From the NCBI RefSeq assembly GCF_017948265.1, contig NZ_CP072852.1, positions 310,001 through 374,000 on the forward strand: a DNA stretch of 64,000 bases, given 5' to 3'. This DNA is from Rhodoferax sp. PAMC 29310. Its GTDB lineage: Bacteria > Pseudomonadota > Gammaproteobacteria > Burkholderiales > Burkholderiaceae_C. Of the stretch, positions 1 to 64,000 are shown one piece after another. A model generated the notes under the pieces. The model did not search any database. It had not been told where the DNA came from and saw only the letters and a program-made list of their open reading frames with translations. The translations under genes and the position numbers were made by a program. Numbering within the stretch: position 1 is the first letter of the stretch; each line of letters starts with the position of its first letter.

Positions 1-3000
1 CATGTCATACACGGAGCGATCGGGGTCGATTTTTTCCGGGGCCATGCGCAAGATCTCGCCAATCTCGGCCTTGAGCAGGTCTTTAATGGCGGCGGTGAGC
101 TCTTCTGGGCTGAGATCCTCGATGAGGTGCTGGATGTCGTTGGTGTTGGTTGAGTCCGACTGAGCGCTATGGCCGTGGGTAGCGAGCTCACTAAATTTGG
201 GCTCTGCCGCGGAGGGTAAAAAGCGGCCAAGGGCGCTCCAGTCAAGTTCCATCACGCCCAGGTCCGAGCGGTTAGATGCCAGCAGGCCTTCCATGATGTC
301 GAGGGCATCACTGGACAGGATGGTTTTGCCACCCATGCGGCTTTGTAAGGCCTCTTTTATTTTTTCGTTGCGGGCGAGAAAGCCCACGTCGTCAATGGCG
401 CCCCAACGCACACACAGGGCGGCCAGGCCCGCGCTGCGTCGCGCCTCTGCCAGGGATTCGAGGTAGGCATTGGCCGCCACGTAAGCACCTTGCCCTGGGT
501 TGCCAAACAGGGTGGTGGCTGAGGAATAGAGCACGAAAAAATCCAGCGGGAGCTGGCTGGTCAACTCATGCAAATGGCGTGCACCCAGTATTTTGGGGGC
601 GAAAACTGTTGCCAGTTGTTCCGGGGTGGTATTGCGTGCCAGTGCGTCGTCGATCACCGTTGCTGCATGGACCAAGCCGCGCAAGGGCGGCATGGTGATG
701 GCTATTTGGCTAAACAGCGCGGTGAGTGCCGGCAGGTTGGTGACGTCACAGGCCTGGGCCAATACCTTGACGCCTTGGGCTTCAAGGATGGCGATGGCGC
801 TGAGTGCCTCGGCAGCCACTGGGCCGCTGCGGCTGATCAGGACGAGGTAGCGCGCCCCTTTGCTGGCCAGCCACTGTGCTGTTTTGAGACCAAAACCGCC
901 CAAGCCGCCGGTGACCAGGTAGCTGCCATTGGCATTGAGCCGCAATGGTGTCGGCACGAGTTTGGGGGTCTGAACGTGGTTGATACCGTTGCGGTAGGTG
1001 ACCACGATCTTGCCGATATGACGAGATTGTTGCATGTGCCGAAATGCATCGACCACGTCATCGGCTTCAAATGCATGGAAGGGCAGCGGGTGCAGCACGC
1101 CTTGCGCAAACAAAGTCATTACCTCAATGAAGAGCGACTCGGTGAGCGCTGGCTGCGCCTGGAGCAGTTGGTCTGCATCGATACCAAAATAGGAAATGTT
1201 GTTGCGAAACGGACGCAAACCGACTTTGGTGTTTTCGTAAAAGTCCCGCTTGCCAAGTTCAAGAAAGCGTCCGAAGGGCTTCAGTATGCCCAGATTACGG
1301 TTGATGGCTTCGCCCGCCAATGAGTTCAGCACCACATCAATGCCCTGGCCCTGCGTGACCGCCATGATTTGGTCAGCAAACGCAAGTGAGCGGGAGTCAA
1401 ATATGTAATCTGCACCCATGAGGTGCAAAAATTCACGTTTTTCGTCAGACCCGGCGGTGGCAAAGACCACTGCACCCAAGTGCTTGGCAAGCTGAATGGC
1501 CGCGATGCCTACGCCACCGGCCGCACCATGAATCAAGATGCGCTCGCCTCGCTGGAGCCGTGCCAGATGGTGCATGGCGTAGTAGGCTGTGAAAAACGGG
1601 GTTGGAATGGTGGCAGCGGCCTCAAACGAGATCGAGGGGGGCAGGATGGCGACTGCCGAGGCTCGGGTGGTGACCTGATTGCCAAAGCAAGAGGCTCCGA
1701 AGGCCAGCACGCGGTCTCCGATAGCAAAGTTGGTCACTGACGCGCCGAGTGCCGTAATGAACCCGGCGCACTCAAGGCCGAGCGTGGGGCCGGCAAAGCC
1801 GGATTCGACGGCTTCATCTGACAGCATGCCCAGCGAGTACATGACATCGCGAAAGTTCAGGCCCGTGGCTTCAACCTGAATTACAACTTGATCTGCTTGC
1901 GGTGACTGGCTGGGGGTTGAAATCCACCGCAAATGGCGCAATTGTCCGGGCGTGGCAAAGGACAGGCGCACGGTGTCGTGTTTGCCCGTGGCAGCTGGCA
2001 CGGGAGCGTTGCGCGGCAGCACCCGTAGCCGGGGTGCGAAACGCTCGCCGGTCGCGGTGAGAATCACTTCTCGCTCAGCGTCTGGTGCCATCAGTTCGTT
2101 AAGCAGTGCCTCAGAAACGGCTGGGTTGTATGGGGTGTCCTGTAGTGTGGGCTCCAGGTCAAGCATGCGAACGCTGAGGTAGGAGGGCTCGTTGATCAGG
2201 GTGCGGCCCAGCCCATACAGGGGGGCGTCAACAGTGTGACCGAACAAAGTGGTTCTGCCTGGCAATAACCGTGTGGCAGCGCCAGAGGTGACAAGCCAGC
2301 AAGTGGTGCTGGTCTGGGTTGCCTCACAGGCCTGCGCCAGGGTGGTGGCGATGGCTGAGCGCTGCAGTTGATGCGCCAGCAACTCACTTGGGTTGAGTTC
2401 TGTGGTAGCTGCCGCCAGGCCATGCAGGTGAACCACGCCACTGAGCTTGCCATGTTGGGTTTTGAGAGTAGTCAGCAGGGTGCTCACAGCCGCCGCGTCG
2501 CAAAAATCAAGTTCAGGTGCCGCAACAATCACCTCGCCGCCCTGCAATGGCAAACCTTGCAACAGTTGGCTTGCCAAGTGCTGAGATTGTTCAGACTCAC
2601 CTGCCAGGACGAGCCACACCGATGACGCTGAGGTTTGCTTGGCTAAGGCCGCAGCGCGTGCCGGTCCCTGGCCCAACAGGGCATATGGCGAGCTGGGGCT
2701 GCCGGGGGAGAAAGAGTTGATGTTGCTCTCAACAATACCGCGTTGCTCAAGTTGTTGTTGCCATTGCTGTGGTGCCACTTGCAATGCGGTTTGGGTGCCA
2801 AAAAGCAGGCCTAGCCAGCGTGCGGCGGGTGCGCTCAGCCAGAGCAGCGTGCCGCGGCTTGCGAGCACCTTGATTGCAAAATCGAGCGCGATTTCGGCAT
2901 CTTGCCCAGTCAGGAAATCGTTATGAAGAATGACCAGTTGGGCTGTTTTTTCGGTGCCTGGAGTGTTGGCGGTCTGGCCTAGACCCGTCAGCGCCAAGGT

Positions 3001-6000
3001 AGGCCAGCGTTCCGTGTGACGCTGGCAGGCATCAAGTGTTTCCGCATTGGTTGTGGCGAACGTGAACTGACAGCGGTCAGCGGGAAGGCCTCGCAACAGG
3101 CCAGTACAGAAGTTGGGCGGGCCGTTGCTGATTTCCAAAACGTGCAGGCGCTGTCCTTCAGTGAGCTGCGCCAGGCAGGTCTGAGCTGTAGCAGACAAAG
3201 CCTGTGCAGTGTGGCTGCGTTGAGAGACGCCAAAGCTGGTCGCCACCATGGAGGCAAATGTGCAGTCCAGGGGCAGCAATTGGGTGAGGGTGGTTTCCCC
3301 TTGGATCAAGGCCGAGAGGTTCAAGCCAACTCGACTGACTGCGTTGATCGCTGCAAAGTAGTCAGAATGATCAGCGACTAGGGCGTTCCAGATGTCGACA
3401 GATTTAAGAATGTCTGTGGCGTCGCGCAGCTTCCAGCCGGTGTCCACGCGGTCAAGCAGTTGGTCTTCTTCCAATATGGCAATCACACGATGCAGCATGA
3501 CTGACGCTTCGGAACCTTTGTTTAACAGGAGCTCAAGCGGCTGTTCGGATAAGACAAGGTCTTGGTCGGCCAATTGGCGAAAAGCTTCGACTGAAAAACT
3601 CGTGCACAGGGCCGCCAGCAGGGGCTCAACCTCATGCGCATAAACCAGGCTGGATGGATCGCTGTTCAGTGCACGGGTTGCTACCAGCAATTCTTGCTGC
3701 ATGCTGGTCGCGAGGGCATTGGGCACCGGCGTCTCGGCGCAGGGGTGCGCTTTGGGGACTGCTGTGTATGCCAAAAGGCACAAGGGGTCGGTGGTTTTTT
3801 TGCCCATAGGGACGGCGCGAAAACGCACGTCGCGCAACCAGGCAACGACCTCACCCTGGTCATCAAACAGTGTGAAATGAGCGGTGAGGCTGTGCGGAGA
3901 TTGATGCACCAACTGTGCTTTCGCGGTGGCCGGGGCCCCCATGCCAGTGCGCAAACTCAAACGGCCGATTTTGGTGGGTAAATAGGCAACACCTGAGGGC
4001 AGATCAATTTGATCCTGCAGCAAATGGAAAACAAGCTGAAAGCCGCAGTCGAGTAAGGCCGGGTGCAACAACGACTCGGCCATGGAGTCCGAAATAGTGG
4101 CAGGTATTTTGAGTCTGGCCCAAGCGGTGTCTTCCTCTACCCACCCGATGTCAATGGCCTGAAACGCCGGGCCGTAATGAAGGTCAACCTGCTCGGTTAG
4201 GACGGCATGCGATTGGGTATCAAAGTCTGGCCGACGATCTGGTGTTTGCGGCCTTTCATGGGCAAATAAAGTGTCGATTGGCTCGGTGCGTACTCGGCCA
4301 ATGGCGTGCAGAGTCCATGCGTCATGGCTGAACTGGTCACGACTGGAAATGGCAAAGCTGCCGTCGCTGGGCTCCAGGGATACCTTGAGCAGCTTGGTGT
4401 TTTCAGTGCTGAGCACCAAAAACATTTTGATTTCAAGTTCTTCGATTTCAAGTTGAGCCGGTAACCCATTTTGGCCAACCCATTGAGCGGCTGCGGCAAG
4501 ACCCAGTTCGGCGTACCCCGCACCCGGAAAAACGATTGAGCCGCTGACGGCATGGTCAGCCAGCTCTGGATATTTCAACGGGTCAATCTGGTTTTCCCAA
4601 GTCAGCTCCTGCTGCCCCAAGGGATAACCCAGGAGCGGATGTACTTTGCGTCGTTCCAGGAGGTGATAGGACTCGGAGGTGACGGTTTGCCAGTGCCGTT
4701 CGCGTTGCCAAGGGTAGTTTGGCAATGCAGTGAAGCGCGCTGGATGCGGGAAAAAATGTGCGAGATCAGCATCAACTCCAGCCAGTATGGCTTCAGAAGC
4801 AGCCCGCCACACCTGTTCTGACGAGTCATCGCCGCGCTTCAGAGTGGATATGACGCGGCCCGGTTTGCCATCCGTTTTCAGGCATTCATTGAGGTAACCA
4901 CGCAATACGGCATGAGGCCCCACTTCAATGAAAACGTCGATGCCCATTTGTCGAATCGTGCCGATGGCCTTTTCAAAAAGTACCGGTTGGCGAATGTTTT
5001 TCCACCAGTAGCTGGCATCAAGTTGGGTGCCGGGGGTAACTTCACCCGTGACGGTAGAGAAGAAGTCAATCAGCGTTGCTTGCGGTGCCAACGTATCAAG
5101 CGCCTGCTCAAGCCCGGTTTGAATTGGGTCCATCGCCACGCTGTGAAAAGCGTAGTCAAGGTCAAGCCGCTTGAAGATGGCTTGACGATCAAACAGAACA
5201 GATTCCAGTTGGGTCAAAGCCGCTGCCGGCCCTGCCAAGGTGACGCCTCGGCCACTGTTGATGCCAGCAATGGCAATGTGGTCGGCCAGTCCAAGCTCTT
5301 CGAGCACGGTCCGCATTTGCAATTCGCTTAAGGCGACGGCCGTCATTTGCCCCTGACCCTTAGTGAGGCCCTGGAAATGGCTGCGGTAATAAATGACTTT
5401 GACAGCTTGTTCCAGCGTCAAGGCACCAGCCGCCCAAGCTGCAGCAACTTCACCCACACTGTGCCCAGCTACGGCGGCAGGCATCAGGCCTTGGGAACGC
5501 AACATTTCAGTCACACCAACCTGAATCGCAAACAGGGCGGGTTGTGCGATTTCCGTACGCTCGTAACGACCTGCCCCGTTGTCGCCGTTGAGCTCTTTCT
5601 CAAGTGAGAAATCTTCGTATTTCTCAAAAAATCGTTCTACGGCCTGAACTGCTGCCTTGAAAGTAGGGTTTTCGATCAGAAGTTGGCGACCCATGCCTTC
5701 CCACTGCGATCCATTGCCGGAATAAATAAACGCAACTTTGGGTGTCGGGCTCATACCGATAGCGGTAACGACTGGGAGGTTGGTGGGTTTGTCTTCTGAA
5801 AAAGAGGTCAACGCTGAAGCAACTGAGTGCGGTGTGCCTCCAAAAACTACCGCGCGGTGTTCGTGCCACTCACGGTTGATTGCTGCGTTGTAGGCCACGT
5901 CATACAGATCAACAACATCCCCTTTGCCTAAAAGTGCCGCGTACTGTTTGGCGACATCCTTCAACGCAGCTTCTGATTTGCCTGAAATAAACAAAGGAGT

Positions 6001-7329
6001 TCTGATGGGCGTGAGGTCTTTGACGCGCTTGGGCCGAATGGCAGTGACTTTGGCAACTTGGCTTTCCAAAATGACATGTGCATTGGTGCCACCAAAGCCA
6101 AACCCATTGACACCCACCACGATGCGACCACTGGCGGGCAACGCAGTGTTTTGACTGGCCACCAACAGGTTCCAGTCCTGGAAAGGGATGTTTGGGTTGG
6201 GCGTGTTGAAGTTGATTGAGGCCGGGACCATGCGATGCTTGATGCAATACAGGGCTTTGACCAAGCCTGCGACCCCACTGGCGGCTTCCATATGGCCCAA
6301 ATTGCTTTTGATGGAGCCAATCAACAGCGGCTTATCTTTGGGCCGCAATTGGCCCAATGCATTGGCCAGGGCCTTGGCTTCAATCGGATCACCAACCGGC
6401 GTGCCGGTACCGTGTGCTTCCAGGTAAGAAATGTCAGATGGTGAAATGCCTGCTTTGGCATAGGCTTCGGTGAGCAGGGCAGACTGTGCCACTGCGCTGG
6501 GCACGGTGAGCCCCGATTTTTTTCCATCGCTGTTGACGTTGGTGCCAGCCACGACGGCCAATATGGGGTCACCGTCGGCCAGCGCCTGTTCGTATTCCTT
6601 CAGGACAAAGATGCCACCGCCTTCAGAGCGGACGTAGCCATCGGCTGCAGCGTCAAAAACGCTGCAAACCCCTTTGCGGGACAACATGGAGGCTTTTGAA
6701 AAGGCGATAAATCCATAAGGATGCAGTAACAGACCCACACCACCCGAAATGGCCATGGAGGTTTCACCCGATGCAATGGATTGGCATGCCTGGTGGAAAG
6801 CCACCAATGACGACGAGCAAGCCGTGTCAATTGACATGCTCGGCCCTTTAAGGTCAAACAGGTAAGAAATTCGGTTGGCAGCTATGCTGGATGTGTTGCC
6901 TGTAGCCACCGTTGAATCTATTGCACCAAGATCGTCCGTAAAGCGCATGGAGTAGTCAACGGACGAGACGCCAATAAACACGCCACACTTGCTGCCTTTA
7001 ACTGCGCTTGGTTTGATGCCAGCGTTTTCAAAAGCTTCCCAGGTCATTTCGAGCAGCAGGCGCTGCTGGGGATCCATCTGCGCCGCCTCACGCGGGGAGA
7101 TGCCGAAAAAAGTAGCGTCAAAACCCGACACGTCACCCAAGGTGCCCGAGGCGAAGGTGTAGCTCGTGCCGCCATGCTTTTTGCTGGGGTGCTGGAAGGT
7201 GTCCATGGCCCAGCGGCTGGGATCAACTCGGGTGACCAAGTTCTTGCCATTGATCAGATCAGACCAAAAAAGGTCTGTTGTGGTACCGGGCAACCTAAAC
7301 GAACAAGAAATTACTGCTACTTTTTTCAC
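1..7329 (-). CDS. Type I polyketide synthase, KS-AT-DH-(psi)MT-ER-KR-ACP, 3' end outside window
   Basis: This is a multidomain, highly reducing (FAS-like) polyketide synthase of at least 2443 codons that runs off the left edge inside its ACP. The GTG at 7329 is the only usable start, because a stop lies 13 codons upstream and the KS begins at once with no docking segment. KS: DTACSSSL with Cys about 171, EAHGTGT and NLGHMEA. AT: GHSVGE with Ser about 621, and YAFHS about 728, closer to the malonyl signature HAFH than to YASH. DH: HAVSGSIVFP about 926 and HPALLDCGFQ about 1090. A methyltransferase-like region about 1330-1500 has LEISNGPPN where LEIGAGTGG is expected, so it is probably inactive. 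ER: GLNFRDV and HGAAGGVGIAAIQLA about 1936. KR: TGGLGGFG about 2141 and a YVAAN segment about 2282. The ACP starts about 2400 and is cut before its DSL serine. A fully reduced chain is expected if all reductive domains work. The product is unknown. Confidence 0.95.
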   Translation of the reverse strand, partial: MKKVAVISCSFRLPGTTTDLFWSDLINGKNLVTRVDPSRWAMDTFQHPSKKHGGTSYTFASGTLGDVSGFDATFFGISPREAAQMDPQQRLLLEMTWEAFENAGIKPSAVKGSKCGVFIGVSSVDYSMRFTDDLGAIDSTVATGNTSSIAANRISYLFDLKGPSMSIDTACSSSLVAFHQACQSIASGETSMAISGGVGLLLHPYGFIAFSKASMLSRKGVCSVFDAAADGYVRSEGGGIFVLKEYEQALADGDPILAVVAGTNVNSDGKKSGLTVPSAVAQSALLTEAYAKAGISPSDISYLEAHGTGTPVGDPIEAKALANALGQLRPKDKPLLIGSIKSNLGHMEAASGVAGLVKALYCIKHRMVPASINFNTPNPNIPFQDWNLLVASQNTALPASGRIVVGVNGFGFGGTNAHVILESQVAKVTAIRPKRVKDLTPIRTPLFISGKSEAALKDVAKQYAALLGKGDVVDLYDVAYNAAINREWHEHRAVVFGGTPHSVASALTSFSEDKPTNLPVVTAIGMSPTPKVAFIYSGNGSQWEGMGRQLLIENPTFKAAVQAVERFFEKYEDFSLEKELNGDNGAGRYERTEIAQPALFAIQVGVTEMLRSQGLMPAAVAGHSVGEVAAAWAAGALTLEQAVKVIYYRSHFQGLTKGQGQMTAVALSELQMRTVLEELGLADHIAIAGINSGRGVTLAGPAAALTQLESVLFDRQAIFKRLDLDYAFHSVAMDPIQTGLEQALDTLAPQATLIDFFSTVTGEVTPGTQLDASYWWKNIRQPVLFEKAIGTIRQMGIDVFIEVGPHAVLRGYLNECLKTDGKPGRVISTLKRGDDSSEQVWRAASEAILAGVDADLAHFFPHPARFTALPNYPWQRERHWQTVTSESYHLLERRKVHPLLGYPLGQQELTWENQIDPLKYPELADHAVSGSIVFPGAGYAELGLAAAAQWVGQNGLPAQLEIEELEIKMFLVLSTENTKLLKVSLEPSDGSFAISSRDQFSHDAWTLHAIGRVRTEPIDTLFAHERPQTPDRRPDFDTQSHAVLTEQVDLHYGPAFQAIDIGWVEEDTAWARLKIPATISDSMAESLLHPALLDCGFQLVFHLLQDQIDLPSGVAYLPTKIGRLSLRTGMGAPATAKAQLVHQSPHSLTAHFTLFDDQGEVVAWLRDVRFRAVPMGKKTTDPLCLLAYTAVPKAHPCAETPVPNALATSMQQELLVATRALNSDPSSLVYAHEVEPLLAALCTSFSVEAFRQLADQDLVLSEQPLELLLNKGSEASVMLHRVIAILEEDQLLDRVDTGWKLRDATDILKSVDIWNALVADHSDYFAAINAVSRVGLNLSALIQGETTLTQLLPLDCTFASMVATSFGVSQRSHTAQALSATAQTCLAQLTEGQRLHVLEISNGPPNFCTGLLRGLPADRCQFTFATTNAETLDACQRHTERWPTLALTGLGQTANTPGTEKTAQLVILHNDFLTGQDAEIALDFAIKVLASRGTLLWLSAPAARWLGLLFGTQTALQVAPQQWQQQLEQRGIVESNINSFSPGSPSSPYALLGQGPARAAALAKQTSASSVWLVLAGESEQSQHLASQLLQGLPLQGGEVIVAAPELDFCDAAAVSTLLTTLKTQHGKLSGVVHLHGLAAATTELNPSELLAHQLQRSAIATTLAQACEATQTSTTCWLVTSGAATRLLPGRTTLFGHTVDAPLYGLGRTLINEPSYLSVRMLDLEPTLQDTPYNPAVSEALLNELMAPDAEREVILTATGERFAPRLRVLPRNAPVPAATGKHDTVRLSFATPGQLRHLRWISTPSQSPQADQVVIQVEATGLNFRDVMYSLGMLSDEAVESGFAGPTLGLECAGFITALGASVTNFAIGDRVLAFGASCFGNQVTTRASAVAILPPSISFEAAATIPTPFFTAYYAMHHLARLQRGERILIHGAAGGVGIAAIQLAKHLGAVVFATAGSDEKREFLHLMGADYIFDSRSLAFADQIMAVTQGQGIDVVLNSLAGEAINRNLGILKPFGRFLELGKRDFYENTKVGLRPFRNNISYFGIDADQLLQAQPALTESLFIEVMTLFAQGVLHPLPFHAFEADDVVDAFRHMQQSRHIGKIVVTYRNGINHVQTPKLVPTPLRLNANGSYLVTGGLGGFGLKTAQWLASKGARYLVLISRSGPVAAEALSAIAILEAQGVKVLAQACDVTNLPALTALFSQIAITMPPLRGLVHAATVIDDALARNTTPEQLATVFAPKILGARHLHELTSQLPLDFFVLYSSATTLFGNPGQGAYVAANAYLESLAEARRSAGLAALCVRWGAIDDVGFLARNEKIKEALQSRMGGKTILSSDALDIMEGLLASNRSDLGVMELDWSALGRFLPSAAEPKFSELATHGHSAQSDSTNTNDIQHLIEDLSPEELTAAIKDLLKAEIGEILRMAPEKIDPDRSVYDM

Positions 7330-8381
7330 AAGAATCCAACGCTTACATAAACTTACGCCTTCAGGGATTTACATACACGCTGAATTTGGATAACCCGTTC
7401 TCAATAGAAAATATTTTTTATTTCGATCGACCAGATCTCGACGCAAACGGACAACCTGAAATTGTATTGCCTAGGTTCAGCAGCAGCTACCCCCCATTTG
7501 GGGGAGAGGCGAGAATAGAATTCGATATTTTATGTCTGTAAGACAATAATTTCATTGATCGTGAAGGAGCCAAGAGCGACTGCAGCACAACAGGTGCGCT
7601 TGTCTTCACCCCCAACGGAGACCAATGCGTTGGGACCTGCGTCTTTAGTGATGTTGCGCCGAGTGAAGCAGCAAAGCCCACTTGAAAACATTGGATTTTC
7701 TGGCCCCGACTGGAGTCTGAGCATGACGGACCTCATGGGAATGGTGGAGCAGCCTTTTCTTTTGTCGCTAAAAGAGAATACCAACTTGAGTTTCATCTTC
7801 AATGACGTCGTGGACGACTGAAGCCTGAGAAAGCGGGAAACGTTGACGCTCGAAGTCGGCAAATAGTCTGGCAGCCCGTTTCCCTAATCCGGCGCGAAAA
7901 ACCGCGTAGTTGGCTGGCAGCCCCCTTTTTTCACTGAGGCGCAGTTAACTATTCAGCTCACCCCCTTGGGGCAACTGGTGAAGCCTTCTATCTAGTCAAC
8001 TCTCGCGACAATCGTCTTGTTGGGCACCCTGGCGGCCCACGCCTGCGGTCAAACCCCCTGCTTTGAAATCGGAGTGTTTGCAATCAAGCCAGTGAACTCC
8101 TCCCTTGTGTTTTGGCTGCCTGGGTTCAATTTGGCATGTGGCTTCAGAAGAAATACAGCATGCTCTGGTTGATGCAAAGTTATGCCTTTACGGCACAACA
8201 GGCGCAAGGGCTTGTGCCAGAGCTTGGTAGCCCACCCGGGTTCGACAGTTCCAAGCTCAAGATTCACCTGAATTCCAATGAAATCAAGGACTTAGTCGCT
8301 TGATTGGCAAATTACTGTATTGGCGCGATTGTCGTAAAAATATTTAAATTTACGTATAAATCCACTGGTTAAAGTAATGGC
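7330..8381. other. About 1 kb upstream of the PKS with no recognised gene
   Basis: This stretch should carry the PKS promoter, but I see no convincing -35/-10 pair. Two opposed open frames (minus 7530-7862 and plus 7555-7821) overlap each other almost fully, and neither resembles a family I know. The segment 7870-7990 repeats short GGCAGCCC words. Nothing here is supported as a gene. Confidence 0.5.
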
Positions 8382-8525
8382 GTGTTTATAAAACTTACCC
8401 GCTGTGGCCCCAACGAATACGTCCAACTCGTAGTGGTTTACCGCGACGACGCCGGTCGCCCCAAGCAACGCACGCTGGCCTCTCTGTGGCGCGTTGATCG
8501 TAAGCGCGCCATTAACCCCAGGTAG
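8382..8525 (+). pseudogene. N-terminal fragment of an IS1634-like (IS4 superfamily) transposase
   Basis: A 47-codon frame opens at GTG 8382 and reads VFIKLTRCGPNEYVQL, then a YRDDAGRPKQRTLASL motif. In my experience this is the opening of IS1634-type transposases of several hundred residues. It stops at the TAG at 8523-8525, at the very edge of the IS66-family element, and nothing on the far side of that element continues it. It is therefore a truncated remnant of an older insertion sequence. The family assignment is from recalled sequence style. Confidence 0.6.
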
Positions 8526-10236
8526 TCAAGGCAATGGAATCGGCGATATTTCTGGTAGGCGCAGGTTCCACGGCAGAAGCGCTTCAACTTCTTCGACCGT
8601 CTGTGCAGCTGGCAATTCACGTAGCACCCGGCGCAGCCAGGCATAGGGCTCCACACCATTTGCCTTGGCCGTTTCCACCAAGGAATAGATGACGGCGCTG
8701 GCGTGCGCACCAGCGCTTGTGTCGCTGAATAGCCAGGCTTTTCTTCCCACCACGAAGGGACGGATGCTGTTCTCGCAACGGTTGTTGTCAATCGGCAGAT
8801 CGGCGCGCTCGGTGTACCGCGAGAGCATGGGCCACAGGTTTTTCATATACGCCAGAGCGGTGCCCAGAGCACTCTTGGGCGTGACCAATGGCACGGTTTT
8901 GGTCATCCATGCATGTATCTCTGCGAGTGTCGCCACGCTCTGGTCCTGCCGCGCCGCATGGCGCACCTCTGGTTTGGCGTCTTTGAACTCCCGCTCAATA
9001 CGGTACAGCCTGCCAATAAGCGCAACCGCCTCATCAGCCTTGCCGCGTTTGCCCTTGGGCTGCACCCGCACGGCCTCCACAAAGCGTCTGCGCACATGTG
9101 CCCAGCAGGCCAAACGCTCAATTCCGGCGGTGCACCCGATGTCACCGTAGCCCGCGTACCCATCGGTCATCAAATAACCTTTGAATCCCTCCAGCACCCG
9201 CGTGGGCACCGTGGCGCTGCGACTTGGATCGTAGTCAAACAGAACCACCGGTTTGTCCGGCGGCCCGCCCGATTGCACCCACATGTAGCTGTTGGAGGTG
9301 GGCGCCTTGGCGCTCTCTTTGAGCACCTGCACCACCGTCTCATCCATATGGATCAGGGAGCAGTCGAGCAGGATGTCGCGCATCAGGTTGTGCAACGGCT
9401 GCAGCAATTTGCCACCGCCAATAACCCAGCGCGCCAGGGTCTGACTGGGTACCGGCGCATTGTGGCGCTCAAGCACACGGCCAAAGCGCGTAAGCGGCAT
9501 GCCATCGACAAACTTGACCGTGTACAGCATGGCCAAGAAGTCCGCACTGGCATTGCTCTTGGGCAGAGGCTGCGCTGGCAAGGGCGCCGTAACGGGCGCG
9601 TGCTGGCTGCCGGGGCAACCATAGCGGTTGCGGATGTTGCGAATCACGCGCACCTGCATGGGCACGATGTCGAGTTGCTCGCTGATGTCCTGGCCGATTA
9701 ACACCATAGGGGAGCCACAAGGGCAAGTGCGATCAGATTCAGGCACATCGTGCACGACATCCATCCGTGGCAGACCTGCAGCCAATGGGGCGCGTTTGCC
9801 GCGTGCGGGCTTAGAGGCTGCCTTGGTGGCGTCGGCAGCGCCAGATGCATCCTGGGTTTCTTCGGCGGCAATGGGGGCCGTATCGTGTGCGTCTGTGCTG
9901 GTTTGGGCGAGCACTTCGGCTTCGTCAAACAAGCGGCTCTGGGCGGACATCTGTTCGGAGCTTGCGCCGAACATGCGTTGGCGAGCCAGTGTGGCCTGCT
10001 CGAGCATGCGGATGATGTAAGCGTGGGCCTCGTCGCGAACGGCCTGCATTTCTGCGCGCATTGTTTGCGCTTCTTGATGCAGAGTTTGTACGACCTTTTG
10101 CTGTGTCACCAGGAGCGCTTGGAGGGCTCCAATATCGTCTGGCAAAACGCTTGGAAAACTGAACGTTTTAGCAGCCTCTTCAGACACCTTCTCCAGAGAT
10201 GAAATAGGTGTTTTAAGGGCATCATGTCAACTACCT
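8520..10236 (-). mobile_element. IS66-family element carrying only tnpC, putative limits
   Basis: The element contains a full-length TnpC but no tnpA or tnpB upstream, as in the TnpC-only (ISBst12-like) branch of IS66. Suggested tips are AGGTAGT at 8520 and its complement ACTACCT ending at 10236. Identity between the two ends falls off quickly after these bases. I find no 8-bp target duplication, so the limits are tentative. The left end abuts a broken IS1634-like fragment. Confidence 0.5.
8526..10187 (-). CDS. tnpC: IS66 family transposase TnpC
   Basis: This 553-residue protein has the length and order of IS66 TnpC. An N-terminal coiled region (about 20-75) rich in Gln and Glu is followed by the RQRMFGASSEQ motif. 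A Cys-containing zinc-finger-like segment about 160-190 reads CPCGSPM and YGCPG. The DDE catalytic core shows IHMDET (Asp about 282), MTDGYAGY (Asp about 342) and RCENSIRPF (Glu about 471). The C-terminal IS66 tail ends with LLPWNL. No frameshift or stop interrupts it, so the enzyme may be active. The partner proteins TnpA and TnpB, which most IS66 members carry upstream, are absent within several hundred bases. The stop codon lies inside the terminal sequence of the element. Confidence 0.9.
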   Translation of the reverse strand: MSEEAAKTFSFPSVLPDDIGALQALLVTQQKVVQTLHQEAQTMRAEMQAVRDEAHAYIIRMLEQATLARQRMFGASSEQMSAQSRLFDEAEVLAQTSTDAHDTAPIAAEETQDASGAADATKAASKPARGKRAPLAAGLPRMDVVHDVPESDRTCPCGSPMVLIGQDISEQLDIVPMQVRVIRNIRNRYGCPGSQHAPVTAPLPAQPLPKSNASADFLAMLYTVKFVDGMPLTRFGRVLERHNAPVPSQTLARWVIGGGKLLQPLHNLMRDILLDCSLIHMDETVVQVLKESAKAPTSNSYMWVQSGGPPDKPVVLFDYDPSRSATVPTRVLEGFKGYLMTDGYAGYGDIGCTAGIERLACWAHVRRRFVEAVRVQPKGKRGKADEAVALIGRLYRIEREFKDAKPEVRHAARQDQSVATLAEIHAWMTKTVPLVTPKSALGTALAYMKNLWPMLSRYTERADLPIDNNRCENSIRPFVVGRKAWLFSDTSAGAHASAVIYSLVETAKANGVEPYAWLRRVLRELPAAQTVEEVEALLPWNLRLPEISPIPLP

Positions 10237-10644
10237 GCGATACGGACCAATATGAAAATCCTGAAATATGGTTTTTAGCAACATTTTTTTTGCTGTGTGT
10301 GATAACCTGATTTTGTTGGATGTTGGGGTGGAGAAGCCGTCACGCATGGGCGAAACTGTCTTCCTCAACATGTCGCCCATCACGAAGATTGAAGTGACTG
10401 CTTCGCGATAGTGTTCCTTTGTTGGAACGCACCTGGTTAGTTTTTTAGATGTGGGTGAGGTCTTTACGTGCCACAACACCAGGTCAGGATTCTGTAATAT
10501 GGGCCTAAACCCTGCTCCTATTTCCCTTTTGGGTAGAAGAGCTGTCACGACTCACCTCGAAGAAGCCACTCAGTTTTCGGATCGGGTGGTTTTCTTCGTT
10601 TTTAGCCCGCTTGTTTAAAACATCAAATTTCGGCAGGTAGTTGA
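10227..10644. repeat. 418-bp segment bounded by a perfect 12-bp inverted repeat
   Basis: TCAACTACCTGC at 10227-10238 and its exact complement GCAGGTAGTTGA at 10633-10644 bound this segment. The first copy overlaps the right tip of the IS66-family element, and the second matches the first eight bases of that element's left tip (CAGGTAGT). The interior holds one weak minus-strand frame (10231-10548) without recognisable similarity and a hairpin with ATGGGCGA/TCGCCCAT arms at 10346-10380. It may be a non-autonomous relative or a leftover end of a second copy. The repeat is certain, its meaning is not. Confidence 0.5.
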
Positions 10645-10693
10645 AAGCCAAGCTCGGGCCGCTGGTGTGCACTCGGTCACACAACATTTTTTA

Positions 10694-10716
10694 GAGCTGG
10701 TCTATCTGACTAGCTC
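10694..10716. repeat. 23-bp palindrome, copy 1 (upstream of the AAA+ gene)
   Basis: The pattern is GAGCTGGTC, a five-base spacer TATCT, then GACTAGCTC, with one mismatch between arms. It lies 146 bp before the start codon of the AAA+ ATPase. Two close copies lie at 13125 and 13295, after the decayed second ATPase copy. Confidence 0.75.
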
Positions 10717-10862
10717 AAAAGCCCACCTTTTTTTGAAGGATCTCGGTAAACTCCCATCTCAAATTTTTATTTTCTTGGTGGCCCGTGAGTTGCCACTTTT
10801 TTCCAAAGCGCGACGCGCATGCACTGGGCATGGGTGCGCCGTTTTGGTCAAAAGGATAGAAA

Positions 10863-12134
10863 ATGGAACTCGAATTCGAAAGCCTGCCCGACTGGCTGTT
10901 GGTCAAAACATCACACTCAGTGCCCACCTACTGGGTGGACGTCATTAACGATTTCTTGCAGGTTATCGCCTCCATGTTTGTTGTGCGGGGACGAGAAACT
11001 GTACTCGTGCACATGTACAACAGGGGAGATCGGCTCTTGTTCGAGGTGGACTATCCCAGCCACTTCTGCGCAAAGAAATCGGCCGTTGATGTGATTCGCC
11101 AAGTTTTTAGCCAAATGTCGATTCATGCACATGCATGTCTAGGCATGAGCGACGACATCGGTCAAAAAGTGCGTGTTTTTAAGGTGGCGACAGGCCAGGG
11201 CGCAAACGTAGCGCGGCACCCAGAAACAGCAGAGCGAATCAAAGCAACCGTTGAAAAAATCAAGCAGACCGGCGAATTCAGGCCACTGAAAGCGCCGCCC
11301 AGGGATTGGGTCAGAAAGTTGGAAATGCTGCGGGAGTCGTTTCCAAATTTCGCGAGTGTGATCGATCTGGTTGTCGCGCCGCACATGGGAATCCTGGCAA
11401 AGGGTGGCTACCACCGCCAATCGCCCATGCTGCTGGTGGGCCCGCCCGGAATAGGCAAGACCCATTTTGCAAACGCGCTGGCTTCGACCATGGGGCTGCA
11501 TGGCGCGCTTTTCATCAACATTGCAGAAGAAACTAACGCTGCCAGCTTGGGTGGCAGTTCGGTTTTCTGGGCCAATTCAGCGCCGGGCAAACTTTTCGAA
11601 CTGCTGGCCTGGGGGGATGGGGGCAATTCGCCTGTGGCAAATCCTCTGGTGATCCTCGATGAGCTTGATAAGCCAACGGCCACGCAGTACAACCCAGTTG
11701 CATCGTTGTACACACTGCTCGAAGGCGATACTGCCAGTCGCTTCGTGGATCAGGGTGTCCCGGATGTGGTCCTTGACGCCAGCAGCGTGCGGTTTGTGGC
11801 AACCGCCAACGATGCATCCCTGATCCCCGAGCCCCTCCTGGGACGCATGGTGGTTTTTCACATCGCCCATCCAACAGCCGAGCAGTTGCGCGGCGTTGTG
11901 CGCGCGATTTATGCGGACTTGATTGATCGCACCCGGCTGCCGCTCAAGCGTGAGCTGCCTGATGTGTTGATTGACGCAGCCAAGGGACTCAATCCTCGCG
12001 AAGCCAAGATGCGCATGGAATGCGCCATTGCAAAGGCGGTGTCAGCAGGCCGTGACTGTGTGCGGCTTTCTGACTGGCCGGACTTCCCAACGGCTGCAAG
12101 TCACGGGCGTCGAAGTATCGGCTTTACCGGCTAG
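10863..12134 (+). CDS. Solo Lon-like AAA+ ATPase with an unrecognised N-terminal domain
   Basis: This 423-residue protein starts at ATG 10863 behind an AAAGGA ribosome site. Residues 1 to about 150 match no domain I know. Residues about 165-390 form an AAA+ module: Walker A GPPGIGKT at 193-200, Walker B LVILDELD with Asp/Glu at 266-267, sensor 1 in VRFVATAND, and GRM as a probable arginine finger. The stretch RFVDQGVPDVVLDASSVRF closely follows the Lon pattern ahead of sensor 1, yet there is no Lon peptidase domain. It ends in SDWPDFPTAASHGRR-SIGF. The substrate is unknown. It could act as a remodeller in an anti-phage or mobile-element function, but nothing here proves this. The decayed tail of a paralogue lies 0.75 kb downstream, and the same palindrome family flanks both. 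Confidence 0.85.
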   Translation: MELEFESLPDWLLVKTSHSVPTYWVDVINDFLQVIASMFVVRGRETVLVHMYNRGDRLLFEVDYPSHFCAKKSAVDVIRQVFSQMSIHAHACLGMSDDIGQKVRVFKVATGQGANVARHPETAERIKATVEKIKQTGEFRPLKAPPRDWVRKLEMLRESFPNFASVIDLVVAPHMGILAKGGYHRQSPMLLVGPPGIGKTHFANALASTMGLHGALFINIAEETNAASLGGSSVFWANSAPGKLFELLAWGDGGNSPVANPLVILDELDKPTATQYNPVASLYTLLEGDTASRFVDQGVPDVVLDASSVRFVATANDASLIPEPLLGRMVVFHIAHPTAEQLRGVVRAIYADLIDRTRLPLKRELPDVLIDAAKGLNPREAKMRMECAIAKAVSAGRDCVRLSDWPDFPTAASHGRRSIGFTG

Positions 12135-12879
12135 GTCCGTTGCCCTCGTCGTGGCGTAGTCTGATCGCATTCCTGTGCCCCCTCAATCTGTCTACTACTT
12201 GCTCGGGCAGAACGTTGATGCATTAGTAAAAGAGGCTCCAGCAACGATTTACGCTGGATGGACGCCATGGCGTGAAATCTGGCGCCCCCCAGCGTGTCAT
12301 CTGGCGCTCTGGCGTGACTTATCGACACCAGTTGGGGATCTAAACCAGATGCGGCCTTTTTGCGTAGTGCGTTTATTTTTGTGAAGCATAAACGCCTCGG
12401 CACCTCTCCAATAACATGGGTATGGTGGTTGCTTGTTGCAAATCACTTGGCGCAAGAATGCATCAAATAGTCTGGCACACACGACCCGGAAAAAAAACGG
12501 GTCGCCAATCCCGGCTTCGTTATTACAAGGCCCTCAATCTCTTCAGGATGGCGGCAGTAGTTTTGAGCCTTGACGAGATCGCGCGCGAGATCAGCGATTT
12601 CGTGCGTGGTGGAGATCGAAACGCCGCCACTTTGTGCATCAGCCCACAAAGTGGAGTTCAACCCTGATCCGTGCACACGGCAATCAACTCTTCGGCGAGT
12701 GCATCGTGATCGATCTTGGAGTCCGCAGGGATCAGTGACCTAAAAAAATTTACCGAGATGCATGGGTGTGCTTGTCGGACAGGCGGGGTTGGTGTCTTGG
12801 CTGAGTTTTGGGTTGTTGGGTTGTTTTGGGGTGGTGTTCGCTTTTGACATGGTTTGGGGGGGGCCTTTGGTGTACCGTG
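12135..12879. other. 745 bp without a confident gene, several hairpins
   Basis: I see no complete gene here. A CGACCCG/CGGGTCG hairpin sits at 12482-12504 and a CCACTTTGTG/CACAAAGTGG hairpin at 12627-12654. On the minus strand, 12740-12658 reads as a plausible protein tail (SLIPADSKIDHDALAEELIA, ending VCTDQG and a stop), but it has no start and no recognised relatives. From 12763 to 12860 the plus strand is strongly enriched in G and T. It looks like a graveyard of inserted fragments. Confidence 0.5.
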
Positions 12880-13040
12880 GACGGCTCTGGCGAGCGAGCC
12901 CGAAAACTGTGCAATGTCGATGTACGGTCACTCAGCAGGTTTCTGAGCTGTGCGATGCGGGGTCGGGGAAGGTCTCGGGCTGGCCAGAAATTCCGACGGC
13001 TGCCTCTCATCAGCGCCGCGGGATTGGGTTCATGGCGTAA
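12880..13040 (+). pseudogene. Decayed C-terminal tail of a second Lon-like AAA+ ATPase
   Basis: The frame ending at 13040 finishes with GWPEIPTAASHQRRGIGF plus two residues. This matches the tail of the upstream ATPase (DWPDFPTAASHGRRSIGF) at 14 of 18 positions. Nucleotide resemblance continues leftward through a CTCAGCAGG block to about 12880, but only across frame changes. No Walker motifs or start precede it. It is the divergent remnant of a paralogue, not a recent duplicate, because the two copies differ at many silent and non-silent positions. Confidence 0.7.
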
Positions 13041-13061
13041 GCTAAGCAAGATCGATTAGCG

Positions 13062-13096
13062 GAAACACCAAATTGTGAAAGACATTTTGGTGTTTC
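13062..13096 (+). terminator. Hairpin after the decayed ATPase copy
   Basis: GAAACACCAAAT at 13062-13073 pairs with ATTTTGGTGTTTC at 13084-13096 with a single bulge. It begins 22 bp after the stop of the remnant. There is no clean U-run after it, so a terminator role is only likely. Confidence 0.4.
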
Positions 13097-13124
13097 AAGC
13101 GAACAAGCGTGTTTAAAAAATTTC

Positions 13125-13147
13125 GAGCTGGTCTGTCTGACCAGCTG
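13125..13147. repeat. 23-bp palindrome, copy 2
   Basis: GAGCTGGTC, spacer TGTCT, then GACCAGCTG. The arms are perfect except for the outermost base. It lies 85 bp after the stop of the decayed ATPase copy and 170 bp before copy 3. Confidence 0.75.
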
Positions 13148-13291
13148 TCAGTTTCACGCTGGCGCAGTCATCGGCTGCGGGTATGCATGGGACCGTGTGA
13201 CTGCTTGAAACGGCAGCGTGTAAGGGGTTTTAAGCGGCTTCGTGATGGCATGATGCACGATGTCGACAATCCTCCGCTCGCGAAAACTCAG

Positions 13292-13320
13292 TTTGAGCTG
13301 GTCTGGCTGACCAGCTCAAA
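13292..13320. repeat. 23-bp palindrome, copy 3, extended to perfect 12-bp arms
   Basis: TTTGAGCTGGTC, spacer TGGCT, then GACCAGCTCAAA. All 12 base pairs match, so this is the most symmetrical of the three copies. A second small inverted repeat, GCACA and TGTGC around an AT-rich loop, follows at about 13374-13393. The IS21 element begins 158 bp further on. Confidence 0.8.
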
Positions 13321-13663
13321 ATTGCGGTTTTTCCAATCCTTCCTGGACTGGGGTGTGACTAACAATTGATCTCGCACAGTAATAATTGTGCGCGCACAAC
13401 TGGTTTAGGGAAATCAATGACTTACGAACGCTGTATCGGTTTTTCGTCTGCTGATTCGCACAAAAATAACGCGCACGTGGGTATTCCAGACCATCGTGAC
13501 CGGTCATTCCGGTCGAACGTGACCGATTTCAGGGTTTGACCGGAATGACCGGTCACGCCACCGCAATCGTCGGTCACGAGGCCGCAATCAGATACCGCAG
13601 CGTGTGATGTTGCGCATATTTCCATAAACCTCGGGTGGCCTCTTCGGCTTTGCTGGAGTGGGC

Positions 13664-15190
13664 ATGCCCGATACCCGAAGGATCAATATGCGCAAGATAC
13701 GGGACGTCCTACGTCTCAAACTTGAATCCCGACTCTCCCATGAGCGAATCGCCGCCGCCCTGAGCCTGTCCAAGGGAGTGGTCAGCAAGTACGTCAGTTT
13801 GGCAAGCGCCGCTGGCCTGGATTGGGCCCAAGTTCAAGCCCTGGATGACACGGCACTGCACAAGTGCCTGCTGGGCACGCCTCAGCGCACCAGTGCTTTT
13901 GTGGTGCCCGACTATGCCCGCATCCATCAAGAGTTGCGCCGCAAAGGCATGACCTTGATGCTGCTGTGGGAAGAGCACGCGGCCCGGCACCCCGGTGAAT
14001 CCACCCACCGCTACGCCCAGTTCTGCGTCAACTACCGCAGCTACGCCAAGACCCTCAAGCGCTCCATGCGCCAGGTTCACCGGGCTGGCGAGAAGCTGTT
14101 CATCGACTACGCCGGCCCCACAGTCGCGCTCAGCGACGCCAGCCGCGCCCACATCTTTGTCGCTGCCCTGGGCGCGTCGAGCTACACCTTCGCCTGCGCT
14201 ACACCCCGCGAGACGATGGCCGACTGGCTGGGTGCGACGGCCCAGGCGCTGTGCTTCTTTGGCGGTGTGCCCCAGCTCATCGTGCCTGACAACCCCAAAG
14301 CCTTGATAGCCAATGCTGATCGGTATGAACCACGAGCCAACGAGACGGTGCACGACTTTGCGCGCCACTACGGCACCTCGTTCCTGCCCGCACGGCCCTA
14401 CCACCCGCAAGACAAAGGCAAGGTCGAGTCCGCCGTGCAGGTGGTGGAGCGCTGGATTCTGATGCGATTGCGCCACCAGCGGTTTGCCACGGTCGATGAC
14501 GTCAACGAGGCCATCGCACCGCTCTTGGAACAGCTAAATGCCAAGGCGTTTCAGAAGCTGCTCGGCAGCCGCGCCAGTGCGTTTGCACAACTTGACGCCC
14601 CGGCCCTGCAACCGCTGCCCCTACAAACCTGGGAGTTGGCCGTCTACAAGACCGTGCGAGTTCACATTGACCAGCACGTTGAGTTCGAGGGCCACCGTTA
14701 CAGCGTGCCGCAGTCACTGGTTGGGCAAGTGCTGGAGGCCCGCGTGACGGCGCGCACGGTGGAGTTGCTGCACCGGGGCCAGCGCGTGGCGTCTCACCTG
14801 CGCTGTGCGCACAAGGGTGGATTTACCACCGTGCCTGAACACCTGTCGGCTGCCCACCGGGCTCACCTGCAGTGGACGCCTGAGCGACTCATCCACTGGG
14901 GCAACAGCATTGGCGTGGCCACTGGTGCCTTGGTGACGCGCTTGCTGGAAACACGACGTCACCCCGAGCATGGCTACCGGGCCTGTCTGGGCTTGTTGGC
15001 ATTGGCCAAGCGCTTTACCAAGCCACGACTGGAGGCCGCCTGTGTGGTGGCGCTGGAATTGGGCACCACCAACAGCACCCACGTGCGTGACATTCTGGTC
15101 AATGGGCGTGATCAGGTGCAGGCCAGCACTACGCCAGAGTGGACCAGCCCGCAGCATGCCCATGTGCGTGGCGCGGGCTATTACCAATGA
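13664..15190 (+). CDS. istA: IS21 family transposase IstA
   Basis: IstA catalyses strand transfer of the element. I chose ATG 13664, which has GGAG a few bases upstream; a GTG at 13658 is an alternative. The protein has an N-terminal helix-turn-helix (about 10-60, including SHERIAAALSLSKGVVSKYV) and the rve-type catalytic core with FIDYAG (Asp about 148), VPDNPK (Asp about 208) and KGKVESAV (Glu about 255). A basic C-terminal Mu-like domain follows. Its length of about 508 residues is normal for the family. The gap to the istB frame is short, so the two are translated together. Confidence 0.95.
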   Translation: MPDTRRINMRKIRDVLRLKLESRLSHERIAAALSLSKGVVSKYVSLASAAGLDWAQVQALDDTALHKCLLGTPQRTSAFVVPDYARIHQELRRKGMTLMLLWEEHAARHPGESTHRYAQFCVNYRSYAKTLKRSMRQVHRAGEKLFIDYAGPTVALSDASRAHIFVAALGASSYTFACATPRETMADWLGATAQALCFFGGVPQLIVPDNPKALIANADRYEPRANETVHDFARHYGTSFLPARPYHPQDKGKVESAVQVVERWILMRLRHQRFATVDDVNEAIAPLLEQLNAKAFQKLLGSRASAFAQLDAPALQPLPLQTWELAVYKTVRVHIDQHVEFEGHRYSVPQSLVGQVLEARVTARTVELLHRGQRVASHLRCAHKGGFTTVPEHLSAAHRAHLQWTPERLIHWGNSIGVATGALVTRLLETRRHPEHGYRACLGLLALAKRFTKPRLEAACVVALELGTTNSTHVRDILVNGRDQVQASTTPEWTSPQHAHVRGAGYYQ

Positions 15191-15244
15191 CCCATGACAC
15201 CCAGCATCTCGCTCACAACCACCTACCCGACAACAGGCATTCCC

Positions 15245-16009
15245 ATGAGGATGAACACCACGATTGAACAACTCCGCGGCCTGCGCCTGACTGGCATGGC
15301 CACCGGTTTGCAGGAACAGCTCACCCAGGCCGGGATGACGGGAATCAGCTTTGAGGAGCGCCTCGTACTGTTGGTGGACCGCGAAGTCCACTGGCGCAAC
15401 GATAAACGCCAGACTCGACTACTCAAGGATGCCAAGTTGAAGCACCGCCAGGCCAGCATTGAGGATCTGGATACCCACGCCGGGCGGGGACAGGAGCGCA
15501 AGGCTGTCATGAGTCTGGCATTGGGTGACTGGATTGAGAGCGGTCACAGTGTGCTGATCACTGGCCCCACTGGGGCGGGCAAGTCCTGGCTGGCCTGCGC
15601 ATTGGCGCAGTACGCCTGCCGCCGGGGGCACTCTGCGTATTACCAACGGGTGCCCCGATTGGGTGAAGAACTGCGCATCCGCCACGGCAACGGCACGTTT
15701 GGCAAGTGGCTGCTTCAAATGGCCAAGACGGATGTGCTGCTGCTGGAGGATTGGGGAATGGCCGGGATTGACAGCCAGACTCGCGCTGACTTGCTGGAGA
15801 TCATTGATGAGCGGGCAGCCAACAAAGCCACCATCATCACCAGCCAATTACCGATTGAGCATTGGCATGCCTGGGTGGGCGACGCCACGATTGCTGACGC
15901 TATTCTGGACCGAGTGATGCAACGAAATCACCGTTTCACCCTCACGGGCGAGTCTCTTCGTCAGAAGCCAAAAGCAAGCAAAAAGGAGGTCAATCCAGAC
16001 CCATCGTGA
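15245..16009 (+). CDS. istB: IS21 family helper ATPase IstB
   Basis: IstB is the AAA+ helper that selects target DNA and stimulates IstA. The protein has 254 residues from ATG 15245 (MRMNTTIEQLRGLRL). Walker A is GPTGAGKS at about 107-114, Walker B is DVLLLEDWG, and the sensor region reads TIITSQLPIEHWH, all typical of the IstB/DnaC-like group. The gene is intact and sits 54 bp after istA. The last 90 bases before the element tip carry the right-end repeats. Confidence 0.95.
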   Translation: MRMNTTIEQLRGLRLTGMATGLQEQLTQAGMTGISFEERLVLLVDREVHWRNDKRQTRLLKDAKLKHRQASIEDLDTHAGRGQERKAVMSLALGDWIESGHSVLITGPTGAGKSWLACALAQYACRRGHSAYYQRVPRLGEELRIRHGNGTFGKWLLQMAKTDVLLLEDWGMAGIDSQTRADLLEIIDERAANKATIITSQLPIEHWHAWVGDATIADAILDRVMQRNHRFTLTGESLRQKPKASKKEVNPDPS

Positions 16010-16416
16010 CCGACACCCCTACAATTTAGATGCGCAATACCGCACGCTGCGCCACCGGTCACGATCGACCGGAATCAGCGGTCACGATCGCCGGAATACG
16101 CACGCACGACTTTTATGCAGAGCATGTGTCGAAAGAGGGTTTTTAGCGGCTTTGCGGTGCGCCTAAACCCGGCAACCCACTGGGTGAATCGCTGAGGAAC
16201 ATCCCAAGGGAACACTACTTACGTCCCGCGCCACTCCTACAGAAGCAAAAGACTTCAAAGACCTCTTTTGCATCGCGGCTGATTGAATCAAATTTTCTAA
16301 TCACATCGCCTGCGGTATTCTGTTTACTAAAGTACCCTTTCATCCTTTTCCGAGGTGTTCCTGCCGTTAACGGACGAGCCCCTCGAATCTCGTGTTCACA
16401 ATGACGTCTTGAAACC

Positions 16417-16617
16417 GTGAAGTTCTTACTTTTTGCCATTGCGATTGCCACTTCTTTAGTGATTCTGAAATTCTGGGCGCCCAACAACTGGGCGTCGCTC
16501 GAGATCATGGTTGGCGCTGGGCTCGTTCTAATCGTGGCAACGGCGGTTGCCATCGTCGCGTCGCGAAATCGACAGCGAAGACGACTGACTGATATGCGAG
16601 ATTCTGCGCTTTGGTGA
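16417..16617 (+). CDS. Small two-helix membrane protein, hypothetical
   Basis: A 66-residue frame starts at GTG 16417. It has two clear hydrophobic helices, about 2-20 (FLLFAIAIATSLVILKFW) and about 28-48 (LEIMVGAGLVLIVATAVAIV), followed by a basic tail (SRNRQRRRL) that would stay in the cytoplasm. No family is recognised. The flanking 16109-16416 and 16618-16930 hold no other gene I can support. Composition supports a real membrane peptide, but the weak ribosome site and isolation leave doubt. Confidence 0.4.
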   Translation: MKFLLFAIAIATSLVILKFWAPNNWASLEIMVGAGLVLIVATAVAIVASRNRQRRRLTDMRDSALW

Positions 16618-16930
16618 CTGCGTATGGCTCTTGACGACCAACAGCGGGTGCTCACGGGTGTCAGCTTCCGGGCAATGAAAAGATCTTTACCGTTGAGGTT
16701 CTATAAAGCTGCCGCTCAATCGGCGGCATCTCGTCCGCATTGCTGACGCTGGCGACGGAATAGTCTGGGACAGGACTGCAGCGGCTGCTGTCGGCCGCCA
16801 ACGCCAGCTTCCGGGTCAGCCAATTTCATCGATTTGGAGGCTGGTCAACCGCCGTTCAAAGGCCTCGGCAAGGTGCCCCAGCTGACATTGATGCCACACG
16901 GAACCGGCCACGAAAACCTATCTTTCTTAA
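16618..16930. other. Non-coding stretch before the toxin-antitoxin pair
   Basis: I see no gene or RNA here. Several short GC-rich words recur (GCCGCCAACGCCAGC, GCTGCTGTCGGCC), which suggests remnants of older coding DNA, but no reading frame is kept. Confidence 0.4.
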
Positions 16931-16933
16931 TGT

Positions 16934-16956
16934 GAATTGCAATTGCAATACAATTC
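16934..16956 (+). promoter_or_regulatory. Palindromic operator ahead of the antitoxin gene
   Basis: GAATTG and CAATTC enclose a perfect inner palindrome TTGCAATTGCAA (16937-16948). It ends four bases before the antitoxin ATG, so a bound protein would block initiation. Autoregulation by the antitoxin or the toxin-antitoxin complex is the likely use, by analogy with ParDE-type operons. Confidence 0.55.
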
Positions 16957-16960
16957 AATA

Positions 16961-17239
16961 ATGAAAACTGCAACCATACCCCCGATCCGCGTCGCGCCTG
17001 AGTTTAGGATCGAAGTTGAGGACGTCCTTGAGCAAGGTGAAACGCTTTCAGAATTCGTCGAAAACGCCGTACGTCAAACAGTTTTGAAGCGCAAGCATCA
17101 AGCTGAATTCCTGCGTCGGGGCATCACTGCAATCGAGGAAACAAAGCGAACAGGCGGAGGCATTGCTGCGGAGGTCGTGGTTGCCAAGCTTGAAGCCAAG
17201 CTGGCGGCTGCACGTCGAACCCAGTCTCAGCACAGTTGA
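16961..17239 (+). CDS. Antitoxin, YlcI/YnfO-like
   Basis: This 92-residue protein starts at ATG 16961 (MKTATIPPIRVAPEFR). An upstream TTG frame start would lie inside the operator and is unlikely. The opening beta-strand-like segment followed by LSEFVENAVRQTVLKRKHQ resembles ribbon-helix-helix antitoxins such as the YlcI/YnfO group. The C-terminal half is helical and charged (AKLEAKLAAARR) and would wrap the toxin. Its TGA overlaps the toxin ATG by one base, the tight coupling usual for type II pairs. It should neutralise the downstream ParE-like toxin. Confidence 0.75.
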   Translation: MKTATIPPIRVAPEFRIEVEDVLEQGETLSEFVENAVRQTVLKRKHQAEFLRRGITAIEETKRTGGGIAAEVVVAKLEAKLAAARRTQSQHS

Positions 17240-17556
17240 TGATTTATACCGTTCAATTCAGTGCTGCTGCCGACGAAGACTTGGAGAGGCTTTTTGATTT
17301 CATTCTCCAACGTGAACTGGAAAGTGCAACTGGTGATCTTGACATTCCCGAGAGAGCGCTAAAGGCCATCAAAGAGGGCATAGGCCTTTTGCGGTCATCT
17401 CCATTTGCCTGTCGCAAGGTTGGGGAAAATCCTTTCATCCGAGAACTCGTGATCACTTTTGGACGCTCAGGCTATGTGGCTCTTTATGAAATAGTTGATG
17501 ACAGCACCGTCATCATTGGTGCAATCCGTCACCAACGGGAAGATGATTACCACTGA
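17239..17556 (+). CDS. ParE/RelE superfamily toxin
   Basis: This 105-residue protein starts at ATG 17239 (MIYTVQFSAAADEDLERL). The pattern is that of ParE/RelE toxins: an N-terminal strand, two helices through ALKAIKEGIGLLRSSPFACRK, then strands ending VALYEIVDDSTVIIGAIRHQRE, with the I-x-AIRH-x-RE motif common in ParE. ParE members inhibit gyrase and RelE members cut mRNA. The sequence favours the ParE side, but the target cannot be fixed from sequence. It is translationally coupled to the antitoxin. Confidence 0.8.
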   Translation: MIYTVQFSAAADEDLERLFDFILQRELESATGDLDIPERALKAIKEGIGLLRSSPFACRKVGENPFIRELVITFGRSGYVALYEIVDDSTVIIGAIRHQREDDYH

Positions 17557-17959
17557 GTCAACAAATTGTTGGTGCGGTGGCTCCCAATCCCCGCCACTGG
17601 TCAATCGTGGATGTGGCTGCCATCGAAATCAACGCCACATAGCTGACCTTCAAAGGTGACATGAACAGCCGGTTTGGATGAGTCATTTCGGCAAGTTGGC
17701 TGACCGGAAGGGGCACCAAACAGCCGCACAACGGTCAGGCAGCCATCACAGCCACGACTGGGGTTTCGAAATCGCCTGCCGCGCTTCACTTCAGACAAGG
17801 GTGCCGAGTTCCTGCTCTTCTTACCAAGTTACCCCCACGACCTGTGGTCTAAGCTGTTGATAAGTCATTGAACAACTGCCCGATGTGCCGCCAGTGCTGG
17901 GCTAGCGGGTTGCGCCTAAAAAGAAGGCAGTGGGTGATGACACGGGGTGGGATACTATG
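17557..17959. other. About 400 bp without a recognised gene
   Basis: Neither strand has a gene I can support. A minus-strand 65-codon frame at 17601-17798 is possible but is Cys- and Arg-rich and resembles nothing known to me. The base composition is like that of the neighbouring accessory DNA. Confidence 0.4.
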
Positions 17960-17975
17960 CTGTATAAAAAAACAG
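17960..17975 (+). promoter_or_regulatory. LexA (SOS) box of umuD
   Basis: CTGTATAAAAAAACAG fits the CTGT-N8-ACAG SOS box with the usual AT-rich centre. It ends four bases before the umuD start codon, so LexA would repress this gene until DNA damage. Confidence 0.85.
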
Positions 17976-17979
17976 TCAT

Positions 17980-18462
17980 ATGTCGCACGCCATCCTAGAC
18001 CTCAACACGCCTGTCCCAATTTCCCAGGCCCCACTCTGGGTAAATGCACTGCCATGCCGGATCACGGCTGGCTTTCCCTCGCCTGCCGAGGACCATGTCG
18101 TGCAGCGGGTTGACTTGATGGCGCAGTTGATGCGCCATCCTCAGGCCACCTACTTGCTCCGAGTGCGCGGTGAATCCATGATTGAGGCGGGCATCTTTGA
18201 CAACGATGTGGTGATGGTGGACCGTGCCATCACGCCGCGCTCCGGGCAGGTGGTGGTGGCCGTGGTCGATGGCGACTTTGTGTGCAAGACCCTGTACCAG
18301 CGCGGCGGGCGCATCAAACTCAAGGCCGCCAACCCCACCTTTGCCGACATCACTCCCAAAGATGGCCAGACGCTGGAAAGGGCTCAGTTTTCGGTCGGCG
18401 GCAACAAGCCAACTCATGATCTCGGTTATTGGATTGGATTCCTGGGGCAAGTGCGTCGATGA
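17980..18462 (+). pseudogene. umuD: umuD-like translesion polymerase subunit with a replaced C-terminus; umuC missing
   Basis: UmuD is an S24-type autoprotease that, after RecA-stimulated self-cleavage, joins UmuC as DNA polymerase V. The first 133 residues are a good UmuD: cleavage site AG at 30-31 (ITAGFPSPAED), nucleophile Ser66 in RGESMIEAG and general base Lys103 in DGDFVCKTL. After KDGQTLE the expected last strand (V-WG-VV-T) is replaced by 27 unrelated residues, ending at 18462. No umuC follows; the next recognisable feature is a tRNA scar at 18606. A deletion or rearrangement at about 18379 probably removed the end of umuD and all of umuC. The remaining protein might still self-cleave. 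Confidence 0.8.
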
Positions 18463-18605
18463 TCTTTTGCCAGAGCACAAAGTGTTTTTCAAATTGGTGT
18501 GACATTTGGGGCAGTACAATGGGGCAGTTGGTGGGATTCAAGGGTGTTTACGGGGGTCTATAGCTTGAAGAAATTCAGTAAAAGCTTAAGATAGCCTGAT
18601 TATAT

Positions 18606-18633
18606 ATTGGTTCGAGTCCAATCGCGCCTACCA
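18606..18633 (+). other. 3' fragment of tRNA-Val(GAC): probable attachment-site scar of a genomic island
   Basis: These 28 nt form a complete T-arm (ATTGG, loop TTCGAGT, CCAAT), the acceptor 3' strand CGCGCCT, discriminator A and an encoded CCA. The matching 5' acceptor strand AGGCGCG and the D- and anticodon arms are absent upstream. The end sequence matches my recollection of betaproteobacterial tRNA-Val(GAC). A tRNA 3' end alone is the usual product of integrase-mediated insertion, with the intact tRNA restored at the other junction. It separates accessory DNA on the left from core genes on the right. Confidence 0.75.
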
Positions 18634-18689
18634 GTATTTCTATCTGAGGTTAACCAGACTCAGGTGTTTTAAGAAATGCTGACAAATTG

Positions 18690-18726
18690 AAATCCGAATC
18701 AGGCTTGAATCCTATTCGGATTTTTT
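18690..18726 (+). terminator. Rho-independent terminator behind the tRNA scar
   Basis: AAATCCGAAT at 18690-18699 pairs with ATTCGGATTT at 18714-18723, within a run of seven T. It would have ended the original tRNA transcript. Confidence 0.75.
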
Positions 18727-18862
18727 TGTTTTCCGCTCTGGATTTATCGGTGCATGATTGATGTTCTCGGTGGTTGGGACTCAGCAATGAATTCAATCCC
18801 ATCCCATTCATGTGCTAACAGACGTGGCCTTGATCCCTGTGGATCGATGACTCTTTAGAATG

Positions 18863-18877
18863 TGTTGCACTGCAACA
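18863..18877. promoter_or_regulatory. Palindrome at the phaR promoter, probable PhaR operator
   Basis: TGTTGCA-C-TGCAACA is a perfect 7-bp palindrome directly after a TAGAAT -10-like hexamer (18856-18861) and 38 bp before phaR. PhaR proteins are known to bind TGC...GCA-type sites and to repress their own gene, so autoregulation is likely. Confidence 0.55.
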
Positions 18878-18915
18878 GAATCAAAGCGAGCTCAACCTGA
18901 GCCGCAGGAGAACGC

Positions 18916-19449
18916 ATGCAAAACAAAAAAAGCACCACTGGCGTGACCGATCAACGGGTCATCAAAAAGTATCCAAATCGCCGTCTGTACGATACCGATA
19001 CATCGAGCTACATCACTTTGTCTGAGGTCAAGCAACTGGTGATGGACAGTGAACCGTTCGTTGTTCTTGACGCAAAGACCTCTGAAGACCTGACGCGCAG
19101 CATACTGCTGCAGATCATTTTGGAGGAGGAGTCCAATGAGTCCCCGATGTTTACCGCGCCGGTTTTGGCCAGTGTGATTCGGTTCTATGGCAATGCCATG
19201 CAGGGACTCATGGGCGGGTATTTGGAAAATAATATCCAGTCTCTATTGGATGTTCAAAGCAAGTTTTCAGAGCAATCAAAAAACTTGTCGCCTGAGATGT
19301 GGGCGAAATTCGTGGCGATGCAGTCACCTGCTCTGCAGGCCATGATGGGGGGCAATCTGGATCAATCCAAAAATATGCTGCAACAAATGCAAGATCAAAT
19401 GCAAAAGCAGACCGATCAAATGCTGGACGCATTTGGTATCAAGCGGTAG
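18916..19449 (+). CDS. phaR: Polyhydroxyalkanoate synthesis repressor PhaR
   Basis: PhaR senses PHB granules and represses phasin genes and itself when no polymer is present. The 177-residue protein starts at ATG 18916 behind CAGGAG. The N-terminal PHB accumulation DNA-binding domain spans about 15-75 and includes the diagnostic [19 protein letters not shown] and [17 protein letters not shown]. Two PHB-accumulation regulatory repeats follow (about 80-130). The tail is Gln- and Met-rich ([19 protein letters not shown]), as in the family. It is followed by rimO 40 bp later on the same strand. Its presence implies that the cell makes PHB, although no pha synthesis gene is in this window. Confidence 0.95.
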
Positions 19450-19489
19450 TTGGATTGACCGTCAAATCCGTGGGCATGTGAGTGAAGCA

Positions 19490-20887
19490 ATGAGTACAAA
19501 TATCAATACAAGCGTCAAAAATTCGCCCAAAGTGGGTTTCGTCAGTTTGGGCTGCGCCAAAGCGCTAACGGACTCCGAGTTAATTCTGACCCAGCTCAAT
19601 GCGGAAGGCTATCAAACCTCCAAAACCTTCCAGGGCGCTGACCTTGTGATTGTGAACACATGCGGATTCATTGACGATGCAGTCAAGGAAAGCTTGGACA
19701 CAATTGGGGAAGCCCTTGCAGAAAACGGCAAGGTGATCGTGACCGGATGCTTGGGCGCCAAGTCAGCGGAAGGCGGTGGCAACTTGGTTCGCAAAATGCA
19801 CCCGAGCGTGTTGGCCGTAACAGGCCCGCAGGCGACGCAGGAGGTGATGGACGCCGTCCATGCCAATTTGCCGAAGCCACATGACCCGTTCATTGATCTG
19901 GTACCGAATACCTTCGGTGTGGCGGGCATCAAATTGACGCCAAGGCATTACGCTTACGTCAAAATTAGCGAAGGGTGCAATCATCGTTGCACTTTTTGCA
20001 TCATCCCTTCGATGCGAGGTGATTTGGTCTCCCGGCCGATTGGCGATGTGCTTCAAGAGGCGAAGGCCTTGTTTGAGGGCGGCGTCAAGGAGTTGCTGGT
20101 CATTAGTCAAGATACATCCGCCTATGGCGTTGACATCAAGTACAGAACTGGTTTCTGGGAAGGCAAGCCGATCAAGACGCGTATGCTGGACTTGGTGAAA
20201 GCACTTGGCGAGATTGCTGAGGGCTACGGTGCTTGGGTTCGCTTGCACTATGTTTATCCTTATCCCAGTGTGGATGAGGTGATTCCCTTGATGGCGACGG
20301 GCAAAGTGTTGCCCTATTTGGATGTGCCGCTCCAGCATAGCCATCCAGATGTATTGAAGCGCATGAAGCGCCCGGCAAGTGGCGAAAGAAACCTGGAGAG
20401 AATTCAAAAATGGAGAGAGGTATGTCCGGAAATTGTGGTCCGAAGCACGTTCATTGCTGGATTCCCGGGCGAGACTGAGGAAGAGTTTTCACATCTGCTT
20501 GATTTCATGAAAGAGGCCAAAATTGACAGAGCTGGCTGTTTCGCATATAGCCCCGTTGATGGCGCCACGGCCAACGACCTTCCCGGCATGCTGCCAATCG
20601 AGGTTAGGGAAGAACGACGAGCGCGTTTTATGGCAGTGGCTGAAGCCGTGTCCGCGGCCAAATTGCACCAGCGCATTGGTGCGACGATGCAAATATTGGT
20701 TGATTCCGCGCCGGGGATGGGTAAAAAAGGCGGCGTTGGCAGGTCTTATGCCGATGCGCCCGAGATTGACGGCGTCGTTCGATTGTTGCCGCCAGAAAAG
20801 ATCAGCAAGACCTTGAAGGTGGGAGAGTTCACAAAAGCCCGTATCGTTGGAGCGCAAGGACACGATCTGGTTGCTCAGCCGTTCTAG
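19490..20887 (+). CDS. rimO: Ribosomal protein S12 methylthiotransferase RimO
   Basis: RimO adds a methylthio group to Asp of ribosomal protein S12 using radical SAM chemistry. I place the start at ATG 19490 ([20 protein letters not shown]), giving 465 residues; an upstream GTG-type extension into phaR is unlikely. The N-terminal MTTase domain has its three cluster cysteines in [19 protein letters not shown] and VTGCLGAK. The radical SAM motif is CNHRCTFC at about residue 160. A C-terminal TRAM domain holds the final 70 residues or so. All cysteines are kept and the length is normal. Confidence 0.97.
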
Positions 20888-20910
20888 TCCGCGTTGGCAG
20901 TTCGACAAAT

Positions 20911-20938
20911 AAACCGTCGACATCTCGGCGGTTTATTT
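20911..20938 (+). terminator. Terminator after rimO
   Basis: AAACCGTCGA and CGGCGGTTT pair around a short loop (20911-20934, one mismatch) and are followed by ATTTT. It lies 23 bp after the rimO stop. Confidence 0.65.
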
Positions 20939-21115
20939 TCATTGCTCAATTATTGAGATGTAGGTTGAGTTGGGAGGCTGTCATGACCCCGGCTGTTCAA
21001 AGTCTGAACGATTCGTCGAAAAGGCAGCTTGGACGTTGATATTGCTACCGGACTTATTGTCATGACACATCGCCTGCCAGGATAATAGCTGTTGATCCAT
21101 GAATTGAGGGCAAAG

Positions 21116-21142
21116 AAAAAGCCCCTTGTTTTCACAAGGGGC
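21116..21142 (-). terminator. Terminator of tRNA-Leu (minus strand)
   Basis: GCCCCTTGT and ACAAGGGGC (21121-21142) form a 9-bp stem with a four-base loop. On the minus strand it is followed by TTTTTC. It lies 11 bp after the tRNA 3' end. Confidence 0.85.
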
Positions 21143-21153
21143 TCTCAATTTTC

Positions 21154-21238
21154 TGGTGCCCGGAAGAGGACTCGAACCTCCACACCTTGCGGCACACGGA
21201 CCTGAACCGTGCGCGTCTACCAATTCCGCCATCCGGGC
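21154..21238 (-). tRNA. tRNA-Leu (anticodon CAG)
   Basis: Read on the minus strand, an 85-nt tRNA begins GCCCGGA and ends TTCCGGGCACCA, so CCA is encoded. The anticodon arm is GCACGG-TTCAGGT-CCGTGT with anticodon CAG. The long variable arm (TGCCGCAAGGTGT) is that of a class II leucine tRNA. The T-loop is TTCGAGT. A TATAAT box lies eight bases upstream (21247-21252). Confidence 0.96.
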
Positions 21239-21452
21239 ATGCAAGAATTATAGCATGGCGTATGAGGCAAAATCGCCGTGAATTCACTGTCGAAAAGGTT
21301 TGTCGCAAAGCTTTATGCTTTAGGATGGGCGATGCCTGTTTGTGGCATAAGCCATTGATTTCAATTGAATTTTTATTAACGTTGATTTCCCATGGCGAAA
21401 ATTGAGCTTGTGCTCTCATCGCCGCTCAACTATGCAGGAAAGAGGGTGATTT

Positions 21453-23756
21453 ATCAAACATAGCAGCCAAACCAATCAAGCTCTGGACGAAATTTCTGGA
21501 GTTGTTCAGGGGCACCGGGATGGACATGGATTTGTTGCCCGTGACGACGGCGAGTCAGATGTCTATTTGCCGCCGAACGAAATGCGGGCGGTCCTGCACA
21601 AAGATCGAGTCAAGGTTCGGATCGTTAGAAGTGACCGCAAAGGGCGCCCCGAGGGGCGGGTGTTGGAGATCACGGAGCGATCCAATCAACCCATTATTGG
21701 CCGGTTGCTGTTTGAGAGTGGTATTTGGATTGTTGCGCCGGAAGACAAACGGTACGGGCAGGACGTGATGATTCCCAAGTCCGCAACTGGTCCAGCAAAG
21801 CCTGGCCAGGTTGTCGTAGTTGAGTTGACAGAGCCTCCATCGTTGTTTGGTCAACCCGTGGGTCGGGTGAAGGAAGTCCTTGGCGAAATTGACGACCCCG
21901 GCATGGAAATCGAAATTGCCGTTCGCAAATACAGTGTTCCACATCAATTTTCAGAGGCTTGCATCGCATTGGCGAGGACGCTTCCCGATAAAGTACAACC
22001 ACAAGACAAGCGGCATCGTGTTGACCTTAATGACATCCCACTCGTCACTATCGATGGTGAGGATGCACGAGATTTCGATGATGCTGTTTATTGCGAACCG
22101 ACAAGGGTTGGGCGCGGAAAATCAGCCCTGAAGGGTTGGCGGCTCCTCGTGGCCATCGCTGATGTCAGCCACTATGTGCAAACCGGCTCAGCGATTGATG
22201 TTGATGCCTATGACAGGGCCACGAGCGTTTACTTTCCGCGACGGGTCATTCCCATGTTGCCGGAAAAACTCTCCAATGGGCTTTGCTCCCTCAATCCTGA
22301 GGTCGAACGTTTGTGCATGGTCTGTGACATGGTGGTCACTGAGGATGGTGAGGTTTCTGCCTATCAGTTCTATCCGGCCGTGATGTGGAGTCATGCTCGC
22401 TTTACCTATACCGAGGTCGCGGCGATTTTGGCGAATACGAGAGGTCCAGAAGCGCTCAAGCGAAAAGAGCGGGTGGTTGATTTAATCAACCTGCACGACG
22501 TGTACAACGCCCTATTAAAGTCACGGGCACGTCGCGGCGCAGTTGATTTTGAGACAGTTGAAACTCAAATTGTGTGTGATGAGGTTGGACATATTGAGCG
22601 GATTGTTCCTCGCACTCGCAACGATGCACACAAGCTAATTGAAGAGGCCATGCTCGCGGCCAACGTCTGCAGTGCCGACTTCATTGCCCAAAGCAAACAT
22701 GCTGGCTTATTCCGCGTCCATGAAGGCCCCACACCTGAGAAGAAAGAGATACTTCGGAACTACCTCAAGGTCACCGGGGTGGGGATGACCATTTCTGACG
22801 ATCCATCGCCAGGTGAATTTCAGGCCATTGCGAATGCGACCAAGGATCGACCTGATTCGGCGCAAATTCATTCGATGCTTTTGCGCTCAATGCAGCAGGC
22901 GATTTATACCCCGGTGAACGGGGGACATTTTGGATTAGCGTTTGATGCCTATACCCACTTCACCAGCCCGATTCGGCGCTACCCTGACTTGTTGGTTCAC
23001 CGGGTCATCAAATCTATTTTGGGTAAAACCAAGTACAAACTGCCAGGTCTGCCGACTCCCGGTGAGGCCCATGCCAAGTTGTCACGTCGACTAGAAAAAG
23101 GGGCTGTCGCGAAAGAAAAGGACGGTGAAAAGCCGAAGAAACTCAGTCCAGAAACTCAGGCGTGGCAAGCGGCGGGCTTGCACTGTAGTGCCAATGAGCG
23201 CCGAGCCGATGAAGCCAGTCGCGACGTCGAGGCATGGTTGAAGTGCAAGTACATGCACGAGCATCTTGGTGAGGAATTCAGTGGTGTGGTGAGCTCTGTG
23301 ACCAGTTTCGGGGTTTTTGTGACCTTGGATGCGATGTATGTGGAGGGGTTGGTACACATCACGGAACTAGGTGGCGAGTACTACAGGTTCGACGAGGCAC
23401 GCCAAGAACTTCGCGGTGAGCGCTCTGGGATGCGTTATGCAATTGGATCAAAGGTTCAAGTGCAAGTCAGTCGAGTTGACTTGGATGGGCGTCGCATTGA
23501 TTTTCGGCTCCTGCACGAGGACGACGGGTTGACGCGTCGCGGCGGGAAGGACGGGGCAATGGCGCGCATTGGAGGCGTTCCGACGGAGCGTCTTGCTCCA
23601 GAAAAGGATTCATCTTCGCCCCGCCGTTCCAGAAAAGTGTCCGAACCATTGGCGAGTATGCCGCCTGCCGGCAAGCGACATGCCGGGAATACGGTGGCTA
23701 AACCTGAAGGTGTCAAAAGCAAAGAAAAGGGTCGAAAGCCGAGACGCCGAACCTGA
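21453..23756 (+). CDS. rnr: Ribonuclease R, with an apparent non-AUG (ATC) start
   Basis: RNase R is a 3'-to-5' exoribonuclease that degrades structured RNA. Conserved N-terminal cold-shock sequence (GVVQGHRDGHGFVARDDG) is already present from about 21486, yet the frame back to the TGA at 21447 contains no ATG, GTG or TTG. A strong GGAAAGAGGG ribosome site ends six bases before ATC 21453, which I therefore propose as the start (767 residues). The first standard start, TTG 21567, would remove half of the first cold-shock domain. The RNB catalytic motif IDGEDARDFDDAVY is about residue 200, an S1 domain is at about 605-690 (FSGVVSSVTSFGVFV), and the tail is basic (KGRKPRRRT). Confidence 0.9.
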   Translation: MKHSSQTNQALDEISGVVQGHRDGHGFVARDDGESDVYLPPNEMRAVLHKDRVKVRIVRSDRKGRPEGRVLEITERSNQPIIGRLLFESGIWIVAPEDKRYGQDVMIPKSATGPAKPGQVVVVELTEPPSLFGQPVGRVKEVLGEIDDPGMEIEIAVRKYSVPHQFSEACIALARTLPDKVQPQDKRHRVDLNDIPLVTIDGEDARDFDDAVYCEPTRVGRGKSALKGWRLLVAIADVSHYVQTGSAIDVDAYDRATSVYFPRRVIPMLPEKLSNGLCSLNPEVERLCMVCDMVVTEDGEVSAYQFYPAVMWSHARFTYTEVAAILANTRGPEALKRKERVVDLINLHDVYNALLKSRARRGAVDFETVETQIVCDEVGHIERIVPRTRNDAHKLIEEAMLAANVCSADFIAQSKHAGLFRVHEGPTPEKKEILRNYLKVTGVGMTISDDPSPGEFQAIANATKDRPDSAQIHSMLLRSMQQAIYTPVNGGHFGLAFDAYTHFTSPIRRYPDLLVHRVIKSILGKTKYKLPGLPTPGEAHAKLSRRLEKGAVAKEKDGEKPKKLSPETQAWQAAGLHCSANERRADEASRDVEAWLKCKYMHEHLGEEFSGVVSSVTSFGVFVTLDAMYVEGLVHITELGGEYYRFDEARQELRGERSGMRYAIGSKVQVQVSRVDLDGRRIDFRLLHEDDGLTRRGGKDGAMARIGGVPTERLAPEKDSSSPRRSRKVSEPLASMPPAGKRHAGNTVAKPEGVKSKEKGRKPRRRT

Positions 23757-23792
23757 AGTGGTTTGGGATGTACTTTGTCGTGCACTTCAAGT

Positions 23793-23828
23793 GGAACAGC
23801 CAAGCTCACAGATGAGCTTGGCTGTTCC
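23793..23828. terminator. Perfect 16-bp hairpin between convergent genes
   Basis: GGAACAGCCAAGCTCA and TGAGCTTGGCTGTTCC enclose a four-base loop (CAGA). It sits between rnr on the plus strand and the HD-GYP fragment on the minus strand, and probably stops transcription from both sides, although no T-run is present. Confidence 0.6.
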
Positions 23829-23847
23829 TAGTTAACGCTACATATTG

Positions 23848-24418
23848 TTACGCTGCCTGACGAACATAGGCCATTAGCTCCGCACCAGCTGATCGCTCAA
23901 AACTCAGAATGCGGCCGATGATCCGGGCATCAAGGACATGGTCAGCAGATAGCATCAGCATGCCACTGGGCGCCAATAAGTCTCGGGAGAGAATCATCCC
24001 TGCTTGCAGGTCACGAACGGGTATCGCCACTTCACGGACTGAATTCTTACTGGCATCCGATTGAGCAGGCCCAGAGGTTACTTCGGTAAACGCGTCCACG
24101 ACCTCGGGATCGTAGCGATTCCCGCGTCCGTGCACGATAAATATCTGCGCACCCCCTGCCGTCAATTGCCTGGCTGTCAACGCACCAATTTGCATATTGT
24201 CATAGTCACTGGCAAGGGTCAAAATTCTGGCTCCAATCGGGATGCCATTACCCGAAAGGTTGCCGGGCGTGCCAGTCCCATCAAACCGTTCAAACTGAGC
24301 GCTAATGATTTCGGAGGCTCCCCGAAGTTCTTGCAATGGCAGTAGCAGGTGTTCCGCTTGAACGGCATGGCGTCGATAGGTGTCTAGTTGCGGTGGCTTC
24401 ATGGTTCCAACGGGCAGA
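23848..24418 (-). pseudogene. HD-GYP domain protein, C-terminal fragment cut by IS256
   Basis: HD-GYP proteins hydrolyse cyclic-di-GMP. The frame is open through to the edge of the insertion sequence at 24418, so the ATG at 24402 is probably internal. What remains is the second half of an HD-GYP domain (ERFDGTGTPGNLSGNGIPIGARIL, then DYDNMQ and GNRYDPEVVDAF) and a C-terminal segment with RDLQAGMILSRDL. The GYP triplet reads GTP and the HD catalytic pair is lost. It was the downstream gene of the signalling cluster at 24419-30219 before the insertion and deletion. Confidence 0.8.
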
Positions 24419-25746
24419 GGGTGTCCCGAATTTTGTGTAAACGGCGGTTAAGTTAGACGCGCGGCATGCGCTCGTCAAACTGAATGGTAAAGCGGTTCAG
24501 AGCAGCCTTCCAATCCCGAATCGGCATCGTCCATTTCTGGCTGATGTTGTTCAGTGCCAGATAGAACAGCTTGAACACTGCGTCCTCAGTTGGGAACGAG
24601 CCGCGGGTCTTGGTTATTTTGCGCAGGCTCATGTTCACGGACTCAATGGCGTTGGTCGTGTAAATCACTTTTCGGATGTCTGGCGGGTATTCAAAGAACG
24701 GTATCAAGCGTGTCCAGTTGCGCCGCCAGGAGCGCCCAATCGGAGCGAAGGAATCGTCCCATTTGACCTCGAATGCCGTGAGTTGTCGCTCAGCTTCGGA
24801 TTCAGTGGGCGCAGCGTAAATCAGCCGCAAATCCGCGGCGACTTCCTTGCGCTGTTTCCACCCCACGAAGTTCAGGCTGTGACGCACCATGTGAACAATG
24901 CAAAGCTGCACCGTCGCCTTGGGGAAGACTGCCTCAATGGCGTCAGGGAAACCTTTGAGCCCATCTACGCAGGCGATAAAGATGTCAGCCACGCCCCGAT
25001 TCTTCAGTTCAGTCACCACCTGCAGCCAGAACTTGGCCCCTTCGGTTTGGGCCATCCACAGGCCCAGTACCTCTTTGAGGCCGTCCAGGTTGACGCCAAT
25101 GGCCAAGTACAGGGCCTTGACCCGCACAGTACCGTTGTCGCGCACCTTGACGTGAATGCAGTCCATGTAGACGATGGGGTACAGCGCCTCCAAGGGGCGC
25201 GACTGCCAGGCTTTGACCTCGTCCATGACGGCGTCGGTCACGGATGAAATCAGGGTAGGAGACACTTCGGCGCCGTACATCTCCTGCAGATGGCCTTGAA
25301 TCTCGCGTACCGTCATGCCTCGGGCATACAGCGACAGTATCTTGTCGTCAAAGCCGCTCCAGCGGGTCTGGTGTTTGCCAATCAGTTGGGGCTCGAAGGT
25401 GCCGGCGCGGTCACGGGGGATTTCTATGGGTAGCTGGCCAAAATCGCCTTTGAGCGTTTTCTTGCTGCACCCGTTGCGGGTGTTGCCCGCTTCATTGGCA
25501 ACCAACTGGTTCTTGCCGTGACCCAGGTGGCCGGTCAATTCGGCTTGCAAAGCTCGCTCGACCAAGGCTTTGGTGAGCTGCGTCAAGAGGCCATTCTGGC
25601 CAATCAGGTCTTCGGGCTTTTTGTAGTCGGCCAACAGGGCGTCAATCAGCTCGGCGGGTAAGGGTTTCATCTCTACGGTCATCTCGGCTCCATGCAAGAC
25701 AGCAGTTTCCTGCCAAATAACCGTTTACACAAAACTTCTTACACCC
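24419..25746 (-). mobile_element. IS256-family insertion sequence without target duplication
   Basis: The ends share GGGTGT at the tip and TTTTGTGTAAACGG inside, forming 26-bp imperfect inverted repeats at 24419-24444 and 25721-25746. The flanks, CGGGCAGA on the left and TCGAAAAA on the right, do not match, so the usual 8-9 bp duplication is missing. Each flank is inside a different broken gene. The element therefore marks a deletion next to it or recombination between two copies. Confidence 0.85.
24453..25682 (-). CDS. IS256 family (Mutator-type) transposase
   Basis: This 409-residue transposase starts at ATG 25682, with GGAG nine bases upstream; a TTG five codons earlier is possible. The DDE residues are visible in MDCIHVKV (Asp about 174), ACVDGLKGFPDAI (Asp about 239) and TTNAIESVN (Glu about 347). 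The Mutator-type signature LCIVHMVRHS is present between the second and third. The N-terminal part contains GHLGHGKNQ and GNTRNG-SKKT, typical of the family. No break is seen, so the enzyme is probably functional. Confidence 0.95.
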   Translation of the reverse strand: MTVEMKPLPAELIDALLADYKKPEDLIGQNGLLTQLTKALVERALQAELTGHLGHGKNQLVANEAGNTRNGCSKKTLKGDFGQLPIEIPRDRAGTFEPQLIGKHQTRWSGFDDKILSLYARGMTVREIQGHLQEMYGAEVSPTLISSVTDAVMDEVKAWQSRPLEALYPIVYMDCIHVKVRDNGTVRVKALYLAIGVNLDGLKEVLGLWMAQTEGAKFWLQVVTELKNRGVADIFIACVDGLKGFPDAIEAVFPKATVQLCIVHMVRHSLNFVGWKQRKEVAADLRLIYAAPTESEAERQLTAFEVKWDDSFAPIGRSWRRNWTRLIPFFEYPPDIRKVIYTTNAIESVNMSLRKITKTRGSFPTEDAVFKLFYLALNNISQKWTMPIRDWKAALNRFTIQFDERMPRV

Positions 25747-26485
25747 TCGAAAAAATATACCCAATCAGATTATTGATCTCATGCGCTACGCCGGCCGCCA
25801 ACTGCCCAATTGACGCCAGCTTCTCCGACTGAACCAAATGTTCATGGGCGGCCGATAACTCGGCGTTTAGCCCATTTAACTCCGCGTTCTTGTCCAACAG
25901 TTCACGCTCGGCTTGCTCACGCCTGGCTACGTCATCCTGCAGCGCTTTATTGATGTCTGCCAATTCAGCCGTTCGTTGTTCAACCAGCTCCTCGACCTCA
26001 ACCTGTGACTTCATGAAGGCCGATTCGGTAATTTTCCGCTCAGTGATGTCCTGCAGTGTGCCAATAGCGCCGACGATGTGGTTTTTCGAATCACGTAGTG
26101 GGGTTGCAGTCAAAAACAGCCATCTACCCGATGTGCCCAAATGGGGGAACAATTCTTCTGCCTCATATGCATCGGGAATGACCAATGAACTGCGGTACTG
26201 GTCTTGAAAAAAATCTTCCACAATGTCGACGATGGAGCCGTCAACAATCCGGTCAGCCAAAGTGAGTCGTACCTCCCCATAGAAATGGCGCCCAATGGCA
26301 TTTGACCCAATCACTTCCTCAGCACGCACGCACAAGGTCGGAGAACAGGCCCGGTTCAAATGGGTGACGACATGATCCACATTGATGACAAATGTGGGGA
26401 CCGGACTGCTTTCAAAAAAAATCGCTTGATGGTCTGAGCCACGCCCATTTGTTCTAGTGGCATCAAATGGGTTCATTTCTGTCAT
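25739..26485 (-). pseudogene. PAS-domain sensor histidine kinase, truncated after the H-box by IS256
   Basis: I start the gene at ATG 26485 (MTEMNPFDATR), ten bases after the HDOD stop; earlier in-frame starts overlap that gene. A PAS domain lies at about 20-145 (FFESSPVPTFVINVDHVVTHL and a PAC-type GAIGTLQDITERK). A coiled coil follows at about 155-220 (ELVEQRTAELADINKALQDD). The HisKA H-box is SIGQLAAGVAHEINN. Seven codons later the coding sequence runs into the insertion sequence and stops at a TAA inside it. The ATPase domain is gone from this locus, so the protein cannot phosphorylate itself. Confidence 0.9.
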
Positions 26486-26495
26486 GTGGATGCCC

Positions 26496-27338
26496 TCATG
26501 GATTGAGTACAAGGCTTGCTGGAACAAATTGCCGCTCTGCGTTTTTAAACACTTGAAACAAGGTTGCTTCATCGACGCCTAGTCTTTCCATGAAGCCGGA
26601 CGGAATGCTTGGAACCAGGTCACACGGGTCGTTTGAAAAATCAAGTGCGTGGGCAATGGCATCCGCCGCCATGATGACGAACGACGTTGGCGACATGTCT
26701 GCAAGTGTTGCGCTATGGTGGCCAGCAATGGCCGATTGAATGACGAGAGGGAGCCGCCATTGGCTAGCAATTAGTTCCCCAACCTTTGCATGGGTCATCC
26801 CAAGCACTGTTTGTTCGGCCTCTAACAAGCTGCAGTCATGGGACACCCGATACGCCATGGCCGACTCATAGTGGGTTTGAAACTGCGTCGCCAGAACCAA
26901 TCTGCCAATGTCATGCAGAAGCCCGCCCGTGTAAGCCTGTTCTGGATTGACTTTGCAATGCGGTGCCAATTCCTTGGCACAAATGGCACATGCCAACGCA
27001 TGTCGCCAAAAGGGGGCAACGCTGAACCCGTTGTCGCTACTTGAACTGAAAACACCAATCAGCGCGGCTGTGGTCGCGAGATTGCGTACGGTTCTAAAGC
27101 CAAGCAATGTTATGGCATCGTGAATCGTGCTGATCTGCTGCGTCATGCCATAAAAAGACGAATTTGCCAGCCTCAGTGTTTTTGCAGTCAAGGTTTGGTC
27201 CTTGGCAATCTTGCTGCACAGGTCACTGATATCAACATCCTCTTTTTCCATTGTGGCCAGCAGTTCAATCACCACAGCAGGAAGTGAAGGAAGCTTGTGG
27301 TCTGTCCGGTGTATTTCGTCGACAGTAATCGGGTTCAC
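26496..27338 (-). CDS. HDOD domain signalling protein (first of two)
   Basis: HDOD proteins are non-enzymatic HD-related scaffolds found in bacterial signalling. The 280-residue protein has the opening KLPSLPAVVIELL, the core LRLANSSFYGMTQQISTIHDAITLLGF and GGLLHDIGRLVLA, which keeps an HD pair. The start ATG 27338 overlaps the stop of the upstream 110-residue gene by four bases, and the kinase gene follows 10 bp later, so this is one operon. Unlike its neighbours, this gene is intact. Its partners in the operon are broken, so its original input is probably lost. Confidence 0.85.
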   Translation of the reverse strand: MNPITVDEIHRTDHKLPSLPAVVIELLATMEKEDVDISDLCSKIAKDQTLTAKTLRLANSSFYGMTQQISTIHDAITLLGFRTVRNLATTAALIGVFSSSSDNGFSVAPFWRHALACAICAKELAPHCKVNPEQAYTGGLLHDIGRLVLATQFQTHYESAMAYRVSHDCSLLEAEQTVLGMTHAKVGELIASQWRLPLVIQSAIAGHHSATLADMSPTSFVIMAADAIAHALDFSNDPCDLVPSIPSGFMERLGVDEATLFQVFKNAERQFVPASLVLNP

Positions 27339-27667
27339 GTGAACTCCCTCCTTCGGTAGCGTTGCACGAGTTCCAGCAGCTCTCTTCCATCCCCAGAGTT
27401 TGAAGACTGACGAAAGAGCTGAGTTAGACGGTCCTGGATGGATTGATTTGAAGCGCTGATTTCGATGGGCGAATTTGACGGAGTTGGCTCTATTTCCTCA
27501 ACCCAAATTGAAGTGACACCTCTTTGATTCAGCACGTAAATCCCTGCCATATCGAGTGGCGCGCCTTCGGGGAGAATCAGCTGACCATGCTGGGTGTTGA
27601 CCGGCCTGGCGAGGCGCATGCCGGCTTCTACCTGATCCAAATTCAACAGGCGCTCAGGGCTCGTCAT
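27335..27667 (-). CDS. Small accessory protein of the signalling operon, hypothetical
   Basis: This 110-residue protein starts at ATG 27667. The first half (LNLDQVEAGMRLARPVNTQHG followed by LILPEGAPLD and VLNQRGVTSIWV) resembles the short beta domain that precedes or follows HD-GYP domains. The second half is polar and helical. It overlaps the upstream pseudogene and the downstream HDOD gene by four bases each, so translation is coupled. I do not assign a function; a regulatory add-on domain for cyclic-di-GMP signalling is the best guess. Confidence 0.65.
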   Translation of the reverse strand: MTSPERLLNLDQVEAGMRLARPVNTQHGQLILPEGAPLDMAGIYVLNQRGVTSIWVEEIEPTPSNSPIEISASNQSIQDRLTQLFRQSSNSGDGRELLELVQRYRRREFT

Positions 27668-30219
27668 GGTGTTGGTGCTTTCTGGTCAAAGGTAATGAGT
27701 TTGCCGCGCGATTGGGAACTTGAACCCATGCAAGCCCAGGTCACGGTGAGTGAAGCCCCGTCAATGCAGATGTCACTTGCGTGGCCCTCGTCTACTCGGT
27801 CAATGGCGGCGTCGATTGATGGCAGTGCATAACTGAGTTCGCTGCCCAGCAGCGGGCCTTCATTGCTAAACAAACGTTGTGCCGCGGCGTTGACCAAGGC
27901 GATGAGGCCCTCGTCGTCAACGCCAATCACAGGGGATAGAATATGCTCCAGCACTTCTCTGACAATCTCCAGACTTGTCTTTTCGCGCTCGGCCTGAGCG
28001 CGGGCCGAGTTGAGGAGGTCATTGAGTTGGCGGTTGGCGGCAACCAGCTCCTGGTTGACCGCACGAATTTTGATGTCCAGCTTTCGGTTCTCCTCTTGCA
28101 GCCCCGTCAATTCAATAGCCTTTTGAACTTGGTCCCGAAGCTGTTGATCGTCCCAGGGCTTGGTAAGAAACCGGTACACAGCCCCTTCGTTGATAGCGTC
28201 CGTGACAGATTAAAGTTCGGTATACCCGGAGAGCACTATGCGTATGGTGTCGGGGTAATTGACTTTCGCAGCTCGGAGAAATTCAACACCCGTCATACCT
28301 GGCATTCGTTGATCGGAGATGATGATGTCCACTTTATGTTTAGAGAGGACATCCAGACCTTCTGGTCCACTACCGGCCGTCAGAATTTGATGCCCATCTT
28401 TGCGAAATAAGCGCTTGAGCGAGGAAACAATATTGGGCTCATCATCGACCACCAAAATGGTTCGCTGTGGCCTATGCAAAGTCAGTAAATGGGATGGTAG
28501 TTGCCGGCCTTGCGCGAAGAGTTCTTCGATCTCTGCAGCGGAGATGGGCTTTGAGAAAAAATAGCCTTGAATCTCGTCACATGCATTGGCGCGCATGATT
28601 TCGCATTGCGCTTCGCTTTCAACCCCTTCAGCAATCACCTTGAGCCCGAGACCCTGGGCCATCCCAATAATCACCTTGACGATCACATGGTCGCTGTGGC
28701 TGATGGTGATTTCCTTCAAAAAGGACTGGTCGATCTTGACTTTGTCAAACGGAAAACGTTTGAGGTGACTTAACGAAGAGTACCCTGTACCAAAGTCGTC
28801 CAGAGACAGGCTGACGCCAATGCCTTTCAATTCTCTGAGGAGTGACTCGCTGCGTTGAACATCACCCATGAGTGCGCTTTCAGTCACCTCCAAGTAGAGC
28901 ATGTCTGGGGCTACATCAAAATCTGAAAGGGCAGCTTTGACCTGTTGCACCAGCTCATTGCCATCGAATTGAAGGGCGGAGATGTTGACCGCCACGTGGG
29001 GAATCTGCAACCCCTTTGATTGCCAGTTCTGAATGTCTCTGCAGGCCTGCCGAATGACCCATTCGCCAATCCCTTTGATCAGGCCTGATGCCTCAGCCAA
29101 GGGAATGAATTCAGAAGGAGGAATGGCGCCAAGTTCAGCATGAGTCTAACGCAGCAACGCCTCCATCCCGCTGACTTGTCCCGTTCGCAAGTCGACCAAG
29201 GGTTGGTAGACCAAGTTGAGTTGGTTCAGAGTCGCCGCGCGTCGCAAGGCATTGACAAGTTGCTCTTGCTTGAGCATCTCCTGGTAAATGTCGTCGGAGT
29301 AAAACTGAAACGAGCCACGTCCATTGATCTGCGCACTATGCAAGGCGATTTCCGCCGATTTGAACAGCGTTTCGAAGTCCCGCCCATTGGCAGGAAAACA
29401 AGCTACGCCAATGGTGGCTGTTGGCGAGAGATCATGGCTGGACAGTCTGCACGTCTCAGCCAGTGTTGAAAGAATTTTTCTCGCCATGTGTTCGGCTCCA
29501 TTGGCCGGTGTGTTAAGCAGTACTAAAAAAAACTCTTTGCCGCCAATTCTTGCGACGATATCTTGTTCTCTGATCGATGCATTCAGTCGATGGGCCACTT
29601 CGATCAGCATTTCGTCGCCGATTTGATGGCCGAAAGTGTCGTTGATCGATTTGAAGTGATCGATGCCAATCAACAACATTGAAAGCGGCTCTCCAGCACG
29701 TTGCATGATGGCAATGCTTTGGTCGGTCCGGGCTCTTAACTGTGTTCCGTTGGCGAGGCCGGTTAGGGCATCGAAATTTAAAAGTCTTTCAATTTTGTTT
29801 TCAGCGGCTTTGGCATCGGTCAGGTCACTAAAGCTGCCAACATAATGGGTGATGCGGCCATCCTGGTCTCGAAGCGCCGCGATGGTTGTCCACTCAGGGT
29901 AGTCATCGCCATTTTTGTGGCGCCTCCAGATTTCTCCAGACCAATTACCTTCGCTTTCGATAGTGCGCCATATGGCTTGGTAGAACGCGAGGGAGTGCCG
30001 CCCAGACGACAAAAAACGGGGATTCTTGCCAAGAACTTCTGCTTCGTCATAGCCGCTTATGTCGGTGAATGGCTTGTTGACTCGAACAATATTGTGTTCC
30101 GCGTCGGCCACCAATACGCCTTCCCTGCTTTGCTTAAAGATGACGTCGGCGACTTTGAGTTGGGCGTCGCTTTCATTTTGCGTGAGCGCAGAGCAGGGTT
30201 TACCTGTGGGATATCGCAT
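27664..30219 (-). pseudogene. PAS-GGDEF-EAL-REC-PAS signalling protein with two in-frame stop codons
   Basis: One frame of 852 codons starts at ATG 30219. It holds PAS (about 20-140), GGDEF-like (about 150-315), EAL (about 330-590), REC (about 595-715, phospho-Asp in IISDQRMPG) and a second coiled-coil/PAS part (to 851). Codon 358 (29146-29148) is TAG, directly after GMEALLR, where Trp is almost invariant. Codon 670 (28210-28212) is TAA after LSGYTEL, where Gln is common (CAA to TAA). The reading frame is otherwise open and well conserved on both sides. The GGDEF motif reads GGKEF, so cyclase activity was probably already absent, while EAL catalytic motifs (EALLR, LEVTES, DDFGTGYSS, KIDQSFL) look good. 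Confidence 0.92.
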
Positions 30220-30510
30220 GATGTAACCCTATATCAAGTTCAACTTGGGCCGCTGCGGCATTCTGAATAAGTCGTCAATTCAACACATGGATCATTGACC
30301 AACTGAGACATGATGCCCCACGCGGGGTGCCTTGTACATCATTGAGCGACTTCTTGGCCGCCTTGCCAGCGCAACAGTGCAAGTTATGCGCCAGCAATAG
30401 AGGATAGAAATCCGTTTTGAGACGATGAATTGCGACTTTCGCGTGCGAATCCTGATTGGATGGGTACCCCTTGATTTGAGTGGGCGATTCGCCGTGGTAT
30501 TCGCGTTATC
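30220..30510. other. 291-bp intergenic region
   Basis: This region is upstream of the broken GGDEF-EAL gene and downstream of nnrD, both on the minus strand. A GCCCCACGCGGGGTGC hairpin lies near 30314 to 30330. I see no gene and no convincing promoter. Confidence 0.4.
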
Positions 30511-32004
30511 TCAGTGGCGGTCGAGCGTTTTCAATGCATCGTTCGAGTGCATCCGGCCGGTGGCGAGGGCGCCTGCGGTCAATGGCAAATCGGCGGGCCA
30601 TTGGTCTGCCAGTCGGCCGTGCTGAAAGACCGCGCTGGCAGCGGCTTCAATGCCTGTCAAACCCATGGCGAGGCCTGCCCCGATCATCCCTGCGAGTACG
30701 TCACCGGTGCCCGGCGCCGCCAACCTCGCGTTGCCAGTCGGGTTGATCAGTGGAGTCTGGCCGGGTGCAGCCACGACGGTTCCGGAGCCTTTGAGAACGA
30801 CGATGCAACCAAATTGCTCCGCCAATGTTGTGGCCGCCTTTAGGCGATGGGATTGCACTTCGGCCGCTGTCCCCCCCAGTAGTCGTGCCGCCTCCAGCGG
30901 GTGCGGTGTCAGGACGGTGGTTAAGGCAGAGTTCATCCGTGACATTAGGTGCGACTGAAGCTGACGATTTTTTGCGATTGAGTTGAGAGCGTCTGCGTCA
31001 ACAACAACAGGCGACGAAGTCCTCAACATGTCTTTTAGCCAGTCCTCAATTGCGTCTCCGCCACCACAGCCACAGACGATGGTCATTGATTCAAGTGCCA
31101 GTTGATCAACCGGTCGGATCATCAATTCCGGATGGTTGGTATCTGCAGTGATGGCCTGTTCGTCAAGAAGGCCCACAAAAACTCTTCCGGCGCCTGCGCT
31201 CAAAGCGGCCGAACCGGCCAGCAGGGCAGCTCCAGTCATACCTCTGGCGCCACCGATGACGGCGACATCACCGTAGCTTCCTTTGTGTGACGCATGACGG
31301 CGCGGACGTTGAGGTGGCGCACCAATAAGCCGCGCTGTGGGCCCGATTCTCGAGACGTCCTGCTCGTCCAAAAAAGTACTCAAATCATCAAGCCAATGAG
31401 TGCCCGACGCATCACGACCGTGTGCGGTGAATAGGCCTGGTTTAAGTGTCAACAAGCTCAACGTGTGCGTGGCATGAACATGATTTGGGGTGACCACGCC
31501 GGTGTCAGCACACAGGCCTGTGGGGATATCAATAGCCAATACTGGCGACGTGTTGACGTTCATGGCGGTCGCCCAGTTCAACATTTGACCGGCCAATGGG
31601 CGGAGATTCCCGCCGAGGCCCAACATGCCGTCGACACTCAGTTCAAAGTGCTGGGGCATTTTCTCGCTGAACTCAACGCCGGCTTGGCGGGCGCGGTGGT
31701 ATGACTTGGCGGCATCGCTGGACGCTGTGTCGGCATTACCCAGCCAGGTAACGATTGGTTTTTTCCCCCATTGTTGTAAGTGAACGGCGGCCTCCAGGCC
31801 GTCGCCACCATTGTTGCCTGGGCCGCAGGCCAGCCAGATGCGTTGACTGTGGGGCGCAACGGCCATCGCTAGTCGGGCCACTGCCAGTCCGGCTCGCTGC
31901 ATCAATGTGTGGGAAGGCAGATTTGCCTGCAGCGCCTGCTCCATCCGGCGGGTTGCCGCGGTGTCGTAGAGGGCATGCTCGGCGCTGGCCGTGATGCGAA
32001 GCAT
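30511..32004 (-). CDS. nnrD: Bifunctional NAD(P)HX epimerase/dehydratase
   Basis: The enzyme repairs hydrated NADH and NADPH. The N-terminal part (about 1-215) epimerises the R form to S, and the C-terminal part (about 235-490) removes water using ATP or ADP. The 497 residues are the usual fused length. The epimerase half shows ACGPGNNGGDGLEAA and AIDIPTGL. The dehydratase half shows SHKGSYGDVAVIGG, LTPHPLEAARLLG and the ribokinase-like APGTGDVLAGMI. The gene starts at ATG 32004 and has 26 bp to the upstream metallo-hydrolase gene, so co-transcription is likely. Confidence 0.95.
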   Translation of the reverse strand: MLRITASAEHALYDTAATRRMEQALQANLPSHTLMQRAGLAVARLAMAVAPHSQRIWLACGPGNNGGDGLEAAVHLQQWGKKPIVTWLGNADTASSDAAKSYHRARQAGVEFSEKMPQHFELSVDGMLGLGGNLRPLAGQMLNWATAMNVNTSPVLAIDIPTGLCADTGVVTPNHVHATHTLSLLTLKPGLFTAHGRDASGTHWLDDLSTFLDEQDVSRIGPTARLIGAPPQRPRRHASHKGSYGDVAVIGGARGMTGAALLAGSAALSAGAGRVFVGLLDEQAITADTNHPELMIRPVDQLALESMTIVCGCGGGDAIEDWLKDMLRTSSPVVVDADALNSIAKNRQLQSHLMSRMNSALTTVLTPHPLEAARLLGGTAAEVQSHRLKAATTLAEQFGCIVVLKGSGTVVAAPGQTPLINPTGNARLAAPGTGDVLAGMIGAGLAMGLTGIEAAASAVFQHGRLADQWPADLPLTAGALATGRMHSNDALKTLDRH

Positions 32005-32030
32005 GGCGTCTCCTAATTAGTGGGCGAGTA

Positions 32031-32918
32031 TTAGAACTCGTAGGTTTCACCTTCTATCGCCAGTCGATATTCTGGGTCGCCGGGCTGTCGAGGGTTGTCA
32101 AGTAGTACCTCCCGGAAGACCTCGTCCAGCGCGTCATCACTTCGGGTGGGCTCATGGTGGGTGCAGAAAAGAACCTTGGCCCCCGCCTCTTTGGCATATT
32201 GAATGCTGGTATGAAACGTGCCGTGCCCCCAACCTTTTTTGGCAAGGTATTCATTCTCGGTGTAGGAGCAGTCTGCGATCAAAACGTCGACGCCCAGCAT
32301 GGCTCTTCGTATGCCTTCTGCTTTCTCTTGCACAAAACTCTGGTATTGGGCGAAGTCGTCGTCACCGGGTTCATAGATGTTCTGTGGGGGTTCGTGGTCG
32401 CCGGTAAAAAATACTGATTTGCCATTGGCTTCGATACGGTAACCGAAGTCAATTACCGGGTGATTCATCAGGTAAGGGGTGACGGTGGCAGAGCCAATTT
32501 GAATGCTTTGCTCGGGGGCGAGCGTGACGTATTCGATGTTGGCCTTCATTTCTGCTTCTCTAACGGGAAAGTAGCTGTACTGAAGTTGAACGGCCATGAC
32601 CTGCTCAATGCCTTTGCCTGAGACTGGATCGAAGGCGCCGTGCAGTCGCAGGGTGTTGCCGGGAATGAAGTTGGGAATAAAGAAGGGAAGACCCTGAATA
32701 TGGTCCCAGTGAGAGTGGGAAATCAGCACATTGGCCGTGACAGGCAATTCGGCCAACAAGGTCTGTGACAAAGGGAAGATGCCCGTGCCCGCGTCAATAA
32801 TGATCAGTTCGTTGTTGTCTGTACGAATTTCAATGCAGGTCGTGTTTCCGCCATATCGGACGGTTTTGGGTCCTGGCGAGGCGATGGAGCCGCGTACGCC
32901 CCAGAATCTGACTTTCAT
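32031..32918 (-). CDS. Metallo-beta-lactamase fold hydrolase
   Basis: This 295-residue cytoplasmic protein starts at ATG 32918 (MKVRFWGVRGSIASPG); a Met two codons earlier is possible. The metal-binding motif is HSHWDH at about 87-92. Further ligands are in FTGDHEP and in the late CTHHEPTRSDD. The opening FWGVRGSIA-PG with YGGNT-C is typical of a subgroup related to PhnP and RNase Z and often found beside signalling genes. The substrate is not known. A phosphodiester or cyclic nucleotide is conceivable but not shown by the sequence. Confidence 0.85.
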   Translation of the reverse strand: MKVRFWGVRGSIASPGPKTVRYGGNTTCIEIRTDNNELIIIDAGTGIFPLSQTLLAELPVTANVLISHSHWDHIQGLPFFIPNFIPGNTLRLHGAFDPVSGKGIEQVMAVQLQYSYFPVREAEMKANIEYVTLAPEQSIQIGSATVTPYLMNHPVIDFGYRIEANGKSVFFTGDHEPPQNIYEPGDDDFAQYQSFVQEKAEGIRRAMLGVDVLIADCSYTENEYLAKKGWGHGTFHTSIQYAKEAGAKVLFCTHHEPTRSDDALDEVFREVLLDNPRQPGDPEYRLAIEGETYEF

Positions 32919-32927
32919 TCGCAATCC

Positions 32928-33770
32928 TCAAATTTTTGAAAACACCTTGGCTTCTTCAAGCAATGGCTTGAGGTCGCCAAGCGACTCGATCACCTCGTCC
33001 AAGTTGCCCCCTAGTCGGGCCTGAATCGTTGCCGGTAACTCGTCGACCCACGGGTTGCCTCCAAAACCAAATTCAAGTTTCTTGCTGATTTGGTTGGCAG
33101 CGAAAACACAGGCAATCATGTCAGTGTCTTTCAGATCGTCTGGGCGCTGGTGGCGAATGGTTTCAATCAAGTTGGGTGCAAAGCGCCATTTCTCGACCAA
33201 CATCGCGCCGACCAGCGCGTGGTCCACGCCAATCAGGCGGCGCAGTGCCATGTGCAACGAAGTTTTGGTGTCCCGGCTTATATCCAGGGCCAGCAGAAAC
33301 TCGGTTGGCATGAACTGGGCAAAAACCACTTTCCCAAAATCATGCAGCAGGCCGGCAATGAAGCAATCCATGGGGTCTGCGTCATCGACACGCATCGCCA
33401 GTTGCTTGGCAATACTCGCAGTTGCCAGCGAGTGAAGCAAGTACTGCTGGCCGTCAAATCCGGCCGCGTTGTCCTTGGGCAGCATGCCAATTGCGGCAAT
33501 GCTCAAGGCCAGGTTTTTGATGGTGTTAAAGCCCAGGTAAACGACCGCATGGTTGATCGACGTGATTTGCTTGGGCAAGCTGTAGTAGGCCGAGTTGACT
33601 ACCCGCAAAATTTTGACGGTAACAACTGGGTCTTTATCAACCACCTGCACGAGGTCTTTTGCGGCGCAGTTAACGTCGCGGGTGAGTTCCAGAATTCTTT
33701 GCACGCTTTTCGGAAACGCAGGCATGCCATCCACTGCAGTGGCTAGTTTTTGGGCGAGTTCAGGGCTCAT
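32928..33770 (-). CDS. HDOD domain signalling protein (second)
   Basis: This 280-residue HDOD protein is intact. The opening DGMPAFPKSVQRILELTRDVN, the core LRVVNSAYYSLPKQITSINHAV and GLLHDFGKVVFAQF are diagnostic. It shares length and layout with the HDOD protein at 26496-27338 but the two are clearly diverged, so they are old paralogues. It is nine bases upstream of the metallo-hydrolase gene, so the two are probably one transcript. No output domain is fused to it. Confidence 0.88.
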   Translation of the reverse strand: MSPELAQKLATAVDGMPAFPKSVQRILELTRDVNCAAKDLVQVVDKDPVVTVKILRVVNSAYYSLPKQITSINHAVVYLGFNTIKNLALSIAAIGMLPKDNAAGFDGQQYLLHSLATASIAKQLAMRVDDADPMDCFIAGLLHDFGKVVFAQFMPTEFLLALDISRDTKTSLHMALRRLIGVDHALVGAMLVEKWRFAPNLIETIRHQRPDDLKDTDMIACVFAANQISKKLEFGFGGNPWVDELPATIQARLGGNLDEVIESLGDLKPLLEEAKVFSKI

Positions 33771-33830
33771 GGCGTGAATTGTCTGTCAACCCTTGATTGT
33801 GTCAACCAAGGGCGTGCATGGCGGGATAGA

Positions 33831-35084
33831 TCACTCATTGAGTCGAACGAAGCTAAAGCCGCTGATATCAATGTCTGGTGGTTGCCCGCCAATTATGTCA
33901 GCCACGGCTCTGGCCGATCCACAACTCAGCGTCCACCCACTGGCGCCGTGACCAAGATTTAACCAAAGTCCCGTTTGGCCACTGGGACCGAGCACGGGCG
34001 GGCCATCGGGCAGCATGGGGCGGGCACCTTTCCACTCCTGCACGCCGCTGGATAAATTTGCGGCGCCCGGAAACCAGTCGTGCAGTACTTTGTATAGTGT
34101 TTGCAGGGAGCCAGGGTGCTTTTTCCCGAGTGGACCCCCGATTTCAGCGTTTCCAGCCACTCGGACCCGGTTGCCCAAGCGAGAAATGGCGACCTTATAG
34201 TGTTCGTCCATCACCGCGCTTTGAGGCGCATTGAGTGATTCGAGAATACTGGCACTTACCGAGTAACCGCTCACGGCCATCATGGGGATATTGAGGTTTA
34301 AGGGGGCGAGCAAACGAGCCGAGTCAAGCCCCGCACAAATAACTGCAGCGTCAAATTGATGCTGCACAGGATCGCCGGCCAATCCAATCCGAACACCCGG
34401 CCCGGGGGTGACTTGGGTCACGGCGGTGTTGAAGTTGAACTTGACGCCCAATCGCTGTGCTTCGTTCTTGAGCAGCAAAGCAAATTGACGGCAGTTGCCC
34501 ACCTCATCGTTGGGCAAATGAATGGAGCCAAACAACGGGGTGTCCGAGTTGAGAGCGCCCTCAATCGATTGGGTTTCCTTGGGGCTGAGTTCTTTGAAGA
34601 CGATGCCAGCGTCTCGCAAGACCTGCAAGCTGGGTTGAATCAGCTTGCTGTCTTGCTCGGTGCGAAGCAAGACCAACTGTCCGTCGCTTCGGTCGTACTC
34701 CAATTGAAGGTCCCCTGTGATGTGATGCAGTCGTTGCTGGCTGTAAATGGCCAGCCGCTGCATTTGTGCCCGGTTCGTTAGGTAGGTCTCCAGCTTGCAG
34801 GCTTTAAACCATTGCCAGAGCCAGCCCAGTTCGCTCATGGAAAGGGGCAAGCCCAGTCGAACCGGCGCATGACGGCTGAACAACTGTTTAATGACCGTCA
34901 GCGGCATGCCCGGCGCTGCCCAGGGTGTCACATACCCAGTTGCCACCAAGCCGGCCGTAGCAAAGCTGGCTTCCTCTGCAGCCGCTCCCCGTCGCTCCAG
35001 CACGACGACCTCATGGCCGTCATTTGCCAGCTCATACGCTGTGGTGACGCCGATGATGCCCGCGCCAATAACTGCAATCTTCAT
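33831..35084 (-). CDS. dadA: D-amino-acid dehydrogenase (DadA-type FAD oxidoreductase)
   Basis: DadA oxidises D-amino acids to keto acids at the inner membrane and passes electrons to the respiratory chain. The 417 residues are the normal length. The N-terminal FAD-binding motif is VIGAGIIGVTTAYELA, followed by an acidic strand end (VVVLERR). The central part has the family's GYVTPWAAPGMP, and the C-terminal FAD segment is GARPMLPDGPPVLGPSG followed by LNLGHGASGWTLSCGS. The gene starts at ATG 35084. The nearby amidase is on the same strand with a 52-bp gap, but a functional link is not evident. Confidence 0.9.
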   Translation of the reverse strand: MKIAVIGAGIIGVTTAYELANDGHEVVVLERRGAAAEEASFATAGLVATGYVTPWAAPGMPLTVIKQLFSRHAPVRLGLPLSMSELGWLWQWFKACKLETYLTNRAQMQRLAIYSQQRLHHITGDLQLEYDRSDGQLVLLRTEQDSKLIQPSLQVLRDAGIVFKELSPKETQSIEGALNSDTPLFGSIHLPNDEVGNCRQFALLLKNEAQRLGVKFNFNTAVTQVTPGPGVRIGLAGDPVQHQFDAAVICAGLDSARLLAPLNLNIPMMAVSGYSVSASILESLNAPQSAVMDEHYKVAISRLGNRVRVAGNAEIGGPLGKKHPGSLQTLYKVLHDWFPGAANLSSGVQEWKGARPMLPDGPPVLGPSGQTGLWLNLGHGASGWTLSCGSARAVADIIGGQPPDIDISGFSFVRLNE

Positions 35085-35136
35085 GAATACCCTATGCCGA
35101 ATTGATTCTTAGCCCCCGATTTACATACGGAGTTAG

Positions 35137-36468
35137 CTATAGTTTTTGTAGTGTTTTTTCGACTTGCAATGCGACATTGAGCACGACGTCATCGCGCATT
35201 GCGCCAGCCCAGACCATCAAGCCTACCGGCAATTCGCCCAAAGTGTGACAGGGGAGCGATATGGCACAACCATCCAGCATGTTGATCGCGCTCGGATTTC
35301 GCAGTAGCAGACTGTTGAGATGAAAAAACGCATTGTCGCGTGCTTCGCCGGGCGCAACCTCGGCCAGCAGCGGCGCAACGATGGGGACGGTGGGAGACAG
35401 AACAGCGTCGAAGCCTGTCATCGCTGAGCTCATTCGCTCGATCCAGGCTGCCCTGGCATGCTGGAGGTCTAAATAATCGCACGCCGACATGACAGCACCG
35501 CGTTGGATGCGGGCGGCCACGCGAGGATCGTAGTGGTCGGCGTGTTTCTCCAGCAGATGGCGGTGCCATTGGTAACTTTCGGCGGCTGGCAATCCGCCGT
35601 TGGCTTGCAACGATGTTAGTTCACTCAGTTCATTGAGTTGAATCATCTGGATGGACGCGCCAGCCTCACGAAGGTGCTGCAAGGTGCGCTCAAAGGCGCG
35701 AGCAACGGTGGTGTCCATCCCATCCTGCATCAGATGATTGGCGACGGCCAGCCGATAACTGGCCAGTGGCGCAGGACTGCGAATGACGCGGCGATGCGCC
35801 AGAATTTCGTGTGCCAACACGGCGTCACGCACTGACCTAGTCAGCGCGCAAATCGTGTCCAAAGAGGGGGCGAGTGGAACGGCCCCGGTCGTTGGCACCA
35901 ATCGGGCTGTATTCTTGAATCCAACGATGCCATTTAGCGCGGCTGGAATCCGAATGGACCCACCGGTGTCCGATCCCAAGCCAATGAACGCAGCGCCAGT
36001 TGCCACTGAAACCGCAGCACCCGAAGAGGAGCCGCCGGGAACGCGGGGGAATGCAGTGGAGGCGACATTGGCCGGGGTGCCAAAGTGAGGGTTGATTCCT
36101 ACGCCGGAGAACGCAAACTCAGACATATTGGTCCGGCCTAAAAGGGCTGCCCCAGCCCGTCGCAATCTCGACACGGCGGCGCTGTCTTGCCTGGCGACTG
36201 GCGCATCTTTCAGAGCCAACGACCCAGCGTGGGTGTTTTGCCCTTTGACATCAAACATGTCTTTGATTGACACGGCCAGTCCGGCCAGAGGAGTGTTGGC
36301 GACACCGGGTGTGCTGGCGGCTTCTCTGGCTTGATGCCAAGTCGGCGTCAAGAAAGCCCGTTCGCAGCAAGCTGAGGACGCAATGTCGATCGCTTCCTGA
36401 ATCTCAGCTTCGGGGCTGGATTGGCCAGCTAATAGTCGTTGGCGTGTTTCGGTGAGATCTGGGCGCAT
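35137..36468 (-). CDS. Amidase signature family protein
   Basis: This 443-residue protein has the Ser-cisSer-Lys triad of amidases: Lys in SIKDMFDVKG (about 69), Ser in PGGSSSGAAVSVATG and Ser in GSDTGGSIRIPAALNG. It resembles GatA but lacks the GatA length and context (no gatB or gatC here), so it is more likely a free amidase that hydrolyses a small amide. The substrate is unknown. Start ATG 36468 gives MRPDLTETRQRLLAG. It is transcribed away from rpsB, and the shared intergenic region of 169 bp must hold both promoters. Confidence 0.85.
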   Translation of the reverse strand: MRPDLTETRQRLLAGQSSPEAEIQEAIDIASSACCERAFLTPTWHQAREAASTPGVANTPLAGLAVSIKDMFDVKGQNTHAGSLALKDAPVARQDSAAVSRLRRAGAALLGRTNMSEFAFSGVGINPHFGTPANVASTAFPRVPGGSSSGAAVSVATGAAFIGLGSDTGGSIRIPAALNGIVGFKNTARLVPTTGAVPLAPSLDTICALTRSVRDAVLAHEILAHRRVIRSPAPLASYRLAVANHLMQDGMDTTVARAFERTLQHLREAGASIQMIQLNELSELTSLQANGGLPAAESYQWHRHLLEKHADHYDPRVAARIQRGAVMSACDYLDLQHARAAWIERMSSAMTGFDAVLSPTVPIVAPLLAEVAPGEARDNAFFHLNSLLLRNPSAINMLDGCAISLPCHTLGELPVGLMVWAGAMRDDVVLNVALQVEKTLQKL

Positions 36469-36486
36469 GTGTCAGTGCCGGGGTGC

Positions 36487-36637
36487 TACAATCGTTGGGT
36501 TTTGCTGGGTGGCCTGATGGCTATCTAGTAAACAAACTAGCAAACCAGTTTTATCAAGGTGTTGCACGTTTTTGGGAATTTTGATACCCAGGCGGCAATA
36601 ACAAGCTGGATTTTAGACCTAACCTTTGGAGTTATTT
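36487..36637 (+). promoter_or_regulatory. rpsB promoter and leader
   Basis: A TACAAT -10-like hexamer lies at 36487-36492 with no strong -35. The leader of about 140 nt carries a small CTAGT/ACTAG inverted repeat at 36525-36540. Ribosomal protein S2 is known to control rpsB-tsf through its leader in other bacteria; this leader is long enough for that, but no specific structure was proven. Confidence 0.4.
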
Positions 36638-37390
36638 ATGTCAGTAACCATGCGCGAAATGCTGGAAGCCGGTGTCCACTTTGGTCACCAAACTCGTTTC
36701 TGGAATCCCAAGATGGCCCCGTTCATCTTCGGTCATCGCAACAAAATTCACATCATCAACCTGGAAAAATCACTGCCGATGTTCCAGGAGGCTGCCAAGT
36801 TTGTTCGTCAGTTGTCCGCCAAGCGTGGCACGGTGTTGATGGTCGGTACGAAGCGTCAGGCTCGTGAAACCGTGGCACTCGAGGCACAGCGCGCAGGTGT
36901 CCCTTTCGTGGATCAGCGTTGGTTGGGTGGTATGTTGACCAACTTCAAAACGGTCAAGACTTCGATCAAGCGCCTGAAAGACATGAAGATCCAGCAAGAA
37001 GCTGGTCTGGATGCCATGAGCAAAAAAGAACAATTGATGTTTGCTCGTGAATTGGCGAAGTTGGAGCGCGACATCGGTGGTATTCAAGATATGGCTGTGT
37101 TGCCAGATGCAATCTTCGTGATCGACGTCGGTTTCCACAAAATTGCCATTGCTGAAGCGAAGAAGCTGGGCATTCCATTGATCGCAGTGGTTGATACCAA
37201 CCACTCGCCTGAAGGCATTGATTACGTCATTCCCGGTAATGATGACTCGTCCAAGGCTGTGATTTTGTACGCACGCGGTATCGCTGATGCGATCATCGAA
37301 GGCCGTGCAAACGCCACTGATGACGTCGTCAAGGCTGTGGCGGCTGAAGGTGCTGACGAGTTCGTCGAGGTGGACGAAGCTGCTGCTTAA
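36638..37390 (+). CDS. rpsB: 30S ribosomal protein S2
   Basis: S2 is a primary component of the 30S head-platform junction. The start is ATG 36638 ([20 protein letters not shown]) behind TTTGGAG, giving 250 residues; a TTG four codons earlier is not needed. Signature stretches are [29 protein letters not shown] and [19 protein letters not shown]. The order rpsB-tsf-pyrH-frr is conserved widely in proteobacteria. An attenuator-like hairpin separates it from tsf. Confidence 0.98.
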
Positions 37391-37404
37391 GCTGTTTGGA
37401 CCCC

Positions 37405-37438
37405 AAAAAAGGGGGGCATTCATGCCCCCCTTTTTTTT
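37405..37438 (+). terminator. Terminator/attenuator between rpsB and tsf
   Basis: GGGGGGCAT and ATGCCCCCC (37411-37430) form a stem, with A6 before and T8 after. Because tsf has no separate strong promoter in the 40 bp that follow, this probably reduces rather than abolishes readthrough into tsf. Confidence 0.9.
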
Positions 37439-37479
37439 AATCAAATTTAAATTAACTGAATCAAGTACGGAGAATCAAA

Positions 37480-38400
37480 ATGGCTGCAATTACCGCAAGC
37501 ATGGTTGCTGAACTACGTGGAAAAACCGACGCACCAATGATGGAGTGCAAGCGTGCTTTGACTGAAGCTGAGGGCGATATGGCCAAAGCTGAAGAGTTGT
37601 TGCGCGTCAAACTGGGTAGCAAAGCTGGCAAGGCAGCCGGCCGTATCACTGCTGAAGGCGTTGTCACCAGCTATATCGATGCTGGTGTTGGCGCATTGTT
37701 GGAAGTAAATTGCGAAACTGACTTCGTCACCAAAAATGACAGTTTCTTGGCCCTCGCCAATGCCGCTGCTGAGCTGATTGCCAGGCAGAACCCTGATGAC
37801 ATGGATGCATTGGGTGCCTTGGCCTACACGCAGGATGGCTTTGGCCCGACCCTGGAAGATGTGCGGAAAGGTTTGATCGGGAAAATTGGCGAAAACATGA
37901 GCTTTCGCCGCTTCAAGCGTTTCGGAGATGGCAGCAAATTGGCTTCCTATCTGCATGGCACCCGAATTGGCGTCGTCGTTGAGTTTGACGGTGATGAGAC
38001 TGCCGCCAAGGATGTCGCCATGCACGTGGCAGCCATGAAACCGGTCGCCTTGTCTAGTGCTGATGTTCCCGCTGATTTGGTCGCCAAAGAGCGCTCAGTT
38101 GCTGCTGCAAAAGCAGCAGAAGACGCGTCCGTTGCAGTGGCCGCTGGCAAGCCCGTCCAGTCGGATGAGATTGTTGCGAAGCGAATTGAAGGTGGCGTTC
38201 AAAAGTATTTGAAAGAAGTCTCGCTGTTCAATCAGTCTTTCGTGAAAAACGACAAGCAAACCGTCGAGCAAATGCTCAACGCGGCCGGCACCACTGTCAA
38301 ATCATTCACTTTGTATGTGGTTGGTGAGGGCATTGAGAAGAAAGTGGACGATTTCGCTGCCGAAGTCGCCGCTCAAATTGCTGCTGCCAAACAAGCCTAA
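37480..38400 (+). CDS. tsf: Elongation factor Ts
   Basis: EF-Ts recharges EF-Tu by exchanging GDP for GTP. The protein starts at ATG 37480 behind GGAGAA and has 306 residues. The N-terminal UBA-like domain shows [22 protein letters not shown]. The core dimerisation domain has [11 protein letters not shown] and the MHVAAM-P motif. The last segment [11 protein letters not shown] fits the family. Length and spacing are usual for betaproteobacteria. Confidence 0.98.
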
Positions 38401-38510
38401 CTTCAGTTAGCGTGCGGAAGGATTCTTCCGCTTTCACCGGGCTCAATATCGAATTGGGTTGAGTCCGGCAAGTCCTCATTTCACCAAGCTAATCGATCAA
38501 GGAACTCATC

Positions 38511-39233
38511 ATGTCAATCGCCAAACCAGCCTACAAGCGCATTTTGCTAAAGCTGTCCGGCGAGGCGCTGATGGGTGACGATCAATTTGGTATCAATCGA
38601 GACACGATTGTCCGAATTGTCAACGAAGTAGCCGATGTCACGCGACTCGGTGTTGAAGTGGCGGTGGTGATTGGTGGGGGGAATATCTTTAGAGGTGTCG
38701 CTGGTGGATCCGTCGGCATGGACCGGGCAACGGCCGACTACATGGGCATGCTGGCCACGGTCATGAATGCTCTCGCACTTGGCGATGCCATGATCAAGGC
38801 AGGATTGACCGCTAGGGTAATGTCCGCCATCGCGATCGACCAAGTCGTTGAGCCATACGTTCGCCCCAAAGCCTTGCAGTACCTTGAAGAGGGGAAGGTC
38901 GTCATCTTCGCCGCCGGAACCGGTAATCCATTTTTTACGACCGACACTGCAGCCGCATTGCGTGGCGCTGAGGTTGGTGCCCAAATTGTTTTGAAAGCGA
39001 CCAAAGTGGATGGCGTTTATACGGCAGATCCCAAGTTGGATCCGCAGGCTACACGCTACAGCAAGATTTCCTTCGACGAAGCGATTTCTCAAAACTTGGG
39101 GATTATGGATGCCACCGCATTTGCCTTGTGCAGAGATCAAAAATTGCCGGTCAAGGTGTTTTCTATTTTTAAGCACGGGGCTTTGGCTCGGGTCGTCATG
39201 GGTGAGGATGAGGGCACTCTGGTTTACGCTTGA
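38511..39233 (+). CDS. pyrH: Uridylate kinase
   Basis: PyrH phosphorylates UMP to UDP and is a hexamer controlled by GTP and UTP. The protein has 240 residues from ATG 38511, behind AAGGAA. The amino acid kinase fold is seen in [47 protein letters not shown] and [14 protein letters not shown]. It links the translation genes upstream with the frr and lipid genes downstream. Confidence 0.98.
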
Positions 39234-39290
39234 CCATGTCAAAATTGCCTGTTTTAGTTGCACAATTGATAAGTTGAGTGAGGAGAAAAT

Positions 39291-39851
39291 ATGCCAATCG
39301 CAGAGATAAAAATTACCGTTGAAACCAAGATGGATCAATCCATCGCAGCATTCAAGAACAACCTGACAAAGATTCGCACTGGGCGGGCCAATCCAGCCTT
39401 GTTGGATACTGTTCAGGTTGACTATTACGGTTCATTGGTGCCAATCAGCCAGGTTGCTAACGTGTCCTTGTTGGACTCTCGGACAGTCAGTGTTCAGCCT
39501 TGGGAAAAAGGAATGGGCGTCAAGATTGAGAAAGCTATCCGCGAAAGTGACTTGGGTCTAAATCCTTCGTCGATGGGAGACCTGATTAGGGTTCCAATGC
39601 CGGCCATGTCTGAAGAGCGCCGCAAAGAGTTGACGAAGTTGGTTCGCAATGAAGGCGAGAACGCAAAAATTGCTGTTCGAAACTTGCGCCGTGACGCCAA
39701 CGATGCTGTCAAGAAAGCAGTCAAAGACAAGCTTGCGTCAGAAGACGATCAAAAGCGCTCTGAGTCGGACATTCAAAAGGTCACAGACCGACACATTATT
39801 GAAATCGACCATTTGGTCGCCTCCAAAGAGCAGGACATTATGGCGGTCTAG
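39291..39851 (+). CDS. frr: Ribosome recycling factor
   Basis: RRF splits post-termination ribosomes together with EF-G. The 186-residue protein starts at ATG 39291 behind GAGGAG. Family marks are KTKMDQSI-like opening, [23 protein letters not shown] and the helical C-terminal part [15 protein letters not shown]. It is complete and in its usual place after pyrH. Confidence 0.98.
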
Positions 39852-39940
39852 GCTAAAAGATGTGTCTTCTAGCTTAGATCTCGGACAGTCCGGGTAGGGT
39901 TCGTTGGGCACATTGTTTTAGTTTTTGATTGCATCGGCTC

Positions 39941-40663
39941 ATGAGTCAAACTCCAAATCATATTGCCATCGTCATGGACGGCAATGGGCGCTGGGCGTCC
40001 AAGCGTTTTTTGCCGCGAATTGCCGGCCACAAACAAGGTGTTGACTCGCTTAGACGGTGTGTCAAAGCTTGTGCCGACCGAGGTGTAGCAATACTGACTG
40101 TTTTTGCATTTTCATCGGAAAACTGGAATCGGCCGATCGAAGAGGTCTCGGGTTTGATGGATCTATTCGCGATGGCTTTGACTCGAGAAGTGCCAAATTT
40201 GAAAGCGGATGGTGTACAGATTCATTTTATCGGTGAGCGCAAGGCCTTGTCGCCCAAAGTTCTAGCAGGCATTGGGCTTGCTGAATTTGATACGGCCAAA
40301 AACTCTCGCTTGATTCTCAATATTTGTTTCAACTACGGGGGGCGTTGGGATATCGCTCAAGCCGCCGCCAAACTGGCAGCACAAGGGCAGGCGATTACCG
40401 AGTCATCGCTTAATTCCGCAATGGCATTGGCCCACGTCCCAGATCCGGATCTCGTGATTCGAACGGGATCCGAACAACGTATCAGCAATTTTCTGCTTTG
40501 GCAGTCTGCTTATTCGGAATTTATCTTCAGCGACAAACTTTGGCCAGAGTTTGATGAAAATGCACTCGACGATGCGATTGCTGAATTCTCGGGTCGAGAG
40601 CGACGATTTGGTCAAACCTCGGGACAATTGCTGGCAAAGAAACCGTCCACGGTCCCTAACTGA
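39941..40663 (+). CDS. uppS: Undecaprenyl diphosphate synthase
   Basis: UppS extends farnesyl diphosphate with isopentenyl units to make the lipid carrier for cell-wall and LPS synthesis. I start it at ATG 39941 (MSQTPNHIAIVMDGNGRW); a TTG four codons earlier is possible. The catalytic MDGNGRWA motif, the basic RIAGHKQG, and the late DLVIRTGSEQRISNFLLWQSAYSE segment are all present. It has 240 residues. It begins the isoprenoid, phospholipid and envelope block. Confidence 0.97.
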   Translation: MSQTPNHIAIVMDGNGRWASKRFLPRIAGHKQGVDSLRRCVKACADRGVAILTVFAFSSENWNRPIEEVSGLMDLFAMALTREVPNLKADGVQIHFIGERKALSPKVLAGIGLAEFDTAKNSRLILNICFNYGGRWDIAQAAAKLAAQGQAITESSLNSAMALAHVPDPDLVIRTGSEQRISNFLLWQSAYSEFIFSDKLWPEFDENALDDAIAEFSGRERRFGQTSGQLLAKKPSTVPN

Positions 40664-40672
40664 GAACCCAGA

Positions 40673-41518
40673 ATGCTAAAGCAACGCGTTATTACCGCAC
40701 TGGTGCTTTTGGCGCTCCTTATTCCTACCTTCTTGGTAGATGATCCCCGCTATTTTTGCGCGATCGCAATGGTGTTTATCGCTGCTGGGGCTTGGGAGTG
40801 GGGAATGTTGAATGGATATAGCCAGAGCGTCTCACTCGGTGTTGCTGGTGCTTTGCTACTTGTATGCTCCCTGCTTTGGTGGCTCGGCGCTTTAAATCAG
40901 CGACTTCCGTCGCTATGGATTTTGGCTGGCGGCAGTTGGGTTTTGTTTGGGGCGTTTTTACTGAGAGGCGGCGTGCAGGCCTGGGGCCGCTACCCACAGG
41001 CAATGCGTTTGGCTGGCGGTGGATTTGCACTTTGCGTGGCTTGGTTGGCAGTTGCACAGGCTCGAGTCATTGGGATCAATTATTTGCTGTCCATACTTGT
41101 TCTAGTCTGGGTTGCCGATATTTTTGCGTACTTTGCCGGAAAGGCTCTTGGTAGAAGTCTATTTAAGAACAAGCTCGCACCAAGCATTAGTCCCGGAAAA
41201 AGCTGGGAGGGTGCGTTGGGTGGAATGGTCGGTGTGGTTGTGTTGGCCTTCGCGTGGCGTTGGGCTGATACGCACTGGAACGTGTCCGTGCTAAGTATGT
41301 TCAGTCACTTGGGCAACAAGAGTGGATTGTTGTTGTTGATCGCATCAGTATTTATGGCGACTATGAGCGTCGCTGGTGACCTAATCGAGTCATTGGTTAA
41401 AAGAAGTGCTGGAGCAAAAGACAGTAGCGGGTTGCTCCCTGGCCATGGCGGGGTCCTGGACAGAGTGGATGCGTTGCTTCCCACATTGCCGCTGGCCATG
41501 ATGCTTTACTCTTTGTGA
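40673..41518 (+). CDS. cdsA: Phosphatidate cytidylyltransferase
   Basis: CdsA makes CDP-diacylglycerol from phosphatidic acid and CTP at the inner membrane. The 281-residue protein has about eight hydrophobic segments, from LVLLALLIPTFLV at the N-terminus to MMLYSL at the end. The signature is SPGKSWEGALGG and then AKDSSGLLPGHGGVLDRVDALL. It starts 9 bp after uppS, and its stop overlaps the region of the dxr start. Confidence 0.95.
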   Translation: MLKQRVITALVLLALLIPTFLVDDPRYFCAIAMVFIAAGAWEWGMLNGYSQSVSLGVAGALLLVCSLLWWLGALNQRLPSLWILAGGSWVLFGAFLLRGGVQAWGRYPQAMRLAGGGFALCVAWLAVAQARVIGINYLLSILVLVWVADIFAYFAGKALGRSLFKNKLAPSISPGKSWEGALGGMVGVVVLAFAWRWADTHWNVSVLSMFSHLGNKSGLLLLIASVFMATMSVAGDLIESLVKRSAGAKDSSGLLPGHGGVLDRVDALLPTLPLAMMLYSL

Positions 41519-41526
41519 AGGTCGGG

Positions 41527-42738
41527 ATGAGTGATTTTTTCGGTTCGGTCAAACAACGTGTCACGATCCTGGGGTCAACCGGCTCGATAGGCGTCAGTAC
41601 TCTGACGGTCATTGCAGCCCATCCCGAGCGCTTTGAAGTGTTTGCCTTGACGGCTGCGACGCAGACAGAGACATTGCTTCAACAATGCGTTCAGTTTCGC
41701 CCCAAGTTCGCCGTCATGGCCAGCGAAGCTCATGGTCGCGATCTGGAGCGAAAATGCAAAGGACTCAATCTTTCCACCCGAGTGTTGTGTGGGCCGCAAG
41801 CCATCACGGAGGTTGCCTCACACGAATTGGTGGATACGGTTATGGCCGCCATTGTTGGTGCGGCCGGGCTTGCCTCTTGTTTGGGCGCTGCGCGGGCCGG
41901 AAAGCGCTTGTTGCTGGCCAACAAAGAGGCGTTGGTGGTGGGTGGGGATTTCTTCATGGATGCGGTCAAAACAGGTGGCGCCAAATTGCTGCCAATTGAC
42001 AGTGAGCATTCAGCTATTTTCCAGTCACTTCCAGACGATGAACGGACGTGGGCCAGTCAAATTGATAAGCTTATTTTGACTGCATCGGGTGGGCCGTTTC
42101 GACAGCGAGACCCCGTTAGCTTGCGGGATGTGACCCCCGATCAGGCCTGTGCGCACCCCAACTGGGTTATGGGGCGGAAGATATCCGTCGACTCAGCGAC
42201 CATGATGAACAAGGCCTTGGAGGTGATCGAGGCGCATTACTTGTTTGGGGTCAGGTCAGAGCAGATTGAAGTAATTATTCATCCTCAGAGTGTGATTCAC
42301 TCTATGGTGCAGTACAAAGACAACTCGGTTGTGGCCCAGTTGGGTACACCAGACATGAAAGTTCCGATTGCTCTCGGTTTGTCCTGGCCCGATCGAATCT
42401 CGTCTGGCGCCAGTGCGCTTGACTTCAGAGCGATGTCTAACCTGACCTTTGAATCTGTCGATTCCAATGGTCATGATCGTCGCTTTCCGGGCCTGGCATT
42501 GGCCTGGGCAGTTTTGGAGAGTGCCCCAGGATCGACTTCAGTTTTGAACGCTGCCAACGAAATTGCAGTCGCTTCGTTTTTGGCTGGCGAGATTCGTTTC
42601 GACCAAATTCATGTTGTCAATGTAGAAACACTGGAGTCGGTGAGCCCCGCAACTCCGCATTCCTTGGACGACCTGCTTGCACTTGATCAATCTTCACGGT
42701 TGGCCGCTCGTACAGTTGTGAACCGTTTGGCTCGATAG
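41527..42738 (+). CDS. dxr: 1-deoxy-D-xylulose 5-phosphate reductoisomerase
   Basis: Dxr converts DXP to MEP with NADPH, the first committed step of the MEP isoprenoid pathway. I use ATG 41527 (MSDFFGSVKQRVTILGSTGSIG), eight bases after cdsA; GTG 41515 is an alternative that overlaps cdsA. The NADPH motif is LGSTGSIGVSTL, the substrate loop is SEHSAIFQ, and ILTASGGPF and GRKISVDSATMMNK form the active site. It has 403 residues. The enzyme feeds uppS and isoprenoid synthesis. Confidence 0.97.
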   Translation: MSDFFGSVKQRVTILGSTGSIGVSTLTVIAAHPERFEVFALTAATQTETLLQQCVQFRPKFAVMASEAHGRDLERKCKGLNLSTRVLCGPQAITEVASHELVDTVMAAIVGAAGLASCLGAARAGKRLLLANKEALVVGGDFFMDAVKTGGAKLLPIDSEHSAIFQSLPDDERTWASQIDKLILTASGGPFRQRDPVSLRDVTPDQACAHPNWVMGRKISVDSATMMNKALEVIEAHYLFGVRSEQIEVIIHPQSVIHSMVQYKDNSVVAQLGTPDMKVPIALGLSWPDRISSGASALDFRAMSNLTFESVDSNGHDRRFPGLALAWAVLESAPGSTSVLNAANEIAVASFLAGEIRFDQIHVVNVETLESVSPATPHSLDDLLALDQSSRLAARTVVNRLAR

Positions 42739-42759
42739 AACAGGTCCGCCGAATAAATC

Positions 42760-44121
42760 ATGTTGACCGCATTGGCCTTTGTCGTCGCTATCGCCTTGTT
42801 GATTGCCGTGCACGAGTACGGCCACTATCGCATGGCAGTGGCGGTTGGGGTGCGAGTGATTCGATTCTCCATTGGGTTTGGGCCGCAGTTACTGCGTTGG
42901 CAGCCCAACGGTTCGCCGACCGAGTTTGTCGTGTGCATGCTTCCTCTGGGGGGCTATGTCAAGATGCTCGACGAAAGAGAAGCGCCAGTAGCCCCAGAGT
43001 TGCAGCATATGGCGTTCAATAGGCAGCCTTTGAAGTCAAAGGTAGCCATTGTGGCCGCGGGACCCGCTGCAAATCTATTGCTTGCGGTATTCCTGTATGC
43101 AGTCGTCAACTGGAATGGTGTGCAATATCCGGCGGCCGTCTTGGCCAGTCCCGCGCCCGAATCAATGGCAGCACAGTCTGGAATTGAAGGGGGCGAGCGG
43201 GTGTTGCGGGCTGCATTGGCGCAAGATGCACTGAGCGACATTGGGTCCTTTGAAGATGTGCGATGGTTTTTGACCCGTGGGGCATTGGATGGGCTGGATG
43301 TGCGACTGGAGCTCTCAAATTTGCCATCGGGGCCGAATAGGGAAGTTTTGTTGAGATTGAGCGAGTTGGATTCACCCGAGGCGAGCGCTCAACTGTTCCA
43401 ATCCATTGGAGTATCTGGTCCCTATACCCGACCTGTTCTAGGTGAAATTCTGCCTGATGGTGCGGCAAACCGTGCCGGCCTGCGGGAAGGCGATCTCGTA
43501 CGCCGGGTTGGTGATGTGCCAATTGTGGATGGCCAACAGCTGCGGCAAATGATTCGAAAATCTGGATCAACTGGTATTGTTGATCCAAAAACTTGGTCTG
43601 TGGAGAGGCGGGGGGCTTTGTTGCAGATTGTCGTTCGGCCCGAAGTTAGGCAAGAGGGCGCACTCCATGTGGGAAAAATTGGAGCGTTTGTTGGGTCCCC
43701 TCCTGAGCTCGTCACTGTCGAATATGGGGCGATTGATGGGCTATGGCATGGCGTTCTACGGACATGGGATGTCTCTGCGCTGACTTTGAAAATGATCGGG
43801 CGAATGTTGGTGGGCGAGGCGTCGTTGAAGAATTTGAGCGGACCCTTGACCATTGCCGAATATGCTGGCAAGTCTGCCGGAATTGGATTGACTCAGTACC
43901 TGCTTTTCTTGGCGCTCATCAGTGTGAGCTTGGGTGTTTTGAATCTGCTGCCCCTACCTGTTTTGGATGGGGGGCACCTGATGTATTATCTTTGGGAGTC
44001 GATCGTGGGCGTCCCTGTGTCTGATGTTTGGATGGAGCGCTTGCAGCGGGGTGGCATTGCTGTCCTACTAATCATGATGTCGATTGCTTTTTTTAACGAC
44101 ATCTCCCGCCTATTTGGCTAA
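42760..44121 (+). CDS. rseP: Site-2 zinc metalloprotease RseP
   Basis: RseP cuts the anti-sigma factor RseA within the inner membrane during envelope stress and clears signal-peptide remnants. The 453-residue protein has the zinc motif HEYGH at about 18-22 in the first membrane helix, two PDZ domains at about 120-310 (ILPDGAANRAGLREGDLV in the second), and the third zinc ligand in LPLPVLDGGHLMYY. Its place before bamA is conserved. Confidence 0.96.
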   Translation: MLTALAFVVAIALLIAVHEYGHYRMAVAVGVRVIRFSIGFGPQLLRWQPNGSPTEFVVCMLPLGGYVKMLDEREAPVAPELQHMAFNRQPLKSKVAIVAAGPAANLLLAVFLYAVVNWNGVQYPAAVLASPAPESMAAQSGIEGGERVLRAALAQDALSDIGSFEDVRWFLTRGALDGLDVRLELSNLPSGPNREVLLRLSELDSPEASAQLFQSIGVSGPYTRPVLGEILPDGAANRAGLREGDLVRRVGDVPIVDGQQLRQMIRKSGSTGIVDPKTWSVERRGALLQIVVRPEVRQEGALHVGKIGAFVGSPPELVTVEYGAIDGLWHGVLRTWDVSALTLKMIGRMLVGEASLKNLSGPLTIAEYAGKSAGIGLTQYLLFLALISVSLGVLNLLPLPVLDGGHLMYYLWESIVGVPVSDVWMERLQRGGIAVLLIMMSIAFFNDISRLFG

Positions 44122-44167
44122 ATGTCTGTGCCCTTCACGGGTAGCGGCTTGATTTCTCACTATCAAA

Positions 44168-46459
44168 ATGACAATTAATAGCTTTCGTTTGCGCTCTGTC
44201 GCTGCAGTCGTTTCAATGGCGTTTGCGGCAACCACTGCCTGGGCCGTTAACCCATTCACAGTGCGTGACATTCGGATTGAGGGTCTTCAACGGGTGGAGC
44301 CTGGAACCATTTTTGTCTCCATTCCTGTCCGCGTGGGCGATGTATATGACGACGAAAAGGGGTCCTCCGCCATTCGTGCTTTGTTTGGCTTGGGTTTGTT
44401 CAAGGACGTTCGGATCGAGGTCAATGGCGACGTTCTGGTAATTGTGGTGGAGGAGCGCCCCACCGTATCCGAAGTTGATTTCGTTGGCACGAAAGAGTTC
44501 GATAAAGACGTTCTAAAAAAAGCGCTTCGCGATGTAGGGCTGTCAGACGGACGTCCCTTTGACAAAGCACAGCTGGATCGCGCAGAGCAGGAATTGAAGC
44601 GGCAGTACATCAACCGGAGCTTGTATGCGGCCGAAGTGGTCACCACGGTCACGCCTATTGAGCGCAATCGGGTCAATTTGACGTTCTCTGTGATTGAGGG
44701 TGAACCCGCCAAGATCAGCGAGATCCGAATCATTGGTAATACTGTTTTTAGCGAGTCGACACTGCGGAACTTGTTCGACTTGGATACAGGCGGATGGTTG
44801 AGTTGGTACACAAAATCGAACCGGTATTCACGCAGCAAGCTGAACGCGGATATCGAGACACTTCGCTCTTACTATTTGACCCGCGGTTACCTTGAGTTCA
44901 AAGTGGACTCAACACAGGTTGCGATTCTCCCCAATAAACAGGATATCGCGATTGCGATCAACGTGACTGAAGGTGAACGGTTTGTTGTGAGCGGGGTGAC
45001 GCTGGAGGGGAACTTCCTTGGCAAGGATGATGAGTTCAAGTCCTTGGTGACCATTCGTCCAGGTGAAGCCTACAACGCTGACCAGGTGGCAGAAACGACC
45101 AAGGCCATCACGGACTATTTTGGTAATTTTGGCTATGCCTTTGCCCGAGTCGAAGCCCGCCCCGAAATTGATCGCACGACAAATAGGGTAGCTTTGGTGT
45201 TGCAGGCAGAGCCATCGCGACGGGCTTACGTGAGAAAAATTAACGTTGTCGGCAATAACCGTACCCGCGATGTCGTGGTACGCCGCGAGTTCCGTCAATT
45301 TGAGGCCTCCTGGTATGACGGAGACAAGATTAAACTTTCTCGTGATCGCGTAGACCGGCTGGGCTACTTTACCGAGGTGGGAATCGAGACTCAACAGGTG
45401 CCAGGCTCACCAGATCAGGTGGATTTGACGTTGAATGTGGTCGAAAAGCCGACCGGAAGTATTAGCCTTGGAGCCGGTTTTTCAAGCGGTGACGGATTGG
45501 GCTTGTCGTTTGGTTTGAAGCAGGACAATGCGTTTGGATCAGGAAACTCTTTGGGTATTCAAGTTAACACCAGCAAGGTGAACCGGGCAATCGTCTTCAA
45601 CACAACCGACCCCTACTTCACGCAAGACGGCGTATCCCGCACGATCGATGTATATCACCGGACCAACAGCCCTTACCAGGATCAGAGCTACTATCAGTTG
45701 GTGACTTCGGGGGGGAGCGTGAGATTTGGCGTGCCGTTTACGGAGACGGACACGGTGTATTTTGGTGGGGGCGTGGAGAAGACAACAATCGTTGCCGGTA
45801 CGGCCTTGCCAACGTCCTACCTGAATTACGCGGAGCAGTTCGGGTACAGCACCACGGCAGTTCCGCTGACGATCGGTTGGTCGAGGGATCGTCGAGACAG
45901 TGCTTTGGCGCCTAATTCTGGTCGATACCAGCGTGCCAATGCTGAGTGGTCAGTCGCTGGCGATGCTCGCTATGTCAAGGCCACCTATCAGTTCCAACAG
46001 TACGTGCCTTTGAACAAGCAGTTCACAGCGGCATTCAACGCGGAGTTTGGATGGGGTCAAGGGATCGGAGACCGATCTCTCCCTGTCTACAAGAATTTCT
46101 TCGGCGGCGGGTTGGGATCGGTTCGAGGCTTTGAGCAGGGCAGTCTGGGTCCACGTGACAGCAGTGGCGTTGTTATAGGTGGGAACCGGAGGGTCAACCT
46201 CAATGCCGAGTTGCTGACGCCCTTCCCGGGCGCTGGCAACGACCGTACTTTGAGAATGTACGGCTTCATTGATGTCGGTGGCGTGTCTGGGTCCGATGGC
46301 GTCAATGTCAATGCCAACGATTTGAGAGCCTCAGCTGGTGTTGGCGTAAGTTGGATTTCGCCAGTCGGACCGTTGCGCCTTGCCTTTGCGACGCCAATCC
46401 GGAAATTCGAAGGCGATAAAATACAGACTGTTCAATTTCAGATTGGAACCACTTTTTAA
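44168..46459 (+). CDS. bamA: Outer-membrane protein assembly factor BamA
   Basis: BamA inserts beta-barrel proteins into the outer membrane. The 763-residue precursor has a signal peptide with cleavage near AWA-VN (about residue 27). Five POTRA domains follow (about 28-425), starting with FTVRDIRIEGLQRVEPGTI. The C-terminal 16-strand barrel carries the key loop motif VRGFEQGSLGP and ends with aromatic Phe, as needed for its own insertion. The gene stop overlaps the skp start (TAATG). Confidence 0.98.
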   Translation: MTINSFRLRSVAAVVSMAFAATTAWAVNPFTVRDIRIEGLQRVEPGTIFVSIPVRVGDVYDDEKGSSAIRALFGLGLFKDVRIEVNGDVLVIVVEERPTVSEVDFVGTKEFDKDVLKKALRDVGLSDGRPFDKAQLDRAEQELKRQYINRSLYAAEVVTTVTPIERNRVNLTFSVIEGEPAKISEIRIIGNTVFSESTLRNLFDLDTGGWLSWYTKSNRYSRSKLNADIETLRSYYLTRGYLEFKVDSTQVAILPNKQDIAIAINVTEGERFVVSGVTLEGNFLGKDDEFKSLVTIRPGEAYNADQVAETTKAITDYFGNFGYAFARVEARPEIDRTTNRVALVLQAEPSRRAYVRKINVVGNNRTRDVVVRREFRQFEASWYDGDKIKLSRDRVDRLGYFTEVGIETQQVPGSPDQVDLTLNVVEKPTGSISLGAGFSSGDGLGLSFGLKQDNAFGSGNSLGIQVNTSKVNRAIVFNTTDPYFTQDGVSRTIDVYHRTNSPYQDQSYYQLVTSGGSVRFGVPFTETDTVYFGGGVEKTTIVAGTALPTSYLNYAEQFGYSTTAVPLTIGWSRDRRDSALAPNSGRYQRANAEWSVAGDARYVKATYQFQQYVPLNKQFTAAFNAEFGWGQGIGDRSLPVYKNFFGGGLGSVRGFEQGSLGPRDSSGVVIGGNRRVNLNAELLTPFPGAGNDRTLRMYGFIDVGGVSGSDGVNVNANDLRASAGVGVSWISPVGPLRLAFATPIRKFEGDKIQTVQFQIGTTF

Positions 46460-46977
46460 TGTCCAAAATTATGAAAAAATTCCTTGTTGGAGTTTGTGTC
46501 GGTGGGATATTTCTGTCGGCGAGCGCGATTGCACAGGAGTTTCGCGTCGGTTTTGTCAGCACGGATCGAATCTTCAAAGAGGCGGGTACAGCCAAAGCCG
46601 CGCAGGCCAAGCTTGAGCAGGAGTTTTCCAAGCGGGAGAAAGAGCTTGTAGACCAAGGCGCATCTTTGAAGTCCATGGTTGACAAATTGGAGCGAGAGGC
46701 TCCAACGCTTTCTGAGATCCAGCGAGCTTCACGTCAGAGACAACTGGTTGATCTGGATCGCGAGTTTCAGCGCAAGCGCCGTGAATTCCAGGAGGACCTC
46801 AATGCGCGAAAAAATGAAGAATTACAGCAAGTTCTTGAGCGTGCCAATAAAGTGGTGAAGCAATTGGCTGAAGCGGAGAAGTACGACCTGATTCTTCAAG
46901 AAGCGGTCTATGTCAATCCGAAACACGATATCACCGACAAAGTGTTAAAGATTCTGAACGCGGCCGTCACCAAATAG
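46459..46977 (+). CDS. skp: Periplasmic chaperone Skp/OmpH family
   Basis: Skp holds unfolded outer-membrane proteins in the periplasm for BamA. The 172-residue precursor may start at ATG 46459 or at the Met four codons later. The signal peptide ([18 protein letters not shown]) is cleaved before QEFRVGFV. The remainder is a long alpha-helical coiled coil ([22 protein letters not shown] onward), as in the trimeric jellyfish-shaped chaperone. It is translationally coupled to bamA. Confidence 0.93.
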
Positions 46978-46990
46978 TGGCGTTCGGGGT

Positions 46991-47995
46991 GTGAACGATG
47001 TGTCTTTAAGCCTTGGCTCTATCGTCGCCGCTTTGGGCGGTGAGTTATATGGTGACCCTGAACTAGGGGTGCAGGGGTTGGCACCGCTGGAAACCGCAAA
47101 TCACAATGAACTGAGTTTCCTTAGCCATCCCAAGTACCAATCGCAATTGTTGAAGAGTCGGGCTGGATGTGTGATTGTGGCGCCCGCGATGATGGCGGTG
47201 GCGAGAACACGTGGTGCTTGCATTGTGATTGAGCAGCCCTACCTTTACTTTGCCAAAGCAACACAACTCTGGAAACGCTCCTTGGCGCACGCGGAAAAGC
47301 CGCGGGTCCATCCAAGTGCCATCATTGACCCTCTCGCGAATGTTCACGAGACCGCCCGGATTGGCGCTTTTTGCGTTGTGGAGCAGGGTGCTCAAATTGG
47401 CGCGAATACTGAGTTGAAAGATCGAGTGACCGTTGGCGAGAATTGCATTATTGGCGAGCGCTGCCTGCTTCATAGCGGCGTTGTCATTGGCGCTGACGGG
47501 TTTGGATTTGCGCCAAATGACGGGGTATGGGAAAAGATCGAACAATTGGGCGCTGTGCGGATCGGAAACGATGTTGAAATTGGCGCTAATACTTGTATTG
47601 ACCGCGGCGCATTGAGCGATACGGTGATTGGCGACGGTGTCAAACTGGATAACCTCATTCAAATTGGCCACAACGTACGGGTGGGAAATCACACCGCGAT
47701 GGCTGGTTGCGTTGGTGTAGCGGGTAGCGCCACGATTGGTGCTCATTGCACCATCGGGGGCGGAGCGATTGTGCTGGGTCATTTGTCACTGGCGGACGGC
47801 GTCAATATTTCAGCCGCAACAACGGTGACCCGGTCCATCGCAAAGGCCGGTCATTACACCGGCATGTTCCCGTTTGACGACAACGCAGTCTGGGAAAAAA
47901 ATGCCGCAGCGCTCAAGCAATTGAACCGCTTGCGGGACCGGATTCGCGCATTGGAAAAAACAATAATCGAACTGAAAGTACAGGATTCAAAATGA
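46991..47995 (+). CDS. lpxD: UDP-3-O-acylglucosamine N-acyltransferase LpxD
   Basis: LpxD adds the N-linked hydroxy-acyl chain in lipid A synthesis. The start is GTG 46991 ([17 protein letters not shown]), giving 334 residues. An N-terminal uridine-binding domain precedes a left-handed beta helix with many hexapeptide repeats ([20 protein letters not shown] and so on). The catalytic His is in the [17 protein letters not shown] stretch. The C-terminal helix ([20 protein letters not shown]) forms the trimer stalk. It overlaps fabZ by four bases. Confidence 0.96.
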
Positions 47996-48432
47996 TGGAT
48001 ATTCACAAGATTCTCAAGCAGCTGCCCCATCGCTACCCATTTTTGTTGGTCGATCGGGTCCTCGAAATTGAAAAAGGAAAAACCATCAAGGCGTTGAAAA
48101 ACGTGACGATCAACGAGCCTTTTTTTGAAGGTCATTTCCCCCATCGTCCGGTGATGCCGGGTGTATTGATGCTCGAGGCACTGGCGCAAGCCGCGGCATT
48201 GCTCGCGTTTGACGCCCTGGGAAGCTCGCCGACGGATGACATGGTTTACTACTTTGCTGGTATCGACGGTGCCCGCTTCAAGCGTCCAGTTGAGCCAGGT
48301 GATCAACTGATTCTTGAGGTTGAATTGCTGCGCATGAAGGCTGGAATCTTCAAGTTTAAAGGCCGAGCTCTGGTGGCTGGTGAGTTGGCTGTCGAAGCTG
48401 AACTGACCTGCGCAATGCGCTCCATTGCCTAA
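47992..48432 (+). CDS. fabZ: 3-hydroxyacyl-ACP dehydratase FabZ
   Basis: FabZ dehydrates 3-hydroxyacyl-ACP in fatty acid elongation and so competes with lipid A synthesis for the same substrate. The 146 residues carry [15 protein letters not shown] and the active-site helix [20 protein letters not shown], with catalytic His and Glu. ATG 47992 overlaps the lpxD stop; a second ATG at 47995 is equally possible. Confidence 0.97.
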
Positions 48433-48442
48433 GGTTGTTGCT

Positions 48443-49237
48443 GTGAGTGCAATTCATCCCACCGCCGTCGTTGATCGAGGCGCAGAGCTTGATAGCACTG
48501 TGTCGGTTGGACCTTATTCGGTGATTGGACCCAATGTAAAGGTGGGGGCTGGTACGACGATTGGCCCACACAGCGTGATTGAAGGGCACACTACCATCGG
48601 TCAAGACAATCGGATTTTCCAGTTCACCTCCTTGGGTGCGATCCCTCAGGACAAGAAATATGCTGGCGAGCCCTGCGAGTTGATCATTGGGGACCGAAAC
48701 GTCATTCGCGAGTTTTGCACCTTCAACATTGGCTCACCGGGCGACACTGGTATCACTCGGGTGGGCAATGATAATTGGTTGATGGCCTATGTGCATTTGG
48801 CACACGACTGCGTCGTCGGCAATCACACGATTTTTGCGAATAACTCCCAATTGGCCGGGCACGTTCATGTCGATGACTGGGCGATCCTCGGTGGATTCAC
48901 GGTTGTGCACCAGTTTGTTCGCATCGGCGCTCACAGTATGACGGCGATGTGCACGCTGTTGTTTGCAGATTTGCCGCCGTTCGTGATGTGTCAGGGCCAA
49001 CCCGCCTCGGCTCGCTCCATGAATTACGAGGGGTTGCGGCGTCGCGGGTTTTCTGCGGAACGGGTCCAGGCCGTGAAAGCCATGCACAAAGCCTTGTATC
49101 GAGACGAATTAACGTTGGTTGCAGCCCAAGATCGCATTGCCAACTTGAGCCAATCAACACCTGAAGCTGAGCCCGATATTCGCATGATGCTCTCCTTTTT
49201 GGAGCAAGTTGCGCCCCAGCGTGGCATCGTTCGCTAG
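48443..49237 (+). CDS. lpxA: UDP-N-acetylglucosamine O-acyltransferase LpxA
   Basis: LpxA performs the first step of lipid A synthesis, adding a hydroxy-acyl chain to UDP-GlcNAc. I start it at GTG 48443 ([16 protein letters not shown]), ten bases after fabZ, giving 264 residues. The left-handed beta helix is seen in the hexapeptide repeats ([21 protein letters not shown]). The catalytic His is in [12 protein letters not shown], and the C-terminal helical part starts at [15 protein letters not shown]. Confidence 0.96.
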
Positions 49238-49246
49238 ACATTGGCT

Positions 49247-50452
49247 ATGTTGACCGAACGGGTCTCGCGGCTAAGCTCCGCCTCGGCGACGTCCGAATCA
49301 AACCCTCTCAACGTCGCAATGGTCGCTGGCGAGGCATCGGGTGATTTGCTAGCTGGCTTGTTGCTGGATGGTATGCAAGCCAAATGGCCTGATTTGGCCG
49401 CTTCCGGAATTGGCGGCTCTCATATGCGGACGCGAGGGTTTGCCGCGTGGTGGTCCAGTGACAAACTGGCCGTTCAGGGCTATAGCTGGGAGGTGTTGCG
49501 GCGCTACCGCGAGATTGTTGGCATTCGCACTGAGCTGAAGACTCGACTATTGAAAGATCCGCCATCGATCTTTATCGGCGTTGACGCGCCAGATTTCAAT
49601 CTTGATCTGGAAGCGGACTTGAAAGCCGCGGGCGTCAAGACCGTGCATTTCGTGTCACCTTCCGTTTGGGCGTGGCGTCCTGAGCGGGTGGAAAAAATCA
49701 GGCGTAGTGTAGACCACGTCTTGTGCATCTTTCCGTTCGAGCCAGCGTTGCTGGCGCAACATGGAATTCAGTCCACCTATGTTGGGCACCCATTGGCGAA
49801 CGTGATTCCGATGGTGCCTGATCGAACCAAAGCGCGCGCGGCCCTTGGCTTGGCTGGTAACGACCAGGTTGTTGCGATTCTTCCGGGCAGTCGGAAGTCA
49901 GAAATCAAGCATCTGGCAGGACGCTTCTTTAAGGCCGCAGCCCTTTTGAAACAAGCGCATCCCGCTATTAAATTCATAGTTCCCGCGGTGCCGGCGTTGA
50001 AGGTTCAAATTGAACAGGCGGCGCGAGCCAGTGGAATGGCAGATCATTTGCAGATCCTTGAAGGCCAGTCACACACGGCCCTTGCGGCTTGCGATGCCAC
50101 ATTGATTGCCAGCGGTACGGCCACGCTGGAAGCGGCGTTGTTCAAGCGACCCATGGTAATTGCGTATCACATGAGCTGGCTGTCGTGGCAAATCATGCGG
50201 CGCAAGCGATTGCAGCCGTGGGTCGGTCTGCCGAATATTCTTTGCCAGCGATTTGTCGTGCCGGAGTTGTTGCAGGATGCCGCCACACCAGACGCTTTGG
50301 CGCGCGCGACCCTGTCCTGGCTTGAAGATGGATCTGAAAGTGCTGAGAAAATCAGGCTATTGGAAGAATCATTCACCGCGCTGCATCAAGAACTGCAGCG
50401 CGATACCTCTGAACTAGCTGCCCATGCCATCGAACAAGTCCTCAAAGGTTGA
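49247..50452 (+). CDS. lpxB: Lipid A disaccharide synthase LpxB
   Basis: LpxB joins UDP-diacylglucosamine with lipid X to form the lipid A disaccharide. I choose ATG 49247 over the TTG at 49241. The glycosyltransferase (GT19) opens with [16 protein letters not shown] after a short polar leader of about 20 residues. Family motifs are [40 protein letters not shown] and [12 protein letters not shown]. The last 29 bases overlap the rnhB start. Confidence 0.96.
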
Positions 50453-51056
50453 AAAAGCCGTAACCCGCCAGTCAGCCCTGTTGTGGGATTTTCCCGGTTT
50501 AGTAGCGGGGGTTGACGAAGCCGGGCGGGGACCCTTGGCTGGCCCAGTGGTGGCCGCAGCAGTGATTTTGGATGACCAGAATCCGATTGCCGGGCTCGCC
50601 GACTCCAAGAAGCTGACCGCTGCGCGTCGTGAATGGCTGTTTGATGAGATTCGCTCCAAAGCGCTGTGTTGCTCCATTGCCGAAGCCACTGTGGAGGAGA
50701 TTGAGCAGCTCAACATTTTGCAAGCAACGATGTTGGCCATGCGACGAGCCGTAGAAGGGTTGCGGCTCAAGCCCAATAAAGTTTTGGTTGACGGAAATCG
50801 CTTGCCGGTGCTCAGCATGATGGCCGAGGCCATCGTGCAAGGGGATGCACTCGTGCCTTCAATCTCGGCGGCGTCTATTCTGGCCAAGGTGCATCGGGAC
50901 CGCTGGTGTGCCCAGATCGACTTGACCTACCCGCAGTATGGATTTTCCAAACACAAGGGTTATGGCACGGCCCAACACTTGGCGGCGTTGCAGGCACACG
51001 GAGCCTGCCCGCAACACCGCAAGACATTTCGGCCGGTGGCGGAGGTGATGCGATGA
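50424..51056 (+). CDS. rnhB: Ribonuclease HII
   Basis: RNase HII cuts at ribonucleotides embedded in DNA and at RNA-DNA junctions. The 210-residue protein starts at ATG 50424 inside the end of lpxB. Catalytic acidic residues are in [15 protein letters not shown] (Asp, Glu) and later in VLVDGNRLP and [12 protein letters not shown]. The ending [24 protein letters not shown] is typical. It overlaps the next gene by four bases (ATGA). Confidence 0.96.
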
Positions 51057-51844
51057 CCATATCACCTGTTCAGTTCCTGACCTCTCGTGACAACGCTTTG
51101 CTGAAAGACTTGCGGCGCTTGGCGGTTGAGACCACGGCCTACCGCAAGCAGGGGCGCTATTGGGTAGAGGGAGATCACTTGTGTCGCGCGGCCTTGGCAC
51201 GAGGTGTTCGGCCGGCGGTGGCCGTATTTTCAGAGTCATTTTGGCCCTTGGCCCCCGTCCAATATGCGCAAGATGCTATAAAAATAGTAGTAATTTCTGA
51301 TGTGCTGTTTCACGAAATTAGCGGCCTGGAATCTCCATCTAGTGTCGGATTTGTTCTCGATATGCCGCTGCCGCAGAGCCTGCAGCCGAACGAAGCCACC
51401 GTCATTCTTGATCGTGTCCAGGATGCAGGCAATGTCGGGTCGATTCTGAGAAGCGCATCGGCATTCGGATTCAAGCAAGTGGTGGCCTTGAAAGGCACCG
51501 CCTCATTGTGGAGCCCCAAAGTCTTGCGAGCAGGCATGGGAGCTCATTGGGGTTTGCATCTGACGGAAGGTGCTGTACTGGATGACTTGAAAAAATTGCT
51601 TGTGCCTGTGGTGGTGACCAGCTCCCATCGGGGGACGTTTCTGCATGAGGGGCTGCGGACCAACAGCCTTCCCATGCCCTGCGCCTGGGCCTTGGGTCAT
51701 GAAGGGCAGGGCGTCAGTGCCGAGTTGGAGGCGATGGCCTCGTTGCATGTTCGCATCGCACAGCCTGGCGGCGAGGAGTCGCTGAACGTGGCCGCCGCTG
51801 CCGCCATTTGCCTTCAAGCCAGCGCCAGTTCGGCTTTGATCTGA
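51053..51844 (+). CDS. SpoU/TrmH family RNA 2'-O-methyltransferase
   Basis: SpoU enzymes methylate ribose 2'-OH in rRNA or tRNA using a knotted SAM site. The true start is ATG 51053, overlapping the rnhB stop; a longer frame upstream lies inside rnhB. The 263 residues contain an N-terminal L30e-like substrate-binding part (about 1-100) and a SPOUT domain with [32 protein letters not shown] and the knot LRIAQPG-like [20 protein letters not shown]. The exact RNA target is not clear. Confidence 0.92.
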
Positions 51845-51868
51845 GTCGAATTAGGGATTGCCCTCGGC

Positions 51869-51874
51869 TATAAT
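51869..51874 (+). promoter_or_regulatory. -10 box of the carAB promoter
   Basis: A consensus TATAAT precedes carA by 121 bp. The -35 is weak at the expected position. The remaining leader could hold arginine- or pyrimidine-linked control, but I see no specific site. Confidence 0.45.
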
Positions 51875-51995
51875 GAGAGGCTATCCCGCACCCGCGTACG
51901 CCTAGAGCAATCCAAGCCCAATTCCCTTAGACAGAAATTTCAAGAGCGAACTCTTGAGGTGCTTGGGCGTACCCGTAACCATACCGGAGAACCCA

Positions 51996-53198
51996 GTGCT
52001 TTTGTCTCTTCAGGGAAACTTTCCCCCCGCCATACTGGCGCTCGCAGACGGCACGGTCTATATTGGTCATTCCATCGGAGCCACTGGCTCCACCGTCGGC
52101 GAGGTGGTGTTCAACACCTCCATGTCCGGCTACCAGGAAATCCTCACAGACCCGAGCTATTGCCAGCAACTCGTCACCCTCACGTACCCCCATATTGGCA
52201 ACTACGGTGTCAATGAAGACGATGTCGAAGCCGAAAAAATGCATGCCGCAGGGCTGATCATCAAGGATCTGCCTTTGGTGGCTTCTAACTTTCGCAAGTC
52301 GATGACTCTGAATGAGTACCTCGTGCGGGAGTCGACGGTGGCCATCGCCAATATTGATACACGCCAGTTAACGCGCCAATTGCGCACGCAAGGCGCGCAA
52401 AACGGATGCATTGTTGGCCTGGCTGTCGGCGAAACGGTGACGCAAGCTGTGATCGATGCGGCTATTGCTTCAGCCAAGGCGGCGCCCAGCATGGCGGGCC
52501 TTGACTTGGCCAAAGAGGTCACCATCAAGGCCGCGTGTGAGTGGACTCAAACAGAGTGGCAGCTTTTTCACCCGCAGCTAGCGGGTAAGCCAGGCTATGG
52601 CGAACTGACGGATGCCAAGTTCCACGTGGTTGCGTATGATTTTGGCGTGAAGAAGAACATTCTTCGCATGTTGGCACAGCGCGGTTGCCAGGTGACTGTG
52701 GTGCCCGCCCAGACGCCAGCAGCCGAGGTGCTGAAGTTGTCGCCTGATGGCATCTTTTTGAGCAATGGCCCGGGAGATCCCCAGCCCTGTGATTACGCCA
52801 TTGAGGCCGCGGCCGAGTTGATTGAATCCGGTATTCCGACTTTCGGTATTTGCCTGGGTCACCAAATCATGGCCTTGGCCAGCGGTGCAAAGACCTTCAA
52901 AATGAAGTTTGGTCACCACGGCGCCAATCACCCAGTTAAAGATATGGACACCGGTCGCGTCAGTATCACCAGCCAAAATCATGGGTTTGCGGTGGATGAG
53001 AAGACTTTGCCGGCCAACCTGCGCGCTACCCATGTCAGCTTGTTTGACGGCACGTTGCAGGGTTTGGCTTGGACCGACAAGCCTGCGTTCTGCTTTCAGG
53101 GACACCCCGAAGCATCGCCAGGACCCAACGATATCGCCTATTTGTTTGACCGCTTCACGTCGTTGATGGAGAAGGCCCAGGAGAAGAAGAATGCCTAA
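51996..53198 (+). CDS. carA: Carbamoyl-phosphate synthase small (glutaminase) subunit
   Basis: CarA releases ammonia from glutamine for CarB, supplying carbamoyl phosphate for pyrimidines and arginine. GTG 51996 ([19 protein letters not shown]) has GGAGA seven bases upstream and gives 400 residues; a TTG start at 51954 would add a non-homologous leader. The class I amidotransferase triad is Cys in [15 protein letters not shown] and His and Glu in [10 protein letters not shown]. It overlaps carB by eight bases. Confidence 0.96.
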
Positions 53199-56100
53199 AC
53201 GTACCGACCTAAAAAGCGTCCTGATTATTGGCGCCGGCCCTATCATCATCGGCCAAGCTTGTGAGTTTGACTACTCCGGTGTGCAAGCCTGCAAGGCGTT
53301 GCGCGAAGAGGGTTACAAAGTCATTCTGATCAACAGCAATCCTGCCACGATCATGACCGACCCGGCTACGGCCGATGTGACTTATATCGAGCCCATTACC
53401 TGGCAGACGGTCGAAAAGATCATCATCAAGGAACGTCCTGACGCCATTTTGCCAACCATGGGCGGGCAGACCGCGCTGAATTGCGCGCTGGATTTGTGGC
53501 ACCACGGTGTACTGGAGAAGTACAACGTGGAGTTGATTGGTGCCAGCCCTGAAGCGATTGACAAGGCGGAAGATCGCCTGAAGTTCAAAGATGCGATGAC
53601 CAAAATCGGTTTGGGTTCCGCCCGCTCCGGCATTGCGCATTCCATGGACGAGGCCTGGACTGTGCAAAAGACGCTGGGTTTTCCTACCGTCATTCGGCCC
53701 AGTTTCACACTGGGCGGAACGGGCGGCGGTATTGCCTACAACTCGGAAGAGTTTGAGATCATTTGCAAGCGCGGTCTGGAGGCCTCCCCCACCAATGAGC
53801 TGCTGATTGAGGAATCGTTGCTGGGTTGGAAAGAGTACGAGATGGAAGTGGTTCGCGACAAGGCGGACAACTGCATCATCGTTTGCTCGATAGAAAACTT
53901 GGACCCCATGGGTGTGCACACCGGCGACTCCATCACGGTGGCACCCGCCCAGACGCTGACCGACAAGGAATACCAAATTCTGCGCAACGCCTCACTGGCC
54001 GTGCTGCGCGAAATTGGTGTTGATACGGGGGGCTCCAACGTGCAGTTCTCCATCAACCCGGTGGACGGTCGCATGGTCGTGATCGAGATGAATCCCCGTG
54101 TGTCGCGCTCTTCGGCGCTGGCGTCCAAGGCAACCGGGTTCCCGATTGCCAAAGTGGCTGCCAAGCTGGCGGTGGGTTATACACTGGATGAGTTGCGAAA
54201 CGACATCACCGGTGGCGCCACGCCGGCCAGTTTTGAGCCAAGCATTGACTATGTGGTAACGAAGATCCCCCGTTTCGCGTTTGAGAAGTTTCCGGCGGCT
54301 GACAGCCGATTGACGACGCAAATGAAGTCGGTCGGCGAAGTCATGGCCATGGGGCGCACGTTTCAGGAGTCGTTCCAGAAAGCGCTGCGCGGGCTCGAGG
54401 TCGGCGTGGACGGCATGAACGAAAAGACGCAAGACCGCGAGTTGCTGGAGCGGGAGTTGGGTCAACCCGGCCCAGACCGAATCTGGTACGTGGGCGACGC
54501 ATTTGCCGCCGGCTGGAGTGTTGACGAAGTCTTTGCCCTGACCAAGATCGACCCTTGGTTCTTGGTTCAAATTGAGCAGATCGTCAAAATTGAGTTGGAG
54601 TTAGAAACCACCACGCTCGATGCCATCGATGCGCCCACATTGCGTGCATTGAAGCAAAAAGGGTTTTCAGACCGCCGTTTGGCCAAGCAACTGAAGACGA
54701 GCGACACGGCGATTCGCGAGAAGCGCCGCGCTCTGGGCGTGCGTCCTGTCTACAAGCGTGTGGATACTTGCGCCGCTGAGTTCGCAAGTAACACGGCGTA
54801 CATGTATTCGACCTATGAAGCCGAGGGCAGTGAGTGCGAAGCTGCGCCAACAGACAAGAAGAAGATTATGGTTTTGGGCGGTGGCCCCAACCGTATCGGA
54901 CAAGGTATTGAATTTGATTATTGCTGTGTGCACGCCGCTTTGGCCCTGCGCGAAGATGGCTACGAGACCATCATGGTCAACTGCAACCCTGAGACCGTCT
55001 CCACCGACTATGACACCTCAGACCGCTTGTATTTTGAGCCGCTGACGCTGGAAGATGTGCTTGAAATCGTCGATAAAGAAAAGCCGTTTGGCGTGATCGT
55101 TCAATATGGCGGCCAAACCCCGTTGAAATTGGCGCTGGACCTGGAAGCCAATGGCGTACCGATCATTGGCACCTCGCCTGACATGATTGATGCGGCCGAA
55201 GACCGCGAGCGTTTTCAGAAACTGCTGCATGAGTTGAAGTTGCTTCAGCCGCCAAATGCCACAGCCCGTACTGAGCCTGAAGCGCTTGAAAAGGCAGCTG
55301 CGTTGGGTTACCCATTGGTTGTTCGCCCAAGTTACGTGCTGGGCGGTCGTGCCATGGAAGTGGTGCATGAACAGCGTGATTTGGAGCGCTATATGCGCGA
55401 GGCCGTGAAGGTCAGCCATGACTCGCCGGTACTCTTGGATCGTTTTTTGAACGACGCCATTGAATGTGATGTGGATTGCCTGCGCGATGGCGGCTCCGAA
55501 GGAGTTGAGGGCCGCACCTTTATCGGTGGGGTGATGGAGCACATTGAGCAAGCTGGCGTGCACAGCGGAGATTCCGCGTGTTCGCTGCCACCATATAGCC
55601 TGAGCGTCGAAACCATTGCCGAGATCAAACGTCAAACCGCTGCCATGGCCAAGGCCTTGAATGTGGTTGGATTGATGAACGTGCAATTCGCGATTCAAAG
55701 CATTGAGGGCAAGGACGTTATTTACGTGCTGGAAGTCAATCCCCGCGCGTCACGCACGGTGCCATTTGTGTCCAAAGCGACGGGCATTCCCCTTGCCAAA
55801 GTGGCCGCGCGCTGCATGGTGGGTCAGTCCCTGGTTTCTCAAGGCATCACCAAAGAGGTGACACCTCCGTATTTCAGTGTGAAAGAAGCAGTGTTCCCAT
55901 TTGTGAAGTTTCCAGGTGTTGACACCATTCTTGGGCCAGAAATGAAGTCCACGGGTGAAGTCATGGGCGTGGGGAAAACCTTTGGCGAAGCCTTTGTAAA
56001 ATCGCAAATGGGGGCAGGCACCAAGCTGCCACGTTCTGGACTGGTATTTATCTCGGTTAAGAACAACGACAAGGTCAGCGCCATTGAAGTCGCTCGCTCA

Positions 56101-56442
56101 TTGGTGGCGATGGGCTTTACCCTGGTCGCTACCAAAGGCACAGCGGCAGCAATCAATGCGGCTGGCATCGAATGCCAAGTAGTCAATAAGGTAGCTGAAG
56201 GCCGCCCCAACATCGTTGATATGATCAAGAATAATGAAATTGCCTTGGTGATCACGACCGTGGAAGAACGTCGCAATGCTATCGCTGACTCCGGTTACAT
56301 CCGCACATCTGCGCTGCTGGCCCGTGTCACAACCTTTACCACGATAGCGGGCGCTGAAGCTGCCGTTGAAGGGATGAAGCACATGGATCACCTCGATGTG
56401 ATCTCGGTGCAGGAGATGCACGCACAGCTGGTAGGCGCTTGA
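53191..56442 (+). CDS. carB: Carbamoyl-phosphate synthase large subunit
   Basis: CarB makes carbamoyl phosphate from bicarbonate, ammonia and two ATP. The 1083 residues are the expected length, built from two similar ATP-grasp halves: [20 protein letters not shown] opens the first and [21 protein letters not shown] opens the second at about 563. An MGS-like allosteric domain forms the last 140 residues. It overlaps the end of carA, so the two subunits are coupled in translation. A terminator follows at 56481. Confidence 0.98.
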
Positions 56443-56480
56443 TCGGCCTTTGACAATCGCGGCATAATGGACGCCTGATG

Positions 56481-56510
56481 AAACCGCCGAACGGCAACGC
56501 TCGGCGGTTT
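56481..56510 (+). terminator. Terminator between carB and greA
   Basis: AAACCGCCGA and TCGGCGGTTT form a perfect 10-bp stem around ACGGCAACGC, followed by CCTTTTG. It lies 38 bp after carB and 37 bp before the greA start. Confidence 0.85.
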
Positions 56511-56546
56511 CCTTTTGTATCTTCCAAAATTACAACGGAGCAGTTT

Positions 56547-57023
56547 GTGGCTACCCTACCTATCACCAAGCGCGGCGCTGTGTTGCTGAAAGCAGAGTTG
56601 CATAAGCTCAAAACAGTGGATCGCCCGTGGGTCATCAATGCCATCGCCGAGGCACGGGCGCAAGGTGATTTGAGTGAAAACGCCGAATATGAGGTCGCCA
56701 AAGACCGACAAGGGTTTATTGAAGGCCGAATCCAGGAAGTTGAGGGCAAACTTTCGGCCTGCCAAATCATTGATCCGGTAGAGCTTCACGCTGAAGGTCG
56801 TGTGGTGTTCGGCGCGACTGTGCGACTTCAGGACGAGGAGTCGGGCAAAGAAGTCACTTATCAAATAGTGGGCGAAGACGAAGCGGACATTAAATTGGGC
56901 TTGATTAACATCGGTAGCCCAATTGCACGTGCCCTGATTGGGAAGTCAGAGGGGGACACGGCAGACGTCCAGGCACCTGGTGGCGTTCGTCACTATGAGG
57001 TGGTGGCCGTCAGCTACGTCTAG
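56547..57023 (+). CDS. greA: Transcription elongation factor GreA
   Basis: GreA helps backtracked RNA polymerase cut its transcript and resume. The start is GTG 56547 (VATLPITKRGAVLLKAELHKL) with GGAG nine bases upstream, giving 158 residues. A longer frame would read through the terminator hairpin and is rejected. The coiled coil carries the tip motif GDLSENAEYEVAKDRQ with the acidic residues needed for cleavage. The C-terminal FKBP-like domain includes NIGSPIARALIGKSEGD. Confidence 0.95.
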   Translation: MATLPITKRGAVLLKAELHKLKTVDRPWVINAIAEARAQGDLSENAEYEVAKDRQGFIEGRIQEVEGKLSACQIIDPVELHAEGRVVFGATVRLQDEESGKEVTYQIVGEDEADIKLGLINIGSPIARALIGKSEGDTADVQAPGGVRHYEVVAVSYV

Positions 57024-57454
57024 TGAAAGCCCAATTGCCCATCTGGATCGCTGCCTTATGGTGGGGGAGCTTAACAACGATAGGGTTCGGCGTTGTGCCC
57101 ATGCTTTTTGTTCATCTGCCATCGCCGGCGATCGCTGGCAATATGGCGGCCAAGCTGTTTTCGGCTCAAACTTGGGTCGCCATGGTTTGCGGCTTGCTGT
57201 TGCTTACCTATTCGCAAGCGAATGGTGCCTCGCCTCTTTCTGAGCGTGCGCGGGGCGCTATGATTTTTGTGGTAAGCGGAATGATGCTGGCGCTCTTGTC
57301 AGAATTTGCTGTTGCGCCAAAAATCGTGGCGCGGGAGAATTTGGCGGTTTGGCACGGTGTGGGCACGTTGATGTATTTAGGCCAGTGGGCCTGCTCAGCC
57401 ATCAGCTTCTGGAAGCTGATGGGACCCGCTAATGATGCCAGTCGTCAGGTTTGA
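57023..57454 (+). CDS. DUF4149 family inner-membrane protein
   Basis: This 143-residue membrane protein starts at GTG 57023, overlapping the greA stop by one base. It has four hydrophobic segments: about 6-30 (WIAALWWGSLTTIGFGVVPML), 48-63, 78-95 (MIFVVSGMMLALLSEF) and 112-132. The layout fits the DUF4149 family, for which no function is known. It converges with yhbY, and the two coding ends overlap by ten bases. Confidence 0.8.
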   Translation: MKAQLPIWIAALWWGSLTTIGFGVVPMLFVHLPSPAIAGNMAAKLFSAQTWVAMVCGLLLLTYSQANGASPLSERARGAMIFVVSGMMLALLSEFAVAPKIVARENLAVWHGVGTLMYLGQWACSAISFWKLMGPANDASRQV

Positions 57455-57918
57455 CTGCGTTTCTTGATGCTGACCTGCTTGGGCTTGATGCGCTTGACTT
57501 TCCCGCCGGCTGTCAGGCGTTGATTGCCAAGAACGCGAAGGGTTTTCACTTCAGGGCGCTGGCCAGCTTGTTTGCTGTACTTGAGAACCTTGATGTCGCG
57601 TGGACCAGGCATGCGGTTTTCGTCGACGATTTTTTCACGCACAGGCATAGGGCGCCAAAGCACTAATAGTTTGCCGATGTGCTGAATCGGAGCGGCGTTG
57701 AGTTCGTCGGTTAATGTTTGAAACATCGCCTCACGGGCAGCGCGATCATCCGAGAAAACCCGGATCTTGATCAGTCCATGAGCGTTTAAAGCCGCATCGG
57801 CTTCTTTTTTGACGGCATCAGTGAGGCCGTCACCACCAACCATCACTACGGGGTCCAGGTGATGTGCATCTGAGCGATGTTCTTTGCGTTGGGCAGGGGT
57901 CAGTTGAATTTGAGACAT
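57445..57918 (-). CDS. yhbY: YhbY family RNA-binding protein (CRM domain)
   Basis: YhbY is a small CRM-domain protein associated with 50S ribosome precursors. I start it at ATG 57918 (MSQIQLTPAQRKEHRSDAHHL), with a Met two codons earlier as an alternative. The CRM core shows LDPVVMVGGDGLTDAVKKEADAALNAHGLIKIRV and ends with IGKLLVLWRP, including the GxxG-type loop (GGDG). A basic tail (GGKVKRIKPKQVSIKKRSQ) extends the normal 97-residue length to 157. It diverges from rlmE, 28 bp away. Confidence 0.92.
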   Translation of the reverse strand: MSQIQLTPAQRKEHRSDAHHLDPVVMVGGDGLTDAVKKEADAALNAHGLIKIRVFSDDRAAREAMFQTLTDELNAAPIQHIGKLLVLWRPMPVREKIVDENRMPGPRDIKVLKYSKQAGQRPEVKTLRVLGNQRLTAGGKVKRIKPKQVSIKKRSQT

Positions 57919-57946
57919 ACCCATATTATCGGTTACGAAGGTGAAA

Positions 57947-58621
57947 ATGAAATCTAGTACAAAAAGCAGCAAAGTCAATCGGGCTTGGCTGAATGACCAT
58001 GTCAATGACACCTATGTGAAGTTGGCCAAGCTGGAAGGGTATCGTGCTCGGGCAGCCTACAAGCTGAAGGAGATTGATGAAACCCTTGGCTTGATCAAGC
58101 CCGGCCATTTGGTGGTTGACTTAGGCTCGACGCCGGGGGCCTGGAGTCAGTATATTCGTCGAAAAATGTCGCCAAAAACAGCCACCGGTGGCGGGGCGGC
58201 AGTGGGGGCGCTGAACGGGACGATTATTGCGCTTGATATGCTCCCAATGGACCCTGTTGAAGGCGTCATCTTCATTAAAGGAGATTTTCGAGAGATCGAG
58301 GTGTTGGAACGACTGACACTGGAGATGAAATCCCGAATGGCTGATGTCGTCGTATCTGACATGGCGCCAAACCTGTCGGGTATCTCCAGTGCGGACACTG
58401 CGCGAATTGAACATCTCGTGGAATTGGCACTGGATTTTTGCCAAAACTATTTGAAACCACAGGGGGCACTGGTTGCCAAAGTGTTCCATGGAGCAGGCTA
58501 CGACACCTTGGTAAAACGATTTCGCGAAACCTTCGTGGTAGTCAAGGCAATGAAGCCCAAGGCCTCACGGGACAAGTCTTCTGAGACGTTTTTGGTGGGT
58601 ATTGGTCTGAAGTCGCAGTGA
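57947..58621 (+). CDS. rlmE: 23S rRNA U2552 2'-O-methyltransferase RlmE (FtsJ)
   Basis: RlmE methylates U2552 in the A-loop of 23S rRNA and is a heat-shock protein. I use ATG 57947 (MKSSTKSSKVNRAWLNDHVND), 224 residues. SAM-binding motif I is VVDLGSTPGAWSQYI, and the catalytic K-D-K-E set is seen in RAAYKLKEID, VVSDMAPNLSG, LVAKVFHG and SSETFLVG. A Gly/Ala-rich insertion (KTATGGGAAVGALNG) lengthens the loop before the second strand compared with E. coli. The next gene is ftsH, as is common. Confidence 0.95.
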   Translation: MKSSTKSSKVNRAWLNDHVNDTYVKLAKLEGYRARAAYKLKEIDETLGLIKPGHLVVDLGSTPGAWSQYIRRKMSPKTATGGGAAVGALNGTIIALDMLPMDPVEGVIFIKGDFREIEVLERLTLEMKSRMADVVVSDMAPNLSGISSADTARIEHLVELALDFCQNYLKPQGALVAKVFHGAGYDTLVKRFRETFVVVKAMKPKASRDKSSETFLVGIGLKSQ

Positions 58622-58671
58622 AGTCCATACGCGAGCTATGGCTGAAAAGTCTGAATTTACCGCTTGACCGA

Positions 58672-58700
58672 CTTGAAACGCCTAAAATAGAACCCAGTTA
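58672..58700 (+). promoter_or_regulatory. Sigma-32 (heat-shock) type promoter of ftsH
   Basis: CTTGAAA (58672-58678), a 14-base spacer and CCCAGTTA (58693-58700) fit the heat-shock consensus CTTGAAA/CCCCAT-T well. It lies about 40 bp before the ftsH start. FtsH is known to be under sigma-32 control and to degrade sigma-32 in turn. Confidence 0.65.
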
Positions 58701-58739
58701 TGTCTAGTCTTCTTTTTTGTGTCCATATTGGAGCCTCGC

Positions 58740-60659
58740 TTGAATAATCAGTGGTTCTCGAAAATTGCCGTATGGCTTGTGATTGCTTTTGCGCTGTTTA
58801 CCGTTTTTAAACAGTTTGATACGCGAGGAACGACTGGTGCCGGCAGCATCGGTTATTCCGACTTCTTGGAGGAAGTCCGCAATAACCGCATTAAGAGCGC
58901 CGTCATTCAGGAGGGCCAAGGCGGTACCGAAATCGTCGCTTTGACCAGTGATGACCGCAAGGTCCGTACCACTGCGACGTATTTGGACCGTGGTTTGGTG
59001 GGCGATCTGATCGCCAATGATGTGAAGTTTGATGTCCGCCCCCGTGAAGAGGGCTCGCTCCTGATGACCTTGTTGGTCAGCTGGGGACCCATGTTGCTGC
59101 TGATTGGCGTGTGGGTTTACTTCATGCGGCAGATGCAAGGCGGAGGCAAAGGCGGCGCTTTTAGCTTTGGCAAGAGCAAAGCGCGCATGATGGACGAAAA
59201 CACCAATCAAGTCACTTTTGCTGACGTGGCCGGGTGTGATGAAGCCAAGGAAGAGGTTAAGGAAGTGGTCGACTTCCTGAAAGATCCCGCCAAATTCCAA
59301 AAGCTTGGGGGACGCATTCCTCGCGGATTGTTGTTAGTCGGTCCTCCCGGCACGGGAAAAACCTTGCTTGCCAAGGGTATTGCTGGCGAAGCCAAGGTGC
59401 CATTCTTCTCTATTTCAGGTTCTGATTTTGTCGAGATGTTTGTCGGTGTGGGCGCAGCCCGCGTTCGTGACATGTTCGAGAATGCCAAGAAAAATGCGCC
59501 TTGCATCATTTTTATCGACGAGATTGATGCGGTTGGGCGTCAACGGGGTGCTGGTTTGGGCGGCGGCAACGATGAGCGTGAGCAGACCTTGAATCAGATG
59601 TTGGTCGAGATGGATGGATTTGAGACCAATGTCGGCGTGATCGTCGTGGCCGCAACCAATCGACCTGACATACTGGATGCAGCCTTGTTGCGCCCAGGTC
59701 GTTTTGACCGTCAGGTTTACGTGACGCTTCCCGATATTCGGGGTCGTGAGCAAATTCTGAATGTGCACATGCGCAAGGTGCCTTTGGGTCAAGACGTGAA
59801 CCCGGCGGTCATCGCTCGCGGGACACCCGGCATGTCGGGCGCTGATTTGGCCAACCTTTGCAATGAGGCCGCTTTGATGGCAGCACGTCGCAATGCTCGC
59901 ACGGTAGAGATGCAGGATTTTGAGCGCGCCAAAGACAAAATTCTGATGGGGCCAGAGCGCAAGAGCATGGTTATGCCTGAAAGCGAGCGCAAGAACACGG
60001 CGTACCACGAGTCCGGGCACGCATTGATTGGCAAGTTGCTTGACAAATGTGACCCGGTCCACAAGGTCACCATCATTCCTCGGGGTCGGGCATTGGGTGT
60101 CACGATGAGTTTGCCCGCCCAAGATCGTTACAGCTACGACAGCGAATACATGTTGCATCAAATCAGCATGCTGTTTGGTGGTCGTATTGCGGAAGAGGTG
60201 TTTATGAATCAGATGACCACCGGCGCAAGCAACGACTTCGAACGCGCCACACATATCGCTCGCGATATGGTGACCCGCTATGGCATGACGGATGCCCTTG
60301 GTCCTATGGTTTATGCAGAGAATGAGGGCGAGGTGTTTTTGGGACGTTCGGTTACCAAAACCACCAATATGAGCGAGCAGACCATGCAGACGGTCGACGC
60401 TGAAGTACGTCGCATCATTGATCAACAGTACACCGTGGCGCGCAAGCTCATTGAAGACAACAAAGACAAGATGCACGCTATGGCGAAGGCCTTGCTGGAG
60501 TGGGAGACCATTGACAGCGACCAGTTGGACGACATCATGGCTGGTCGTGATCCGCGGCCACCCAAAGACTGGACGCCGCGCACGCCTCCCTCTGGGGACG
60601 ATAGTGGCAGTGATGGTGCTCCGGCTGTGAAAACGGATGTTGTGCCGACTGCTGCCTGA
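58740..60659 (+). CDS. ftsH: ATP-dependent zinc metalloprotease FtsH
   Basis: FtsH is a membrane-anchored AAA+ protease that removes damaged membrane proteins and regulators such as sigma-32 and LpxC. I start at TTG 58740 ([17 protein letters not shown]) with GGAG upstream, as in related betaproteobacteria, giving 639 residues. Two membrane helices (about 8-26 and 100-120) frame a small periplasmic domain. Walker A is GPPGTGKT, Walker B IIFIDEID, and the zinc site is HESGH. A Gly/Pro/Asp-rich tail ends the protein. Confidence 0.97.
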
Positions 60660-60677
60660 AGTTAGCAGTGAATTATT

Positions 60678-60708
60678 AAAACGGGGCTTTGGCCCCGTTT
60701 TGCTTTTT
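60678..60708 (+). terminator. Terminator between ftsH and folP
   Basis: AAAACGGGGC and GCCCCGTTTT form a perfect 10-bp stem around TTTG and are followed by GCTTTTT. It ends about 12 bp before the folP start, so folP expression may depend on partial readthrough. Confidence 0.85.
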
Positions 60709-60719
60709 GGAGTATCTCC

Positions 60720-61592
60720 GTGCAGTGGACAACTAGCAGATTCGCAATTGATTTGAGAACGCCGAAGATAATGGGCATTGTCAATGTCACCCCTGACTCC
60801 TTCTCGGACGGTGGGCAGTACGGCGCTACGTCTGCAGCTGTTCGGCATTGTGAGAAGCTGATTCAGGATGGTGCTGATATTTTGGATATTGGGGGCGAGT
60901 CGACTCGGCCCGGCGCGACACCCTTGTCCGTTGACGACGAACTCCATCGCTTGCTGCCTGTATTGCGCGAAGCGGTGAAGTTTGGTGTGCCGGTGTCGAT
61001 TGACACGTATAAACCTCAGGTTATGCAAGTTGCCCTCGACGAGGGCGTGGACATCATCAACGATGTTTGGGCGCTAAGGTGGAGGCCGTCAAACCAAAAG
61101 ACCGCTACCTTACGGGGGCCGGATGTAGTTGCTGCTCACCCTGCCTGTGGGATTTGTTTGATGCATATGCATCGCGAGCCTCTGAGCATGCAGGTGACGC
61201 CGATGGAGGGAGATGTGCCGAGTCAGGTGACGATTTTTCTCCAACACGCAGCGGTAGCGTTGCAGGCCTTGGGTGTCGTCAAATCTAGAATCGTCGTCGA
61301 TCCGGGCATCGGGTTTGGAAAAACGGTGGCCCAGAATTTCGAGCTTCTCGCTCGTCAGAGAGAGGTTTTGACGTGCGGTTACCCTCTTGTCGCCGGTTGG
61401 TCCCGGAAGTCGTCCTTGGTGGCGTTGCTGGGGGACCTACCGGTGAATGACAATACAGCACAGGCGCATCCGCGCATGGTGGCCAGCGTTGCGGCGGCAT
61501 TGCTGGCCGTGGAGCGCGGCGCCTCTGTGGTGCGTGTGCACGATGTGCGAGAAACAGCCCAGGCCTTGAAGGTGCTGCAAGCGATTCACTAG
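60720..61592 (+). CDS. folP: Dihydropteroate synthase
   Basis: FolP joins p-aminobenzoate with dihydropterin pyrophosphate in folate synthesis and is the sulfonamide target. The start is GTG 60720 behind TTGGAG, with 290 residues. Diagnostic segments are IMGIVNVTPDSFSDGG, DILDIGGESTRPGA, SIDTYKPQVM, VDPGIGFGKTVAQNF and GWSRKSSL. FolP next to glmM and ftsH is a widespread order. Confidence 0.97.
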   Translation: MQWTTSRFAIDLRTPKIMGIVNVTPDSFSDGGQYGATSAAVRHCEKLIQDGADILDIGGESTRPGATPLSVDDELHRLLPVLREAVKFGVPVSIDTYKPQVMQVALDEGVDIINDVWALRWRPSNQKTATLRGPDVVAAHPACGICLMHMHREPLSMQVTPMEGDVPSQVTIFLQHAAVALQALGVVKSRIVVDPGIGFGKTVAQNFELLARQREVLTCGYPLVAGWSRKSSLVALLGDLPVNDNTAQAHPRMVASVAAALLAVERGASVVRVHDVRETAQALKVLQAIH

Positions 61593-61626
61593 ACTACAAA
61601 TTTCGATAAGTTGAGGGAGAAACAAT

Positions 61627-62985
61627 ATGAACAGGAACTTCTTTGGAACCGACGGAATTCGTGGCACGGTCGGACAAGCCCCAATCACCCCAGATTTTGT
61701 GCTGCGATTGGCCCATGCCGTGGGTCGTGTGCTGAAACGAACTGAGGATCGCCCCACCGTTTTGATTGGCAAAGACACCCGAATTTCCGGCTACATGCTT
61801 GAGAGCGCGCTGGAGAGTGGCTTTAACTCGGCCGGTGTCGACGTGGTTTTGCTCGGGCCGTTGCCCACGCCGGGGGTGGCCTATTTGACGCGCGCACAAC
61901 GTGCATCACTCGGTGTGGTGATCAGTGCGAGCCACAACGCTTTTGCCGACAACGGAATCAAATTCTTTAGCGCACAAGGCACCAAATTGTCAGATGCGTG
62001 GGAGTTGGATGTGGAGTCCGCGCTGGATGAGTTGCCCGTGTGGGCAGACTCCGCCACCTTAGGTAAAACTCGCCGGCTGGATGATGCCGCCGGCCGATAT
62101 ATTGAGTTCTGTAAAAGCACGTTTGCCAATGAACTGACCCTCAAGGGTTTGAAAATTGTGGTGGATGGTGCCCACGGCGCCGCCTACCAAGTGGCTCCCA
62201 AGGTATTTCATGAGTTAGGGGCTGAGGTCATTTCCATTGGGTGCCAGCCTGATGGGCTCAATATAAATCACAAGGTGGGAGCAACTCACCCTGAGGCCTT
62301 GGTGGCCGCGGTCTTGGAGCATGGTGCTCACTACGGCATTGCGCTGGATGGGGATGCGGATCGCTTGCAACTGGTTGACGCAGAGGGGCGATTGTTCAAC
62401 GGCGACGAGATTCTCTATTTGATGGTCAAAGAGCGGCTGTCTCGTGGTGGCGTTTCAGCCAGCAAACGAGCGAGTGAGCACGTCCCAGGGGTGGTTGGGA
62501 CCTTGATGACGAATATGGCGGTCGAATTGGCCTTGCGGGCCCAGGGTGTGGAACTGGTTCGCGCCAAAGTGGGTGACCGCTACGTGCTGGAAGAGTTGGA
62601 AAAGCGGGGGTGGCTCCTCGGTGGAGAAGGCTCTGGCCATTTGTTGGCGTTGGACAAGCACACCACGGGTGACGGCATCGTCTCCGCTCTGCAGGTGTTG
62701 CAGGCCTGTGTGCGCAGCGGCCAGACGCTGGCGCAATTGCTGTCAGACGTGACCTTGTTCCCGCAAACGTTGATCAATGTTCGCCTTCAGCCCGGTCAAA
62801 ACTGGCAGGCCAGCACTGACCTTGCAACTGAAACCCGCGCTGTGGAAATTGAACTGGGCGATACCGGGCGCTTGCTGATTCGGGCGAGTGGCACCGAGCC
62901 GCTGCTGCGCGTGATGGTAGAGGCGCGCGACCCCGAGCAAGCACGCCGATGTGCTCAGCGCATTGCAGACACGATCACCGCCTAA
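61627..62985 (+). CDS. glmM: Phosphoglucosamine mutase
   Basis: GlmM interconverts glucosamine-6- and glucosamine-1-phosphate for peptidoglycan and LPS precursors. The 452-residue protein starts at ATG 61627 behind GGGAG. The phosphoserine motif is [17 protein letters not shown] at about residue 100, the metal-binding loop is [11 protein letters not shown], and the sugar-binding GEGSGH and the C-terminal [14 protein letters not shown] are present. It is intact and follows folP by 34 bp. Confidence 0.97.
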
Positions 62986-63001
62986 CGCCACAGAGGTTGA
63001 A

Positions 63002-63541
63002 ATGCCCCCTTCACTGACCGTTCGTGTGTGCCGTGCTGATTACGCCAACCCGGTGCATGCTGAGGCTTTGGTGAGTTTGCTGGATGCCTATGCCCGAGAC
63101 CCCATGGGTGGAGGTGAGGCGTTGAGTGATTTTGCCAAAGTCAATTTGGTGCCCTCGCTTGCAGCACGACCGCAAGCCTTCAGCGTGCTGGCTTTTGCGT
63201 TGCTGGCCGCTGAATCCATTGAACAACCGGTGGGCTTGGTGAACTGCATTGAAGGGTTTTCGACCTTTTCCTGCCTGCCGCTGGTCAATGTGCATGACGT
63301 GGCGGTGTTGCCCGGCTATCGTGGGCACGGAGTGGGCGAGAAGATGCTGGTGCTGGCCGAAACCCTTGCGCGGGAGCGTGGCGCATGCAAGATGACCTTG
63401 GAGGTCTTGCAAGGCAATGCCAGCGCGGCGAGGCTTTACCGGCGCGTGGGTTTCGATAACTACCAACTTGACCCCGCCATGGGGCAGGCCCACTTCATGC
63501 AGAAATGGCTGGCGTCTACGGAATCGGCCAACCCATCTTGA
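63002..63541 (+). CDS. GNAT family N-acetyltransferase
   Basis: This 179-residue GNAT protein starts at ATG 63002, 16 bases after glmM; a longer frame overlaps glmM. The acetyl-CoA binding motif A is VHDVAVLPGYRGHGVGEKML, followed by GNASAARLYRRVGF (motif B). The acceptor is unknown; the FSTFSCLPLVNVHD stretch before motif A is common in amino acid or small-molecule acetyltransferases. It may be cotranscribed with glmM. Confidence 0.88.
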   Translation: MPPSLTVRVCRADYANPVHAEALVSLLDAYARDPMGGGEALSDFAKVNLVPSLAARPQAFSVLAFALLAAESIEQPVGLVNCIEGFSTFSCLPLVNVHDVAVLPGYRGHGVGEKMLVLAETLARERGACKMTLEVLQGNASAARLYRRVGFDNYQLDPAMGQAHFMQKWLASTESANPS

Positions 63542-63631
63542 GATTTTGGGGCGAGCCGTGCCGTGAGGATGCGGGAATCGCGGTACTTTTACTCCTAAAA
63601 TGATAGCTACTTGCGCTTATTCAGGGCTCAG

Positions 63632-63660
63632 TTGACAGTTGTTTGACATCTAGGTTTAAC
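63632..63660 (+). promoter_or_regulatory. Promoter of the TetR gene
   Basis: TTGACA (63632-63637), 17 bases, then TTTAAC (63655-63660). The -35 is perfect and the -10 fair. The palindrome that follows at 63684 is well placed to block it. Confidence 0.6.
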
Positions 63661-63683
63661 GAATGCCATTTTGTTAACTAATA

Positions 63684-63711
63684 TGGTAAGTAAGTAAGTA
63701 ATTGCTTACCA
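63684..63711. promoter_or_regulatory. Palindromic TetR-type operator
   Basis: TGGTAAG at 63684-63690 and CTTACCA at 63705-63711 form arms around a centre that continues the TAAG pattern, with GTAAGTAATTGCTTAC as an inner near-palindrome. It ends one base before the regulator's GTG start, so autorepression is likely. Confidence 0.65.
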
Positions 63712-63712
63712 A

Positions 63713-64000
63713 GTGAACCCATCCCAAACTTCAGACGTTGGCGCAACTCGCTTGCCCACAGAGGCTCGACAGGCTGAGATCATCGCTGCAGCGTTGCAGC
63801 TGGCGCAAGATCGCAGCCCGGGGGCGATCACTACCGCCGAACTCGCCGCTGCAGTCGGTTTGAGTCAGGGCGCGTTGTTCAAGCATTTCGACTCGAAAGA
63901 CGCCGTCTGGCTTGCGGCCATGGGCTGGGTTAGCGAGCAATTATTGGCCCGGTTGACAAGGGCGGCACGAGAGGCCAATGGACCGTTAGACGCCTTGCAA
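63713..64000 (+). CDS. TetR family transcriptional regulator, N-terminal part
   Basis: The gene starts at GTG 63713 (VNPSQTSDVGATRLPTEARQ) and runs past the window end, leaving 96 codons. The DNA-binding domain spans about 17-65, with helix-turn-helix TTAELAAAVGLSQGALFKHF followed by DSKDAVWLAA, a standard TetR form. The ligand domain begins at the edge. TetR regulators with such upstream palindromes usually control an adjacent efflux or metabolic operon, which would be to the right of the window. Confidence 0.9.
   Translation, partial: MNPSQTSDVGATRLPTEARQAEIIAAALQLAQDRSPGAITTAELAAAVGLSQGALFKHFDSKDAVWLAAMGWVSEQLLARLTRAAREANGPLDALQ

Follow-up and report, generated by a model that had tools for sequence, protein, structure and literature searches.

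The stretch of DNA considered here, called the window throughout, comprises the 64,000 nucleotides from positions 310,001 to 374,000 of contig NZ_CP072852.1 of Rhodoferax sp. PAMC 29310, and its features are collected in Table 1. The window opens inside a large polyketide synthase (PKS) gene, to the right of which there follow, in this order, an IS66 element, a gene for an AAA ATPase, an IS21 element, a ParE toxin-antitoxin pair, and a UmuD-like gene. No umuC was called adjoining the UmuD-like ORF, and the last 32 residues of its product lie outside the S24 match; the ORF may be a remnant. A short piece of a tRNA gene comes next, and beyond it are phaR and a gene which we take to be rimO. A first reading of this DNA made from the letters alone (the sequence-only reading) had put the meeting point of accessory DNA and core genes at this piece, and the Pfam matches agree, with accessory genes on its left and phaR on its right.

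Table 1. Features of the window at the right end of the island and in its right flank (window coordinates).
Feature	Position	Strand	Basis
Right third of the 59.35-kb island (whole island: contig positions 269283-328633)	1..18633	.	27-mer copies and ORF content
Start-proximal part of a 2543-aa capsule-type PKS (KS-AT-DH-ER-KR-ACP), stop left of the window	1..7329	-	Pfam domains; DPQQR and HGTGT motifs
IS66-family transposase	8526..10187	-	PF03050
AAA ATPase, 423 aa	10863..12134	+	PF00004, phrog_15585; 36% identity to an ORF of viral contig L315 matching the same phrog
IstA-type transposase, IS21-family element	13658..15190	+	PF00665/PF22483 and adjacent istB
IstB, IS21-family element	15194..16009	+	PF01695
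Candidate antitoxin ORF upstream of ParE	16937..17239	+	4-nt overlap with the ParE ORF; no Pfam match
ParE-type toxin of a toxin-antitoxin pair	17236..17556	+	PF05016
UmuD-like S24 peptidase ORF, 160 aa	17980..18462	+	PF00717, phrog_811, NF007621
Candidate arm-type site pair, GGGGCAGT...GGGGCAGT	18508..18528	+	86 and 99 nt inside attR; matching pair at the tRNA end
attR core, 27-nt copy of the tRNA-Val(GAC) 3' end	18607..18633	+	Two exact genome copies; point at which the flank matches to relatives change over
T-run hairpin, probably the original tRNA-Val terminator, now displaced	18689..18724	+	Fold -14.1 kcal/mol, z -3.9
phaR, core gene, right flank	18916..19449	+	PF07879/PF05233
rimO (presumed), core gene, right flank	19433..20887	+	86-93% identity of the best match, 6 of 6 relatives queried

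The piece at 18607-18633 consists of the T-arm, the acceptor strand and the CCA end of a tRNA. There is no tRNA body upstream, and neither ARAGORN nor Rfam (at its gathering scores) calls a tRNA there, so that its description as a free-standing fragment stands. Its length had been given as 28 nt, from 18606 to 18633; the exact match to an intact tRNA is 27 nt, as base 18606 is an A where the intact tRNA has a G. None of 100 dinucleotide shuffles of the window produced a match to it within three mismatches. In the whole 4,593,249-bp genome there are just two copies of the 27-mer when up to two mismatches are allowed, both exact and on the same strand, with no third. The left copy, at contig positions 269256-269282, is the end of an intact tRNA-Val(GAC) (269206-269282), whose anticodon arm occurs a single time in the genome within three mismatches. 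The right copy, at 328607-328633 and thus 59,351 bp to the right of the tRNA copy, is the scar.

The sequence-only reading had proposed to look left of the window for an intact tRNA-Val(GAC) with the same end and with an integrase gene beside it, and both were found, the shared end being 27 nt. It had also named an intact tRNA with unrelated flanks elsewhere in the genome as an outcome that would speak against it; here the tRNA keeps the left neighbours that it has in relatives, namely a presumed SDR gene followed by a presumed ggt or dnaG. The PKS gene does lie inside the element so bounded, as had been claimed, and it does so as part of a capsule cluster, while the size of the element, put at 18.6 kb or more at first, is corrected to 59.35 kb. 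Base composition does not mark the island, its G+C content being 53.4% against 54.7% and 54.0% in the flanks.

Of the two fates that had been suggested for the integrase, left of the window or lost, the first turned out to be the right one, with a full-length gene about 40 kb left of the window. It is the first large gene inside the tRNA end, 430 bp in, and reads towards the tRNA; a 125-aa ORF lying between the two is outside the 40 called ORFs of the island and outside the library scans. The product, of 396 aa, is a tyrosine recombinase with an arm-binding domain (PF12167) and PF00589. Residues R223, K259, Y326, R329, H352 and Y361 do not vary among the 20 sequences aligned, the query included, and we take them to be the active-site positions of tyrosine recombinases, with Y326 in place of the usual H. 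Tyrosine-recombinase insertion at a tRNA 3' end, the central proposal of the sequence-only reading, is upheld by this integrase together with the intact tRNA and the empty sites discussed below.

Relatives of the integrase with at least 40% identity were located at 28 genome loci, 24 of which are at tRNA-Val(GAC) and two at tRNA-Pro(GGG), the other two being without a tRNA within 1.5 kb. The closer relatives found for this tRNA-Val(GAC) family come mainly from Burkholderiales and related betaproteobacteria. Within the genus there is no other full-length match above 30% identity, and shorter integrase pieces with 41-48% identity are present in G072, G074 and G069. Six of the eight genomes with integrase relatives that were checked carry the tRNA end twice on the same strand of one contig, at spacings of 38.2, 45.2, 48.5, 51.3, 56.9 and 62.0 kb; in G487 the two copies are on separate contigs, and G491 has just one. 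Roseateles terrae (L106), Roseateles violae (L087) and Noviherbaspirillum aridicola (L098) are like the island in the integrase family (44-53% identity to the island integrase), the tRNA-Val(GAC) site and the orientation of the integrase, and each has two same-strand core copies, 48.5-56.9 kb apart, with repeat pairs at both ends. Relatives of the polA and DUF3854 genes of the island were not found in the DNA examined around these three. The element of Roseateles terrae seems to be present again in the IMG/VR contig L169.

The repeat pairs are the second feature that the two ends of the island share. Six occurrences of the 8-mer GGGGCAGT were counted on the two strands of the island, and four of them form one same-strand pair at each end, the members of a pair being 12-13 nt apart. 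The pairs lie 70 and 82 nt inside the tRNA end (attL) and 99 and 86 nt inside the scar end (attR). When eight pairs of element ends were compared, our own included, seven had a repeat pair inside both ends; by eye, its members are spaced by about 12-13 nt, and its distance inwards is about 35-95 nt from the tRNA end and 75-130 nt from the scar. The words used are TGGGGCAG-, TGGGGAAG- or GTGGGAAG-like, with a variant on the scar side of G487, and in the eighth element, that of G489, the two ends have no common repeat word of at least seven letters. The pattern GGGGCAG-N3-7-GGGGCAG is found in our own 114-kb region at the two element ends only. A search of loci L008 onward (8.26 Mb, both strands) returned ten matches, of which nine are at ends of elements of the integrase family, one of these being our own and three ends being present twice, and one is elsewhere. 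Judging by their sequence and placement, we regard the GGGGCAGT pairs as candidate arm-type sites that the integrase may bind. Such paired repeats offer a predictive sign for both ends of elements of this kind in other genomes.

The state of the site before insertion can be seen in relatives. The 27-mer was surveyed in 89 genomes of the genus, 13 of which are without it within two mismatches; single copies at contig ends in G068, G077 and G079 were left out of the locus comparison. The 82 rows compared, which include our own locus and some loci twice, divide into 41 empty sites, 18 with other DNA to the right of the tRNA, two with an insert of known size, five with a scar before phaR, five in which the flank is too short, six with an intact tRNA in another context, four scar-like copies elsewhere, and one diverged tRNA body. 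An intact tRNA-Val with phaR within 300 bp is present in 41 of the 88 relatives, among them G031, whose PhaR is 90% identical; relatives in which the tRNA directly precedes phaR had been predicted from the sequence alone. In blastn comparisons with three of the empty sites (L031, L026 and L020), the left-flank alignment runs to the very end of the 27-mer and the right-flank alignment starts with its first base, an overlap of exactly 27 nt. In an oriented comparison of all 41 sites, the right flank aligns from the first base of the core in 40, and from the second in L017. The left-flank alignment, lost to a diagonal filter in 19, is kept in 22 and ends there 0-5 bases past the core; five of the 41 are exact on both sides. 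In many of these sites the right alignment is barely longer than the core, and the right flank is therefore recognised there by phaR rather than by its DNA. In G031 the sequence that follows the intact tRNA is homologous to the hairpin right of our scar, so that this hairpin, which was missed by a terminator scan with a loop limit of 8, is probably the native terminator. Directly 3' of our intact tRNA-Val is a hairpin with a T-run, with a folding energy of -21.0 kcal/mol (z -6.1).

One outcome named beforehand as a difficulty for the proposal, namely relatives that lack the PKS and yet have only the fragment before phaR, was encountered in part. G008, G033, G038 and G064 have no full-length PKS match and carry the fragment before phaR without a tRNA body. 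We do not take the scar to be ancestral on this account, because the PhaR proteins of these four are 69-74% identical and 41 relatives keep the intact tRNA. At locus L083 of G033, 6.2 kb separate a tRNA-Val from a scar with one mismatch, both ahead of phaR; this looks like a small, independent occupied site.

It was also considered whether the fragment could be what remains of a tRNA duplication or a chromosomal rearrangement, and not an attachment scar at all. The locus may indeed rearrange as well, as 16 relatives have other DNA to the right of tRNA-Val, in which several ORFs resemble ordinary chromosomal genes by eye and none matches the profile of the island integrase. The integrase at the other copy of the 27-mer, the matching repeat pairs at both ends, and the exact 27-nt overlap with the empty sites all argue against a rearrangement, which we strongly disfavour as extremely improbable. 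The profile was applied at 17 loci, these 16 and L035, to the longest ORFs with 130 aa or more, no more than four per locus; one ORF of L054 (G055) looks by eye like an integrase of another type. We abandoned an earlier idea, by which about 30% of the genus would have an island hotspot in the gap between tRNA-Val and phaR, in view of the ordinary-looking genes and the lack of an integrase-profile match in the 17 loci.

We consider it highly probable (at about 0.86) that the scar is the attR of a 59.35-kb tRNA-Val(GAC) element, probably a prophage without detectable particle genes, which carries a capsule cluster. Prophages and islands that sit at tRNA 3' ends through tyrosine recombinases form a well-known class, and their mechanism of integration is textbook knowledge. 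In the present case, a recombinase of the PF12167 plus PF00589 type would have inserted the element at the 3' end of tRNA-Val(GAC). At the junction on the integrase side (attL), an identical stretch of 27 nt and an element-borne terminator hairpin would have made the tRNA whole again, and the old tRNA 3' end and the old terminator would have been left beside phaR (attR). The integrase would bind the paired direct repeats (GGGGCAGT twice) some 70-100 nt inside both ends. The element was probably once a prophage. On the left side of the cargo it still has the integrase together with a PolA-like polymerase and a primase/helicase-like DUF3854 protein, and on the right side an AAA ATPase of phage type. 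Both the prophage ancestry of the whole element and this order of events are what we infer.

The genes to the left of the window are those for the integrase, orf120, a PolA-like protein (PF00476), orf134, and a DUF3854 protein that resembles phage primases. Upstream of the DUF3854 gene are two 53-bp direct repeats (contig positions 277317-277369 and 277413-277465), 90.6% identical, which are candidate replication iterons. The order DUF3854-polA-orf120-int recurs in the IMG/VR contig L315 (IMGVR_UViG_3300020045_009058), a contig that also encodes a terminase and a protein related to the AAA ATPase, and the order DUF3854-polA-int recurs in L316 (IMGVR_UViG_3300029397_000034), which has terminase, portal and head genes. 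In L315 the orf120 relative has 39% identity and that of the AAA ATPase 36%, the latter gene being in the opposite orientation relative to int from that in the island. These viral contigs differ from the island in their terminase genes, and L316 also in its portal and head genes, and their proteins are only 25-39% identical to those of the island. Closer relatives of the DUF3854 protein (76%, 78% and 48%) belong to clusters whose longest contigs measure 7,720, 43,115 and 12,684 bases, the very lengths given for the clusters of three integrase relatives (74%, 59% and 63%), so the two genes are probably on the same contigs. Relatives of polA, DUF3854 and orf120 were not found in the DNA examined around the integrase relatives L087-L244. 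The DUF3854 protein has no full-length match elsewhere in the genus, and distant matches occur in 18 other genomes among the 399 of the family sample.

It is worth pointing out that the element has the phage-type integration and replication genes of a temperate tailed prophage and, as far as scanned, not its particle genes. No terminase, portal, capsid or tail match was seen among 37 of the 40 called island ORFs with Pfam or among nine ORFs with PHROGs, and the prophage origin therefore rests on distant relatives (25-39% identity). The same 37 ORFs, which leave out two small ORFs and a polysaccharide-export ORF scanned with NCBIfam, gave no relaxase or type IV secretion match that would place the element among the integrative conjugative elements. 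The missing particle genes also fit a prophage satellite or an integrative plasmid-like element that never had any, as opposed to a gutted prophage. The 53-bp repeats, if they are iterons, would suit such an element, as would the partial DUF3854 relatives in nine plasmid records, seven of them plasmids of 7.9-11.6 kb. Against this, the viral contigs L315 and L316 pair the same module with terminase or portal genes, and six other elements of the integrase family span 38-62 kb, a usual size for prophages. We consider such an origin unlikely, and a prophage remains our preferred reading of the chassis.

Most of the element is filled, together with the IS elements that follow, by a 39-kb capsule-type cluster that runs from a GNAT gene to the PKS (278.1-317.3 kb). 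It encodes, besides these, sulfatase-like, SDR and KpsS-like (PF05159) proteins, glycosyltransferases, an inositol-phosphatase family (CysQ-like) protein, TauE, CysNC-like and CysD proteins, an RgpF-like protein, an ABC exporter, KpsE-like proteins and an oxoamine synthase-like enzyme; several further ORFs have no assigned family. The genes for capsule biosynthesis and ABC export beside the PKS match PF05159, ABC-2 and an ATPase, and the models for the KpsE family and for KpsS match below the NCBIfam cut-offs. According to passages of one study, wcb/rkp clusters combine a type I PKS (wcbR/rkpA) with genes for capsule biosynthesis and export (PMC3908369). The island cluster is similar to those described there, wcb in Burkholderia and rkp in Rhizobium and Nitrosomonas, in having a single-module type I PKS, with the DPQQR and HGTGT motifs, among capsule and ABC export genes, and differs from them in its position inside a tRNA-bounded island and in its CysD/CysNC sulfate-activation genes. 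By its gene content, it is a putative WcbR/RkpA-like capsule cluster with a presumed function in capsule formation. The PKS homologue search gave mostly long actinomycete synthases among the 120 matches listed. Full-length PKS matches above 70% identity are limited to four of the 89 genomes, namely our own, G083, G039 and G049, with one at 42% in G072.

The location of the cluster in G083 deserves attention. There, tRNA-Val and phaR are adjacent, the capsule cluster starts to the right of phaR, and its GNAT end abuts rimO on another contig; the two contigs probably join, which would place the cluster between phaR and rimO. Between rimO and the GNAT gene of G083 are pieces 82-88% identical to a 570-aa large serine recombinase (PF00239, PF07508) adjoining rimO in G072, whose phaR side has a relaxase and a coupling protein. 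In both genomes the recombinase reads out of the phaR/rimO junction, as an open frame in G072 (L299, 10346-12058) and as pieces in G083 (L297, 9472-9944). This junction resembles a second site of integration beside tRNA-Val, and related capsule cargo has apparently reached neighbouring addresses by different recombinases. A tblastn search for a remnant of the large serine recombinase beside our own capsule cluster, as in G083, found none.

These observations raise the possibility of a nested island, in which a phage-like element with the integrase and replication genes occupied tRNA-Val, and IS elements or homologous recombination brought in the capsule cluster at a later time or independently; the PKS would then not have come with the tRNA insertion. 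The homologous cluster of G083, with the same end genes (GNAT and PKS), appears to sit between phaR and rimO, beside serine-recombinase pieces and not at tRNA-Val; G039 and G049 have related clusters though their own tRNA-Val/phaR site is empty; and IS66 and IS21 genes stand between our PKS and the scar. Set against this, the genome holds only two copies of the 27-mer within two mismatches, and nothing in them directly shows the order. We rate nesting a little below an even chance; it is compatible with the tRNA-Val prophage that we favour and differs from it only in timing.

A bolder idea is that the island is a still-mobile vehicle for capsule swapping, a phage-derived chassis that excises, replicates with its own polymerase and primase, and is packaged by a helper phage. 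The occurrence of the cluster 3' of tRNA-Val here and, beside serine-recombinase pieces, in the phaR/rimO gap of a relative would then mean that unrelated recombinases have brought one capsule type more than once to one chromosomal address. We think this quite improbable. If it were true, a whole capsule locus would be moved, and with it the surface that phages meet on the host would be changed.

While the mechanism and the kind of element are already known, two things are new here, a chassis probably derived from a phage that carries capsule genes, and the pairs of repeats found at both ends within the family. Among open-licence literature we found nothing on topic, by title and start of abstract, for tRNA-Val islands in Comamonadaceae or for prophage remnants with capsule clusters, and nothing at all on capsule islands with tRNA-Val or on arm-type sites in prophages at tRNA-Val. 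The chassis, the repeats and the second address of the capsule cargo are the parts that merit following up. A whole capsule locus is tied to a probably phage-derived element, and for a tRNA-Val(GAC) integrase family there is now a full anatomy that can be tested, made up of attL and attR, the empty site, the integrase, the candidate arm sites and the replacement terminator.

Two smaller observations concern the capsule cluster itself. Upstream of the PKS is a palindrome-like sequence, TCCCC(C)AAA(A)TGGGG(G) (contig positions 317490-317505, window 7490-7505), a possible regulator site; it is found upstream of the PKS in three genomes (our own, L278 from 2103 and L280 from 561), with no other occurrence in our own 114-kb region. 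At contig positions 297283-301282, a segment with the RgpF-like and unknown ORFs has 33% G+C against 53% for the island, and is perhaps a later insertion of variable glycan genes.
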